DNA of 64,000 bases, taken from the NCBI GenBank assembly GCA_039583875.1, contig CM077159.1, positions 99,747,707-99,811,706 on the forward strand. Direction: 5' to 3'. Below, piece by piece: positions 1-64,000 of the stretch (the first letter of the stretch is position 1; each line of letters opens with the position of its first letter). Under the pieces are notes generated by a model. The model saw only the letters and a list, made by a program, of their open reading frames with translations, did not search any database and was not told the origin of the DNA. A program made the translations under genes and the position numbers. The DNA comes from Platanthera guangdongensis (taxonomy: Eukaryota; Streptophyta; Magnoliopsida; Asparagales; Orchidaceae).

Positions 1-166
1 AAGTTGACTTCGGGCTGAGTTCGCGGCAGTCACGCCCCAGGTCACGGGCGTGACTCTGGGCGTGTCGGGGAGGTAGAACCGGGCGCGGGTTGCGCCGAAA
101 GTCTTCGGCAGCATCTTGTCGGGCTAGCTGGAAAGGTCACTCCCCAGGTCACGGGGAGTGACCTTT
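1..166 (-). repeat. Fragment of Athila-type LTR (U3 part)
   Basis: This stretch matches about 11073-11220, the upstream (U3) part of the Athila-type LTR, in the same orientation. It contains the hairpin GTCACGCCC/GGGCGTGAC at 29-54 and a variant, GTCACTCCCC/GGGGAGTGAC, at 136-162. Both stem arms of the variant changed together. At about 167 the sequence switches abruptly to integrase sequence in the opposite orientation, so this is a rearrangement junction and not a complete LTR. The LTR presumably continues left of the window. Confidence 0.75.
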
Positions 167-170
167 ACGG

Positions 171-646
171 CAAAGCGTGCCATTTACCCGTAGAATTAGA
201 ACATCGCGCACTTTGGGCTTTAAAACTCTTAAACCTCGACTCCAACTTAGCCGCTCAAAATAGAAAACTGCAACTGGAAAGTGTCGAGCTCGATGAATGG
301 CGTGCGAACGCTTACGAGAGCAATAAATTCTATAAGGAGCGCTCTAAGTTATATCACGATCGAAAAATCAAGTCCCAGGTCAAAATTATTTCTCCGGGCG
401 ATCTTGTCCTTCTTTACAATTCACGTCTTAGGCGTTTTTCCAGGTAAATTAAAATCTGTTGGTCCGTCGACACTCCTAGTTGACGAAGTTTTTCGAGCAT
501 ATGGAACCGTATTCGTCTCCCACCCGGACAAAGGCTCTTTTAAAGTAAACGGTCATCGGTTAAAGTCTTATATAGGGTCAGGCGACCCAGTGATCGGTTT
601 TAGCGAAACCATAACTTTCCTCCACATTATAAATCCGCCAAAATAG
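171..646 (+). pseudogene. Integrase C-terminus, inverted copy (broken)
   Basis: This plus-strand copy of the last part of an Athila-type integrase lies in the left arm of the inverted duplication. The reading frame at 281-646 contains FPGKLKS, VSHPDKGSFKVNGHRLKSY and ends FLHIINPPK. These match the right-arm copy read on the minus strand at 3248-3487. The upstream part, homologous to residues around the [14 protein letters not shown] segment, is in another frame. A deletion and frameshifts separate the segments, so no functional protein is expected. It lacks the catalytic core and is only a tail fragment. Confidence 0.7.
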
Positions 647-1139
647 TCAAGCTACACGACTATAAACAAAGCGCTCCTGGGAGGCACCCCTCGAGCTTTT
701 TTCTTCAGCTGCTTTTTCTAAAAACGCAGGGTTTCTGATCGGCCTCCCCCTACGCGTTTCACGGAAGCTTCTACCCACTTCCCTTTCTTTTCTTTGTACA
801 TATTGTTTTTCCTTTCTGTTCCGCATACTTATGATACAACATTGGGGACAATGTTGGACTTAAGTATGTCACGGGGTATTTTCGTGCTTTACTTTCTGCC
901 CAATTTCTAGCAGATTTTGAACTTTTTCTGCATTTCAAAAAAAAATACAAAAAAATACATATAACAACAAAGAAGCAAAAACAAGAAAAAATAGGAACAT
1001 TTAAAATGAAACAAAAATTTTAAATGAAAAACGATCCAAAATAAAATTTTTGTTTGTTCTCTTTCTTTCTTTTTTTTCCAAAAAAACTCAAAAACAATTA
1101 AAAAAAAAGAGAAAACACAAAAAATATATTTAGTACAAT

Positions 1140-2770
1140 TCATCTTTGTAAATATTTTTTGTACTTCCTTTTTTCTCTCTCCCCCTTACTTAGGCATTCT
1201 TGCTAAAAACCTTCTTTTTCAGATTTTTGCAAAAGTTTGAGGTGAATCTATATAAAAAAAAAGGAATAGTTCAAAAAAAAACTCTAAGTTTTGGCTATCG
1301 CTTAATCAATTATAAGAGAGATCGAAACAAATATACGGGGTGTAAGAGTTAAGTCCTAAAGATAATATGTAGATGATTTAAATAGCGCAAAAGTTTTGGC
1401 CAAAAGACTTCTTGATGTAATCAAAAACTATAAAGGCAATCAAAAAAAATTTTTGAAATAAATGGTTAGAATTAACGAAATTCCATACTTTGGAACTTTT
1501 CTGCTATCCAAGAATTCTGTTCTGAGCTTTATACGAGTGTTATCGGAAATGTGAATACAATTTACTAATTATGCTCTCAAAAAGATTTGCTACCCGTTTG
1601 AATTAATTATTGATTGAATCGTGTACATTGGCTAAATAGCCGGGGTTAAGTGGGTTTATGAAGAATTCTTGATATGCTTGTTAAAACTAGGTGAGGTAAT
1701 TTTAGGGACTACTTCTCGAACCTCCATTTTCATTAATAGGAGCACGTATATTAGTTAGAAATAACGAAATCTATAGAATTTTCCTAATATGACTTACTTT
1801 TAGCTTTCTGAACTTCATTGGAACGAATAAATTATTAAGGTTGCTCTCAATGTATATTTGTAGGAGTTACAAATCTAGTTATTCTCTTACTCCATATATA
1901 ATCTTTTAAAATTATGACCTACTTGTTTACATGAACGAAATCTTTATTCCCATTGACATAAGATCCTATGTCAATGGATAAGATTTCGTTCCGTAAACAT
2001 GCACAAGTAGGTCATGAAAAAGATTATATATGGAGTAAGAGAATAAAATTCAGATTGTACTCCTAAAAATATACATTGAGAGCAACCTTAATAATTTGTA
2101 TTCGTTCCAATGAAGTTTCAGAAAGCTAAAAGTAAGTATCATATTAGGAAAATAAATTTATAGTCGTTATTTCCTAACATAATATACGTGCTCCTATTAA
2201 TGAAAAATTAGAAGTAGTCCCTCGAAAACGAGTCCGCTAGTTTTACCTCACTCAAAGCATATCAAGAATTCTTTAAAACTTAACCCCGGCTATTTAGCCA
2301 ATGTACACGATTCAATAGAATTAATTCAAACGGGTAGCAAACTTTTTGAGAGCATAATTAGTAAATTGTATTCACATATTCCGAAATAACACTCAGAACA
2401 GAATTTTTGGATAAGCTAGAAAAGTTAAGTCTGGAATATTTAATTTATTTATTTCAATCTAACCATTACAAATGTTTTGCCTTCTATTTGATTACATCAA
2501 GAAGTTTTTGTTATCAAAACTTTTGCGCTATTTAAATCATTTACATTAATCTTTAGGACTTAACTCTTACACCCCGTATATTTATTTCGATCTCTCAATT
2601 ATAATTGATTGCGATAGCCAAAACTTAGAGTTTTTTTAACTATTATCACTTTTTTTTTATATAGATTCACCTCAAACTTTATGCTACAAAAATGGGAGAA
2701 AAAGAGAGGTTTTTAGCAAGAAGCCTGAAGTATGGGGGTACAAAAAATATTTACAAAGATGAAACTTGTA
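1140..2770. other. A/T-rich gene-free centre of the inverted duplication
   Basis: I see no gene here. The two halves are reverse complements around position 1963. The only frames are short lysine- or phenylalanine-rich translations of A/T runs. The sequence probably derives from the region between integrase and the 3' LTR of the Athila-type element, because it joins directly to that flank on both sides. Confidence 0.6.
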
Positions 2771-3247
2771 ATTATACGTATTTTTGTGCACTTTTTTTAA
2801 TTGTAGTCATTTTTGGAAAAAAAAAAGAAAGAAAGAGAACATTTATTTTCGTCATTTTTTCACTTATTTTTTGTTCAATTTTAAGAATGTTCCTAATTTT
2901 TTTTTGTAAACTTGCTTCTAACTTGTTGTTATATGTATTTTTTTTGTATTTTTTTTTGAAATGCAGAAAAAAAAGAAGTTCAGAAATCTGCTAAAATTGG
3001 GCACGAAAATACACGCCCGTGACATATTTGTCCAACATTGTCCCCAATGTTGTATCGTAAGTATGCGTGAACAGAAAGTGAAAGACAATATGTACAAAGA
3101 AAAGAAAGCTTCCCTGAAACGCGTAGGGGGAGGCCGATCAGAAACCCTGCGTTCATTAGAAAAAGCACAAAGATAATGAGGAAGGAGCGAAAAAGATAAG
3201 CGAGGGGTGCCTCCCAGGAGCGCTTTGTTTATAGTCGTGTAGCTTGA

Positions 3248-3617
3248 CTATTTTGGCGGATTTATAATGTGGAGGAAAGTTATGGTTTCGCTAAAACCGA
3301 TCACTGGGTCGCCTGCTATATAAGACTTTAACCGATGACCGTTTACTTTAAAAGAGCCTTTGTCCGGGTGGGAGACGAGTACGGTTCCATATGGAAAAAC
3401 TTCTTCAACTAGGAAGGGACCGGACCATCTAGATTTTAATTTACCTGGAAAAAGCCTAAGACGTGACTCAATTGTAAAGAAGGACAAGATCGCTCCGGAG
3501 AAAATAATTTTTGGGACTTGATTTTTCGATCGTGATATAACTTAGAGCGCTCCTTATAGAATTTATTGCTCTCGACACCAACTAAGCGTTCGCACGCCAT
3601 TCAGCGTCACGCTCCGT
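3248..3617 (-). pseudogene. Athila integrase C-terminal segment (broken)
   Basis: This is the minus-strand tail of the integrase. The readable part, 3487-3248, contains FPGKLKSRWSGPFLVEEV and VSHPDKGSFKVNGHRLKSY, the SH3-like C-terminal part that helps integrase bind DNA. The stretch 3500-3617 still resembles the preceding linker but is shifted out of frame and includes stops. It forms the outer end of the right arm of the inverted duplication and has a reverse-complement partner at 171-646. Confidence 0.75.
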
Positions 3618-4166
3618 TTAGTTGCAGTTTTCTATTTGAGCGGCTAAGTTGGAGTCGAGGTTTAAGAGTTTTAAAGCCCAAAGTGCGCGATGTTCTAATT
3701 CTACGGGTAAATGGCACGCTTTGCCGTAGACTAACCGGAACGGCGTACATCCAATAGCGGTTTTGTATGCCGTCCGATACGCCCACAACGCATCGTCGAG
3801 TTTAACGGACCAATCTTTCCTATTTAGTGAAACGGTTTTTTCTAAAATTCGCTTAATCTCTCGATTTACTACCTCGACTTGGCCACTTGTTTGCGGGTGG
3901 TAGGGGGTGGCAAGCTTGTGCGTGACTCCGTATTTAGCTAACGTCTTAGCCATAAGAGCGTTACAGAAATGCGTTCCCCTATCACTAACAATTGCGCGAG
4001 GCGTGCCGAAGCGAGAAAATAATTTTTTAAGAAATGTAACGACGACTCGCGCATCATTGCTGGGGAGAGCTTGCGCTTCTGCCCACCTCGATACGTAGTC
4101 GACCGCCACTAAAATATACATATTTTGAAAGACGGAGGTAGGGGGCCAACAAAATCTATGCCCCAC
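3618..4166 (-). pseudogene. Athila integrase catalytic core (frameshifted)
   Basis: This integrase core would cut the target DNA and join the cDNA ends. Visible motifs are [22 protein letters not shown] around the second catalytic aspartate, and [19 protein letters not shown] around the catalytic glutamate. It overlaps the end of the RT frame at 4109-4166 in a different frame, so a frameshift near 4140 separates it from the HHCC zinc-binding region, which remains attached to the upstream frame. It also ends early, at 3618. I classify it as a broken part of one ancestral gag-pol gene. Confidence 0.85.
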
Positions 4167-5929
4167 AAATCAAAGACTTCGCACTCTAAAAACATGTTTT
4201 GGGGCATCTCGTCGCGGCGAGAGATGTTACCCGACCGCTGACAGCTATCGCATGCGCGCACAAAATTATGCGCGTCTTTGAAGAGAGTGGGCCAAAAGTA
4301 GCCCGCCTCTAGCGCCTTCCGAGCGGTCCGGTTGGCATGATAATGCCCACCGGCTGGACCCTCGTGGCAGTGCTTAAGAATTTGTAAGCACTCCACACCC
4401 GCAACGCATCTTCGGACCGCTTGGTCCGCGCAGATACGAAAAAGAAATGGGTCCTCCCAAAAGAAATTTTTCAAGTCAGAAAAGAATTTCTTCTTTTGAT
4501 GACTGGAAAATTCTTTTGGAAGGACCCGCGCTACTAAGAAATTTGCAAAGTCTGCGAACCAAGGCGAAGATGTCGAAGATTTATTAATGGCTAGAAGGCG
4601 TTCCTCGGGGAATCTGTCATTTATTTCAGATTCGACAAGCGCTTCCGCACCCGGATTTTCTAAACGGGAGAGGTGGTCCGCCGCTAGATTTTCCGCTCCC
4701 CGCTTATCTCGGATCTCCAAATCAAACTCTTGTAGGAGGAGAATCCATCGAAGAAGGCGGGGCTTCGCATCATTTTTAGCTAATAAATACTTAAGCGCGG
4801 AGTGATCGGTAAAAACGATAACTTTAGATAGCGTTATATACGAGCGAAACTTATCAAAAGCGAAAACGACGGCTAAGAGTTCCTTTTCCGTAGTCGTGTA
4901 ATTTACTTGGGAGGAAGTGAGCGTCTTGCTAGCGTAATAAATAGGATGAAAATGTTTTTCTGCGCGTTGGCCAAGAACGGCACCTAAGGCAATATCACTA
5001 GCGTCGCACATTATTTCGAACGGAAGGGACCAATTAGGGGCCACTAAAATTGGTGAAGAGATAAGTTTTTGTTTTATTAAATTAAAGGCGGACTCGCATT
5101 CGCTACTAAAGATGAAACGTGATTCCTTTTCCAAGAGGTGAGTTAGCGGCTTTGTTATTTTTGAAAAGTCTTGAATGAAGCGTCGATAAAAGCCCGCATG
5201 GCCTAAGAAACTCCTAATAGATTTTACGTTTGTTGGATGCGGAAGTTTTTCTATAATTTCTATCTTGGCCTTATCCACCTCTATCCCCTTAGACGAAATC
5301 ATATGGCCGAGGACCAAACCTCCTCGAACCATAAAGTTGCATTTTTCCCAATTTAAAACAAGGCTTGTGTCCTCGCACCGTTGAAGGACACGATCTAAAT
5401 TGTGAAGGCAATCGGGAAAAGAGCGTCCGAAAACAGAGAAGTCATCCATAAAGACTTCCATAATGTCTTCTACTAGCTCGCCAAAGATCGCTAGCATACA
5501 TCTTTGGAATGTAGCTGGCGCGTTGCAGAGTCCAAATGGCATTCTTCGATATGCGAAGGTGCCGAACGGGCAAGTAAAAGTTGTTTTCTCTTGATCATCA
5601 GGGGAAATGGGGATTTGGAAAAACCCCGATAAACCATCAAGAAAACAATAATACGGATGACCGGATAAACGCTCTAAAATCTGGTCTAGAAATGGCAGAG
5701 GGAAATGGTCCTTGCGGGTGGCGTCATTAAGTTTCCTATAGTCGATGCACACTCGCCAACCCGTAACAGTACGAGTTGGGACAAGCTCGTTATGCTCATT
5801 CGCCACTACGGTAAGACCGCCCTTCTTGGGTACGACATGCACGGGACTAACCCATGCACTGTCCGAAATAGGGTAGATAATCCCCGCATCTAATAACTTA
5901 ATGATTTCGGCTTTAACGACGTCTTTCAT
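4109..5929 (-). pseudogene. Athila reverse transcriptase-RNase H-integrase N-terminus
   Basis: About 606 codons are open. The order is RT ([33 protein letters not shown], and the catalytic box FMDDFSVFG, where YMDD or YVDD is usual), RNase H ([36 protein letters not shown]) and the integrase zinc-binding domain (H-x-H...C-x-x-[20 protein letters not shown] then CDSCQRSG). Together these copy RNA into double-stranded cDNA and begin integration. The frame starts after a frameshift near 5990 and ends after another near 4140. This is the longest intact stretch of the element. Confidence 0.9.
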
Positions 5930-7018
5930 GTTTGGGTTAAGACGACGTTGCGGCTGAATCGTTTTGCGGCAATTATCGTTAGGAAAATCTTATGGGTGCA
6001 AAAGGAGGGGCTAATCCCCTTTAGGTCAGAGATTTGCCACGCAATTGCGTGGCGATGTTTAAATAAAACTTCCAATAGATCGGAAGTCTCCGAATCACTC
6101 AAGTCTGAAGAAATGATAACGGGAAGCGTATCACCTTTTCCCAAAAAAGCGTACTTGAGCGAGGCGGGTAAGGGTTTGAGGTCTAGGATGGGCGGTTCTT
6201 CCAGGGAGGTTTTAATGCCTATGTATTTCTTACCAATTGGTTCGAAAGGCAAGTCTAAAGAAGTATCCTCATCGCATTTAAAATTTTCGAGCGCATAAAT
6301 ATCGTCGTTTAAAAATACGGACTCGAAAACGGGAGAAGAACGATCTCCGAAAAAGGTATCTAAAGAGTAGCAGAAATCATCGCTCGATGACAAATTGTCC
6401 ATCGAGGGATTAATAGAGAAAGTAACTTGGTCATCGCCTACTCGGAGGAGAAGGCTACCATTACTAACATCTATTAGTGCGCGGGAGGTGGCGAGAAAAG
6501 GGCGACCGAGTATTATTGGTACCTCGGTGTCCTCCTCGATATCTAAGATGACGAAGTCTACCGGGAAGGTAAACTTGTCGACTCGGACAAGGACGTCCTC
6601 CACTACCCCGATAGGAAACTTAACCGAGCGATCCGCTAATTGGATGCGCATATTCGTAGGACTAGGAGTACCCAAACCTAAACGAGAAAAGAGCGAGAAC
6701 GGCATCAGATTAATGCTAGCCCCTAAATCAGCTAAGGCGTACTTTACTAATATATCGCCAAAAAGGCACGGGATGGAAAACTGTCCCGGGTCGTTTTGTT
6801 TTGTGGGCAATTTATTAGTAAGGGCCGCCGAGCAGACAGCGTTGAGAGATACATGCGAAATATCCTCTAATTTGCGTTTATTAGAAAGTAGTTCTTTTAA
6901 AAATTTCGCATATTTGGGCATTTGCGAGATAGCTTCGCAAAAAGGAACATTAATGTGAATTTGTTTTAATAATAAAATAAATTTTTCATATTGCGCATCC
7001 TTACGCTCGTTTTTTAAC
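5926..7018 (-). pseudogene. Athila protease segment of gag-pol (frameshifted)
   Basis: An aspartic protease that would mature the polyprotein. Visible are the active site ALADLGASINLMPFSLFSRL, the strand ILGRPFLATSRALID, and a linker with ISHVSLNAVCSAAL upstream. The same frame can be followed upstream of 6921 to about 7080 (LPYPHKLKNERKDAQYEKF), which shows that gag and protease were one continuous frame before a frameshift near 7085. A second frameshift near 5990 separates it from RT. Athila-type elements usually encode these parts as one polyprotein. Confidence 0.85.
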
Positions 7019-8518
7019 TTATGCGGATACGGAAGAGCCTTGTTTAAAATAATTTTTTCTTTTATAATAGGTAAAGGCGGCGTAAGCGAAGAAAGGGGAA
7101 GAAGGGTCAGGAGGTGAAATATGTACCTGAGGGTCGGTCCGTTTTGGATCGACCACCTCCTTTCCGCTACGGAGGGTTATAGCGTTGGCGTTCTCCCGCG
7201 AATTGGGCTCCGTGTTTCCCGGCAGTGCCCCGAGCGCGCGCTCGGACATCATCCTCGCCAGCTGTCCAACCTGTTGTTCGAGTGTTTTTAGTGATCCGGT
7301 GATGTTCCGGATATTTGACTCATTGGACGCAATATACTTCGAAAAATTTTCCTCCATCGGGGAGGGTTTCGGAAGAGGAGGAGGAGGAAGAAATCCGGGC
7401 GCAAAAGAAATAGGGGGACGCTGAGCATTATTCGGGTTGCTCCACGAGAAGTTGGGGTGATTCCTCCAACCCGGATTATAGTTATTACTATAAGGGTTGT
7501 TGTTGGGGTTGAAGGGAGGACGACCCGAATTTCCCATGAAGTCCACGAACTCTTCAGCTACGCAGACATTAGGGGGAATAAAACAAGGCGGAGTGGAGGA
7601 GGCAGCAGACATCTCCGCCACCTGCTTTGTTAACCTTTCAACTTGAAGGGTCAAGAGAGCAGTGGCATCCACTTCAAAAAGACCAGCCGCCGGCTTTGGC
7701 CGTCCCCGCGGGACGTTCCATTGATAGGCATTCATAGCCATCTCTTCGAATAAAGCCTGGGCGGCCTCGGGGGTTTTGTTGTTCAGAGTACCCCCGACAG
7801 CCGCGTCAATCATTTGACGCGTCTGAAAATTCAGCCCATTATAAAAAATTTGAACTTGCAACCACGTTGGCAGCGCGTGGTGCGGGCAACGGCGGAGGAA
7901 TTCCTTAAACCGTTCCCAAGTCTCGTATAGAGACTCAGGATCGTTCTGCACAAACGAAGAAATGTCCGCCCGCAACTTTGCAGTTTTTGCGGGCGGAAAG
8001 TACTTCGTTAGGAACCGTTCCGTCAACTCAGCCCACGTGGTGATACATCCTCGCGGGAGGGCATTCAACCACGCCTTGGCTTTGGACTTAAGGGAAAAAG
8101 GAAATAAGCGCAAACGAATGGCGTCATCAGTGACGTCATTAATCTTGAAGGTGTCGCATATCTACAAGAAATTGGACAAGTGGACATTTGGGTCCTCATC
8201 CGGCATTCCATCGAACTGCACGGCGTTTTGGACCATTTGAATGATACTTGACTTTATTTCAAAATTATTATTCGCCACCGCAGGGCGAACAATACTCGGC
8301 CCAGAATCATCCAGGTTAGGCCGGGCGTAATAGGACATAGTACGCTCGGCCGCCGGGGGAGGGTTAGGCGCAGCCATAAGTACAACAGTAGGTTCTCTGA
8401 TAGATTCCTCGGGATCTAAAGAAGGATTTCGGCGTTGAGATCGGATACGCGCAAGAGAGCGTTCGATCTCAGGGTCGAAGTCCAAATCTTCAGACTCTGA
8501 GTGTTGTCCTCGGGTCAT
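7019..8518 (-). pseudogene. Athila gag (early stop codon)
   Basis: This is the structural capsid protein of the element's virus-like particle. The first ATG in frame is at 8518. The retrotransposon Gag domain is clear: KAKAWLNALPRGCITTWAEL, RFLTKYFPPAKTAKLR, SLYETWERFKEFLRRCPHH and IFYNGLNFQTRQMIDAAVGG. A proline/asparagine-rich region follows (NPNNNPYSNNYNPGWRNHPN), then a coiled-coil-like LEQQVGQLARMM. An in-frame TAG at 8162-8164 splits it after about 118 codons, and a frameshift near 7085 alters its C-terminus. Confidence 0.85.
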
Positions 8519-8652
8519 ACACCCAAACAAAAATAAAATAAAATAAACTTTTTTTTTTGTTTTAAAATAAAGTTTTTAGTTTTTTTTTTTTTGTAGAAAA
8601 TAAGTAAAATTAATAGACTCCGGAATTCGAAATAGCAACTCGAAAAGACCCT
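8519..8652 (-). other. Short untranslated leader of Athila element
   Basis: About 134 bp separate the PBS from the gag ATG. It contains long homopolymer-like A/T runs (8540-8600). No gene is seen. Confidence 0.6.
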
Positions 8653-8670
8653 TCCCCGGCAACGGCGCCA
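8653..8670 (-). other. Primer-binding site, tRNA-Asp
   Basis: On the minus strand this reads TGGCGCCGTTGCCGGGGA, the complement of the 3' end of plant tRNA-Asp(GUC) including CCA. It starts a few bases inside the LTR end at 8677. Athila-lineage elements commonly use this primer. Confidence 0.9.
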
Positions 8671-9662
8671 AAAACTTGATGGGCCCGCGAACAGACTCTT
8701 ACTGTGGTTGGTTCGGTGAGTCGATCGTCGCGGGCTTGCTCGGGTATGCAAGTGCACCTATCGCAAGTAGTACTCGATATTCGGGGGAATACCGAGGTCG
8801 TATTGTTCTCGGGGTCGCGTTGACTATTCTTACTCCTCCGGGAGGACTATTATTTTACTGAAAGTAAGGTGGATTTTTTTTAACTTAATAAAAGACGGAA
8901 AAGCAAAGGAGCGAAAAAACGATTTAGAAAATATTCGATGAAGGGTTAACGCTCGGCATCGAATCGGATTAAGACTAAAACAATTTTTAATAATTAAAAG
9001 ACTTAGGTTTCAAATTAATAATAAGGCAACTTGGCCGTGGAGGTTCCACAAATGTGAGCTCACCTAGCTATAGGGATATCGCTCACCTAAACGTTAAGAC
9101 TATTCGACCGAACGTTAGTCCGACGAAGGATTCCTCTTAACGCCCGCTTTACGCTAAGAACCCCGCTATTGGGTGGGGAACCCAATCCGGTAGAATTACG
9201 CTAGTCCTCTCTCGAGGGTATGCACGCAACTCTATTTACCCATGGGTGATCGGTCCATATGAACGGCCTCTCGGCTAGCTAGCATATGGACTACGGAAAT
9301 AGGGCCCACACATCGATTATGTGGTCCTACGCGTCGTAAACCCGGGGTAAACCTTAAGTGCTTAAATTAAAATGAAAATAAAGAGCTTCAATTATTATAA
9401 ATCATTTTGAATGTCCCAATGCTCTTCGATGCCGAGGCTAATAGCGATTAGCCACACATCGGTATGGGGACGGCTTATAATTTAGTGAGGCGCGAGTTTG
9501 AAATTAAACACTAAACGTTTATAAGAAAGGGACACAAGAAAAATAACAACATTTAGAAAGCTAAAAAGTTAACTAAAACGAGAACTCACGCACACTCCAA
9601 ATTATAAATTAAACAGAAACTAAGTTACACATAAAAGAAAATTGCATATTTCAAATTTGCGA

Positions 9663-10005
9663 GTCCCACTCAAACGAGTGGGGGCAGTAAATAAAAGCTG
9701 AAAATTGTCCTACTCAAACGAGTAGGACTGAAATGAAAGCGAGTCCTACTCAAATGAGTAGGAGAAAATAAATGCGATTACAGGGCTATAAAGTCCGGCC
9801 ATTTAACTCAAGTGAGTAGGCGGAAAAATAAAGAAAGAAAAATTGCAAGTCCTACTCAAACGAGTAGGACTGGAATAAGGTCCGGCCATTAAACTCAAGT
9901 GAGTAGGCGGAAAAAAATAAAGAAAGAAAAATTACAAGTCCTACTCGAACGAGTAGGACTGAAAATGAAAACGATGCGCCATTTAACTCTTAACGAGTAG
10001 GCGGA
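9663..10005. repeat. Hairpin array GTCCTACTC/GAGTAGGAC in R/U5
   Basis: Hairpin units with a 4-bp loop occur at 9708-9729, 9743-9763, 9849-9870 and 9938-9959. A variant at 9663-9682 has CCCACTC/GAGTGGG, with both arms changed to keep pairing. Weaker units (ACTCAAGTGAGT with GGCGG tails) lie between them. All are downstream of the TATA box, so they would be present in the RNA leader. Confidence 0.85.
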
Positions 10006-10019
10006 AATAAATGCACACA

Positions 10020-10210
10020 GACACACACACTCCATAAGAATTTCAAGAAAACAATAAAGCTAACACCTACACTCACACACTCTACATAATTTGAATCAAA
10101 GCATAAAAATTATACACCTACACTCACACACTCTACAAATTTTGAACAAAGCATTAAAAGAAAGCAATAAAGCTAACACCTACACTCACACACACAACAT
10201 GAAAAATCAA
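10020..10210. repeat. CA-rich low-complexity repeats in LTR
   Basis: Repeats of the type CACCTACACTCACACACTCTAC recur at about 10066, 10114 and 10178, within A-rich sequence. Nothing coding is seen from 10020 to 10960. Confidence 0.7.
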
Positions 10211-10971
10211 AGTTACCTAAAAATTAAAACTTTTACTTTTTCAAGCATAGGTTTTGCCAAAAACAAATAAAAAGAAGAAATTATAATTTTAGAAGACAAA
10301 TGTTTTTCAAAACAAATTAAAAACCAAAGTTTTTGGAAAATTAAAATTTCAACATTTTCATTCCTAGGATTTCATAAAAGAGCTAAAAAAGTTGAAATAA
10401 AAGAGAAAGAAGAAAAAAGGTTTTCATCCTAAAATAAAGCTAAGTAAAAAAACAAAAGAAACTTTAGTAACTCTTTTACACATTCATAAGAGTGAAGATG
10501 TTGAAGAAATTAAAAGAAGACAAGAAAAAAAAGAAAAACCTAATTCATCATTTCATGAATTTCAAACAAAACCTAACTTGAGAAAAATTAAAGGCATGTA
10601 AAGAGGAAAACCTATCATCCCTAAGCATGAAAACAAGTAAAAAAAACATGTAAAGTAAGCATGTTACACTCATACACACACACACACTTTTCATAAATGA
10701 AGAACAAAGATGAAACTAAGAATAAAAAGGAGAAGGAAAGTGGGCACAAGTGTTCATTCCAAAACCATATATGAAGAGAAAATTTAACATTTTATTGATT
10801 AAAATGAAACTATTACAAGCTATTACAAAGGGCTAAAGCTAAAACAAAACAAGAATTGAAATAAAAAAGGGAGAAATCTCCTTACATAGCCTTAGAAATC
10901 ACGGATGCAGCCCACAAAAAGACACTAAATTGGCCCAAAAATCTGAACCCTTGGACCTTACAGAACTGGGC

Positions 10972-10979
10972 TATTTATA
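10972..10979 (-). promoter_or_regulatory. TATA box of Athila LTR
   Basis: Minus-strand TATAAATA, immediately downstream (in transcription direction) of the U3 hairpin array. It is the only strong TATA box in the LTR. Confidence 0.7.
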
Positions 10980-11030
10980 GAAAAAAAATTTCTAAGTACA
11001 CGCCCTCGGTCATGGGCGTGTAGTGGGGGC

Positions 11031-11560
11031 GTGACAGTACTGTTCATGAAGGCGGCTGGCGATTGGACAGGAAAGTTGACTTCGGGCTGAGTTCGCGGCA
11101 ATCACGCCCCAGGTCACGGGCGTGACTCTGGGCGTGTCGGGGAGGTAGAACCGGGCGCGGGTTGCGCCAAAAGTCTTCGGCAGCATCTTATCGGGCTAGC
11201 TGGAGAGGTCACGCCCCAGGTCACGGGCGTGACGCTGGGCGTGTTAGTTGGTGTCGACACTCGACGAATGTCGAGTGGAAAGTGTCGAGTCGAAATCGTC
11301 GAGCGGAAATTGAGTCACGCCCCAGGTCACGGGCGTGACGCTGGGCGTGACTGTTGGTGTCGACACTCGACGATCGTCGAGCGGAATTCGTCGAGAGGAG
11401 AGGACACGGGCTTGGGTCACGCCCCGTGTCGGGTGACACGGGCGTGTCGCCAGGCGTGTCGAGCTTTTTTCTTCAGAAATCTACCAGTTCACGGAATTTG
11501 AGCGTCACGCCTTGGTCACGGGCGTGACAAATATGTCACGGGCGTGTACTGCCCAATTTT
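11031..11560. repeat. Hairpin array GTCACGCCC/GGGCGTGAC in U3
   Basis: Near-perfect 26-bp hairpins (9-bp stems) lie at 11101-11126, 11208-11233 and 11314-11339, with longer variants near 11416-11450 and 11503-11530. Between them are TCGACACTCGACGAATGTCGAG-like dyads, including GTGTCGACAC at about 11251 and 11358, the same 10-mer that dominates the SIRE LTRs. The array lies directly upstream of the TATA box on the minus strand. Confidence 0.85.
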
Positions 11561-11720
11561 GGCAGATTTTGAACTTTTTTTGAAAAATAAAATAAAACAA
11601 GTTAGAAGCAAGTTTATAAGAATAGGAACATTTTATTGAACAAAAATAAGTAAAAACGACGAAAATAAATGAAAATGACTAAATTAATGTGCACAAAAAT
11701 ACGTATAATTACAATTCATC
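11560..11720 (+). repeat. Athila 3'-flank fragment, plus orientation
   Basis: This A/T-rich fragment matches about 900-1140 and the reverse complement of about 2770-3000, so it has the orientation of the left palindrome arm, opposite to the adjoining LTR. It ends at 11720 where copia sequence begins without any LTR, marking a breakpoint. Confidence 0.7.
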
Positions 11721-13758
11721 AGTGCTACCGGTGTCATCAGCGAGGGCACTTCAAGCGCGACTGCAAGGTCAAAATGCAGCATGGGCATGCTGCGGGAAAG
11801 GAGGAAGCTTGCTCAAGAAGTGAATAAGCAGGATGGGGCGGAGCTTTCATGACGGGAACTTGTCTCCGGGCCTTGTCTGCTGAGGACTTCAACATCGAGT
11901 GGATCGTGGACCCCGGGTGTGGTCATCACCTCACCGGAGACAAATCGAAGTTCACCTCCATGCAGGCTTACTCAGGTAATGAAGCTATTATCACTGCTGA
12001 TAATACTGTTTATGCAGTAAAGAAAGAGGGGGTCGTGTCTTTGGGTAGTGATCAGGGGCCACTCACGTTAAGGAGTGTGTATCACGTGTCGGGCATGAAG
12101 AAGAACCTCTTCTCGGTGACCAATGCGGTGGACGCTGGGTATCACATTCTGTTTGGGCCAACAGACGTGAGGTTCCTTCGCAACGTATCAGCGGTGAAGG
12201 CTGATGTTGCTAATGTTGGAAGGAGGGTGAAGAACTTGTTTGTTCTTTCCACCAGTGCTTATGTTGATAAAATGAGAGCCAATGATAGCGCTGCTATCTG
12301 GCATGAGAGGCTGGGGCATGTTAGCATGGACAAGCTGAAGGCGATGGCGAGTAGAAGTCTGGTGAGGGGGTTGCCGAAGTTGTCCTCCTTTGGTGATGGG
12401 CATGTTTGCGCGGGCTGTCAATACGGTAAGGCACATCGCCTTCCGTTTGATAAATCACAAACAAAGAGCAAGAAACCATTGGAGTGTATTCATGGCGACC
12501 TGATGGGACCGACGGTTACTGCCAGCCTTGGTGGAAGCAGATACATGCTTGTCTTGGTTGATGACTACTCAAGGTATAATTGGGTGTACTTCTTAAAGGA
12601 GAAGTCGGAAGCCTTCCATTTGTTCGTGGAGTTTAAGGAGTTGGTAGAAGGCCGGCTTGGCTTGCAGATTAAGAAGTTTAGAACTGATAATGGGGGTGAG
12701 CTTGTCTCCTCCGAGTTTTCTAACTTCTGCAGGAAGCACGGGATCCAACGGGAGCTTACTTGTGCTCACACTCCACAACAAAATGGGGTAGCGGAGCGGA
12801 AGATCCGTCATCTGATGGAGACCTGCAAATGATGGCTTCATGCGAAAGATATCCCAAGGTCCTTTTGGGCGGAGGGAATGTCTTGTGCTGCTTATGTTAT
12901 CAACCGGATGCCACTCAGCCCTATCAACATGAAGACTCCTATTGAGCTGTTGCTGAAGATGAAGCCGAGTGTTGGACACCTTAGGGTGTTCGGTTCAACT
13001 TGCTACGTGCATGTCCCGGATGCTTCACGGACAAAGCTGGATGCGAAGGCAAAGAAACTTATCTTTGTTGGCTATGATGAGCGGAAGAAGGGATGGAAAT
13101 GCATGGACCCTGTGACGAAGAAGTTCGTGGTGTCAAGAGACGTTGTCTTTGACGAGCTGACATCATATGGAGGTGGCTCGGTGGAGCTAAGCGGAAGTAG
13201 CAAGGTTGATGAAGCACCGGTGGTGGCTGCTGAAGGCTTGGAAGAGGAGCTTGCTGTTTCACCAGCAACTCCTGTTGCTTCGAACTCCGAGGCTGAGCCT
13301 TCTAGCTCAGGAAGCAGGGGGAGCACTGCTCAATGCTTGCCCCAGGTAGGAGTGGAGCCCGAAGAAGCAACAGAAGCCATGAGCAAGGAGCCGTGTCTTC
13401 GGAGATCGAAGAGGGTGGTTAAGCCATCGGCTCGGTACTGTGATGGGAATGCAGTGAGCTTTGTCTCCTGCTTCTTTGCAGGTCCTCTGGATGAGCGAGA
13501 GCCTGCAAACTTCAACGAGGCCACTGGAGTAAAGGAGTAGGAAGATGCCATGAAAGAAGAGATTGATGCTCTGAAGAAGAATGAAACCTGAGACCTTGTG
13601 CCCAAGGTTGATGGCATTACTCCGGTTACTTGCAAGTGGGTGTATAAGTTGAATAAGAAGGCTAATGGGAGCATTGATCATTTCAAGGCTCGCCTGGTCG
13701 CTAGAGGATTCTCACAGCAGTATGAAGAAGACTATGATGAGACATTCAGTCCAGTTGC
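11721..13758 (+). pseudogene. Cop1 gag-pol, 5' part: zinc knuckle, protease, integrase, RT start
   Basis: A zinc knuckle CYRCHQRGHFKRDC is encoded at 11722-11763. After a break, the frame from 11849 holds the protease with WIVDPGCGHHLTG (DPG where DSG or DTG is usual), the pre-integrase zinc site (HERLGHVSMDKL then CAGCQYGKAH), and the integrase core (LVDDYSRYNWVYFL, FRTDNGGE, TPQQNGVAERKIRHL). In-frame stops are at 12830-12832, 13538-13540 and 13589-13591. RT begins near 13600 (CKWVYKLNKKANG, ARLVARGFSQ) and is cut at FSPVA by the TNA insertion. Integration and polyprotein processing would be its roles, but it is clearly non-functional. Confidence 0.85.
13754..13758 (+). other. Target-site duplication (left) of TNA
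   Basis: GTTGC precedes the LTR start TGATGAG and is repeated at 22130-22134 after the LTR end ACATCA. Removing one copy and the insert rejoins the Cop1 RT frame. Confidence 0.95.
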
Positions 13759-14032
13759 TGATGAGTCCACTTTATATACCTATTTTCGGACTCATCTGGG
13801 CTAGTTTTCACACGGTTGCACTTCACTTTTAGTTCTTTATCGTTCCTATTTCATCTGATCGTTATTTCCATAGGAAGTGCACATTTATGCCCGTGGTTGT
13901 GTCTTTTTTTATTTTTATAGTTTGTACTCCCTTTTGTGATTGTCTGGAATGTCTGCACAGATTAGTGATTGGTTTTTCCTTTCGGTACAGGGGTCGTGTG
14001 CGTGTTCCGGGATGGCTGTGAAACAGGAATAC

Positions 14033-14380
14033 AGCGCACGATCATGGGATCTAATGCGCACGACCACTGGTCGTGCGCCCCTGATCGTGCGCACTACTCT
14101 ACATTTTCCAGAATCAGCCTGGGATAAGCGCACGACCACTGGACATACTGCGCACGACCACCGGTCGTGCGCCACTGATCGTGTGCATTGATTCCTCTTT
14201 TCTGGAGTCTTGTCTAGGTAATCGCACGATCATTGGACTTAGTGCGCACGACCACTGATCGTGCGCCACTTCTCGTATGCATTATCCCAGTTCTTCTTCT
14301 TGTTATTCCATGTCAGTGCGCACGAGCACAGGACATAGTGCGCATGACCACTGGTCGTACGCCTGTGATCGTGCGCATTG
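14033..14380. repeat. Hairpin array of TNA LTR 1
   Basis: Several near-perfect dyads of GCGCACGACCA with TGGTCGTGCGC around one central base, plus half-units such as GATCGTGCGCA, end about 20 bp upstream of the TATA box. Confidence 0.9.
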
Positions 14381-14396
14381 TTCATTTCTGCTTTTG

Positions 14397-14404
14397 TATA
14401 AATA
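14397..14404 (+). promoter_or_regulatory. TATA box, TNA LTR 1
   Basis: TATAAATA immediately after the hairpin array; identical in all three LTRs. Confidence 0.75.
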
Positions 14405-15340
14405 GTGCAGGTCTCGCCCTAATCCAAAGATCCGGAGATCGCCCATTTTCCTCCGCCGTTTTCATCTGCGAGGAGGGATTCCGCCGTCCTCCTTCATCTT
14501 CCACCCTAGGGAGGTGCTCCGGGCAAGCTTTCACCGCCAAATCCAAGCCGGAGCTTCCTCTCGGCCTTCTCCTTTATCAGTGAGCTTCAAGTAGGGTTTG
14601 ACGTCATAGCCATCAAGCAAAAGAAAGCTAGCAAACTTCGTCCGCTATCGTGAGATGAAGAAGACGGGCCATTGGAAGGTGGTGACAGCCCTTCTCTATC
14701 CCGGACGCAGTTGAGGACCAAGCTTGGACGCGGAATGACAACCCGACGATTCCAACCGTGAATCCTCAGCAAGGCTTCGGATTCAGTCGATCTCTTCACT
14801 TGTTCTTGCTTTATTGTTGAATATTGGTGTTTTAACTCCATTTATATAGATGAAGTATGCTTAGTTTGTAAACGTTCTTACAATTATGTCTATGTGATTG
14901 TATGTTTTCGTTATTTACTTGAGTTGCGCCATATTCCATCCACCACCATCCACCCTTGCCGCACTAGCAATCGCTAGTGGCGTACGTTACGAAGAGGTGC
15001 TTACGACCCTCATTCCACCATTCTCACCACCTCATCCGCAAGCCTACTCGCCCATCCGCCTAGTGATTCGGTGCATAGCGGCCCGACTAGTCTTCCTTCC
15101 CGCCTGGCGAAGCATCGCATAGCGGTGTTGCATAGGAGTAGTTGTTAGCCCTTTTATTTTCTGTTTCCGCAATATCAAAACCCCCCTTAGTTAGCTCCGA
15201 CCTGAGGACTTCAATCTCAAGTCCTCCTCGAAATTAACTCCACCTTACTGTGTTCCTTGTGAGATCGATACTTGGGAAAGCCCCCATTTTATATTACTTG
15301 TGCGACCGGTTCACTGCCGTGATCTATAGCATCAAGTTTT

Positions 15341-15358
15341 TGGCGCCGTTGCCGGGGA
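15341..15358 (+). other. Primer-binding site, tRNA-Asp (TNA)
   Basis: TGGCGCCGTTGCCGGGGA lies six bases after LTR 1 and is identical to the PBS of the Athila-type element at 8653-8670. Confidence 0.9.
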
Positions 15359-15569
15359 ACACAGTCGCGTGAGTTTGTGGAGAGGGAGATAATAGATTGA
15401 AGCCCTTTTCCATTTGTACATATCATTTTTTTTTTATTTGCTTTTGTTATTAGAATTTTTATTTTGCTTATTTCTTTTTAACCTTTTCTGATTTTTGATT
15501 TAGATAGCAGATCCGTGTTATTTTCATTTTAACTGTGTAGCACCATTTCAGCAATTATTTTTGTTCGTG

Positions 15570-16574
15570 ATGGATTCTGATGCTGAGTGTCGTATCCTTG
15601 ACACTTTGCGCCGATCCATCGATGCCATTGTTGTTATGAATGCCGAGCATTGCATTCGGTGTTTGTTATGTCAAGGTGAGGGCCACATGTTGAAGGATTG
15701 CCCTCGTTTGTGCAAGCCTTCTCCCTCTGAGGGCGTGTGCACAACAACCTCCCGTTCACGGAAGACTGTTGTGGACATGCCTACCAGGGTGTTGCCTGGC
15801 CCATACACTGATATAACACACTTTGCTCATTCTTTACCCGTTGAGATTACTGAAGAATCTTTAGCCGCATACAGCTCTTTCATGGGTCCCTCGATCCCTT
15901 TTTACGAGCATTCCTTGAGTGATGATGATCACTCTGGTGTTAGCCAACAAAAAGAGGAACAGGAACTCATGGACGCTCATGTATGGAACGATGAGATTGT
16001 TCCGATCGTCGATGGGGTGGAATCTGCGAATGACTGTGCGAGGGGGCCTGCTCATTCAGTGCTTGATTTTAAGAGCAGCCTTGCCCCTCCGCAATTTTTG
16101 TCGGATTGTGCTACTCCGTTTTTGTGTGAGTCGGCTGATGATGCCGTACTTGTTGATGATTCGGTGCCCGAGGCTGCGCCGAAGTGGGATGATGATTCCT
16201 CTATCTCCGACGGAGAAGGTGGATCTTCGGAACATTTTTACGCACCCCGGTGGGATGAGGAATATCCCCTTTCCGATGCGGAGGTTTGCACCTCCTTATT
16301 GGATGAGGTCGTTCCTCTTACCAGCGCGGACCTCGAGTTCTCGGATTCCCATCGGTACGACTCGTATGATACCGATGATGATCTCTGCTTGGATCCTGCT
16401 GAGAGTGATATCGGGATCACTCTCCCATTTTCTGATTCTTTTAGTTCTTCTTCTCTTTTATTACTTGATCCCCTTCCTTATCTGAGCCTGTGCAGGATGA
16501 GTCTCCACAGGTACGTTGAGATGACGATGAGCTTTGTGCTCATGCCGTTGCCATCGCCTCCTGCGGGCCTGTGA
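15570..16574 (+). CDS. TNA protein with single zinc knuckle and acidic tail
   Basis: The ATG at 15570 gives 334 residues; the frame is open slightly upstream but without another ATG. Residues 31-44 form a CCHC zinc knuckle (C-x2-C-x4-H-x4-C: CLLCQGEGHMLKDC), the RNA-binding motif of retroelement nucleocapsids. The rest is unlike a usual Gag. From about residue 110 it is strongly acidic and serine-rich, with two degenerate repeats of the type P-[KR]-W-D-[DE]-[DE] followed by SD-x-E near residues 208-240, and a leucine-rich end. No capsid domain, protease or RT is seen. It may bind the element RNA or compete with a helper's nucleocapsid. The frame has no internal stop, while the surrounding Cop1 is full of them. 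Confidence 0.65.
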   Translation: MDSDAECRILDTLRRSIDAIVVMNAEHCIRCLLCQGEGHMLKDCPRLCKPSPSEGVCTTTSRSRKTVVDMPTRVLPGPYTDITHFAHSLPVEITEESLAAYSSFMGPSIPFYEHSLSDDDHSGVSQQKEEQELMDAHVWNDEIVPIVDGVESANDCARGPAHSVLDFKSSLAPPQFLSDCATPFLCESADDAVLVDDSVPEAAPKWDDDSSISDGEGGSSEHFYAPRWDEEYPLSDAEVCTSLLDEVVPLTSADLEFSDSHRYDSYDTDDDLCLDPAESDIGITLPFSDSFSSSSLLLLDPLPYLSLCRMSLHRYVEMTMSFVLMPLPSPPAGL

Positions 16575-18583
16575 TAGACGATACCTTGCTAGGCAAGGAT
16601 TTATTTTGTGATAAGATGAGCGAGGACCAGTGCTCCTCCTCTTCTTATTTCCTATTTCCTCTACCTGTGTTGGGCAGGTATTATTATTTAGGTAGAGGGG
16701 TAACTGATCTATCACCGTATCGGTACCCGTTACCGAAACGGATATTAGTCCAGTTACCTGTGCACTTTTTATTTCATAGGCCCATTAGCTAGAACTGTTT
16801 AGAATGTAATAAGTCGTGCTGGGATGACAATAACCCCAGTACTTATCGTTTATTTTCTGCATTTTATTTTTCATGTCTATTTTAGTTTTAGCATTTCTTT
16901 TTGTATATTTTTTCTTGTGTTTTTGCGGAGCTCACCCCTGCAGGTATTCTTGGCAAATTGCATTGGCAGGGTTCTGATTCTTCATATGGCGGGCCTGCTT
17001 CAGTTTCCACACGTCTTCTGGTATGCTCACTAGCTGACATTGGGTAACCTCTTCCCTTGGCTCTGTATGATTTTAATTTCTCTATCTTATGATTTGTTGC
17101 TTAGTTTAAGTCTGGGGGAGAGATCTGTTACCTATTACACGCACACATTTCTTGTGCATACTAGAAGCCTCTATTATTTTTTTTTTGCTTAGCTCATTGC
17201 ATCACACACCACTGCACCCACATGAGCGTGTGCTTAGCTGTTAGTCTGTCGCGAGTTAAACTCATTTATTTGTTAGATTTGGGAAAATTATGATGCTGGC
17301 TTAGGATTGTGAGACGGAGTAAAATGTTGACCTTGTTGTGTTCCTAGCCAACTGCTCTCGTCTCGTGTAGAAATTCGAGTAGATTTAATTTTTTTTGTAT
17401 GCTTTTAGTTTTATAATTTTCTAATTGCGTAAATACTTTTTATTCTACTCAAAAGTTGGTGAATCCGGTGTGAATCCGACGGTAGCTTAGGGATGTGTGT
17501 AGACGGCTATTAGGTTCATATTGCTCGAGTAGGGAGGATGGATAGTCTTTCTCGTTGGCTAAGAACTTGCCCCTAGCTACTCTCGAAGCATGGGTACATG
17601 GTTAGTCAAGTGCGTGCGTGATGTGGGCCATCACTTTGTCTCGTTTGAGCCTTGTACCATTCCCGACATCTAACCGTTGCTATCCCCGTTGAGCCTATCC
17701 CTTCCTTTGAAATCCCTTCACCTCGCTACCATAGCCATATAGCCTTTCCCACTCGCACATCTGAATGTGATCGCTCGGTTAGTTTGTTTTGTTGTAGTTT
17801 ATATCTGTTTTGTGTGGGCAGTTTTGTTGGTGTTTGTGCAGCTTGTGGTGTTGCCGTGTTTTCCTATTTTGTTTTGGCTATTTGGATAAAAGAAAAAAAT
17901 AAAAAAAGGGGAAAAGAAAAAAAAATATGATAGTAAATAAAAAGAAAATTCCCAATGGGGAATACAAAAAAAAAAGAAATGTATTTGTATATCTATTATT
18001 GCTGAGTTTTGCAATGTGGTTAAGTTGTGTTCGTTTTGGGCTTGCGCGCACCGTCAAAAGTCCAAGTATGGTGATGCGTCGCACGTGTTTGTCCATTGAG
18101 TTTAGCTGTGTACGTTTTCGGGCGATCTTATTTTGGGTGTGCGTGTCCGTCTTGTTTACCTTTATATACCCCGCCTTCACCTAAGCCTATATTATACTCC
18201 AAGTCCTACGGATTCGTGCTTGAGTCTAACTAGTGTCGTGGAGAGAGTGTGAAAGGGCAAGCATATGGTCACCGACATTGGTGGATTCCTTTGGAGGTTA
18301 TCCGGAGCCCCGATCTTTGGCAATGCTCGCCTAGCGATTAGTCTACTTTCTCCCTACGCGTGACCGGGTGATTCACCATGATTCTACTTTTGAGTAATAA
18401 TAAAATGTTGATACGCATTGTGAAAAGTATAAACTATTTTGTATACTTAGAAATTTCTTCTATTATATTTTTACGCGCGCGAGCATGCGACTTCGCATGG
18501 TACTTCATTTCGCAATTTCTTTGTTAACTAGTATTTTTTCCCTTTCTGCTTAGATTTTGTTTGCTCGGGATGCGCAAACAGTT
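16575..18583 (+). other. TNA internal non-coding region
   Basis: About 2 kb without a convincing gene. It contains a second polypurine-like tract, TAAGTCTGGGGGAGAG, at about 17108-17122, resembling the real one at 18584-18596, and a purine-rich A/G run at 17885-17925. Confidence 0.6.
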
Positions 18584-18596
18584 AAGTCTGGGGGTG
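18584..18596 (+). other. Polypurine tract of TNA
   Basis: AAGTCTGGGGGTG directly precedes LTR 2 (TGATGAG), the expected site of plus-strand priming. Confidence 0.8.
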
Positions 18597-20177
18597 TGAT
18601 GAGTCCACTTTATATACCTATTTTCGGACTCATCTGGGCTAGTTTTCACACGGTTGCACTTCACTTTTAGTTCTTTATCGTTCCTATTTCATCTGATCGT
18701 TATTTACATAGGAAGTGCACATTTATGCCCGTGGTTGTGTATTTTGTTATTTTTATAGTTTGTACTCCCTTTTGTGATTGTCTGGAATGTCTGCACAGAT
18801 TAGTGATTGGTTTTTCCTTTCGGTACAGGGGTCGTGTGCGTGTTCCGGGATGGCTGTGAAATAGGAATACTGCGCACGATCATGGGATCTAATGCGCACG
18901 ACCACTGGTCGTGCGCCCCTGATCGTGCGCACTACTCTACGTTTTTCAGAATCAGCCTGGGGTAAGCGCACGACCACTGGACATATTGCGCACGACCATC
19001 GGTCGTGCGCCACTGATCGTGTGCATTGATTCCTCTTTTCTGGAGTCCTGTCTGGGTAATCGCACGATCATTGGACTTAGTGCGCACGACCACTGGTCGT
19101 GCGCCACTTCTCGTGCGCATTATCCCAGTTCTTCTTCCTATTATTCCATGTCAGTGTGCACGAGCACAGGACATAGTGCGCACGACCACTGGTCGTGCGC
19201 CTGTGATCGTGCACATTGTTCATTTCTGATTTTGTATAAATAGTGCAGGTCTCGCCCTAATCCAAAGATCCGGAGATCACCCATTTTCCTCCGCCGTTTT
19301 CATCTCCGAGGAGGGATTCCGCCGTCCTCCTTCATCTTCCACCCTAGGGAGGTGCTCCGGGCAAGCTTTCACCGCGAAATCCAAGCCGGAGCTTCCTCTC
19401 GACCTTCTCCTTCATCCGTGAGCTTCAAGTAGGGTTTGACGCCATAGCCATCAAGCAAAGGAAAGCTAGCAAACTTCGTCTGCTATCGTGAGACGAAGAA
19501 GACGGGCCATTGGAAGGTGGTGACAGCCATTCTCTATCCCGGACGCAGTTGAGGACCGAGCTTGGATGCGGAATGACAACCTGACGATTCCAACCGTGAA
19601 TCCTCAGCAAGGCTTCGGATTCGGTCGATCTCTTGACTTGTTCTTGCTTTATTTGTTGAATACTGGTGTTTTAACTTTATTTATATTGATGAAGTATGCT
19701 TAGTTTGTAAACGTTGTGTACAATTATGTCTATGTGATTGTATGTTTTCGTTATATTTACTTGAGTTGCGCCATATTCCATCCACCATCCATCCACCCTT
19801 GCCGCACTAGCAATTGCTAGTGGCGTGCGTAGCGAAGAGGTGCTTATGACCCTCATTCCGTCGTTCTAACCACCTCATCCGCTAGCCTTCTCGTCCATCC
19901 GCCTAGTGATTCGGTGCATAGCGGCCCGACTAGTCTTCCATCCCGCCTGGCGAAGCATCGCATAGCGGCGTTGCATAGGAGTAGTTGTTAGCCTTTTATT
20001 TTTTGTTTCCGCAATATCAAAACCTCCCCTTAGTTAGCTCCGACCTGAGGACTTCCATCTCAAGTCCTCCTCGAAATAAACTCCACCTTACTGTGTTCCT
20101 TGTGAGATCGATACTTGGGAAAACCCTCATTTTATATTACTTGTGCGACCGGTTCACTGCCGTGATCTTTAGCATCA
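18597..20177 (+). mobile_element. TNA LTR 2 (middle)
   Basis: Starts TGATGAGTCC and ends TAGCATCA. Its U5 part differs from LTRs 1 and 3 at several linked sites, so it represents a different subfamily. A PBS-like sequence follows it. Confidence 0.9.
18872..19216. repeat. Hairpin array of TNA LTR 2
   Basis: Same GCGCACGACCA/TGGTCGTGCGC dyads as in LTR 1, upstream of TATAAATA at 19235-19242. Confidence 0.9.
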
Positions 20178-20553
20178 AGTTTTTGGCGTCGTTGCCGGGG
20201 AGTTGGTGAAGTAGATAACCTAGAGAACGGACTTAAAGGCCTTTGAGGTGACAGATTGTTGGTACCGGAAGCCTCCTTGGACTGAGCCCGAAAGCGGATT
20301 GACAACTCGCTACTCCGGCCACGACCTGCGGTGGATCTTCATTCTCTTTTGGTTTACTCCTCTTCCCCTTCATTGATGAAGTATGCTTAGTTTGTAAACG
20401 TTGTGTACAATTATGTCTATATGATAGTATGTTTTCGTTATATTTACTTGATTTGCGTCATATTCCATCCACCATCCATCCACCCTTGCCGCACTAGCAA
20501 TTGCTAGTGGCGTGCGTAGCGAAGAGGTGCTAGTTTTCACATCGACATAATTG
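20178..20553 (+). other. TNA short second internal region
   Basis: It begins with a mutated PBS (GGCGTC where the others have GGCGCC). It then holds about 160 bp of unrecognised sequence, followed at 20373-20531 by a displaced piece of LTR U5 that matches LTR 2 rather than LTR 1 or 3. It has no ORF and no polypurine tract, so it looks like the product of template switching or a large deletion. Confidence 0.75.
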
Positions 20554-22129
20554 TGATGAGTCCACTTTATATACCTATTTTCGGACTCATCTGGGCTAGT
20601 TTTCACACGATTGCACTTCACTTTTAGTTCTTTATCATTCCTATTTCATCTGATCGTTATTTCCATAGTAAGTGCACATTTATGCTCGTGGTTGTGTATT
20701 TTGTTATTTTTATAGTTTGTACTCCCTTTTGTGATTGTCTGGAATGTTTGCACAGATTAGTGATTGGTTTTTCCTTTCGGTACAGGGGTCGTGTGCGTGT
20801 TCCGGGATGGCTGTGAAACAGGAATACTGCGCACGATCATGGGATCTAATGCGCACGACCACTGGTCGTGCGCCCCTGATCATGCGCACTACTCTACGTT
20901 TTCCAGAATCAACCTGGGGTAAGCGCACGACCACTGGACATACTGCGCACGACCACCGGTCGTGCGCCACTGATCGTGTGCATTGATTCCTCTTTTCTGG
21001 AGTCCTGTCTGGGTAATCGCACGATCATTGGACTTAGTGCGCACGACCACTGGTCGTGCGCCACTTCTCGTGCGCATTATCCCAGTTCTTCTTCCTCTTA
21101 TTCCATGCCAGTGCACACGAGCACAGGATATAGTGCGCACGACCACTGGTCGTGCGCCTGTGATCGTGCGCATTGTTCATTTCTGCATTTGTATAAATAG
21201 TGCAGGTCTCGCCCTAATCCAAAGATCCGGAGATCGCCCATTTTCTTCCGTCATTTTCATCTCCGAGGAGGGATTCCGCCGTCCTCCTTCATCTTCCACC
21301 CTAGGGAGGTGCTCCGGGCAGGCTTTCACCGCCAAATCCAAGCCGGAGCTTCCTCTCGGCCTTCTCCTTCATCCGTGAGCTTCAAGTAGGGTTTGACGCC
21401 ATAGCCATCAAGCAAAGGAAAGCTAGAAAACTTCGTCCGCTATCGTGAGACGAAGAAGACGGGCCATTGGAAGGTGGTGACAGCCCTTCTCTATCCCGGA
21501 CACAGTTGAGGACCGAGCTTGGACGCGGAATGACAACCCGACGATTCCAACCGTGAATCCTCAGCAAGGCTTCGGATTCGGTCGATCTCTTGACTTGTTC
21601 TTGCTTTATTGTTGAATATTGGTGTTTTAACTCCATTTATATAGATGAAGTATGCTTAGTTTGTAAACATTCTTACAATTATGTCTATGTGATTGTATGT
21701 TTTCGTTATTTACTTGAGTTGCGCCATATTCCATCCACCACCATCCACCCTTGCCGCACTAGCAATCGCTAGTGGCGTACGTGGCGAAGAGGTGCTTACG
21801 ACCCTCATTCCGCCATTCTCACCACCTCATCTGCAAGCCTACTCGCCCATCCGCCTAGTGATTCGGTGTATAGCGGCCCGACTAGTCTTCCTTCCCGCCT
21901 GACGAAGCATCGCATAGCGGCGTTGCATAGGAGTAGTTGTTAGCCCTTTTATTTTCTGTTTCCGCAATATCAAAACCCCCCTTAGTTAGCTCCAACCTGA
22001 TGTCTTCAATCTCAAGTCCTCCTCGAAATTAACTCCACCTTACTGTGTTCCTTGTGAGATCGATACTTGGGAAATCCCCCATTTTATATTACTTGTGCGA
22101 CCGGTTCACTGCCGTGATCTATAACATCA
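20554..22129 (+). mobile_element. TNA LTR 3
   Basis: Starts TGATGAGTCC and ends TAACATCA, followed by the target duplication GTTGC. TATA box TATAAATA at 21192-21199. Confidence 0.9.
20829..21176. repeat. Hairpin array of TNA LTR 3
   Basis: One dyad runs 20851-20873; others follow near 20946, 21039 and 21135, with GATCGTGCGCA half-sites between. Confidence 0.9.
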
Positions 22130-22134
22130 GTTGC
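22130..22134 (+). other. Target-site duplication (right) of TNA
   Basis: GTTGC, matching 13754-13758. Confidence 0.95.
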
Positions 22135-23407
22135 GAAGATGACTTCAGTAAGAGTGGTGATCCCCTTAGCTGCTAGCAAGGGATGGAGGTTGTGGCAACT
22201 CGATGTGAAGAATGCCTTTCTTTACGGAGAGATTGACAAGGACATCTTCGTGGATCAGCCGCTTGGTTTTGTCTCTGAAAAGCATCCGGACTATGTCTGC
22301 AAATTCAGGAAGGCTCTCTATGGGTTGAAGCAGGCTCCTAGAGCTTGGTATGGGAAGATTGCAGAGTACTTGCAATTCTGTGGATACCTTGCTTCTAACT
22401 CGGATTCAAGCTTGTTGGTCAAGAAGAAGGGGGAGCTACGAGTCTTGGTCCTGCTGTATGTGGATGACATGATCATCACAGGGAATTCGGAGGGGGAAGT
22501 AGCAAGGCTTAGAGCAGAGCTTGCTATACGCTTCGAGATGAAAGACTTGGGAGAGTTGCATCACTTTCTCGGTCTGGAAGTGGAGAGGAAGGAGTGCGGG
22601 GTTCTCATTAGCCAGAAAGGGTATGCTGATCGCATTGTGAAGCGGTTCGGCATGGGCGAAGGGAAGAAGTGCTCTACTCTACTGGAACCTGGGCTGAAGC
22701 TTCGACGAGATGAGGGAAGGGTTCTTCCTGATCCCTTGGTGTTCAGGGCACTTGTGGGGAGCTTGATCTACCTGACGATTACAAGGCCGGATATTGCTTA
22801 TGCTGTTGGCCGAGTAAGTCGGTATATGGCTGAACCAAGGTAGTCTCATCTATTAGCGGCGAAAGGTATTCTGAAGTATGTCAAGGCTTCTTCTGACATG
22901 GGACTCCTCTATAGAAGGGACGCGGAGTTTGCGTTGCTCAGGTATACGGATGCTGACTATGGCGGTGATTTGGATGATCGAAGGTCTACTTCAGGTTATG
23001 TGTTCACTTGCGGTTCAGCTAGCATCTCATGGTGTAGCAAGAAGCAGGACTCGGTATCGGTTTCAACCACAGAGGCGGAGTATAAGGCTTTGGCCTTGGC
23101 TGCTCGGGAAGCCGTTTGGTTGAGGAGGCTTATAGAGGATGTTCTTGAAGAAGTGCAAGGGCCTACTTTACTCCGGGGTGACAATGAGAGTGCTCTCAAA
23201 ATGGTTAACAATCCAGTGTGTCACGCCAGGACCAAGCATATAGAGATTGATCACCATTTCATCAGGGAGAAGGTGTTGGAAGGATCTCTACTAGTCGGGC
23301 ATGTTCGGAGTGAAGATAATCTTGCTGACATCTTCACGAAGCCACTGTCGAAGGGGACCTTTGAACGCTTGCGCAGCTTGCTGGGCTTGGTCACCACTTC
23401 CCACTTC

Positions 23408-23416
23408 AAGGGGGAG
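23408..23416 (+). other. Polypurine tract of Cop1
   Basis: AAGGGGGAG directly precedes the LTR start TGTTGAAT. Confidence 0.8.
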
Positions 23417-23469
23417 TGTTGAATTTTGTGAAGTAGAAGTGGTTGACGGGACAGGTCGGGCGGCCTGGG

Positions 23470-24790
23470 GCGGACAGCTTTGGCGGACTAGGCGGACTGT
23501 GATATGCGGCCTGGTGGAAGGTCTAGTGATAAGCTGGTTGTCTTCTGAGCGGGTTGTTTGCATGGAGTCCGCGGGCTATGCGGCCTAGTATCTGCGGATA
23601 GAGAGGCTTGCGGACTGGTGCATTGCTCAGTGGCCGCCGGTGCAAGCTTGTGCTGATAGGCGGGTTGGCTCATGTTCGCGGGAAGCTTGCGAACTGGCGT
23701 GCCCGCGGTTTGGGCTGTTGCGGACTGAGCTTAGAGCTTGGCTGAGGCCTTGTCAAGCTCTGGTGGCACAGCAGGTGCTTTGCTGTTGAGATCGTTTGAC
23801 GGACTGGTTTTGGAGTCCGGGGATGGCTGCTGCGTTGGATAGAAGTGCGAGGAGCTCGCGGACTGATGGCGGTCTGTGCTAGGGTATTTGGCGGACGGGA
23901 GTTTGAGTCCGCCATGCTCGCATTGGCCTTTGATGGTTTTGGACTTGGTCACACTTTGTGTCAAGGCCATGGTATCCGCGGTATCCGCGAATTCCGCTGT
24001 GACCGGGCGGACTGTTGCTATCTGCCTTTGGTCGTGGACTTGTGGCAGATTGAGGTGTGAGTCTTGCGGACTGCCTCGGTTTGGTGCGGACAGCCATTGA
24101 AGGGGGTTGTTGTCCTACAGTGGTTGGAGCTTTGCGGGCTGATGCCTTGTCCGCATAACTTGGGCGGACTGGAGAGGGTTCGTCAATGGTTGCCTTGCTC
24201 CTGGCGGTTTTCCTTGGTATCCGGCTAAGTCCTTGCGGACTCGGCGGACGGAGTTTTGCTATCGCGCGGGCTGGGGCGGTGTCGCTATCTCTTGGGCGGT
24301 GACCACACTCCTCACCTTGCCTATAAATAGGACCCCCCTGGCACATCTACAGTAACCTAAGTAACTTGAGTGAACAGTAAGTTGGGTTGAGCGAAGGGCT
24401 GCGGTCTCAGTTTGTCTGTCCGCGCGGATTGATTCAGGCCGACGGTTTGCTGTGTGCAGGTCGCGCGGGTAGCTTCAAGGAGCCAGGAGTTTGGATGTGA
24501 CTTCGGTCAAGTACTTGGAAGTGTGCGGTCTCTGCGGACTCAGCAGGAGGTTTCTCTGCGGCTTGTCAGTTCTGTTTCATCTTTGCCAGCTTCAATAACC
24601 TGTCCGCCGGCTTCAGGCGGGTAGGGGTGTTCCTCAGTTCAGGTTCAGCAGGAGACGAATAACGGTGTGTCCGCGCGGCCTCTCGGCTTCGGCGGACTCC
24701 GTGGCTATTCGGCGGATTACAGCTTAGCTTGGGCGATCTCAGCGGACTCGGCGACCTCGCGGTCTCGGCGGACTCCGGTGCTGTCCGCCC
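23470..24790 (+). repeat. Dispersed GCGGACT words in Cop1 LTR
   Basis: GCGGACT recurs roughly fifteen times, mostly as direct repeats on the plus strand on both sides of the TATA box, with occasional AGTCCGC inversions (for example near 23568 and 23908). It differs from the other families here by being mainly direct rather than palindromic. Confidence 0.7.
24322..24329 (+). promoter_or_regulatory. TATA box of Cop1 LTR
   Basis: TATAAATA in CTTGCCTATAAATAGGACC. Confidence 0.7.
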
Positions 24791-25029
24791 GGCTTGTTTT
24801 TTGGTGTTTTTTGTTTACAGCTGTTATAATAGCGAAATCATGTCTCGCTATGTATGCCTCGTGGTGTATAGAAGTGAATGAATAATAGACTTGCTTGTGC
24901 TTCCATTGTTTGTGGGGTTTAACCTTTGTTCTTTGGTTTCCGCTGGTTCAACGTGAGAACTGGGTAGTTCCGAAGATATTAATTTGGTGTTTGGGCTATC
25001 TTGTTGACCACGTTGAGAAAAATTTAACA

Positions 25030-25895
25030 TCGACACGTTAGAAGACTTGTGTCGACACCCAGAGAAGCAGTGTCGACACTTGGAATAATTGTGTCGACAC
25101 CAGGGATGCAGAGTTGACACCAGAAGGAAAGTGTCGACACATACAGGTTATGTCGACACTCAATGAAGAAATGACCAGTGAAGCAGTGTCGACACTTAGC
25201 AGCAGTGTCGACACCCAGAGGAACTTTGTCTACATCAGAAAGTGTCGACACTTGGAGGCTGTGTCGACACTTAGCAAATTTCAACAGAGTGTAAGTATAA
25301 GTGTCGACATAATGAAGAATGTGTCGACACACAGCAGAAGACTCAACACATGAAGAAAGTGTCGACACTTAGAGGCTGTGTCGACACTCAGCAACACTTC
25401 AGCAAAGTTCAAGTACAAGTGTCGACATAATGAAGAATGTGTCGACACACAGCAGAAGAATCAACACATGAAGAAAGTGTCGACACTTGGAGGCTGTGTC
25501 GACACTCAGCAAAGTTCAACAAATTCTAAGTACAAGTGTCGACACAAAGGAGAAGTGTCGACACTCAGCAAAAGCATCAACACAGAAGGCATGTGTCGAC
25601 ACCAAGAAGATATGTCGACACTGAGCAAGTTCAACACAAGAAGATGTGTCGACACCAAGGAGTTGTGTCGACACTTACAAGAATTCAACTAAGTACTAAA
25701 GAACAAGGAGTTGTGTCGACACACAATATCAGTGTCGACACATGTTGAAGAAGCAGTGTCGAGAAGCAAATTCTACAACACAAGGAGTTGTGTCGACACC
25801 ATGAAGGCTAGTGTCGACACTTAGTCAACTTATGTCGACACTTAGTCTATAAGTGTCGACACTTAAAGACTGACTGTCTCGACACTTTCAGACAG
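25030..25895. repeat. GTGTCGACAC palindrome array, SIRE-A 5' LTR
   Basis: The perfect 10-bp palindrome GTGTCGACAC recurs about thirty times at roughly 15-40 bp spacing. Decayed copies such as GTCAACAC and GTTGACAC lie between. Confidence 0.95.
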
Positions 25896-26019
25896 TTACA
25901 GATATTTCAAGAAGTGACTGGATGACATGACAGCTGCCATTCCAGCCGGTCTACTGCAACTGTCAGAGTGGTCAGAAAGTCGTTAGAAACTGGATCAGCC
26001 GGTCACCATGAAGAAGGCC

Positions 26020-26027
26020 TATATAAA
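26020..26027 (+). promoter_or_regulatory. TATA box, SIRE-A 5' LTR
   Basis: TATATAAA about 130 bp after the array; the equivalent in the 3' LTR is at 34461-34468. Confidence 0.75.
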
Positions 26028-26399
26028 AGCTCATTCTGTCAACAGAAGAGGATGATCAACATCAATCAAAGAAGTTGTTGAAAAGCAATTCATTGAAGAA
26101 TCAATTCAAGTGAAGATCTAAGTAGTTGGAGAGAGAGAGCTCCTTCCAAGAAGACAGCTATTGAACCAGACTGTGAAGAAGGTTTCAGATTGAGATATGA
26201 AACTTAAGTTGCAGTGATTGAAGATCAACTGCATAGAGAATCAACCCTATTGTGTTTTATATTCAAGAAGCTTTGAAGAAAGCCAAGTGAGGTTGATCTC
26301 AGCAGAGTTCTTTCAAGAACTCATCAAAAAACCTGTCAACTCTTCTCTCTTATTCTGAGTTGAGGTTATATACATTGTATTTTTAATTTCTTGTAGGAT

Positions 26400-26620
26400 C
26401 CTTAGGGATCTGAGTTGTAAGCCTGAAATTATAAAGGCTGAGTTGTAGGGCCTGTGTGCCTGAGTGTAGGAGATTCATTTCTCTGAGTGTAGGCCTTGTG
26501 GCTGAGTGTAGGTCTTTGAGAAGACTGAGTGGTAGGGCTTTTGAGCCTGAGTTGTAGGAGTGGGATCACTCTGAGCTGTAGGAACCTGGTTGGGGTTCTG
26601 AGTGTAAGATCTGAGGATCT
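26400..26620 (+). repeat. CTGAGTGTAGG degenerate tandem repeats, SIRE-A
   Basis: About ten units of the type CTGAGTGTAGG or CTGAGTTGTAGG, spaced 15-30 bp, lie in the transcribed part of the LTR. The same repeats occur in SIRE-B at 44220-44390 and 60095-60260. Confidence 0.8.
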
Positions 26621-26867
26621 GAGGAATAGTGGAGGAGTTTGGCCGAATCTAGTACACTACTAGATAGGCGAAGGGGGAAAGTGGATGTACCCAGACCTTG
26701 GGGAACCACTATAAAACTGTATGTACTCTGTGTATGTGATTGATGCTGAGTATGTTGTTTATAGTTCTGTGAAATTTGTGATATAATCTGCCTAAAAGTT
26801 TAAAAAAAGATTAAGTCACTTATTTACCCCCCCCCCCTCTAGATGATTAGGTACAATTTCTTTCAAG

Positions 26868-26879
26868 TGGTATCAAAGC
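26868..26879 (+). other. Primer-binding site, initiator tRNA-Met (SIRE-A)
   Basis: TGGTATCAAAGC, one base different from the consensus TGGTATCAGAGC seen in SIRE-B and Chr. Confidence 0.85.
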
Positions 26880-26967
26880 GAGGTTACTCAAAAAGGACAT
26901 AACTGTATGAGTAGATCATGTTGGCAGATTCAGTATAATTAAGTGCAGAATCAAGAAAATTAAGAAA

Positions 26968-28935
26968 ATGGGTTCAACAGAGAATCATAAAGAACTTGGA
27001 TCCATGAAGTTGCCAATCTGTAGAAAGGAGATTTTTCGCATCTGTAAAGAAAGGGTTAGACTATTTATGGAAGCCTCTGACCCTAGAATCTATATTACAG
27101 TTAAAGAAGGGTCATATGTGTCAATGAAGGTATCTGTGTTGAATGCAAATCAGAGAACTCCAAAAGACTTTTCTGAAATGACCAAGGATGAGATTATTCT
27201 GGCCACCATGGACAAAAGGGCCCAGAATATTATAGTAAGTGCAATAGATGATGCTACATTTCAGAATTTGATACACTGTAAAACATCAAAGGAGATGTGG
27301 GATACTCTGATAGTGTACATGGAGGGTTCAGAAGAAGTTAGACAAGACAGTAAGTGTTTGTTAAACCAAAAATATGAGAGCTTCAAACAAGGCAGGTCTG
27401 ATAGTATAACAGAATGCTACAAGAAATTCTATAGGATTGTCAATGAGTTGATGTCCTATGGAAGAGAATTTAGCAATTATGAGCTGAATGATAAGTTCTT
27501 GAGGTCCCTAACAAAGGACTGGGACACCAAGATCTGTGTCATAAGGGAAATGGCCAAGTTAGCAGATATTCCTCCTCCAACATTGTTTGGAAAGCTGTTA
27601 TCCTATGAAATGCAGCTAATGGTAAGGAAAGAAGAGGAGAAGACTACCAGAGTTGAGCATAAAAAAAGAGCAGTGGCATTCAAGATAGAAGCAACCAAGA
27701 AATATAAAAGTAAGTCTCCATCTCCACCTCCAAAAGTGGCTGAGACTGGGTCAGATGATTCAAAAAGCAGAAATTCTGAAAGCAGTGAGAGTGATGAGGA
27801 CTTTGCAGCTTTCACAAGACATTTTCAGAAGTTCCTAAAGAAGAAACAGTGGAGGACTAAGTCATTCACTTCACAGAAGTCATCAAAGAATGATAGGAGA
27901 AAGCCCAAGTCAAATAGAACTTCATCTTTAAGGATAGTTTGTTATTGTTGTAACAAACAAGGACATGTTGTTACTGACTGTCCAGAGAAGAGGAGAGAGT
28001 CAACAGATAAGAAGAAGACTCAAATCAAAGGGAAAAAGGAAAGGTCCTTTGTTGCAAAGAAGGACAAAAGTCTGTCAGATATATCTTCTTCAGAAACTGA
28101 TTCTGAAGCTGAAGCTTACATTGGACTGTTTGCTGAAGAAGAGGAAGAGGAGTTCATCCAGTTAATGAACTCTATATATGAGCAAGAGGACAATCAGTGC
28201 CAAGGACTGATGACATTATCAGAAGGAGATAAAATCCAGGATCAGCCTGGACCTAGTAAGGTACAAAATTATTCATCATGTTCAGTTTCTAGTACTGGTT
28301 CAGAATCAGATTCTTCAGCATCAAGTGATGAGAGTGAATCTGAATCTAAAGGAGATATTCATCAATTGATTGATGAATATAGAGTAGTGTTGCAAGCTTT
28401 GAAGAAAAGCAAATCCTTGACCAAGAGTCGGGCTAAGGAGATTGTCAGTCTTAAAGTTGCTGCAACAGATTTTGATAAGTTGATTGATCAAAAACTAAAT
28501 GAAATAGCTAGGCTGAAGAACATAACTGTTATTCAGATGGGGACTATAGCATTCAAGAATGATCAAATCAGAAATCTGGAGATTAGTCTTCAGAAAGAGA
28601 GAGACATAGTTGCAAGGTTTTCTAAACCAAAGTCTGTTCTACCTTTGATAGATGAATTTGTACATCAAAAGGGTAAAACTGGATTAGGGTTTACAAAAAC
28701 TGCTAGGACTGTTCAGTCCAAGTCTAAGGGCAAAGCCCCAGTACTCAACAAGCTTGCTGTAGATAAAACAGCTAGGGTTGTACCTAAGCAAAGGTACAAC
28801 AGATTTGAGTGCTGGTGTTGTGGCAAGATAGGTCACTTTGCCATAGACTGTTGGCACAATTTTAGTGTCAAAGTGAGTAGCAATCTGCCTGCTAGAAAAG
28901 CTACAGGTAGTTTTGTTAAGAGGCAAACTAACTAG
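26968..28935 (+). CDS. SIRE-A gag
   Basis: The ATG at 26968 opens 655 codons, 100 bp after the PBS. The N-terminal half is a copia-type Gag (KEIFRICKERVRLFMEA, EMWDTLIVYMEGSEEV, YKKFYRIVNELMSYG, LRSLTKDWDTKI). Two zinc knuckles follow: CYCCNKQGHVVTDC near residue 324 and CWCCGKIGHFAIDC near residue 614, separated by a serine/glutamate-rich acidic stretch and a coiled-coil-like segment (residues 460-540). It would form the particle and bind RNA. It ends at TAG about 14 codons before the position of the gag stop in SIRE-B. It is the only long undamaged frame of SIRE-A. Confidence 0.85.
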   Translation: MGSTENHKELGSMKLPICRKEIFRICKERVRLFMEASDPRIYITVKEGSYVSMKVSVLNANQRTPKDFSEMTKDEIILATMDKRAQNIIVSAIDDATFQNLIHCKTSKEMWDTLIVYMEGSEEVRQDSKCLLNQKYESFKQGRSDSITECYKKFYRIVNELMSYGREFSNYELNDKFLRSLTKDWDTKICVIREMAKLADIPPPTLFGKLLSYEMQLMVRKEEEKTTRVEHKKRAVAFKIEATKKYKSKSPSPPPKVAETGSDDSKSRNSESSESDEDFAAFTRHFQKFLKKKQWRTKSFTSQKSSKNDRRKPKSNRTSSLRIVCYCCNKQGHVVTDCPEKRRESTDKKKTQIKGKKERSFVAKKDKSLSDISSSETDSEAEAYIGLFAEEEEEEFIQLMNSIYEQEDNQCQGLMTLSEGDKIQDQPGPSKVQNYSSCSVSSTGSESDSSASSDESESESKGDIHQLIDEYRVVLQALKKSKSLTKSRAKEIVSLKVAATDFDKLIDQKLNEIARLKNITVIQMGTIAFKNDQIRNLEISLQKERDIVARFSKPKSVLPLIDEFVHQKGKTGLGFTKTARTVQSKSKGKAPVLNKLAVDKTARVVPKQRYNRFECWCCGKIGHFAIDCWHNFSVKVSSNLPARKATGSFVKRQTN

Positions 28936-29715
28936 CACCAAGGACACAAGAATTCTTTGGGTTCTAAGGTTAACTAATCTGTTTTGCAGGTGAGTCCAAG
29001 TGGTCATGCCCCAATATGGTACTTGGACAGTGGATGTTCCAGGCACATGACTGGAACTAGGAGATTGTTAAAGGACTACACACCAATCAAGGATGGTCCT
29101 AAAGTCACCTTTGGTGGTTCTGAAAAAGGAATCATCAAAGGTTTTGGTAACATTTCTAGTAACCTTATAACAATTACTCAAGTGACTTATGTTAATAGTT
29201 TGAAACATAACCTTATTAGTATATGTCAGCTGAGTGATTTAGGATATGACATCTCATTTGTCAAAGATGGTTGTCATATCAGGAGATCAAATGATCAAGA
29301 GATCATTCTGACTGGTTAGAGAAAGAGAAATGTCTATTGTCTAGACATTATGTTTGAGAACAATGTTTCTCCAGTGTATCTTGTTGCTGATGAGAAAGTC
29401 TCTCATTGTGTCAAATGGCACAAGAGACTAGCCCATCTTAACTACAAGACAATTGGCCAACTCTATAGCAAAGAGTTAGTGAGGAATGGTCCTCAGGTTA
29501 AGTTTATTAAAGATAGGATATGCTCAGCTTGTCAAAAGGGCAAGCAGACTAGATCCACCTTTAATAACATTGAGAACAAAGATGCTGTGAGGTGCTTATA
29601 CCTCTTGCATATGGATCTCTTTGGTCCTATGTCAGTTCACAGCCTAGGTAGAAGGTCTACACATTTGTGGTTGTAGATACTACTCAAGGTTTTCCTGGGT
29701 GTTCTTCCTTAGACA
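28936..29715 (+). pseudogene. SIRE-A pol remnant: protease and pre-integrase
   Basis: In frame with gag but after two stops (28933-28935 and 28975-28977). The protease active site WYLDSGCSRHMTG and the segment TQVTYVNSLKHNLISI are present; a TAG at 29317-29319 and a frameshift near 29655 break it. The pre-integrase zinc site is visible as HKRLAHLNYKT and CSACQKGKQT. The integrase core, RT and RNase H are absent: around 29712-29722 the sequence jumps to what in SIRE-B lies downstream of RNase H. Confidence 0.85.
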
Positions 29716-29721
29716 GAGAAT

Positions 29722-30165
29722 TGGTGTTGACACTTCAGAAAAATGGTGTCGACACATCTAGGAAGTAAGTGTCAACACTTCAGAGAATTAGTGTCGACAC
29801 ATGTAGAAGTAGGTGTCGACACATCCAAGGTGGTGTCGACACTTAGGCTTTACTTAGAATTAGCCTGGTTAAGTCTCGACTAAGTGTCGAGCTAAGTGGT
29901 GTCGACACATAAACAAGTGTCGACACATATATTCTGTCGACTATACTTGTGTCGACACATAGTTGTCGAGATATTATAAGTCTGTGTCGACACTTTTCAA
30001 CAGTCTCGACACAATTTGAGTATTTTGACGTGCCCTTTCATCTTTGATTCTAGAAAGTTATAAATAGGATTTCGCCATTGTCTGTCGACACGCTCACCAA
30101 AGTTTCGAGACCAAACTTGTGTGTCGACACCTCTCTTCTCTAGATTCAAAATTCTTCAAACCCTA
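29722..30165 (+). promoter_or_regulatory. Internal palindrome array and promoter upstream of ORF3 (SIRE-A)
   Basis: About a dozen GTGTCGACAC copies or close variants are followed by TATAAATA at 30059-30066 and, 100 bp on, by the ATG of ORF3. The word is the same as in the LTR array, but the surrounding sequence differs (ACTTCAG and ACATCTAGG contexts instead of ACTTAGC and ACCCAG). It is therefore not simply a displaced LTR. SIRE-B has the same arrangement at 50017-50497. Confidence 0.8.
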
Positions 30166-33032
30166 ATGGCGCCCAAGCTCGAAGAGAATGTGAATGAAGG
30201 TTATGAACTCGTGCGGCATGCTTTTGATGACGCGGAACCAGATATCAAAAGCGTGATAACCCTAATTGCAGAGACAGGGTTAGAGTTTCTGGTTTCAGAG
30301 CCGATCAAGATTTGGAAGAAAGAAGTCTTGGAATTCCTGAATGGAGCTACAGTAGATGAATCTGGACTCAAGATAAAGTCTAGAGTTCATGGGGCAAAGG
30401 TGAAAGTCTCTCCTAAGAGTCTGAGAAAGGTACTACAACTACCTAGGACTAAGGAAGTAGAAGATGTTTCTGCTTCTAAAACTAGGGAAGCACTAACATG
30501 GTGTGGTTTGGATTCCAATATGAAAATTGGATTTGTGTTCAATAGGAAGGGGATGAACATGCAAGGGAAATTTCTATCTGAAATTGTTGGCAGGGTTATC
30601 TTGAGCAAGCCTGGAGGGCATGACAGAGTATCAGCTTATATGTTCAGCCTCATGACAAGGATTATTTTTAAACTAGAAACTGATTGGTCTGCAGTAATGT
30701 TTGAAAAGATAAAAGAAAGTATGAAGAAGCCCAATTTGGGTAGGATTCTAAGTCTATACCTAGCTGGTAGTATACCAGAGGTAATGACTCAAGCTGCAGG
30801 ATCCAAAATTAACCACAAGAGGAGAATGGATTTGAGGATCTTCTCTAAGTGGGATAGGGTCTTGACCAAGGAAATGTCAACTCCTGAGAAGGAAACACCC
30901 CTGAAGAAGAAGAAGAAGAAGACAACCCCAGTGGCTCAAGAATCCTCTAGTAGCTCTGAAGAGCAAGTTATCTTTACTCCAGATGATGAACAAGACACTG
31001 GAAATGGTGGACAATCTCCTGCTCGACAAGAAGATGCACCAAGGCAGGGAGAGCTACCACCAGCAAGCCCAATTCACCAGGATTCAATCCAGGGGGAGCC
31101 TCTACTGGTGGATGATCCAACTCCACTAGAAAGTGAACAAGCTACACACACAATACTTGAGGTAATAACTGAAATCAACCAATTAGATTTCTCTATTGAA
31201 AATGAAGATATGACTGACAGATTGTCTGATGTTAATCAGGAACCTCAGATTCCTAGTCAATCCCAAGATGTTGTCATGGAAGACACATCTGTTACTTCTC
31301 AAGTGGTATCTGATCAAGTGGTTGATGAGATAAGAGAATCTCCACCCCATCCTCAACAAGAATTTACCCTAGAAGAGCTATTCCCAGATCTTCTACAAAC
31401 TGACTTTGAGAAAGAAAGTGCTGCTGCTGAGGGGGAGAAAGTAATTATTGAGGGGGAGCAAGTGGAGAATATAGAGAAAACTGAAGGCACAGAGACTGAG
31501 GTGCCAAAAGATGCTGAAGGGCTCCAAAGGACTGAGAAGGAGTTACCGTCAAGCCCTAAGGACAGGGTTGATATTGCAAGCACATCTGCTTTTGAAGATG
31601 AAGAGGCTACAAGAGCCAAGAAGAGAAAATTTCAAGTTTTCAAGAGGAGGAGCCAGAATTATAAAAAAAGCTCTGCAAACAATTGCACCACAGCCTGCAC
31701 CACAGCCAGCCCCATCGACAGATTTTAGTTCTCTGATGGTTGCTTTACAAATAAAGATGGATGAGCAAAGGCTAGCAATTGAAAAATATATAGATGAAAG
31801 TCATAAGTCTCTGCAGTTTGATCTTGCACAAGACATTAAGTTCATCAGATTTGAAATGAATCTGAATAAGAAAGAAATGACTGACTGCTTTCATAAGGGA
31901 GAAAATGCAGTAGTCTATTTAGCTACTCATCAAGAAAATATCAAGAAACAAATTGAAGACATGGCAGTAAAGCAAGGCTATGTCCTGGAAAACCAGATAA
32001 GAATGAATGACAATTTGACTGAATCACACAATGTGATAGTCACTGAGATGCAGAATCTGGCTGCATCTCAAACTACAGCAAGGACTACTACCCAGGAAGA
32101 GTTTGATAAGAAGTTACAAGAAGGGATCACTGCTGTTACTTCTGCAATTCAAGATTCTCAGAAGTTAATCACTGAAAAACTCCAAAGGTTGAAACCTTTC
32201 TACAAGGATGGAGTAAATTATCTGAATGCCCAAATAAGATTTCAGAAAGATGATCTGAGGGATCACATTGAAAGAGAAGTCATAAAGGGGGAGAGGGTGG
32301 TAGTCAAAGCAGGCTCTGATCATGCAAAATGGATTTCCAATTCCATCAGAGCCACCCTTGGATATCCTCCATTATGTGATGATGATAATGTTGCAGAGTC
32401 TGGGATTAATCCTACATATCTTGGAGGTGAGCAAGCTGAAGTAGCTCAAGTGATCTATCCTCCACCAGACTTTGATATGATGCATGCAGATATACAGTCA
32501 ATGTATAGCCCACCTGAGGGAAATCAGAAGGTCATCATAGAAAAAGTAGTTCAGCCAGTGCCAGAGGCTATACTGAAAGAACAAGAAGCTTTGCTCAAAG
32601 AACAAGAGACTCAATTGTCTAAGAAGAGATTCAGGGAGCAAGCTGAACTTAGGCCTGACTTTGAACAATGGAGCCCCACCTCCAGGAATATCATTCTGAC
32701 TGCATGGAAGGCTGCCAAAGACAATATTGTGGACAGAGGCAAATGGTATTCTGATGTGGAGTGGAGGAAGCATGAGAACAGGCAAGAAGTCATTGTGCAA
32801 TACAGAAGAAAGGCTAAGATGGGAAAGCTACCTCCTACTGCCCAGGAGCCTAGCAAGTACTTTCCAAAGCCTTATCATTACTTTGAAAGGCAAAAGATCA
32901 AAGCTGAAGAGCAAAAAAAAGAAGGATCTTGAAGGGAAGAAGTCTGTTGCTGCTGAAGATACTGAAGCTCCAGTCCAAGCAAAGATACAATCTGGGAAGG
33001 GCATAGTGATCAAGGAGCCTGAGCAGCAATAG
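30166..33032 (+). pseudogene. SIRE-A ORF3 (two frameshifts)
   Basis: It starts at the ATG at 30166 (MAPKLEENVNEGYELVRHAF). The N-terminal 220 residues look globular and are well conserved with SIRE-B (KVSPKSLRKVLQLPR, TWCGLDSNMKIG, PNLGRILSLYLAGSIPEVM). An acidic, proline/glutamine-rich middle, a helical region (DEQRLAIEKYIDESHKSLQ) and a basic C-terminus (RQEVIVQYRRKAKMGKLPP) follow. Frameshifts occur in A-runs near 31665 and 32915. No signal peptide or membrane segment is visible. The position after pol is where SIRE elements carry an 'envelope-like' ORF, but the sequence gives no support for an envelope. Confidence 0.85.
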
Positions 33033-33301
33033 GATAGAATTTTTCTTTAGTTTATAGTTGTAATCATTTTAAACTTTCTATAAACTTTTGAATAATGAAT
33101 ATGATAAAGTTGTTAGAACAATGTGATGTGTGTTAAATCTATTACATTATTGTTCTGAGATAATTGAGTTTACATGTTTTGTTTAATACATGTTTATGTA
33201 CTTACCGGTTATATAATCATGTTTTACATCATATTGTGATTTTGTTATGTATGGTGTATATCATTGACTAAGGGTTATGACTTCTCCAAATAGGGGGAGA
33301 T
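33033..33301 (+). other. SIRE-A 3' untranslated region and polypurine tract
   Basis: A/T-rich and gene-free. It ends with the polypurine tract AAATAGGGGGAGAT (33288-33301) just before the 3' LTR. Confidence 0.8.
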
Positions 33302-35110
33302 TGTTGGATACATTGGAATAAATATACCTGATTTGAAGAAGCCTCACCCTACTCAATGATATACATCAAAATTTATTTGATGTGTTTTGAGTTTAGTTGT
33401 GCAGGTTAAGTATTTGCAGGGAAAGCTGAAAAGTTTCTAAGTACATGTGTCGACACCCAGAAGAAAAGTGTCGACACGTAAGAAGACTTGTGTCGACACC
33501 CAGAGAAGCAGTGTCGACACTTGGAATAATTGTGTCGACACCAGGGATGCAGAGTCGACACCAGAAGGAAAGTGTCGACATATACAGGTTGTGTCGACAC
33601 TCAATGAATAAATGACCAGTGAAGCAGTGTCGACACTTAGCAGCAGTGTCGACACCTAGAGGAACTTTGTCTACATCAGAAAGTGTCGACACTTGGAGGC
33701 TGTGTCGACACTTAGCAAATTTCAATAGAGTCCAAGTATAAGTGTCGACATAATGAAGAATGTGTCGACACATAGCAGAAGACTCAACACATGAAGAAAG
33801 TGTCGACACTTGGAGGCTGTGTCGACACTCAGCAACACTTCAGCAAAGTTCAAGTACAAGTGTCGACATAATGAAGAATGTGTCGACACACAGCAGAAGA
33901 ATCAACACATGAAGAAAGTGTCGACAATTGGAGGCTGCGTCGACACTCAGCAAAGTTCAACAAATTCTAAGTACAAGTGTCGACACAAAGGATAAGTGTC
34001 GACACTCAGCAAAAGCATCAACACAGAAGGCATGTGTCGACACCAAGAAGACATGTCGACACTGAGCAAGTTCAACACAAGAAGATGTGTCGACACCAAG
34101 GAGTTGTGTAGACACTTACAAGAATCCAACTAAGTACTAAAGAACAAGGAGTTGTGTCGACACATAATATCAGTGTCGACACATTTTGAAGAAGCAGTGT
34201 CGAGAAGCAAATTCTACAACACAAGGAGTTGTGTCGACACCATGAAGGCTAGTGTCGACTCTTAGTCAACTTGTGTCGACACTTAGTCTATAAGTGTCGA
34301 CACTTAAAGACTGACTGTCTCGACACTTTCAGACAGTTATAGATATTTCAAGAAGTGACTGGATGATATGACAGCTGCCATTCCAGCCGGTCTACTGCAA
34401 CTGTCAGAGTTGTCAGAAAGTCATTAGAAACCGGATCAGCCGGTCACCATGAAGAAGGCCTATATAAAGGCTCATTCTGTCAACATAAGAGGATGATCAA
34501 CATCAATCAAAGAAGTTATTGAAAAGCAATTCATTGAAGAATCAATTCAAGTGAAGATCTAAGTAGTTGGAGAGAGAGAGCTCCTTCCAAGAAGACAGCT
34601 ATTGAACCAGGCCGTGAAGAAGGTTTCAGATTGAGATCTGAAACTTAAGTTGCAGTGATTGAAGATCAGCTGCATAGAGAATCAACCCTATTGTGTTCTA
34701 CATTCAAGAAGCTTTGAAGAAAGCCAAGTGAGGTTGATCTCAGCAGAGTTCTTTCAAGAACTCATCAAAAAAACTGTCAACTCTTCTCTCTTATTCTGAG
34801 TTGAGGTTATATACATTGTATTTTTAATTTCTTGTAGGATACTTAGGGATCTGAGTTGTAAGCCTGAATTTATAAAGGCTGAGTGGTAGGGCCTGTGTGC
34901 CTGAGTGTAGGAGATTCATTTCTCTGAGTGTAGGCCTTGTGGCTGAGTGTAGGTATTTGAGAAGACTGAGTGGTAGGGCTGTTGAGCCTGAGTTGTAGGA
35001 GTGGGATCACTCTGAGCTGTAGGAACCTGGTCGGGATTCTGAGTGTAAGATCTGAGGATCTGAGGAATAGTGGAGGAGTTTGGCCGAATCTAGTACACTA
35101 CTAGATAGGC
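33302..35110 (+). mobile_element. SIRE-A 3' LTR, interrupted by Chr
   Basis: It begins TGTTGGATACATTGG and stops at CTAGATAGGC where the Chr LTR (TGTAAGACC) starts. In the 5' LTR the same CTAGATAGGC continues as GAAGGGGGAAAG, so the missing end should lie beyond the window, after Chr. Confidence 0.9.
33447..34340. repeat. GTGTCGACAC palindrome array, SIRE-A 3' LTR
   Basis: Counterpart of the array at 25030-25895, with scattered single-base decay at the central CG. TATA box TATATAAA at 34461-34468. Confidence 0.95.
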
Positions 35111-36374
35111 TGTAAGACCCCCTTTTTTTTCCTTTTTGGACACCGGGGTCTTAGGCCCAGAACCGCCATTTTGCGGTGACTCCTTCACGCCCTGAAGAGT
35201 CATCACCACAAAGCGCCGATTCTGCCGGCCATTTCGATCACAGAAAAGTAGCACAAGAAGTAAATGTAAACTATCAGTCCACAGAGAATCACATGTCATA
35301 ATAAATATAACTCCACGAAGGGAGTGTCCACAAAAATAAAACATCAAAGTAGCAAAAACGGGCTTATGCCCGGTACATCAAATCCTCACTACAAAAGGTC
35401 ACTCATGCGGAAGCAGAAAGACTACTCAAGGTCGAGACTCACGGTCCCGGCTGTGTGAACTCCGGAGCTAGACTGCCCCACCTCCAAGCGCACCGGTCTC
35501 TGGGGCTGCTTCTCCATGCTGGTCTCCACGATCCCCTAAATGATGCGGTTCGAAAACCGTTAGTCTAAAAGACTAAGTCCTATCATCCCCCGCCCCTTCC
35601 CCCACGGCTCCTAGGCACCGAGCGGAGAGGAAGAAAGGGGAGGACTTGAAGGTGGAGAATATCAAAAGCAGATGGCAGCGGTCCTATTCTAGCAAGTTCT
35701 ATAGCATATAAAGACAATAAGCTGAAATATGAAATGTAACCTTTACTTATGTGAAAACACATAAGCCAAGGGGTCTTCTGCAAGGCTCCCATCGTATAAA
35801 AAGTCTCATACCGATTTATACGTTGGGGTGTCGGTGATCAAACAGCAGTAACTATATATATCAAAATTAACCTTAATTTATAAACTTGCCCACACAAGGT
35901 TATAGACCAAGGGGTCGTGTAGCAGGTCCTAAAGTATAAGCGTCCCATTCCACGTATACTTTAGGTGTCAAGGTTAAAGATAACGAATATGCTATGACAT
36001 GCAAGTGGGTATGATGGACATGCAAGTGCAACACACACACCCGACTCTGTGCACACAGACCTTTAGTTCCCCCTTTTTGGAGCCGTAACCTCCCAAGATA
36101 CCTCCGTAGTGGCAGACGGAAGCGGTGGGTTGGGCCTCGCCCACCTCTAAACCAGTAAAGCACTACCGATCAGACCTATCGTACGCCTCAATGCTTGGTG
36201 CACGAAGCGGACTCCTGCATACTCTTGCCGGCTGGCGCACCGGACTTCTGTTGGCGAAGTGCTAACCACACTTGCCGAGTCAACGTATTGGCGTCGGTGC
36301 ATCGACCCTCCAATACCGAAGACCCACCACCTTAATTTCCTTTCCTGTTATGCACATGCAAATTAGCGTAATCA

Positions 36375-36482
36375 AGAACCGAGCCGAAGCTCCCCGGACC
36401 AACACGTCCGTCTCAAACAATCGAGCCGAAGCTCCCCGGACCCAAAGTCCGCCTTTTAACCATCCGAGCCGAAGCTCCTAGC
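36375..36482. repeat. GAGCCGAAGCTCC tandem repeats in Chr LTR
   Basis: Three units of GAGCCGAAGCTCC at about 36382, 36423 and 36465, spacing near 41 bp. They are also present in the other LTR at about 62644-62740. Confidence 0.8.
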
Positions 36483-38719
36483 TAACATCCGGTGCCATCA
36501 GTGTTGTGGAATGTGCAACCCTAATTACTAAGTTACTCTTTTCAGCTTGTTAAAACAGTTTACGTTAACCCAGGACTGCCCCCGGTATTCCCTGTGAAGG
36601 GCTCTCAAGGGGCACTAGGAACTGTGTTGGGATTACGCCCAGCGTTCCCTTTCGCACGGTACTTATTTTATTATTGGTTGATTCCCTTACCCATTATTTT
36701 CTCATATTTCGATATGCTAATCCTAGGGTAATTTGACTCCAACTCTCCTTGGGTAGGACGATCTTTCGTCGGACCCGAACGCATATAAACCCTAGACAAA
36801 ACCACACCCTACTCACTCATCTTCCATAGATGCAGCCCCTTCCACTTGTCCTTACAACAAACCATCAAGACCCATCATGCGTGCCCTAACTCACATCCAA
36901 ATGAAATCCCGCAGTTTTGCTATATGCAGACCACTTAAGCTACATGACCCGTAAAAAGGGAAGTACATGAAATATTCATCCAGTACCCTTATGATAATTA
37001 TTAGAGGGCTAAAACGACATTTGAAGCATAAATCCAGAAATCCATAATTTTCCTAATTTGTCTGATAATTAATTTATTTATTCTAGTGTCCTAAAAGGCC
37101 CAGGTTTGAACATGAAGTACCATTTTCAGACAAGATAATAATCCACTAAATTTATGATAATTACAAAATGCCTAATAAACTCTAAATCCTAAGTCTTCCA
37201 ATTTTTTAGCAAGGTTTAGGCATTTAAATTTAATTTCAAAGATGCCCCATAAAAAGTCATTTTAAAAGATTCTATAGTAATAACACCTGCAAAAATTCAG
37301 AGAAAATTCAGAGATGATTGTGATGGCCTATAAGTACCCTAGAAAAAGTTTCATAATTTATCATTTGGAAATAAGGCTATATTTGATTTTCTTATAACTT
37401 TCTAATTTAAGGGTTAATGAACAAGGTATGCTAGTCAGTCATCAAATATTTCCACAAAAATTCCCACATGATAACATTGAGCTAAAAACACTATGCAGCA
37501 AGTTTCATGATTTTTCAGTAAGTAATGGGCTCTGGCAAGAATTATTTAATATGTAATCAAAATAAAGCACTTGTGAAGTAGATGCCCTAAATAGATATCC
37601 AAAAATTCTAACAAAATTCATACAAGATTATTATAGCCTAAAACTAACTCTGCCCATGTTTTATACCCTCTCTATGGGCAGTGAGACCACAATAGCCAAA
37701 TTATTAATTAGGGCAATACTATTGATTACAAATGAAGTGCTACAAATATTAATCAAAATTCCTCAAGTAAATTATCAGGGGCTCAACATACCATAATCCC
37801 CTCACTACCCAAATTTAGTTAAGTTTCAAGGTGGTTAGCTAACCTAAACCTACACTACAAGTTTTAGGTCCTAAGCTAGGGTTAGGGTTTTGGGGACCCT
37901 AACATTTTCATAATTTGCTAATATTTTTAACAGAGGGTTTTATATATCCCAGGAACTTCCTTGCAAAATTTGGAGTTCATCCAAGGTGTTTAGGACTCAT
38001 ACCCTTCACAAGGCCAAAAGGTCCCTCCTTAGGGTTTGACCTAGGAACTTAGGGCAAATCTATTCCTCTCTATCCCATATTCCATGAGGAGGTGATAAGT
38101 GCTACAACAAGTCAGTGGTCCAAATTTCAGTCTCTGTTGAGGTGATTTGGTCACTCAAAATCAAAAGTGCACCTTTTGACCAAAATGCCCTTATTAAGGT
38201 ATAGTTAGGGTTGGGTCAAAACCTATTCAAAACACACCCAAATTAAATGAACTTTTATACAGATACCTAAATTGAACCCAGGGACCACTCACCAAAATTT
38301 GGGAGGGTTTGGAGGTGTTTAGGGCACCTATTTAATTTATTTAATAATTATTAAATGTTTATAAAAACTATAGAAATATTTTCTCCAAAAATTCCCATTT
38401 TTGGGCAGGCCCTAGGTATAGCTAGGATAGACTCCCCATCAAAATTTCAACTGATTTGGGCTAGGGATGAAGTGTGGGCACTCAGTTTAATGACTGCCTA
38501 GCCCTAAGGGTATGTCCCACCAAAATGGGTGCCCTGATCAAACCAGGAGCCTAAATTGGTTCAAACCAATTTTAAAATAAAGTAGACAGAAAGGGATACA
38601 AATCATGTGTTGATCATTTCCTCATACAGAGCCTCTAACTATTTTTAAATATTTACAACATTAAATGACAAAAGTGTGACAGAATGAAATAAATAGGATT
38701 AATTTCCTATAGTTTAATC

Positions 38720-39480
38720 CTGATGCAGCACGAATCTTGGCGCAGGGATCAACGACATCTGGTCATCGTCTTCGCTGAGCCGACGACTGCGATTCGTCCC
38801 GCCTGGAGTGATTTCCAAGCCTTGCCGCCGGCGATCCAGCCCCTTCCCCGGCCGGCCACCGCCACCAACACCTCCGTTGAGGTGGTGGCTATCGCCAGGC
38901 GGCGGCTCTGCCGCCAGAGAGGCGTTTTCCGGCGGTTATAGCAAGAGGATTTATTGCCGAAACCATGAGGAATCCTGGATTTGATCGGGCTCAATTGAGC
39001 CCGAAACTTAAACCTTAAGAGTCCTAAGATCTACCCGCGAGTTAAGGAGAGGAGGAGGACCTTCCTGGCGGCCTGGATGCGAGAGGAGCGGCGGGATGCC
39101 ATTGACGACGGCGGCGGCGCTCGGCTTCTGCAACAGCACAGTGGAATGGCTCGTCTCCTCCAGGTAAACGCTCTAAAGTGATCCCCTTGGCCCCCTGAAG
39201 GTGTTTAAATGGCAAATTGGGGAGAAGAGAGGCTGGTTCTTCAATGGCCATTAACACCATTAAAGGTGTGGCTCGGGTAGAGTGGAGGGGGGCTGAACCC
39301 ATCCCTTGGTGGCCGGGAAACGGCTGGAATCAACTCCTCTCCCCTAGAGGAGTTGATTGCAGCCATAAGTGGTGGCTGTTAGCCTCCCTTGGCCGGCCTC
39401 TCACTTCCCCTTCCTCTTCCTCATTTTTCTCTCTCCTCCATTATCATGGAGGGGAGCTCCTTTCTCTCTCCTAGTCACCT
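38720..39480. other. GC-rich island inside Chr LTR
   Basis: This 760-bp stretch is far richer in G+C than the A/T-rich LTR around it. It has short frames (for example 38723-38941 plus) with low-complexity products and no recognisable domain. A dyad CAACTCCTCT/AGAGGAGTTG lies at 39330-39356. It could be the transcribed leader of the LTR or captured host sequence; I cannot tell which. Confidence 0.4.
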
Positions 39481-39599
39481 CTGGTTGACTAGTCAACCTC
39501 ACAAGCTAAATGCAGCCCACTTGATTATGATGGTCATGGGAATGGGTTTAGCCTAAGGGAGAAGTGGCTTGGGCTTGGGTTAGCCCTTTTGGGCTAAGT

Positions 39600-40150
39600 T
39601 TGACTTGACCTAAATGAGGGTTGACCTGGTCAATTTGACCATCTGGGTTGACCCCATTGGGTTTTTAGTGGCCCATTGGACTCCCTTAAGGTCTAGGGTT
39701 ACTTGAGTAGGGTTGGTTGGGCCTCTTGGTGGTCTCCTGTCCCTTGGCAAGGGCACTTTGACCATCTAGGGCTAGAGTTGACTTGGGTCAACATGACCCA
39801 TTGGGTTGACCCTATGGGTCCTGGGTGACCCATTGGCTTCCCTTAGGGTCTAGGTAGGGTTATGTAGGGTTACCCTGCACTTTGGAGGTCACATACCCTT
39901 AGTAAGGGTACTTTGACCAGATTAGGGGCTTGAGTTGACTTGGGTCAACCTGGCCTCTAGGGCTGACCCCAATGTGTCCTTAGTGACCCATTGACCTCAC
40001 TTTAGGGTTAGGAGGGCATAGGTGGGGTCCTCTAGGCTAGGAGTAGGTCAGTTGACCCTAAGTAGGCTAGTTTGACCCATTTAGGGCTAGGGTTGACCTT
40101 GGTCAACTAGGCCTCTTGGGTTGACCCTAATGGGTCCTTTTGGCTCTAAT
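39600..40150. repeat. Tandem ~157-bp repeats with GTTGAC/GTCAAC dyads (Chr U3)
   Basis: Dyads lie at 39620-39633, 39778-39793, 39934-39949 and 40092-40107, spaced 158, 156 and 158 bp. A perfect palindrome GGTTGACTAGTCAACC lies at 39483-39498. Each dyad is two inverted TTGAC cores, the W-box recognised by plant WRKY factors. They sit in U3, upstream of transcription on the minus strand. Confidence 0.8.
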
Positions 40151-40371
40151 GGGCCTCCAAGGTATTAGGGGTGTTGTGGTAGGGTCTTGGGGTTAAGGTG
40201 TAGCCATGGTCATCCTAAACCATTGTTCAGAGTTCTACTATTTGCAGACCATGATGATTTTCCACATTTTGTCCCCTATCTCTTGGCCCATTTCTGGCTT
40301 CCTAGGGTTTGTCATGACCTAGTCATGGACAAAACCACTCCTAGGGGTCTAGTTGGAAATGGGATGTTACA

Positions 40372-40636
40372 AATCCCAATAAACAAAACAAAGATTTCGT
40401 CCTCGAAATCAAGGTTGGGCCTACGGGACTTACTTCCGAAGGAAAAAGCCTTGTAACATCCCATCATGACGCCTTGTTTGTTAAATTAGGTTTTACGGGA
40501 AAACTTAGATCTAAGACCATTTCGCCCAATCGGCAAACCAAGATCCCAATAAACAAGGATAAGCCCCCAATAAACAAAAGATAAGCCTCTATCTGCCTAG
40601 AGCAGCCCTTAGTATATTTAAAGCAGGAAAAATAAA
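40372..40636 (-). other. Chr 3' untranslated region
   Basis: Gene-free spacer between the pol end and the 3' LTR. CCCAATAAACAA occurs three times (about 40375, 40546, 40567). The polypurine tract expected next to the LTR is weak. A short inverted copy of the LTR terminus (TTGTAACATCCCAT) lies at about 40451. Confidence 0.5.
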
Positions 40637-41600
40637 TTAACATCTTGAGGGGTCTGAGAGGTATACCTGACTGAATAGCTCGGGGTATCTTTGTCGCATC
40701 AGATCCTGCGGCTCCCAGGTATGCTCCTCCTGGCCGTGGTTCCTCCACAGGACCTTGACTAGTGGGACCTTCTTGCGTCGCAAGACCCGTACTCCTCGGT
40801 CGTCGATCCTCACTGGCTCCAAACGAACCGACCGGTCTGAAGCTACCGGCCCTTCGGTGGTCAAAATCTGCTGTTGCGGGCGTAGCAGAGCCCTCCTCAG
40901 CGAAGAAATATGGAAGACGTCGTGCAGCGCTTCCAGCTCTGGTGGTAACTCCAGCCGGTAGGCTAGGGGTCCGATCCGCTCCAGGATCCTGTAAGGGCCC
41001 ATGTACCTAGGGCTGAGCTTCTTCCTCCGACCACGCACCCGCGAGACTCCGTGCATGGGCCGGATCTTCAGAAACACCCGGTCCCCCACCTGGAACTCCA
41101 CCTGCCGATGCCGGGCGTCATAGTACTTAGCCTGTCTGCTCTGCGCCTCTAGCATCCTGTCTCTGATCAGCCTCACCTGTGCCTTGGTGTCTTTAACAAA
41201 CTCTGATCCCAACACCTTCGGATCTTCGTTCTGAACCCAAGAAAGCGGGGTCCGGCATCTCCTCCCGTACAAGGCTTCGTAAGGCGCCATCCTGATGCTG
41301 GACTGGTGGCTGTTGTTATAGGAGAACTCGACCAGGGGTAAGAGTTTCTCCCACGGTTCCCCGCGGTCCAAGATGCATAGCCTCAAAAGGTCCTCCAGCG
41401 TTCGGTTGGTGCGTTCTGTCTGCCCGTCTGTCTGGGGATGAAATGCAGTGCTGAAGGTCAATCGCGTGCCTAAGTAAGCTAGCACGGACCTCCACTCCCT
41501 GGAGGTGAACCGGCCTTCCCGATCCGACACTATCGTCCTGGGCACGCCATGATAACAAATGAACTGCTCCACAAACTTCCGCACAGTACACCCACTGAAT
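40637..41600 (-). pseudogene. Chr integrase C-terminal half and chromodomain (frameshifted)
   Basis: The readable frame holds the integrase catalytic segment [15 protein letters not shown] and HPQTDGQTERTNRTLEDLLR with the catalytic glutamate. The GPY/F region (YMGPYRILERIGPLAYRLELP), HDVFHISSLRR and a chromodomain-like tail (VLRRKKVPLVKVLWRNHGQ, HTWEPQDLMRQRYPELF) follow. Chromodomains of this type direct integration to modified chromatin. A frameshift near 41590 separates it from the upstream integrase part at 41530-42564. Confidence 0.85.
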
Positions 41601-42564
41601 CATCCTTCCTGATCGGTATAAATCGAGCCACCTTGGTCAACCGATCAACGATTACCCAGATCGAGTCATTCCCTGTCCGAGACCGGGGAAGCCCATGTAT
41701 GAAGTCCATGGCTATGTCATCAAACTTCGACTCCGGCACCGGGAGTGGCTGCAATAATCCTACGGGGTTCCTGCACTCCGTCTTCACCAGCTGACATGCC
41801 TCACAATGGGTCACGAAGTAAGAGACATCCTTCTTCATGCCCGGCCAGAACATCGTCTTCTTCAAATCAGTCGTCATCTTTGTGATCCCCGGGTGTACAG
41901 AATACCGGCTGCAGTGCGCCTCCGTCATAATATCCTCCCGGATCTGGCCTCCCTCCGGTATATACACCTGTCCTCTGAAGCACACCAGGTCGTCCCTCAG
42001 TGTGTAATCTCCTGCAGTGCCTGCCTCCAGAGCTTGGAAGATGGGCTCTAACTTGGCATCCTGCCTCTGCCCTTCTCTGACTCGGTCTCTAATGTCATCG
42101 GTAACGCCCATCGCGGCCAAGTACTCCTCATAGAGCTCAGGATCATCAGACGACACCAGAGTAATGTGCATGTCCTCTAGCCTCCGCAGCAGCTCCATAG
42201 ACATCAACTGAGGCTCTGCTCCTGCTGTGGCAGCTCTCCTACTCAGTGCATCTGCTACCACGTTCGCCTTCCCCGGGTGATAGTGCATCTCATACTGATA
42301 GTCAGATAGAAACTCCACCCACCGCCTCTGCCTGATGTTTAGTTCCTTCTGCGTGTCCACGTACTTAAGGTTCTTATGATCGGAGTATATGTCACAGTGG
42401 ACTCCATAAAGGTAGTGCCGCCATATCTTCAGTGCGAATACAACTGCTCCCATCTCAAGGTCATGCACTGGATAGTTCTTCTCATGGGTCTTCAGCTGGC
42501 GGGAGGCATAAGCTATGACGTGTCCGTTCTGCATCAGTACTTCTCCCATCCCCTGATAGGATGC
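41530..42564 (-). pseudogene. Chr RNase H and integrase N-terminus
   Basis: It continues the gag-fused frame across the SIRE-B insertion. RNase H motifs: [50 protein letters not shown] and [13 protein letters not shown]. The integrase zinc-binding domain ([27 protein letters not shown]) and the first catalytic aspartate region ([24 protein letters not shown]) follow. A frameshift near 41590 then ends the frame. Protease and RT, which should precede RNase H, are absent from the element. Confidence 0.85.
42560..42564 (+). other. Target-site duplication (left) of SIRE-B
   Basis: GATGC before the LTR start TGTTGGG; repeated at 60538-60542. Joining across it restores continuous reading of the Chr coding frame. 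Confidence 0.95.
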
Positions 42565-42709
42565 TGTTGGGTACATTGGTCAAATGTACCTGATTTGAAG
42601 AAGCCTGACCCAACTCAATGATATACATCATAATGTATTTGATGTGTGTTTGAGTTACTTGTGCAGGTTAGGTATTCACTAGACTGAAGCTAAAAGTTTC
42701 TAAGTCCAT

Positions 42710-43645
42710 GTGTCGACACCCAGAGGGAAAGTGTCGACACTTGAGAAAGCTTGTGTCGACACCCAGACAAGCAGTGTCGACACTTGGAGTCATTGTGTCG
42801 ACACCTGGGATGAAGAGTCGACACCAGACAGAAAGTGTCGACACTTGGAGCTGTGTCGACACTCAGTGAAGAAGTATGCAGAAAAGCTGTGTCGACACTT
42901 AGCAGAAGTGTCGACACCTAGAAGAGCTGAGTCTACATCAGAAAGTGTCGACACTTGGAGTTGTGTCGACACACAGCAAAATTCTGCAGAGACAAAGGAC
43001 AAGTGTCGACACTCAACACAATGTGTCGACACTCAATCAGCAGAGTCAACATATGAAGAATGTGTCGACACTCAGCACAATATGTCGACACACAACCAGA
43101 AGAGTCAACACTTGAAGTAAGTGTCGACACTCAGCACAATGTGTCGACACTTAGCTAAAGACTCTACACTTGAAGAAAGTGTCGACACCCAGCACAATGT
43201 GTCGACACTTAGTTGAAGACTTTACACTTGAAGAAAGTGTCGACACAAGGAGCTGTGTCGACACTTAGCAAAGAACAGAAAAGTTTACAAAATATTCTAA
43301 GTACAAGTGTCGACACTAAGGGAATGTGTCGACACTCAGCTGAGGAAACAAAATTAAAGACTTGTGTCGACACCAAGAAGTAGTGTCGACACTTGACAGT
43401 TTCAACACATGAAGATGTGTCGACACAAAGGAGTTGTGTCGACACTTAGAAGAATACAGTTAAAGAATGAAGAACAAGACTTGTGTCGACACTCATTTTC
43501 AGTGTCGACACATGCAGAAGAATCTGGGTCGAGACATACAAGGAATTGTGTCGACATCTTGTAGACTTGTGTCGACACTGACACAACATGTGTCGACACT
43601 TGGTCTATAAGTGTCGACACTTAAGAACAGAAAGTCTCGACACTA
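42710..43645. repeat. GTGTCGACAC palindrome array, SIRE-B 5' LTR
   Basis: I count roughly 33 perfect or one-off copies in about 930 bp, spaced mostly 15-40 bp. Several alternate with decayed words such as GAGTCAACA or GACTCTACAC at the position of a missing copy. Confidence 0.95.
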
Positions 43646-43776
43646 TCTGACTGTTAGAGAATTTCAAGAAGTGACTGGTTGACATGACAGCTGCCGATCC
43701 AGCCGGTCTACAGCAACTGTCAGAGAAATCAGAAGTCTGTTATGAACTGGACCAGCCGGTTACCATGAAGGAAGCC

Positions 43777-43784
43777 TATAAATA
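43777..43784 (+). promoter_or_regulatory. TATA box, SIRE-B 5' LTR
   Basis: TATAAATA about 130 bp downstream of the array; the 3' LTR equivalent is 59650-59657. Confidence 0.8.
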
Positions 43785-44665
43785 GGCACCCATAGTTTAC
43801 AGAAACTGATTGATTGTTGTTATTACAAGTAGTGAGAATAATAGAAGTGTTTGATCAGATTAAATCAGAAAAGTGATACACAGAGGATCAACACAAGAAG
43901 ATCTGACAGTCCAACTGCAGATCTAAGAAGTTGGAGAGAGAGAGCTCCAATCAAGAATTCAGTCTTTGGAACTAAGGCTGAGAAGAAGGATTCAGAATCA
44001 TCTGGATCTCAAGAAGCAGAGGTCAAGGATTAACTGCAGAGGATTCAGACTAATTCAGTTCTACTCAAGAAGCTTTGAAGGAAGCTAAGTCAGTTTGGAT
44101 CTAGCTGAGTTCTTCCAAGAACTCTTCAAGAAACTCTCAACTCCTCTCTTATTTTCTGAGTTGTAGAGTTAATTATTGTATTTCAATTTTAACTTGTAGG
44201 ATCCATTAAATCTGAGAGAATTGTAAGCCTATATTATAAAGGCTGAGGGTAGGGCTTGGTTGCCTGAGTGTAGGAGTTGAAGAACTCTGAGTGTAGGCCT
44301 TAATTGGCTGAGTGTAGGCCTGGGTGGCTGAGTGTAGGCCCTTGTGGCTGAGTGTAAGGCTTTGGGCCTGAGGTGTAGGAACCTAGTTGGGTTCTGAGAT
44401 AGTGGAGAAGATTGGCTGAATCTAGTACACTGCTAGATAGGCGAAGGGGGAAAGTGGATGTACCCAAAGATTGGGGAACCACTATAAATTTGTGTGTCTG
44501 CTGTGCTGTGCTGTGCTGTGAATTAACTGTTTATATTCTGTTATTGCTGTTAGCTGTAGAAATCTGTGAGATAACTGTTTTGCTGCCAACAAAGTTTTAA
44601 AAAGGTTTAGGTCACCTATTCACCCCCCCCCCCCCTCTAGGTGTTTAGGTACCATAACTTTCAAG

Positions 44666-44677
44666 TGGTATCAGAGG
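44666..44677 (+). other. Primer-binding site, initiator tRNA-Met (SIRE-B)
   Basis: TGGTATCAGAGG two bases after the LTR end, complementary to the initiator tRNA-Met 3' end over its first 11 bases. Confidence 0.9.
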
Positions 44678-44768
44678 GAGGTTCCTCAAAAAGGACTAAC
44701 TGTCTGAGGAGATCCAGTTTGGCAGATTCAGTATAAGTCAGAAAACAGTTTCAAGAAAATCAAGAAAC

Positions 44769-46808
44769 ATGGGTTCTTCAGAGAATCACAAGGAATTGGG
44801 TTCAATGAAACTGCCCATATGCAGAAAAGAGATTTTTGGAATCTGGAAAGAGAGGGTAAGGCTGTTCATGGAAGCCTCTGACCCTAGAATCTACATCACA
44901 GTCAAAGAGGGGCCATATGTGCCCATGAAGATCTCAGTATTGGATGCAAATCATAGGACTCCAAAGGATTTCTCTGAGATGACCAAGGATGAAATTGTCC
45001 TAGCCACTATGGACAAAAGGGCACAAAACATAATACTAAGTGCTATTGATGATGCAACTTTTCAGAACCTAATTCACTGTAAAACAGCAAAAGAAATGTG
45101 GGATACCCTCATTGTCTATATGGAAGGTTCTGAAGAAGTTAGGCAAGATAGAAAGTCCTTGCTTAATCAAGAGTATGAGAGCTTTAGGCAAGGAAGAGGA
45201 GATAGCATCACTGAATGCTACAAGAAGTTCTATAGAATTGTTAATGAACTCATGTCCTATGGAAGAGAGTTCACTAACTATGAATTGAATGATAAGTTCT
45301 TGAGGTCCCTAACCAAAGATTGGGACACTAAGATCTGTGCCATCAGAGAAATGGCAAAGTTGGAAGAAATTCCTCCTCCCACACTGTTTGGCAAGTTGCT
45401 GTCTTATGAGATGCAGCTGTCTGTGAGAAAAGAGGAGGAAAAATGAACAAGGACTGAGCACAGGGAAAGGACTGTTGCCTTCAAGTCAGAAGTACCTAGA
45501 AAGGGCAGGACTAAGTCATCAACTCCTCCTCCAGAGGTAGTTGAATCAGAATCTGATGAGTCTGTTAGAACAAAGTCTACAAGCAGTGAAAGTGATGAAG
45601 ACTTTGCTGCATTCACCAGACATTTTCAGAAATTCCTGAAGAAGAAACAGTGGAGGTCCAGACCTTCATTTTCCAAAGGGAAAGAAGTTCAGTATCAGGA
45701 GAAGAAGTCTTCAAAGAAGGACAAGAAAAAGACAAAGACTAGCAAGGCAACTGGGTCTAGGATAGTGTGTTACTGCTGCAATAGACAGGGTCATGTTATT
45801 GCAAATTGTCCTGAGAGAAGAAAAGAATCCAGTGACAAAAAGAAGACTCACTTCAAAGGAAAGAAGGAGAAGTCCTTTGTTGCAAAGAATGAGAAGACTC
45901 TTTCAGACATTTCTTCTTCAGACACTGAGACAGATGCTGAAGCCTACATAGGGCTATTTGCTGAAGAAGAAGAGGAGTTTATGCAGATCATGGAATCAAT
46001 CTATGAACAAGAAGAGTGTCAGTGCCAAGGACTGATGGCATTGACTGAAAGTACCAAAATCCTGGAGCAGCCAGGACCTAGTCAGGTACAAAGTCCAACT
46101 CAAAGTTCAGATTTTAGTTCTAGTTCAGAGTCAGATTCATCTTCATCAAGTGATGGAAGTGTTTCTGAATCTGAGGGAGATATTCATCAGCTCTTAGATG
46201 AATATAAAGTACTGTTGCAAGCCTATAAGAAAAGCAAGTCCCTTGTCAAAAGTCAGGCAAAGGAAATTGCTGATCTAAAGGCAGCTGCAACAGACTTTGA
46301 GAAGGAATTTGATCAAAAGCTCAATGAGGTAGCCAGGCTGAAACACATTACTGTGATTCAGATGGGAACTATCACTTATAAAAATGATCAAATTAAGTTA
46401 CTGGAGATCAATCTCCAGAAGGAAAGAGAGCTAGTTGCTAGGTTTTCAAAACCTAAATCAGTGCTACCCTTGATTGATGAATTTGTTCATCATAAAGGAA
46501 AGGCTGGATTGGGTTTTATTAAACCAGCTAGGACTGTTAAGGATCAGTCCAAGTCCAAGGGCAAAGCCCCAACATTCAACAAGCATGCTGTAGTCAAGAC
46601 AGCAAAGGTTGTACCTAAGCAAAGGTACAACAAGTTTGAATGCTGGTGCTGTGGCAAGATTGGCCATTTTGCAATGGACTGTTGGCACAATGCCAGTGCC
46701 AAGGTGAGTAGCAAGTTACCTGGTGGAAAGCCAACAGGTAGCTTTGTCAAGTTGCAAACTAACAATCACCAAGGACCCAAGTTTACTTTGGGTTCTAAGG
46801 TTCATTAA
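44769..46808 (+). pseudogene. SIRE-B gag (one in-frame TGA)
   Basis: 680 codons from the ATG to TAA, with an in-frame TGA at 45444-45446. The Gag core matches SIRE-A (EIFGIWKERVRLFMEA, MWDTLIVYMEGSEEVRQ). Zinc knuckles are CYCCNRQGHVIANC near residue 334 and CWCCGKIGHFAMDC near residue 624. Between them is a serine-rich acidic stretch and a heptad-like helical region. The gag stop TAA is followed directly by TTTGTTTTGCAG and continues in the same frame into protease, so pol may be reached by stop readthrough or by splicing. Confidence 0.85.
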
Positions 46809-49800
46809 TTTGTTTTGCAGGTGAATCCAAGTGGCCATACCCCAACATGGTACTTGGATAGTGGATGTTCCAGACATATGACTGGAACAAGGGGACTGCT
46901 GAAGGACTACATTCCAATCAAAAATGGTCCTAAAGTGACCTTTGGTGGTTCTGAAAAATGAATCATCAAAGGGTTTGGTAACATCTCTTCAAACCTTGTT
47001 ACCATTACTCAAGTGGCTTATGTTAAAGGGTTGAAACACAACCTCATTAGTATAAGTCAGTTAAGTGATGTAGGGTATGACATCTCATTTGTTAAAAATG
47101 GTTGTCATATCAAGAGGTCAAGTGATCAAGAGATCATTTTGACAGGATATAGAAAGAGGAATGTCTACTGCTTAGACATTATGATTGAGAACAATGGTTC
47201 TCCTGTTTGTCTTGTAGCTGATGAGACAGTCTCTCATTGTGTCAAGTGGCACAAGAGGCTAGCTCATCTTAACTACAAGACTATTAGCAAACTCTTTAGC
47301 AAAGAGTTAGTGAGGAATGGTCCTCAAGTTAAGTGTGTCAAAGATGGCATTTGCTCAGCTTGTCAAAAGGGCAAGCAGACTAAATCCACCTTTAGAAGCT
47401 TAGACAACAAAGATGCTGTGAGGTGTTTATACCTCTTGCATATGGATCTATTTGGTCCAATGCCAGTTCACAGCTTAGGTAGGAAGGTCTATACCTTTGT
47501 AGTTGTTGATGACTACTCAAGGTTTTCCTGAGTGTTCTTCTTAAAGCAGAAATCTGAAACACTTAGTGTCTTCCATAGCTTTGTTAAGCAAATTCAGAAT
47601 GAATTGAACTGTACAGTGGTCAAAATTAGAAGTGACCATGGTACTGAGTTTCAGTCTGAAAGCATGACAAAACTGTGTGAAGATTTTGGGATATTTCAAG
47701 AATTCTCTTCACCTAGAACACCTCAGCAAAATGGCATTGCTGAAAGGAAGAATAGGACCTTGATAGAGGCTGGTAGGACCCTATTAAGTGATTCATCACT
47801 GCCAGAGTATTTCTGGGCTGAAGCAGTTAACACTGCATGCCATATGATAAATAGGGCTACAATCACTAAAAGGTTAAATAAGACCCCCTATGAGGTTGTG
47901 AAAGGCAGGAAACCAAATCTATCCTATTTCAGGATTTTTGGTTGCAAATGCTTCATACTTAACAATGGAAAGTCTTACTTAACTAAGTTTGCTGCCAAGT
48001 CCCAAGAGGGAGTGTTTGTTGGGTACAGTAATAATAGTAAGGCTTATAGAGTCTACAACTTGACTACACAAGTTGTAGAGGAGTCTGTGCATGTAGTTTT
48101 TGATGAGACAAAACTAATTAACAATGAGTTGTCTAGCAATGTATGCAGCCCCACAGGTCTTACTAAGAAGATGGACAAGCTAACCATAGAAGATGTACCT
48201 GCTGCAAGACAGCAAATAGAAGAAGATGGCTTATGTCCAGGGGGAGAACTACATGTACAAGGAGCTGAAGAAGTACAAGGAACTCAGCTTGATGAAGATG
48301 CTGAAGAAGTTCAACCAGGAGTAAGGATGCCTCCAGCCAACAGGCATCTAAGAGATCATCCAGTAGAGCTGATTATTGGAGATCCAAGACAAGGTGTTCA
48401 GACAAGGAGCAGAAATCAGAATGCTTGTAGTATATTCAAGTTTTCTGTCTCAAATAGAACCAAAGAAATTTGAAGAAGCTATACAAGATCCACAGTGGAC
48501 TGAAGCAATGCAGGAAGAACTTAATCAGTTCAAAAGGTGCAAGGTTTGGGACTTGGTTCCTAAACCTAAAGATCACAATGTGATAGGAACAAAGTGGATC
48601 TATAGGAATAAGTTAGATGAACAAGGAGTCATCATTAAGAATAAAGCAAGACTGGTTGCAAAAGGATATAGGCAAGAAGAAGGTATTGATTTTGATCAAA
48701 CCTTTGCTCCAGTAGCCAGACTGGAAGCCATAAGGATGTTCTTGGCCTATGCAACCTATCAAGGATTCAAGGTATACCAAATGGATGTCAAGTCAGCATT
48801 CCTAAATGGTAATTTGAAAGAAGAAGTCTATGTGGAGCAGCCTGCAGGTTTTGTTGATCCAACTCTACCTCATTATGTCTATAGACTTAGGAAAGCATTA
48901 TATGGGTTAAAACAAGCACCTAGAGCTTGGTATGAAACCCTATCTAGTTTCCTCATTGAGAACAAGTTCTCAAGGGGGAAAATAGATAAGACTCTATTCC
49001 TTAGGGAATCTAGAGGCAAAGTCATACTTGTCCAAATATATGTAGATGACATTATATTTGGGTCTACTGAAAGTAGCCTTTGCAAAAAGTTTGCAAAGCT
49101 TATGCAAAGTCAATTTGAGATGAGTAGTATGGGAGAACTAAAGTTTTTCTTGGGTCTCCAAGTTAAACAGACTGGAAGTGGTCTATCCATATGTCAGTCC
49201 AAGTTCACCCTAGAACTCATAAGGAAGTATGGTATGGATTCATCCAGTACCATGAAGACTCCTATGGGGTCAAGTATGTCTCTGAGCAAGGATGATGCAG
49301 GGAAACCTGTAGATGAGACCTTGTATAGAGGGATAGTTGGCTCCCTACTATACTTGACTGCAAGTAGGCCTGACATTATGTATGCTACATGTGTTTGTGC
49401 CAGGTATCAAGCCTGCCCTAAAGAGTCTCACTTGACTGCAGTCAAGAGAATCTTGAGATATCTAAAGGGCACACCTTATCTAGGCCTCTGGTACCCTAGG
49501 AATGGAGATTTTGATCTAACAGGCTATTCAGATGCAGACTTTGCAGGATGCAAAGAAGATAGAAAGAGCACTACTGGATCCTGTCAATTCCTAGGTGGAA
49601 GACTCATTTCATGGAGTAGCAAGAAGCAAACTAGTGTGGCTATCTCCACAGCTGAGTCAGAATATGTAGCTGCAGGAAGTTGCTGTGCTCAACTTCTGTG
49701 GATTCAACATCAGCTAGAAGACTATGGATTTCAGGTAAGTAGAACTCCACTTTTCTGTGATTCTACAAGTGCTATTTCAATAGCTAATAATCCTGTATCA

Positions 49801-49983
49801 CATAGTAGAACTAAACATATTGAGATTAAATATCACTTTCTTAGGGAGCATGTAGAAAGAAATGATATTGCACTTGAATATGTTAAAACTGATAATCAGA
49901 TAGCTGATATGTTTACTAAGCCCTTAGAAGAAGCTAAGTTCAATAGGTTCAAAATTGAACTAGGTATGATAAACTTAGACTAA
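46809..49983 (+). pseudogene. SIRE-B pol: protease, integrase, RT, RNase H
   Basis: Protease WYLDSGCSRHMTG; pre-integrase zinc site HKRLAHLNYKT and CSACQKGKQT; integrase [82 protein letters not shown], catalytic YVDDIIFGS; RNase [62 protein letters not shown]. These are SIRE/Maximus-type signatures. Breaks: TGA at 46959-46961 and 47529-47531, and a frameshift near 48440 between integrase and RT. The RT/RNase H part is open for more than 500 codons. Confidence 0.9.
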
Positions 49984-50497
49984 GTTTACAGAACTAAAAA
50001 TTGGCTAAGTAAAAAGGTGTCGACACATAGACAAGTCTATGTCGACACAGAATAGTAAGTGTCGACACTTCAGGAAAATGGTGTCGACACATCTAGGAAG
50101 TTGGTGTCGACACTTCAGAATGTTAGTGTCGACACATGTCGAGTTGGTGTCGACACATCCAATGAGGTGTCGACACTTAAGTTTTACTCAGAATTTTCTA
50201 AGTAAAGTCTCGACTACATGTCGAGTAGTGTGATGTCGACACTTAACCAAGTGTCGACACATAAAATCTGATGACTAAACTTGTGTCGACACATGTGTGT
50301 CGAGACATTATAAGTCAGTGTCGACACTTATTGCCAGTGTCGACACATCTTTAGTAATCCCTCCCGCCTGTTCGTCTTCAAACCAGAAAGGTATAAATAG
50401 GATTCTGTCTTTGTTTGTCGACACGCTTTCAGAGTTTCGAGACCAAAACTGCTGTGTCGACATTTCTCTTTTCTCAAGACTAAATCTCTAAACCCTA
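49984..50497 (+). promoter_or_regulatory. Internal palindrome array and promoter upstream of ORF3 (SIRE-B)
   Basis: It starts 34 bp after the RNase H stop. About 13 GTGTCGACAC copies (from 50017) precede TATAAATA at 50392-50399, two more lie after the TATA box, and the ORF3 ATG follows at 50498. The array ends about 50 bp before the TATA box, closer than in the LTR (about 130 bp). SIRE-A has the same arrangement at 29722-30165, so it was conserved through their divergence. Confidence 0.85.
50392..50399 (+). promoter_or_regulatory. Internal TATA box (SIRE-B ORF3)
   Basis: TATAAATAGGATT; SIRE-A has TATAAATAGGATT at 30059. Confidence 0.8.
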
Positions 50498-53338
50498 ATG
50501 GCTCCCAAGCTCGAGGAGAATGTCAATGAAGGCTATGAGCTGGTTCGTGGCGCATTCGACGATGGCGATCAAGAAGTCAAATCGGTGATAACCCTAGTCA
50601 CCGATTCTGGATTGGAGTATCTAGTTTCAGAACCAACTAAAATATGGAAGAAGGAAGTACTCGAATTCCTTGCTGGAGCTTCTGTAGATGACTCAGGTTA
50701 CAAGATCAAATCAAGAGTTCATGGCACCAAGGTCAAGATTTCACCCAAATCTCTGAGAAAGGTACTTCAGCTACCTAAAATTCAAGAAGAAGAGGAAGTG
50801 ACTACATCCAAGACCAGAGAAACACTTACCTGGTGTGGTCTAGATTCTAAGCTGAAGATAGGATCTGTATTCAACAGGAGAGGAATGAATACCCAAGGAA
50901 AGTTCCTGTCAGAAATTGTGGGGAAAGTTATTCTCAGTAAGACTGGAGGGCATGACAGGGTGTCAGCCTCCATGTTCAGTATTATGACCAGAATTATCTT
51001 CAACCTCAAAACAGACTGGTCAATGGTTGTCTATGAGAAAGTTAAGGAGAGTCTGAAGAAGCCCAATCTGGGCAGAATACTAAGTCTCTACCTGGCTGGT
51101 ATAATACCAGAGGTAATGAGCAATGCTGCTGGTACTAAAATCAATCACATGAGAAGGATGGATATGAGGATATTTTCAAGATGGGAATGAGTGCTGTCCA
51201 AGGAAGTTCCTACCCCAGAAAAGCAAGTTTCTAAGAAAGATTCCCCTCCAAAGAAGAAGAGGAAGATAGCTCCTGTGACACAGGAGTCCTCCAGCAGTTC
51301 AGGTAGTGAAGAACTAGTTGTTTTCACTCCTGATAGTCATGAGGAAGAGGCAGTAGACAAGACCCCTGCTGCTAAAGATGTAGCTGAGATTCAGGGGGAG
51401 CTGCCTCACACTAGCCCCATCCCTAGGGATCCAAGCCAGGGGGAGTCTCCAGCTGTAGAAAAACCCTCTACACTGGAGAGTGAGCAAGCTACACTTATTA
51501 TCCAAGAGGTACTTTCTGACCTCAATACTTTAGATTTGTCTGTAATAGATTCTGATTTGTCTGATATCCATCAGCAAACTCAGCAAGCAAATCAAGAACC
51601 AGATGTTGTTCTCCAAGACACATCTGCTGTTGTGCAAAAAGTTCCTGATAAAGTAGTTGAAGAACCAAGTACTTCTCCTGCACAGTCACCTCCTGAATAC
51701 ACCATGGAAGATCTATTTCTAAATCTAGAACAGGAGGACTTTGACATGGATAAAGTTGGTGCTGCTGAAGAGAAGGGTGCTGCTGCTGAGGGGGAGACAC
51801 TGCAAGTTCAGGAAGAGCCTATAAGGCAGGAAAGTGAGAAAGCACTTGATGTGCAAGCTGACAAAACATCAAGCCCTAAGGATAGGGTGAATATAGCCAG
51901 TACTTCAGAGTCTGAGGAAGATGAGACTGAACAAGCCAAGAAGAAGCAATTCTTTGTATTCAAAAGAAGGAGTCAGAGCTACAAGAAGGCTCTACAAACT
52001 GTTGCTCAACACTCCCTAGTCCAACAAGCTCCATCAACTGATTACAGTGGCTTAATGGTAGCAATGCAAGTTAAGCTGGATGAGCACAGGAGGGCCATAG
52101 AGAAATATATTGATGAAGGCCACAAGTCTTTACAATTTGACTTAGCTCAAGACATCAAGTCAATAAGATTTGAGATGAACCTGAATAAAAAAGAAAAGAA
52201 TGAATGCTTCCACAAGGGTGGAAATGCAGTGGTGTACCTGGCTACACATCAAGAACAGATAAAAGAAAAGGTAGATGATATAGCACTGAAGCAAGGCTAT
52301 GTGCTGGAAAATCAGTTGAGAATGAATGATAATTTGACTGCATCCCACAATGCTATAGTCACTGAACTGAAGAATAAGCCAGCTGAATCTTCCACATCTG
52401 CTGCTGCCAAGGCTGAATTTGATAAAGCATTTCAAGATGAAATTGCTGCTGTCAAGACTGCAATTAAGGATTCACAGAAGGTCATTTCTGAACAGCTTAC
52501 AAAGCTTAGACCTTATTTTAAGGATGGCATCAGGTACTTGGACAGCCAAATCAGGTTCCAGAAAGATGATGTAAGAGATCATGTTGAACAAGAAGTCATA
52601 AAGGGGGAGAGGGTGTTAGTCAAAGCTAGCTCTGACCATGCCAAATGGATTTCTAACTCCATCAGAGCTACACTGGGCTATCCTCCCCTGTGTGATGATG
52701 ATAATGTAGCTGAATCAGGTATTCAAAGTGCATATCTTGGAGGTGAGCAACAGGAAGTCGCTCAGGTGATCTATCCACCTCCAGATTTTGACATGGTTCA
52801 TGCAGAAGTAAGCACAATGTATAGTCCAACTACTGGAAAGCCTAATGTTGTTCTGGAAAAGGTTGTTCAACCTGTTACAGCAGCTATGCAAGAGGCTATG
52901 GACAAAGAAGAAGAGACAAGGCTGTCAAAGAAGAAGTTCAGGGAACTAGCTGAGCAAAAACCTGATTTTGAACAGTGGAGCCCTACTTCTAGGAACATCA
53001 TTCTCACAGCCTGGAAAGCAGCCAAGGACAATGCACATGAGAGGAACAAATGGTTCTCAGAAGCAGAATGGAGGAAGCATGAGATTAGGCAGGAAGCCAT
53101 TGTCCAGTATAGAAGGAAGGCTAAGTTAGGAAAGCTACCTCCTACAGCTGTGGAGCCTAGCAAGCACTTTCCTAAGCCCTATCATTATTTTGAGAGGCAG
53201 AAAATCAAGGCTGAAGAACAAAAGAAGAAGGACTCCAAAGGCAAGAAGACTGCTGATACTGAGCCTGCTGCTGCTGCTGTAAAGGCCAAAGTACAAGCTG
53301 GGAAAGGCATAGTTATAAAAGAGCCTGATCAGAACTAG
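50498..53338 (+). pseudogene. SIRE-B ORF3 (one in-frame TGA)
   Basis: About 946 codons from the ATG, interrupted only by TGA at 51188-51190 (codon 231). The N-terminal domain (residues 1-230) has VHGTKVKISPKSLRKVLQLP, TWCGLDSKLKIGSVFNRRG and KKPNLGRILSLYLAG. Residues about 235-490 are acidic and low-complexity. Residues about 510-650 are helical and partly coiled-coil-like (DEHRRAIEKYIDEGHKSLQ). The C-terminus is basic (RQEAIVQYRRKAKLGKLPP and a lysine-rich end). No signal peptide, transmembrane helix or cysteine cluster is seen, so an envelope role is not supported. Basic tail, acidic middle and own promoter fit a nuclear regulatory or chromatin protein; this is inference. Confidence 0.85.
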
Positions 53339-53343
53339 ACTAA
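53339..53343 (+). other. Target-site duplication (left) of CopC
   Basis: ACTAA, repeated at 58136-58140. Confidence 0.95.
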
Positions 53344-53717
53344 TGTTAGAAAGTAGAGAAAGGAAGCGAAAAGAAGAGAACAAGCCGAATAAACTTTTGA
53401 ATAATCGAAATTTTATTATCCAAAAAAGATGACTATTACAAAGGTATGCCCTCCCTTATATAGAATGGAGGAGAGAAGAGAGAATACAAATAAGAGATGT
53501 GGGACTAAAATTTACAAGCTAAGCGGACTGTACAAAGTAAACCGCACAGGCCGCGCGGTTAGACAGAAGGACTAACCGCACGGCTTACAATAAGAGATGC
53601 AGAGAGGTCGCCTGTGAAGAGTGCTAGACCGCCCGGTTTACAAGTCGCCGAGTCAAACCGCCAGACCGCGCGGTCTCTAACCCGCCAAGACAGACCGCCC
53701 GGTCTCCAACTTCAACA
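53344..53717 (-). mobile_element. CopC 3' LTR
   Basis: On the minus strand TGTTGAAGTTGG...TTTCTAACA. TATA box (TATATAA) at 53456-53462. The upstream part, 53545-53717, carries dyads GACCGCGCGGTC, GACCGCCCGGTC and AACC...GGTT variants. Confidence 0.95.
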
Positions 53718-53726
53718 CTCCCCCTC
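53718..53726 (-). other. Polypurine tract of CopC
   Basis: GAGGGGGAG on the minus strand, directly before the LTR and overlapping the pol stop codon. Confidence 0.85.
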
Positions 53727-56700
53727 AAGCTGGAGCATATATATCAATCATGCCCAGCTTGTCGCAAACATGCAGAAACGAGGCGGAGACTGGCTTGGTG
53801 AAGATGTCGGCTAGCTCTTTATCAGATGTGACAAACGGAGTGCAAATCTGTTCTTTTAAAATCTCTTCACGAATGAAATGGCAGTCAACCTCAATGTGCT
53901 TTGTTCTTTCATGGAATACCGGATTTTTGGAGATGTATATGGCGGCCTTGTTATCACAGAACATAGGTAGAGGATGGTTGTACACCTCTCCTAAATCTAG
54001 CATGAGAGCCCGCAACCATTTCAACTCACAAGTGGTTGACGCCATACTGCGATACTCAGCTTCTGCACTGGACCTGGAGACAACAGACTGCTTTTTACTC
54101 TTCCAGCTCACCAGATTTCCCCCAACAAAGGTGCAAAAACCTGAGGTAGACTTGCGATCCCCTTTGTCATCAGCATAACTTGCATCTGAGTAGGCTTCAA
54201 TCCTCAGATGACCATTCTTCTGAAACAGTAATCCTTTCCCAGGCGCTGCTTTGACATATTCCAAGATCCGCAAGGCGGACTGAAGATGACAATCCCTGGG
54301 CGCTTGCATGAATTGACTCACCTTGCCCACAGCATAAGAAATGTCGGGTCTGGTCACTGTGAGATATATGAGCTTACCAACCAGACGCTTGTACCGCGAA
54401 CTATCTGAAAGAAGAGGCGAATCATCTGTCCAGGTTTTGTCCTCCCCAATAGCCATGGGACATCGGGCAGGTTTAGCTCCAGTCAATCCTGCCTCTTTTA
54501 AAAGATCAAGAGCATACTTACGCTGAGAGAGAACTAAGGAGTCGGGCTTCCGAGAGAGTTCGATCCCCAGAAAGTACTTTGGAGAGCCCATATCTTTAGT
54601 GATCAGATGTTGGCGAAGATGTAGCTTTGTCAGGGCTACCCCTTCCTGGTCATCGCCAGTGAGAAGAATATCATCGACGTATACAGCAAGAACAACCAGC
54701 CCAGAAGGAGTTTTGCGAATAAAGAGAGAGTGATCAGCAGAGCTTCGCACAAAACCAACAGCCGCCACAATACCGCTGAACTTGTCAAACCAAGCTCGAG
54801 GACTCTGCTTGAGGCCATAAATTGCCTTCTGCAGCCGGCATACTCGTGTCTCCCCCTGAGCAACATACCCAGGAGGTTGCTCCATGTAAACGGCCTCGTG
54901 AAGATCACCATAAAGGAAGGCATTCTTGACGTCCAGCTGAGAAATTGGCCAATCCCGATTGACGGCCACAGAGAGAAGAACCCGGATTGTGCTGAGACGA
55001 GCCACAGGGGAGAAGGTGTCAAAGTAATCAACCCCATAGGTCTGAGTAAAGCCCTTAGCCACAAGGCGAGCCTTATACCGATCCACAGTGCCGTCTGGGC
55101 TAAATTTGACCACAAAGACCCAGCGACAGCCAACAACATCAGTGCCAAAGGGAGGAGGAACAAGAGTCCAGGTACCCCGCTCAGTGAGGGTCGCCATTTC
55201 CTCATCCATGGCCATCTTCCAGTGAGGAATAGCAAGGGCCTCCTGATAGGAGCGGGGTGTGGCAGTGGCAGAGATAGCCAGTGCAAAGGCCCTGCGAGAA
55301 GGAGTAAGACGATCATAGGAAACAACCGCAGCAAGGGGGTGTAAGGTGCACGTCCGCACCCCTTTGCGAAGAGCTATAGGAAGATCCAGGTCAGCCGGGC
55401 CCGCGGCATCCGGAGCATCCGTGGTAGAGAAAGCTGGCCCGGGAGAAGAGAGCGACGGCAGCGGAGAGGAGGGAGAGGGTGGTGGAGAAGGGAGAGAGAG
55501 AGGTGGAGGAAGAGGAGGGGGTGGAGACGGTGTAGTGGTGGAGAGTGGAGGAGGAGACGAGGGAACGAAGGGAATGGCAGGAGAATCAGAAGCTGGGAGA
55601 AGAGGAGAAGAGGCATCCGAGAAGTAGGAGGTATTCTCGAAGAAGGTGACGTCAGCAGAGACGAACTGCTTACGAAGGACGGGATCAAAGCAACAGTAGC
55701 CTTTCTGAGTGGTGGAATACCCCAGAAAGACACATTTGGTGGAGCGAGGGGAGAGCTTATCACGGGTGGCAGAAGGGGCATGCACAAAGGCAGTGCATCC
55801 AAAGATTTGGAGAGGGAGATGAAACGGCTCCTTGCCCGGATACAAAATGGAGAACGGGGTTTGGCCATGGAGAACCGTGGAGGGAATGCGATTGATGAGG
55901 TAGCAGGCAAGGAGAACAGCATAGCCCCAATAGGAGCGAGGAACATGCATCTGGGTCATCAAGGTGCGAGCGACATCGAGCAGGTGTCGGTTTTTGCGTT
56001 CGGCTACACCATTTTGTTGTGAAGAATAGACACAACTAGTTTGATGAAGAATCCCATTTTGCATGCAGAATGTAGAGAAGTCACGACTGAGATATTCTGC
56101 GGCATTATCAGACCGAAAAACTTTGATAGAAACATCAAACTGAGTTTTGATCATGAGATAGAAGGATGTCCATACAGAGAATAATTCGGAGCGATCTTTT
56201 AACAGATACACCCACGTACAGCGAGAGAAATCATCAATAAACGTGACAAAATAGGAACTACCCCGACCAATGGTAAGAGTAGGAGAAGGACCCCAGATGT
56301 CGGAGTGGATAAGATCAAACGGACGTGTAGAGCTACGAACGTGCTTTGGAGGGAAGGAGGAGCGGTGATGCTTGCCAAGCTGACAGACCTCACAGTTGAG
56401 CGGAGGACTTTGAGGAGGAAGGTGGGGCAGAAGTTGACGAAGAAGACGGGGAGGAGCATGACCAAGGCGGAGATGCCATTGGAGAAGATCTGTGGAGGTG
56501 GAGGAGAAGGTGGAAAAAGCAGAAATGTTGTCTAGGAAGTATAAGCCGCCACTCTCAGTCCCAGTAGCAATCGTCCGTTGGGAGTCCGGATCCTGAAAAG
56601 AGCAAGAAGTAGAAGTAAATGTGACGGAACACTGTAATTGCTTGCAAAGAGATGTAACAGATAATAAGTTGCACGGGAACTGGGGCACATATAGAGTATC

Positions 56701-56925
56701 CGCCAAGTGAAGAGACGGGGTGACATGAACTATCCCTGTGCCATGAACTGATGATGAAGAGCCGTCAGCGAGAGTAACTGGGGGCAAGCGAGCATGTTTT
56801 TCTAGGAGAGAGAAACACGGGAGATGGCCGGTCATATGATTCGTAGCACCAGTGTCGATCAGCCATTTGCCCTGAGTAACAACGTGTGCACGACCAGAAG
56901 ACGTGACAACCGAGGCGAAAGCCAT
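53725..56925 (-). CDS. CopC pol polyprotein: protease, integrase, RT, RNase H
   Basis: The first in-frame ATG is at 56925, giving 1066 residues; the frame is open to about 57006 and a TAG lies just upstream. Protease starts almost at once (KWLIDTGATNHMTG, residues about 20-33). Pre-integrase zinc site: HLRLGHAPPRLL and CEVCQLGKHH. Integrase: FIDDFSRCTWVYLL, FRSDNAAEYLS, SSQQNGVAERKNRHL. A proline/serine-rich linker follows. RT: CRWVFVVKFSPDGTVDRYK, LDVKNAFLYGDLHEAVYME, catalytic YVDDILLTG. RNase H: YSDASYADDKGDRKSTSGFC, RSSAEAEYRSMASTTCEL, RTKHIEVDCHFIREEI, DIFTKPV. No stop or frameshift is seen, and all catalytic motifs are present, in a copy that lacks any Gag. Confidence 0.9.
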   Translation of the reverse strand: MAFASVVTSSGRAHVVTQGKWLIDTGATNHMTGHLPCFSLLEKHARLPPVTLADGSSSSVHGTGIVHVTPSLHLADTLYVPQFPCNLLSVTSLCKQLQCSVTFTSTSCSFQDPDSQRTIATGTESGGLYFLDNISAFSTFSSTSTDLLQWHLRLGHAPPRLLRQLLPHLPPQSPPLNCEVCQLGKHHRSSFPPKHVRSSTRPFDLIHSDIWGPSPTLTIGRGSSYFVTFIDDFSRCTWVYLLKDRSELFSVWTSFYLMIKTQFDVSIKVFRSDNAAEYLSRDFSTFCMQNGILHQTSCVYSSQQNGVAERKNRHLLDVARTLMTQMHVPRSYWGYAVLLACYLINRIPSTVLHGQTPFSILYPGKEPFHLPLQIFGCTAFVHAPSATRDKLSPRSTKCVFLGYSTTQKGYCCFDPVLRKQFVSADVTFFENTSYFSDASSPLLPASDSPAIPFVPSSPPPLSTTTPSPPPPLPPPLSLPSPPPSPSSPLPSLSSPGPAFSTTDAPDAAGPADLDLPIALRKGVRTCTLHPLAAVVSYDRLTPSRRAFALAISATATPRSYQEALAIPHWKMAMDEEMATLTERGTWTLVPPPFGTDVVGCRWVFVVKFSPDGTVDRYKARLVAKGFTQTYGVDYFDTFSPVARLSTIRVLLSVAVNRDWPISQLDVKNAFLYGDLHEAVYMEQPPGYVAQGETRVCRLQKAIYGLKQSPRAWFDKFSGIVAAVGFVRSSADHSLFIRKTPSGLVVLAVYVDDILLTGDDQEGVALTKLHLRQHLITKDMGSPKYFLGIELSRKPDSLVLSQRKYALDLLKEAGLTGAKPARCPMAIGEDKTWTDDSPLLSDSSRYKRLVGKLIYLTVTRPDISYAVGKVSQFMQAPRDCHLQSALRILEYVKAAPGKGLLFQKNGHLRIEAYSDASYADDKGDRKSTSGFCTFVGGNLVSWKSKKQSVVSRSSAEAEYRSMASTTCELKWLRALMLDLGEVYNHPLPMFCDNKAAIYISKNPVFHERTKHIEVDCHFIREEILKEQICTPFVTSDKELADIFTKPVSASFLHVCDKLGMIDIYAPA

Positions 56926-57743
56926 GAAGGGAGAAAGAAGAAACTGCAGCGGTCTCGGTGACAGCACACCAGCGGCACGAAGGGCCACGACCAAGGTGCA
57001 GAGCACAAGCCGCGCGACTAAACCAGGAGGTCGCGGCGACTAACAAGAGAAGCGGCTAAGAGCGAAGAGGCGGAGAGGCCGCTCAAACAAGGAAGAATCC
57101 GCGTGAAACCGCGGCGGGAACAAAAGGGAAGAAGCCGCTTGAACACGAGCGGCTAGGATCCAGATCAAGGCACAGCGGGGAAGAAGTCGCGCGGACTGCA
57201 AAGGGCCGAGCGAACAGAAGAGAGGAGAAGAGCAGGTGACCGCGACCAAGATGCGGGTAAGAAAGGGACAACCCGCACGGTCAGGCAGATCACAGCAGTT
57301 GCGAGAATGCGGTCAAGGGCACAGCGGGGAAGAGGTCGCGCGGACTGAAAAGGCCGAGCGAACAGAAGAGAGGAGAAGAGCAGGTGACCGCGACCAAGAT
57401 GCGGGTAAGAAAGGAACAACCCGCACGGTCAGGCAGATCACAGCAGCAAACCGCGAGTGCAGAGACAGCACACGCGGACAGAGACAGACCGCAGCGACTA
57501 GGAAGTCGGAGCGGCAGGAAAGAGCAAGGAGCGCGGCGACACGGACACAGGTCGCTGCGACAAAGAGCAGGAGGAGAAGAGAAACAAGAAGAGCAAGCCG
57601 CGCAAACACGCAGCGGACAGAAACAAGCCGCGCGGATAGAAACAAGCCGCGCGGACAGAGGAGAAGGCAAGCCGCGAACAAGCCGCAGAACGCGGAATAC
57701 AAGCCGCGAACAACAGAGAGCGCACAGAATCAGGAGGAAAAGA
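56926..57743 (-). other. CopC leader in place of gag, with 148-bp tandem duplication
   Basis: G/C-rich and full of GCCGCG and CGCGGAC words. A unit starting at 57166 is repeated from 57314 (period about 148 bp) with only a few differences. The longest frames on either strand are repetitive, biased translations without a capsid domain or zinc knuckle. It may have arisen by deletion of gag and expansion of leader sequence. Confidence 0.75.
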
Positions 57744-57761
57744 CCGTGTCCTCTGATACCA
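57744..57761 (-). other. Primer-binding site, initiator tRNA-Met (CopC)
   Basis: Minus strand TGGTATCAGAGGACACGG directly after the LTR end. Confidence 0.9.
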
Positions 57762-58135
57762 TGTTAGAAAGTAGAGAAAGGAAGCGAAAAGAAGAGAACA
57801 AGCCGAATAAACTTTTGAATAATCGAAATTTTATTATCCAAAAAAGATGACTATTACAAAGGTATGCCCTCCCTTATATAGAATGGAGGAGAGAAGAGAG
57901 AATACAAATAAGAGATGTGGGACTAAAATTTACAAGCTAAGCGGACTGTACAAAGTAAACCGCACAGGCCGCGCGGTTAGACAGAAGGACTAACCGCACG
58001 GCTTACAATAAGAGATGCAGAGAGGTCGCCTGTGAAGAGTGCTAGACCGCCCGGTTTACAAGTCGCCGAGTCAAACCGCCAGACCGCGCGGTCTCTAACC
58101 CGCCAAGACAGACCGCCCGGTCTCCAACTTCAACA
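57762..58135 (-). mobile_element. CopC 5' LTR
   Basis: Appears identical to 53344-53717. TATA box TATATAA at 57874-57880; GACCGCGCGGTC-type dyads at about 57960-58125. Confidence 0.95.
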
Positions 58136-58140
58136 ACTAA

Positions 58141-58437
58141 GATTAGACTAAGACACATTGTTGTAATCTTTTACATATGCAATATTTTTGTAAAACAATG
58201 GAAATGTATTAAAACAATGTAAGAACAATTTTTGATAAATATATTTCATGATTGTTCAGTAGAATGTGTCTAATTCTTGTTTGTTATGTAATGCTGAATG
58301 AGTATACATGTGTTCTTTATTACATGTTTAAGTTTACCCTGTTGATATATACCTGCTTTACATCATTCTCTAATTTTTAATTATGAGTGGTGTATATCAT
58401 TGACTAAGGGTTATGACTTCTCCAAATAGGGGGAGAT
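58141..58437 (+). other. SIRE-B 3' untranslated region and polypurine tract
   Basis: Gene-free A/T-rich remainder of SIRE-B after CopC, resembling 33033-33301 of SIRE-A. The polypurine tract AAATAGGGGGAGAT is at 58424-58437. Confidence 0.8.
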
Positions 58438-60537
58438 TGTTGGGTACATTGGTCAAATGTACCTGATTTGAAGAAGCCTGACCCAACTCAATGATATACA
58501 TCATAATGTATTTGATGTGTGTTTGAGTTACTTGTGCAGGTTAGGTATTCACTAGACTGAAGCTAAAAGTTTCTAAGTCCATGTGTCGACACCCAGAGGG
58601 AAAGTGTCGACACTTGAGAAAGCTTGTGTCGACACCCAGACAAGCAGTGTCGACACTTGGAGTCATTGTGTCGACACCTGGGATGAAGAGTCGACACCAG
58701 ACAGAAAGTGTCGACACTTGGAGCTGTGTCGACACTCAGTGAAGAAGTATGCAGAAAAGCTGTGTCGACACTTAGCAGAAGTGTCGACACCTAGAAGAGC
58801 TGAGTATACATCAGAAAGTGTCGACACTTGGAGTTGTGTCGACACTCAGCAAAATTCTGCAGAGACAAAGGGCAAGTGTCGACACTCAACACAATGTGTC
58901 GACACTCAATCAGCAGAGTCAACATATGAAGAATGTGTCGACACTCAGCACAATATGTCGACACACAACCAGAAGAGTCAACACTTGAAGTAAGTGTCGA
59001 CACTCAGCACAATGTGTCGACACTTAGCTAAAGACTCTACACTTGAAGAAAGTGTCGACACCCAGCACAATGTGTCGACACTTAGTTGAAGACTCTACAC
59101 TTGAAGAGAGTGTCGACACAAGGAGCTGTGTCGACACTTAGCAAAGAACAGAAAAGTTTACAAAATATTCTAAGTACAAGTGTCGACACTAAGGGAATGT
59201 GTCGACACTCAGCTGAGGAAACAAAATTAAAGACTTGTGTCGACACCAAGAAGTAGTGTCGACACTTGACAGTTTCAACACATGAAGATGTGTCGACACA
59301 AAGGAGTTGTGTCGACACTTAGAAGAATACTGTTAAAGAATGAAGAACAAGACTTGTGTCGACACTCATTTTCAGTGTCGACACATGCAGAAGAATCTGG
59401 GTCGAGACATACAAGGAATTGTGTCGACATCTTGTAGACTTGTGTCGACACTGACACAACATGTGTCGACACTTGGTCTATAAGTGTCGACACTTAAGAA
59501 CAGAAAGTCTCGACACTATCTGACTGTTAGAGAATTTCAAGAAGTGACTGGTTGACATGACAGCTGCCGATCCAGCCGGTCTACAGCAACTGTCAGAGAA
59601 ATCAGAAGTCTGTTATGAACTGGACCAGCCGGTTACCATGAAGGAAGCCTATAAATAGGCACTCATAGTTTACAGAAACTGATTGATTGTTGTTATTACA
59701 AGTAGTGAGAATAATAGAAGTGTTTGATCAGATTAAATCAGAAAAGTGATACATAGAGGATCAACACAAGAAGATCTGACAGTCCAACTACAGATCTAAG
59801 AAGTTGGAGAGAGAGAGCTCCAATCAAGAATTCAGTCTTTGGAACTAAGGCTGAGAAGAAGGATTCAGAATCATCTGGATCTCAAGAAGCAGAGGTCAAG
59901 GATTAACTGCAGAGGATTCAGACTAATTCAGTTCTACTCAAGAAGCTTTGAAGGAAGCTAAGTCAGTTTGGATCTAGCTGAGTTCTTCCAAGAACTCTTC
60001 AAGAAACTCTCAACTCCTCTCTAATTTTCTGAGTTGTAGAGTTAATTATTGTATTTCAATTTTAACTTGTAGGATCCATTGGATCTGAGAGAATTGTAAG
60101 CCTATATTATAAAGGCTGAGGGTAGGGCTTGGTTTCCTGAGTGTAGGAGTTGAAGAACTCTGAGTGTAGGCCTTAATTGGCTGAGTGTAGGCCTGGGTGG
60201 CTGAGTGTAGGCCCTTGTGGCTGAGTGTAAGGCTTTGGGCCTGAGGTGTAGGAACCTAGTTGGGTTCTGAGATAGTGGAGAAGATTGGCTGAATCTAGTA
60301 CACTGCTAGATAGGCGAAGGGGGAAAGTGGATGTACCCAAAGATTGGGGAACCACTATAAATTTGTGTGTCTGCTGTGCTGTGTTGTGCTGTGAATTAAC
60401 TGTTTATATTCTGTTATTGCTGTTAGCTGTAGAAATCTGTGAGATAACTGTTTTGCTGCCAATAAAGTTTTAAAAAGGTTTAGGTCACCTATTCACCCCC
60501 CCCCCCCCCTCTAGGTGTTTAGGTACCATAACTTTCA
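58438..60537 (+). mobile_element. SIRE-B 3' LTR
   Basis: 2100 bp, TGTTGGG...CTTTCA, followed by the target duplication GATGC (60538-60542). TATA box at 59650-59657; 14-C run at 60496-60509. Confidence 0.95.
58583..59522. repeat. GTGTCGACAC palindrome array, SIRE-B 3' LTR
   Basis: Same array as 42710-43645, with only a few substitutions, mainly in the spacers. Confidence 0.95.
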
Positions 60538-60542
60538 GATGC
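60538..60542 (+). other. Target-site duplication (right) of SIRE-B
   Basis: GATGC, matching 42560-42564. Confidence 0.95.
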
Positions 60543-61190
60543 GTCGGTGTAGACCTGAAATCCCTCCATCAACTCTTCTTTTAGGCCCTTATAAAACCTC
60601 TTGACATAACCTGCTTCGTCCAGCTGGTAAGAGCCCGCATATCGGGCCAAATGATCGAACTCTCGGTGGTACTCCACCACCGTCCTGGTGCCCTGCCTCA
60701 GCTGCAAGAACCGCTCCTCCAACTCGTCCCTGGCCGACTGCGGAACAAAGTGCTCCAGCAGCGTGGCCCTGAATTCCTCCCAAGTGATTTCTGCAATCTC
60801 CCTATCAGCATATGTCGTGTCCAACAACGTCTTCCACCACCTCTTAGCATGGGACTCCAAGCAAGATACCACCAAGGCCACCCTCTCCTCCCAAGGGCAT
60901 CGTATCCCAGACAACATCTCGTACATAACATCCAGCCACTCCTCTGTCCGCACTGCCGACTCTGTCCCCAAGTATGACGGGGGAGAGAGTCCTCGGAAGG
61001 TGCTCATCCAGTTGGCCCCTGGGTTTGGCTGCTCGGCTGGAGCCTGCTGAGCCCGGAAGGCCTCAAGGATAGCTGTAAGGGTTTGCCCCATGTCCGACTG
61101 AAGGAAAGGTGTGGGGACCATGGGAGGTGGTGCAATGTCTGGAGTCTGCTGAGCTCCACCTTGTGGGGTGGGCTGAGCTGGGGGCTGCAA
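60543..61190 (-). pseudogene. Chr gag, truncated and fused to RNase H
   Basis: A Ty3-type Gag domain is visible: FRGLSPPSYLGTESAVRTEE, CLESHAKRWWKTLLD, TWEEFRATLLEHFVPQSARD, FLQLRQGTRTVVEYHREFDH and RFYKGLKEELMEG. After that, instead of the rest of gag, the zinc knuckle, protease and RT, the frame passes straight into VYTDAS, the start of RNase H, which continues at 42564 beyond SIRE-B. There is no ATG right at the start of the recognisable frame. A TACTAAT branch-point-like sequence and TTTTGCAG acceptor-like sequence lie just upstream, so the first exon may lie closer to the PBS. Confidence 0.8.
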
Positions 61191-61215
61191 AATGAACTAC
61201 ATTAGTACGTAATCG
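61183..61215 (-). promoter_or_regulatory. Candidate intron 3' splice site before Chr gag
   Basis: On the minus strand TACTAAT is followed 10 bp later by TTCATTTTGCAG, then the gag frame. A donor was not identified with certainty. Confidence 0.35.
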
Positions 61216-61358
61216 ACTCAGTACCTAATAAAAGTGGACAATTTACATGTGATCCCCCATATGGGCACACCACTGCTTCCGCTGCTTAGTTTGTCCCCAA
61301 ACTAAACTCGCGCGGGGGTGGCCTAGGGTTGTGGACTGTTACTTTTCGATCGAGGTCT
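61216..61358 (-). other. Chr leader between PBS and gag
   Basis: No gene is seen. It contains an inverted pair AGTTTGTCC/CCAAACTAA near 61289-61305. Confidence 0.5.
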
Positions 61359-61370
61359 CCTCTGATACCA
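61359..61370 (-). other. Primer-binding site, initiator tRNA-Met (Chr)
   Basis: Minus strand TGGTATCAGAGG, two bases inside the LTR end at 61373. Confidence 0.9.
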
Positions 61371-61372
61371 CT

Positions 61373-64000
61373 TGTAAGACCCCCTTTTTTTTCCTTTTTG
61401 GACACCGGGGTCTTAGGCCCAGAACCGCCGTTTTGCAGTGACTTCTTCACGCCCTGAAGAGTCATCACCACAAAGCGCCGATTCTTCCGGCCATTTCGAT
61501 CACAGAAAAGTAGCACAAGAAGTAAATGTAAACTATCAGTCCACAGAGAATCACATGTCATAATAAATATAACTCCACGAAGGGAGTGTCCACAAAAATA
61601 AAACATCAAAGTAGCAAAAATGGGCTTATGCCCGGTACATCAAATCCTCACTACAAAAGGTCACTCATGCGGAAGCAGAAAGACTACTCAAGGTCGAGAC
61701 TCACGGTCCCGGCTGTGTGAACTCCGGAGCTAGACTACCCCACCTCCAAGCGCACCGGTCTCTGGGGCTGCTCCTCCATGCTGGTCTCCACGATCCCCTA
61801 AATGATGCGGTTCGAAAACCGTTAGTCTAAAAGACTAAGTCCTATCATCCCCCGCCCCTTCCCCCACGGCTCCTAGGCACCGAGCGGAGAGGAAGAAAGG
61901 GGAGGACTTGAAGGTGGAGAATATCAAAAGTAGATGGCAGCGGTCCTATTCTAGCAAGTTCTATAGCATATAAAGACAATAAGCTGAAATATGAAATGTA
62001 ACCTTTACTTATGTGAAAACACATAAGCCAAGGGGTCTTCTGCAAGGCTCCCATCGTATAAAAAGTCTCATACTGATTTATACGTTGGGGTGTCGGTGAT
62101 CAAACAGCAGTAACTATATATATCAAAATTAACCTTAATTTATAAACTTGCCCACACAAGGTTATAGACCAAGGGGTCGTGTAGCAGGTCCTAAAGTATA
62201 AGCGTCCCATTCCACTTATACTTTAGGTGTCAAGGTTAAAGGTAACGAATATGCTATGACATGCAAGTGGGTACGATGGACATGCAAGTGCAACACACAC
62301 ACCCGACTCTGTGCACACAGACCTTTAGTTCCCCCTTTTTGGAGTCGTAACCTCCCAGGATACCTCCGTAGTGGCAGACGGAAGCGGTGGGTTGGGCCTC
62401 GCCCACCTCTAAACCAGTAAAGCACTACCGGTCAGACCTATCGTACGCCTCAACGCTTGGTGCACGAAGCAGACTCCTGCGTACTCTTGCCGGCTAGCGC
62501 ACCGGACTTCTGTTGGCGAAGTGCTAACCACACTTGCCGAGTCAACGTATTGGCGTCGGTGCATCGACCCTCCAATACCGAAGACCCACCACCTTAATTT
62601 CCTTTCCTGTTATGCACATGCAAATTAGCGTAATCAAGAACCGAGCCGAAGCTCCCCGGACCAACACGTCCGTCTCAAACAATCGAGCCGAAGCTCCCCG
62701 GACCCAAAGTCCGCCTTTTAACCATCCGAGCCGAAGCTCCTAGCTAACATCTGGTGCCATCAGTGTTGTGGAATGTGCAACGCTAATTACTAAGTTACTC
62801 TTTTCAGCTTGTTAAAACAGTTTACGTTAACCCAGGACTGCCCCCGGTATTCCCTGTGAAGGGCTCTCAAGGGGCACTAGGAATTGTGTTGGGATTACGT
62901 CCAACGTTCCCTTTCGCAAGGTACTTATTTTATTATTGGTTGATTCCCTTACCCATTATTTTCTCATATTTCGATATGCTAATCCTAGGGTAATTTGACT
63001 CCAACTCTCCTTGGGTAGGACGATCTTTCGTCGGACCCGAACGCCTATAAACCCTAGACAAAACCACACCCTACTCACTCATCTTCCATAGATGCAACCC
63101 CTTCCACTTGTCCTTACAACAAACCATCAAGACCCATCATGCGTGCCCTAATTCACATCCAAATGAAATACTGCAGTTTTGCTATATGCAGACCACTTAA
63201 GCTACATGACCCGTAAAAAGGGAAGTACATGAAATATTCATCCAGTACCCTTATGATAATTATTAGAGGGCTAAAAAGACATTTGAAGCATAAATACAGA
63301 AATCCATAATTTTCCTAATTTGTCTGATAATTAATTTATTTATTCTAGTGTCCCAAAAGGCCCAGGTTTGAACATGAAGTACCATTTTCAGACAAGATAA
63401 TAATCCACTAAATTTATGATAATTACAAAATTCTTAATCAACTCTAAATCCTAAGTCTTCCAATTTTTCAGCAAGGTTTAGGCATTTAAATTTAATTTCA
63501 AAGATGCCCCATAAAAAGTCATTTTAAAAGATTCTATAGTAATAACACCTCCAAAAATTCAGAGAAACTTCAGGGATGATTGTGATGGCCTACAAGTACC
63601 CTAGAAAAAGTTTCATAATTTATCATTTGGAAATAAGGCTATATTTGATTTTCTTATAACTTTCTAATTTAAGGGTTAATGAACAAGGTATGCTAGTCAG
63701 TCATCAAATATTTCCACAAAAATTCTCACATGATAACATTGAGCTAAAAACACTATGCAGAAAGTTTCATGATTTTTCAGTAAGTAATGGGCTCTGGCAA
63801 GAATTATTTAATATGCAATCAAAATAAAGCACTTGTGAAGTAGATGCCCTAAATAGATATCTAAAATTTCTAACAAAATTCATACAAGATTATTATAGCC
63901 TAAAACTAACTCTGCCCATGTTTCATACCCTCTCTATGGGCAGTGAGACCACAATAGCCAAATTATTAATTAGGGCAATACTATTGATTACAAATGAAGT
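61373..64000 (-). mobile_element. Chr 5' LTR, partial (runs off window)
   Basis: It begins (plus strand) TGTAAGACCCCC and aligns base for base with 35111-37738 at roughly 99%. It covers the R/U5 side of the LTR. The U3 with W-box dyads would lie beyond 64000. Gene-free. Confidence 0.9.

Follow-up and report, generated by a model that had tools for sequence, protein, structure and literature searches.

A putative internal promoter for the third gene of an orchid Sirevirus, with a palindromic word that recurs in the LTR and in other mobile elements

In the element SIRE-B of Platanthera guangdongensis, the linker between pol and the third gene (ORF3) carries an array of the palindromic word GTGTCGACAC, followed by a TATA box and a conserved leader. 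We consider it likely, on the basis of sequence comparison, that positions 50017-50497 of the window (the whole stretch of 64,000 nucleotides that was analysed) form an internal RNA polymerase II promoter for ORF3, read by a host protein. This protein would bind the GTGTCGACAC words in the linker as well as those in the LTR. Transcription from the LTR would yield the genomic RNA for gag-pol, and ORF3, which the pol stop and additional stops separate from gag-pol, would obtain an RNA of its own. The TATAAATA box at 50392 would set the start some 31 bp downstream, inside the conserved TGTCGACACGCT word, and the predicted product is a short mRNA for ORF3, whose leader of approximately 75 nt lacks an upstream ATG. 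The LTR and linker promoters would then be co-regulated.

Results and discussion

The SIRE-B element

The window contains two related elements of the Sirevirus type, SIRE-A and SIRE-B (Table 1). SIRE-B is a Sirevirus (Ty1/copia) element. Its gag, integrase and RT are of the copia type, as PF14223, PF25597 and PF07727 were all found above the cut-off, and GATGC flanks the element on both outer sides. Several Sirevirus signals were recovered: the terminal PPT AGGGGGAG is followed by AT and the TG of the LTR (58428-58439), a run of 13 C residues about 40 bp before the end of the 5' LTR corresponds to the polyC-rich integrase signal, and a third ORF with one in-frame stop occupies the place of the ENV-like gene between pol and the 3' LTR. 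SIRE-A has the same octamer as the SIRE-B PPT at 33292, followed by ATTG. Further copies of AGGGGGAG in SIRE-B (at 51393, 51438, 51789 and 52602) all lie within the ORF3 frame and one extra copy is located in pol (48239); 3' of ORF3, where Sireviruses carry several clustered PPT copies ahead of the 3' LTR, the terminal copy is the only one found. At the place of the Sirevirus PBS TATCAGAGC, after the 5' LTR, SIRE-B has TATCAGAGG, which agrees in 8 of 9 bases.

Table 1. Positions of the features discussed (window coordinates, unless a locus is named).
Feature	Position	Strand	Remarks
5' LTR of SIRE-B	42565..44663	+	GTGTCGACAC in 31 exact copies (42710-43620), with TATAAATA downstream at 43777
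gag and pol frames of SIRE-B	44769..49983	+	gag, integrase, RT; end of RNase H at 49983
Linker word array	50017..50346	+	11 exact and 3 one-mismatch GTGTCGACAC words, upstream of the TATA box
TATAAATA TATA box	50392..50399	+	106-109 bp upstream of the ATG; 26 of 27 linkers have the exact sequence
TGTCGACACGCT word that spans the predicted start	50416..50427	+	CA at 50422-50423; the A is +31 from the TATA box
Conserved leader stretches TTTCGAGACC and TGTGTCGACA	50437..50461	+	pairwise identity 0.947 and 0.922
ORF3 of SIRE-B	50498..53338	+	in-frame stop at codon 231
CpG-normal first 165 nt of ORF3	50498..50662	+	41 of 48 CGs outside TCGA in seven members
Terminal PPT AGGGGGAG of SIRE-B	58428..58437	+	AT next, then the TG that starts the 3' LTR
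3' LTR of SIRE-B	58438..60537	+	99.2% identity to the 5' LTR
Homologous region of SIRE-A (array, TATA box, leader)	29724..30166	+	up to the ORF3 ATG at 30166
GTGTCGACAC arrays beside a MULE/FAR1 transposase ORF	L022 4779-5151; L024 4922-5417
GTGTCGACAC arrays in Ty3-type LTR-like sequence	L008 4904-5229; L013 5011-5246

The pol stop (49981-49983) and the ORF3 ATG (50498) are 514 bp apart and in different frames. Every one of the three frames of the linker is interrupted by stops, and read-through from pol into ORF3 was therefore rejected for the SIRE-B copy. The stop at codon 231 is absent at the same codon in six other members (SIRE-A, L023, L026, L027, L028 and L029), four of which carry ORF3 stops elsewhere within the examined stretch. 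The N-terminus of ORF3 weakly resembles PF20167 (E-value 1.2e-6, which does not reach the curated cut-off). AlphaFold modelled residues 1-230 too poorly for a fold search (mean pLDDT 48.3), and the notion that ORF3 is a recognisable DNA-binding protein was dropped. Homologue searches retrieved only proteins of Platanthera orchids (one match in one search, seven in another). The relatives P0002-P0008 are annotated as host proteins in Platanthera genomes, P0003 being fused to RT and P0008 being named Annexin D1; genes of such elements therefore seem to have entered the gene models. Plasmid records gave no match, which is uninformative for a plant.

Two further features were observed in the window. 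Directly past the ORF3 stop of SIRE-B lies a nested insertion (53343-58135) with two identical direct terminal repeats of 375 bp and a minus-strand frame of 1093 amino acids (53725-57006). SIRE-A jumps at 29721-29724 from a match to SIRE-B position 47553, in the integrase, to the linker array at 50059, so that RT and RNase H are missing.

The word array in the linker

The linker of SIRE-B (49984-50497) contains 11 exact and five one-mismatch copies of GTGTCGACAC, versus a mean of 0.005 exact copies (maximum 1) and 0.085 copies with at most one mismatch (maximum 2) in 2000 dinucleotide shuffles of the same stretch. The preliminary description had counted about 13 copies ahead of the TATA box, which is a fair estimate; two of the one-mismatch words follow the box. 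The order that it gave (array, TATAAATA, ORF3 ATG) was likewise recovered, and the same word indeed fills the LTR promoter ahead of an identical TATA box (Table 1). No exact GTGTCGACAC word was found in gag-pol or ORF3 of SIRE-B.

From the differing spacers it had been argued that the array is no misplaced piece of LTR. In agreement with this, the self-comparison of the window (word size 20) listed no match between LTR and linker of at least 80 bases, and blastn of the linker against related LTRs returned word-driven matches only, at about 70-74%; LTR and linker have the words in common and not the spacers, and an origin as displaced LTR was rejected. A simple tandem repeat was rejected as well: the spacing of the words and the spacers themselves vary, and homologous words align across seven diverged members. 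The corresponding linker of SIRE-A has words at 29724-30012 that precede TATAAATA at 30059, and two more words after it. Between SIRE-A and SIRE-B the identity is 0.958 in the words, versus 0.752 in the spacers and 0.734 in ORF3.

Conservation across 27 linkers

A total of 31 linker regions of the same genome were examined, four of which were set apart before counting: L009 and L025 (family C, described below, without a canonical TATA box), L019 (ORF3 42% identical; TATAAATA is retained 114 bp before its ATG and the words are degenerate only) and L030 (no ORF3 found). The 27 counted linkers consist of the two copies in the window, five loci chosen by their words (L023 and L026-L029) and 20 loci that were picked by hand, blind to the words, down a list of 150 ORF3 protein matches. 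These 20 are not independent of each other, because all 150 matches are relatives of L028 at 80-90%.

An alignment of family members had been proposed earlier as a check on the conservation of array and TATA box, and the 27 linkers allow such a comparison. TATAAATA is exact in all linkers except L044, which has CATAAATA, and TGTCGACACGCT starts 24 bp after the TATA box in every one of them (exact in 17, with one mismatch in 10). Words are present in all 20 linkers picked by ORF3, and 18 of these have 10 to 14 words with at most one mismatch within 620 bp upstream of the ATG, counting those in the leader. Members with an intact ORF3 and no array, which would have spoken against the promoter, were not encountered among the 27; yet L035, whose upstream part is foreign sequence, has three words only, and L034 has six in a shortened linker.

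Mean identities were calculated over the 298 of 351 pairs that are less than 85% identical, with gaps scored as mismatches. They amount to 0.992 for the TATA box, 0.943 for the start word, 0.729 for the upstream words and 0.633 for the spacers, and the leader outside its two conserved stretches scores 0.741. In ORF3, compared over 46 codons, third codon positions score 0.592 and the first two positions 0.873. The upstream words thus stand only moderately above the spacers in the wider clade, their identity being pulled down by lost words because of the gap scoring. The leader lacked an upstream ATG in all seven members checked. Exact TATAAATA was found in five of ten LTR stretches and is absent from both LTRs of SIRE-A and from the stretches of L023, L005 and L021 (some of them are cut short), and so within this sample the linker retains the box more often than the LTR does.

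The main rival to an internal promoter is splicing, which we regard as unlikely. An RNA initiated in the LTR would join a donor near the 5' leader to a YAG just upstream of the TATA box, or to the pyrimidine-rich stretch before the ATG; the words would then serve something else. Directly upstream of the box there is indeed a pyrimidine-rich stretch followed by a YAG. Of the 27 linkers, 26 retain this YAG, among them L044, whose loss of the exact TATA box counts against the promoter; conversely, L034 has kept the TATA box and lacks the YAG. The Platanthera gene model P0003, a prediction, joins RT/RNase H to ORF3 through residues that read like the leader, and the accessible text of Bousios et al. 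2010 mentions predicted splice acceptors for the ENV genes of BAGY2 and Athila (PMC2829016). Splicing would, however, leave unexplained the near-invariant TATAAATA at its fixed offset of 24 bp from the start word, and also the word arrays, which would fall in the intron. The AG nearer the ATG, within the pyrimidine-rich stretch, does not occupy one column in the alignment of seven members.

CpG pattern

The body of SIRE-B is nearly devoid of CG: gag-pol (44664-49983) has none, versus 209 expected, and the rest of ORF3 (50663-53338) has one. The other members examined are nearly as CG-free. Five gag or gag-pol stretches taken together contain 4 CG, versus about 512 expected. The ratio of found to expected CpG was pooled over seven members (six in the pol bin, since SIRE-A is without that part). 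In pol (-1600 to -520 relative to the ORF3 ATG) it is 0.01, in the array 1.03 and in the leader 1.17; within ORF3 it is 1.10 at 0-100, 0.38 at 100-200, 0.08 at 200-300 and 0.00-0.03 beyond. CpG is thus normal from about 520 bp before to about 100 bp after the ATG, and the ratio in pol and most of ORF3 is 0.01-0.02. Splicing of an LTR-initiated RNA does not account for this CpG island reaching into ORF3.

In the array, 103 of 117 CGs lie within TCGA, as do 144 of 159 CGs upstream of the TATA box in the LTR; those at the beginning of ORF3 lie mostly outside it (Table 1). The first 200 columns of ORF3 contain 24 CG sites, and because only three of them are common to at least five of the seven members, the CG density is maintained while the sites turn over. 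The commonest alternatives at these sites are TG and CA (60 of 116), as decay of methylated CG would give. We read this pattern as a region, from the array to early ORF3, that may have been kept less methylated in transmitted copies, like the surroundings of an active start. Such a reading is not simple, because the CGs downstream of the TATA box in the LTR have been purged (10 versus 135 expected in four LTRs).

The arrays could alternatively be docking sites for an anti-silencing protein resembling VANC, which would keep the LTR and the ORF3 start unmethylated, with a secondary role as promoter; we judge this to be even less likely than splicing. It is in line with the clustering of a short word in non-coding regions, with the different words of different families, with CpG preserved at the arrays and purged elsewhere, and with a third array inside gag in family C. 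The motifs of VANC21 and VANC6 behave in this way, and those of VANC6 also occur in AT9TSD1, which is unrelated to VANDAL, according to the accessible text of PMC5735166. However, the purged CpGs downstream of the LTR TATA box imply that the array in the LTR leaves its own start region unprotected. Moreover, no binding protein is known for the word (the model of the ORF3 N-terminus being poor, as noted above), and a word common to Ty1/copia, Ty3-type and MULE elements suits a host factor better than a protein of the element itself, though such sharing is known for VANC6. In the VANC/VANDAL system of Arabidopsis the binder is encoded by the element and its binding has been shown (accessible text of PMC5735166), whereas the word described here spans unrelated superfamilies. 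Finally, an action of the words in RNA, e.g. mutual pairing in packaging or dimerisation of the genomic RNA, is highly improbable: palindromic words can pair mutually and the linker should lie within the genomic RNA, but such a role accounts neither for the fixed offset of a conserved TATA box, nor for the position of the LTR words ahead of the TATA box there, nor for arrays next to the transposase ORF of a MULE.

The same word in other elements

Twenty loci were chosen by GTGTCGACAC word pairs six bases apart, a sample that is small and selected by the word. Genome-wide, the word-pair pattern gave 598 matches in the forward reading and none when read backwards. Several of the 20 arrays sit outside Sireviruses. 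In L008 and L013 a Ty3-type integrase (PF24626) lies on the 5' side of the array, and the LTR-like stretch that contains the array has TATATAT a further 224-225 bp on; L005, L007, L014 and L018 have a second Ty3-type repeat in common. In L022 and L024 the array is followed by TTTAAAT 39 bp on, a leader and a MULE/FAR1 transposase ORF (the ORF was scanned in L022). L011 has TATATAT 43 bp beyond the array, and L016, L017 and L020 have TATA-like matches near arrays without an assigned orientation. Within 450 bp and in the orientation taken, no TATA-like match was found for either array of L019 or for L005, L006, L007, L014 and L018; on its opposite side, L005 does have one, 381 bp away. The TATA-like matches outside Sireviruses were counted without a chance control. 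The order of array, TATA-like box and leader therefore adjoins the genes of some, not all, of the unrelated elements.

Since the words are common across superfamilies and the spacers are not, the occurrence of one word in Ty1/copia, Ty3-type and MULE elements suggests a host factor. Auxin response factors, with their TGTC sites, and DREB-type proteins, with CGAC sites, are possible candidates. A more general interpretation, for which the odds seem to us to fall a little short of even, is that the host may define GTGTCGACAC as a promoter word, and that three kinds of element in one plant genome (Sireviruses, Ty3-type retrotransposons and MULE DNA transposons) have each built it into arrays on the side of their genes. 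The Sirevirus would have used the word twice, and as its CpGs survive in CpG-depleted elements, the ORF3 promoter would record a region kept unmethylated in the copies passed on.

The preliminary description had proposed two promoters under one and the same factor. The internal promoter is supported by the comparison (TATA box and its offset, leader, CpG pattern, other elements); that both promoters answer to a single factor is something we infer, and family C, which has another word in both places, fits this. A separate observation concerns an unclassified repeat at window positions 11251-11366, which mixes GTGTCGACAC with CTCGACGA and CACGGGCGTG words.

Relation to known systems

The arrangement had been thought to be undescribed in SIRE-type elements. 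This is contradicted by the literature, as a paper of 2010 had already reported clusters of words ahead of ENV and favoured an internal promoter (PMC2829016). According to the accessible text of that paper, Bousios et al. found palindromic repeated motifs (RM) in the LTR, ahead of the TATA box, of 13 Sireviruses; copies recur in the linker of the nine elements that bear ENV, with 77 of 79 copies upstream of ENV, and in none of the four that lack it. An internal ENV promoter was proposed in 2002 and favoured in 2010, without being conclusively identified (PMC2829016). The layout in SIRE-B is the same, with many copies of a palindromic word both before the TATA box of the LTR and before the third gene, and the CpG islands at the LTR and linker arrays are a further likeness to the RM boxes of that text. 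The Vitis RM CGGTCGACCG has GTCGAC in common with the word described here (PMC2829016). The RM boxes have a CGG-CCG core in all elements except Tnd-1, as far as the accessible text goes, whereas the core is TCGA here, and neither GTGTCGACAC nor the TTCGWCGAA word of family C contains CGG-CCG. The near-total CpG purge of the body and the sharing of the word with other superfamilies are seen here and not in the accessible part of PMC2829016. The array layout itself was thus already described in 2010; added here are the conserved TATA box and start word, the CpG pattern, the word of a divergent family and the presence of the word in other elements.

Other third genes offer partial parallels. Grande of maize is a Ty3-type element. 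Its gene23 is likewise an extra gene of an LTR retrotransposon with its own upstream promoter (accessible text of PMC7264820), but it is antisense, whereas ORF3 is in sense orientation and has an upstream array with the word of the LTR. In SIRE1 of soybean, also a Sirevirus with a third gene behind pol, ENV is expressed via stop-codon suppression (cited in PMC2829016); unlike there, pol and ORF3 are separated here by the linker with its frame change and stops. No mapped start or TATA box before ENV was found in the open-access literature, as far as its accessible text extends (including PMC7264820, PMC3414828, PMC12844716, PMC5735166 and PMC10398659).

How Sireviruses express a third gene that is spaced from pol had stayed open in the accessible text of PMC2829016, where no ENV promoter is conclusively identified; the conserved TATA box and start word now give an exact predicted site for the ORF3 promoter. 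If the word is common to three superfamilies of elements in one genome, it could also help to trace the host factor that permits the transcription of mobile elements. A 2026 paper on sunflower reports that CG methylation drops dramatically across the central part of SIRE elements (PMC12844716). Given the CG-free body of the elements studied here, such a dip could reflect missing CG sites rather than missing methylation.

Divergent word families

In family C (L009, and L010 with L025) TTCGWCGAA words occur in both LTR and linker, as seen by eye in two elements, and the linker has TTATATC in place of a canonical TATA box. A third TTCGWCGAA array lies inside the gag frame (L009 1765-2010; L010 8240-8500), between the gag and integrase domains, where it is read as Arg-rich repeats with an in-frame stop in it or at its end in both copies. 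The words are therefore not always promoter marks. The LTR of this family, with its TTCGACGAA-type words, also has a block of GTGTCGACAC (L009 9308-9440; L010 4908-5083).

In L030 no match to ORF3 was recovered, and the linker is without an array. Prediction from the L022 gag places PPT-like repeats after the RNase H of L030, and then an LTR whose palindrome is again a different one. In family C, a stretch of the form GT...TTTTCTGATGCAG at the gag-pol junction (L010 8670-8720) resembles, by eye, a short intron or a splice acceptor.
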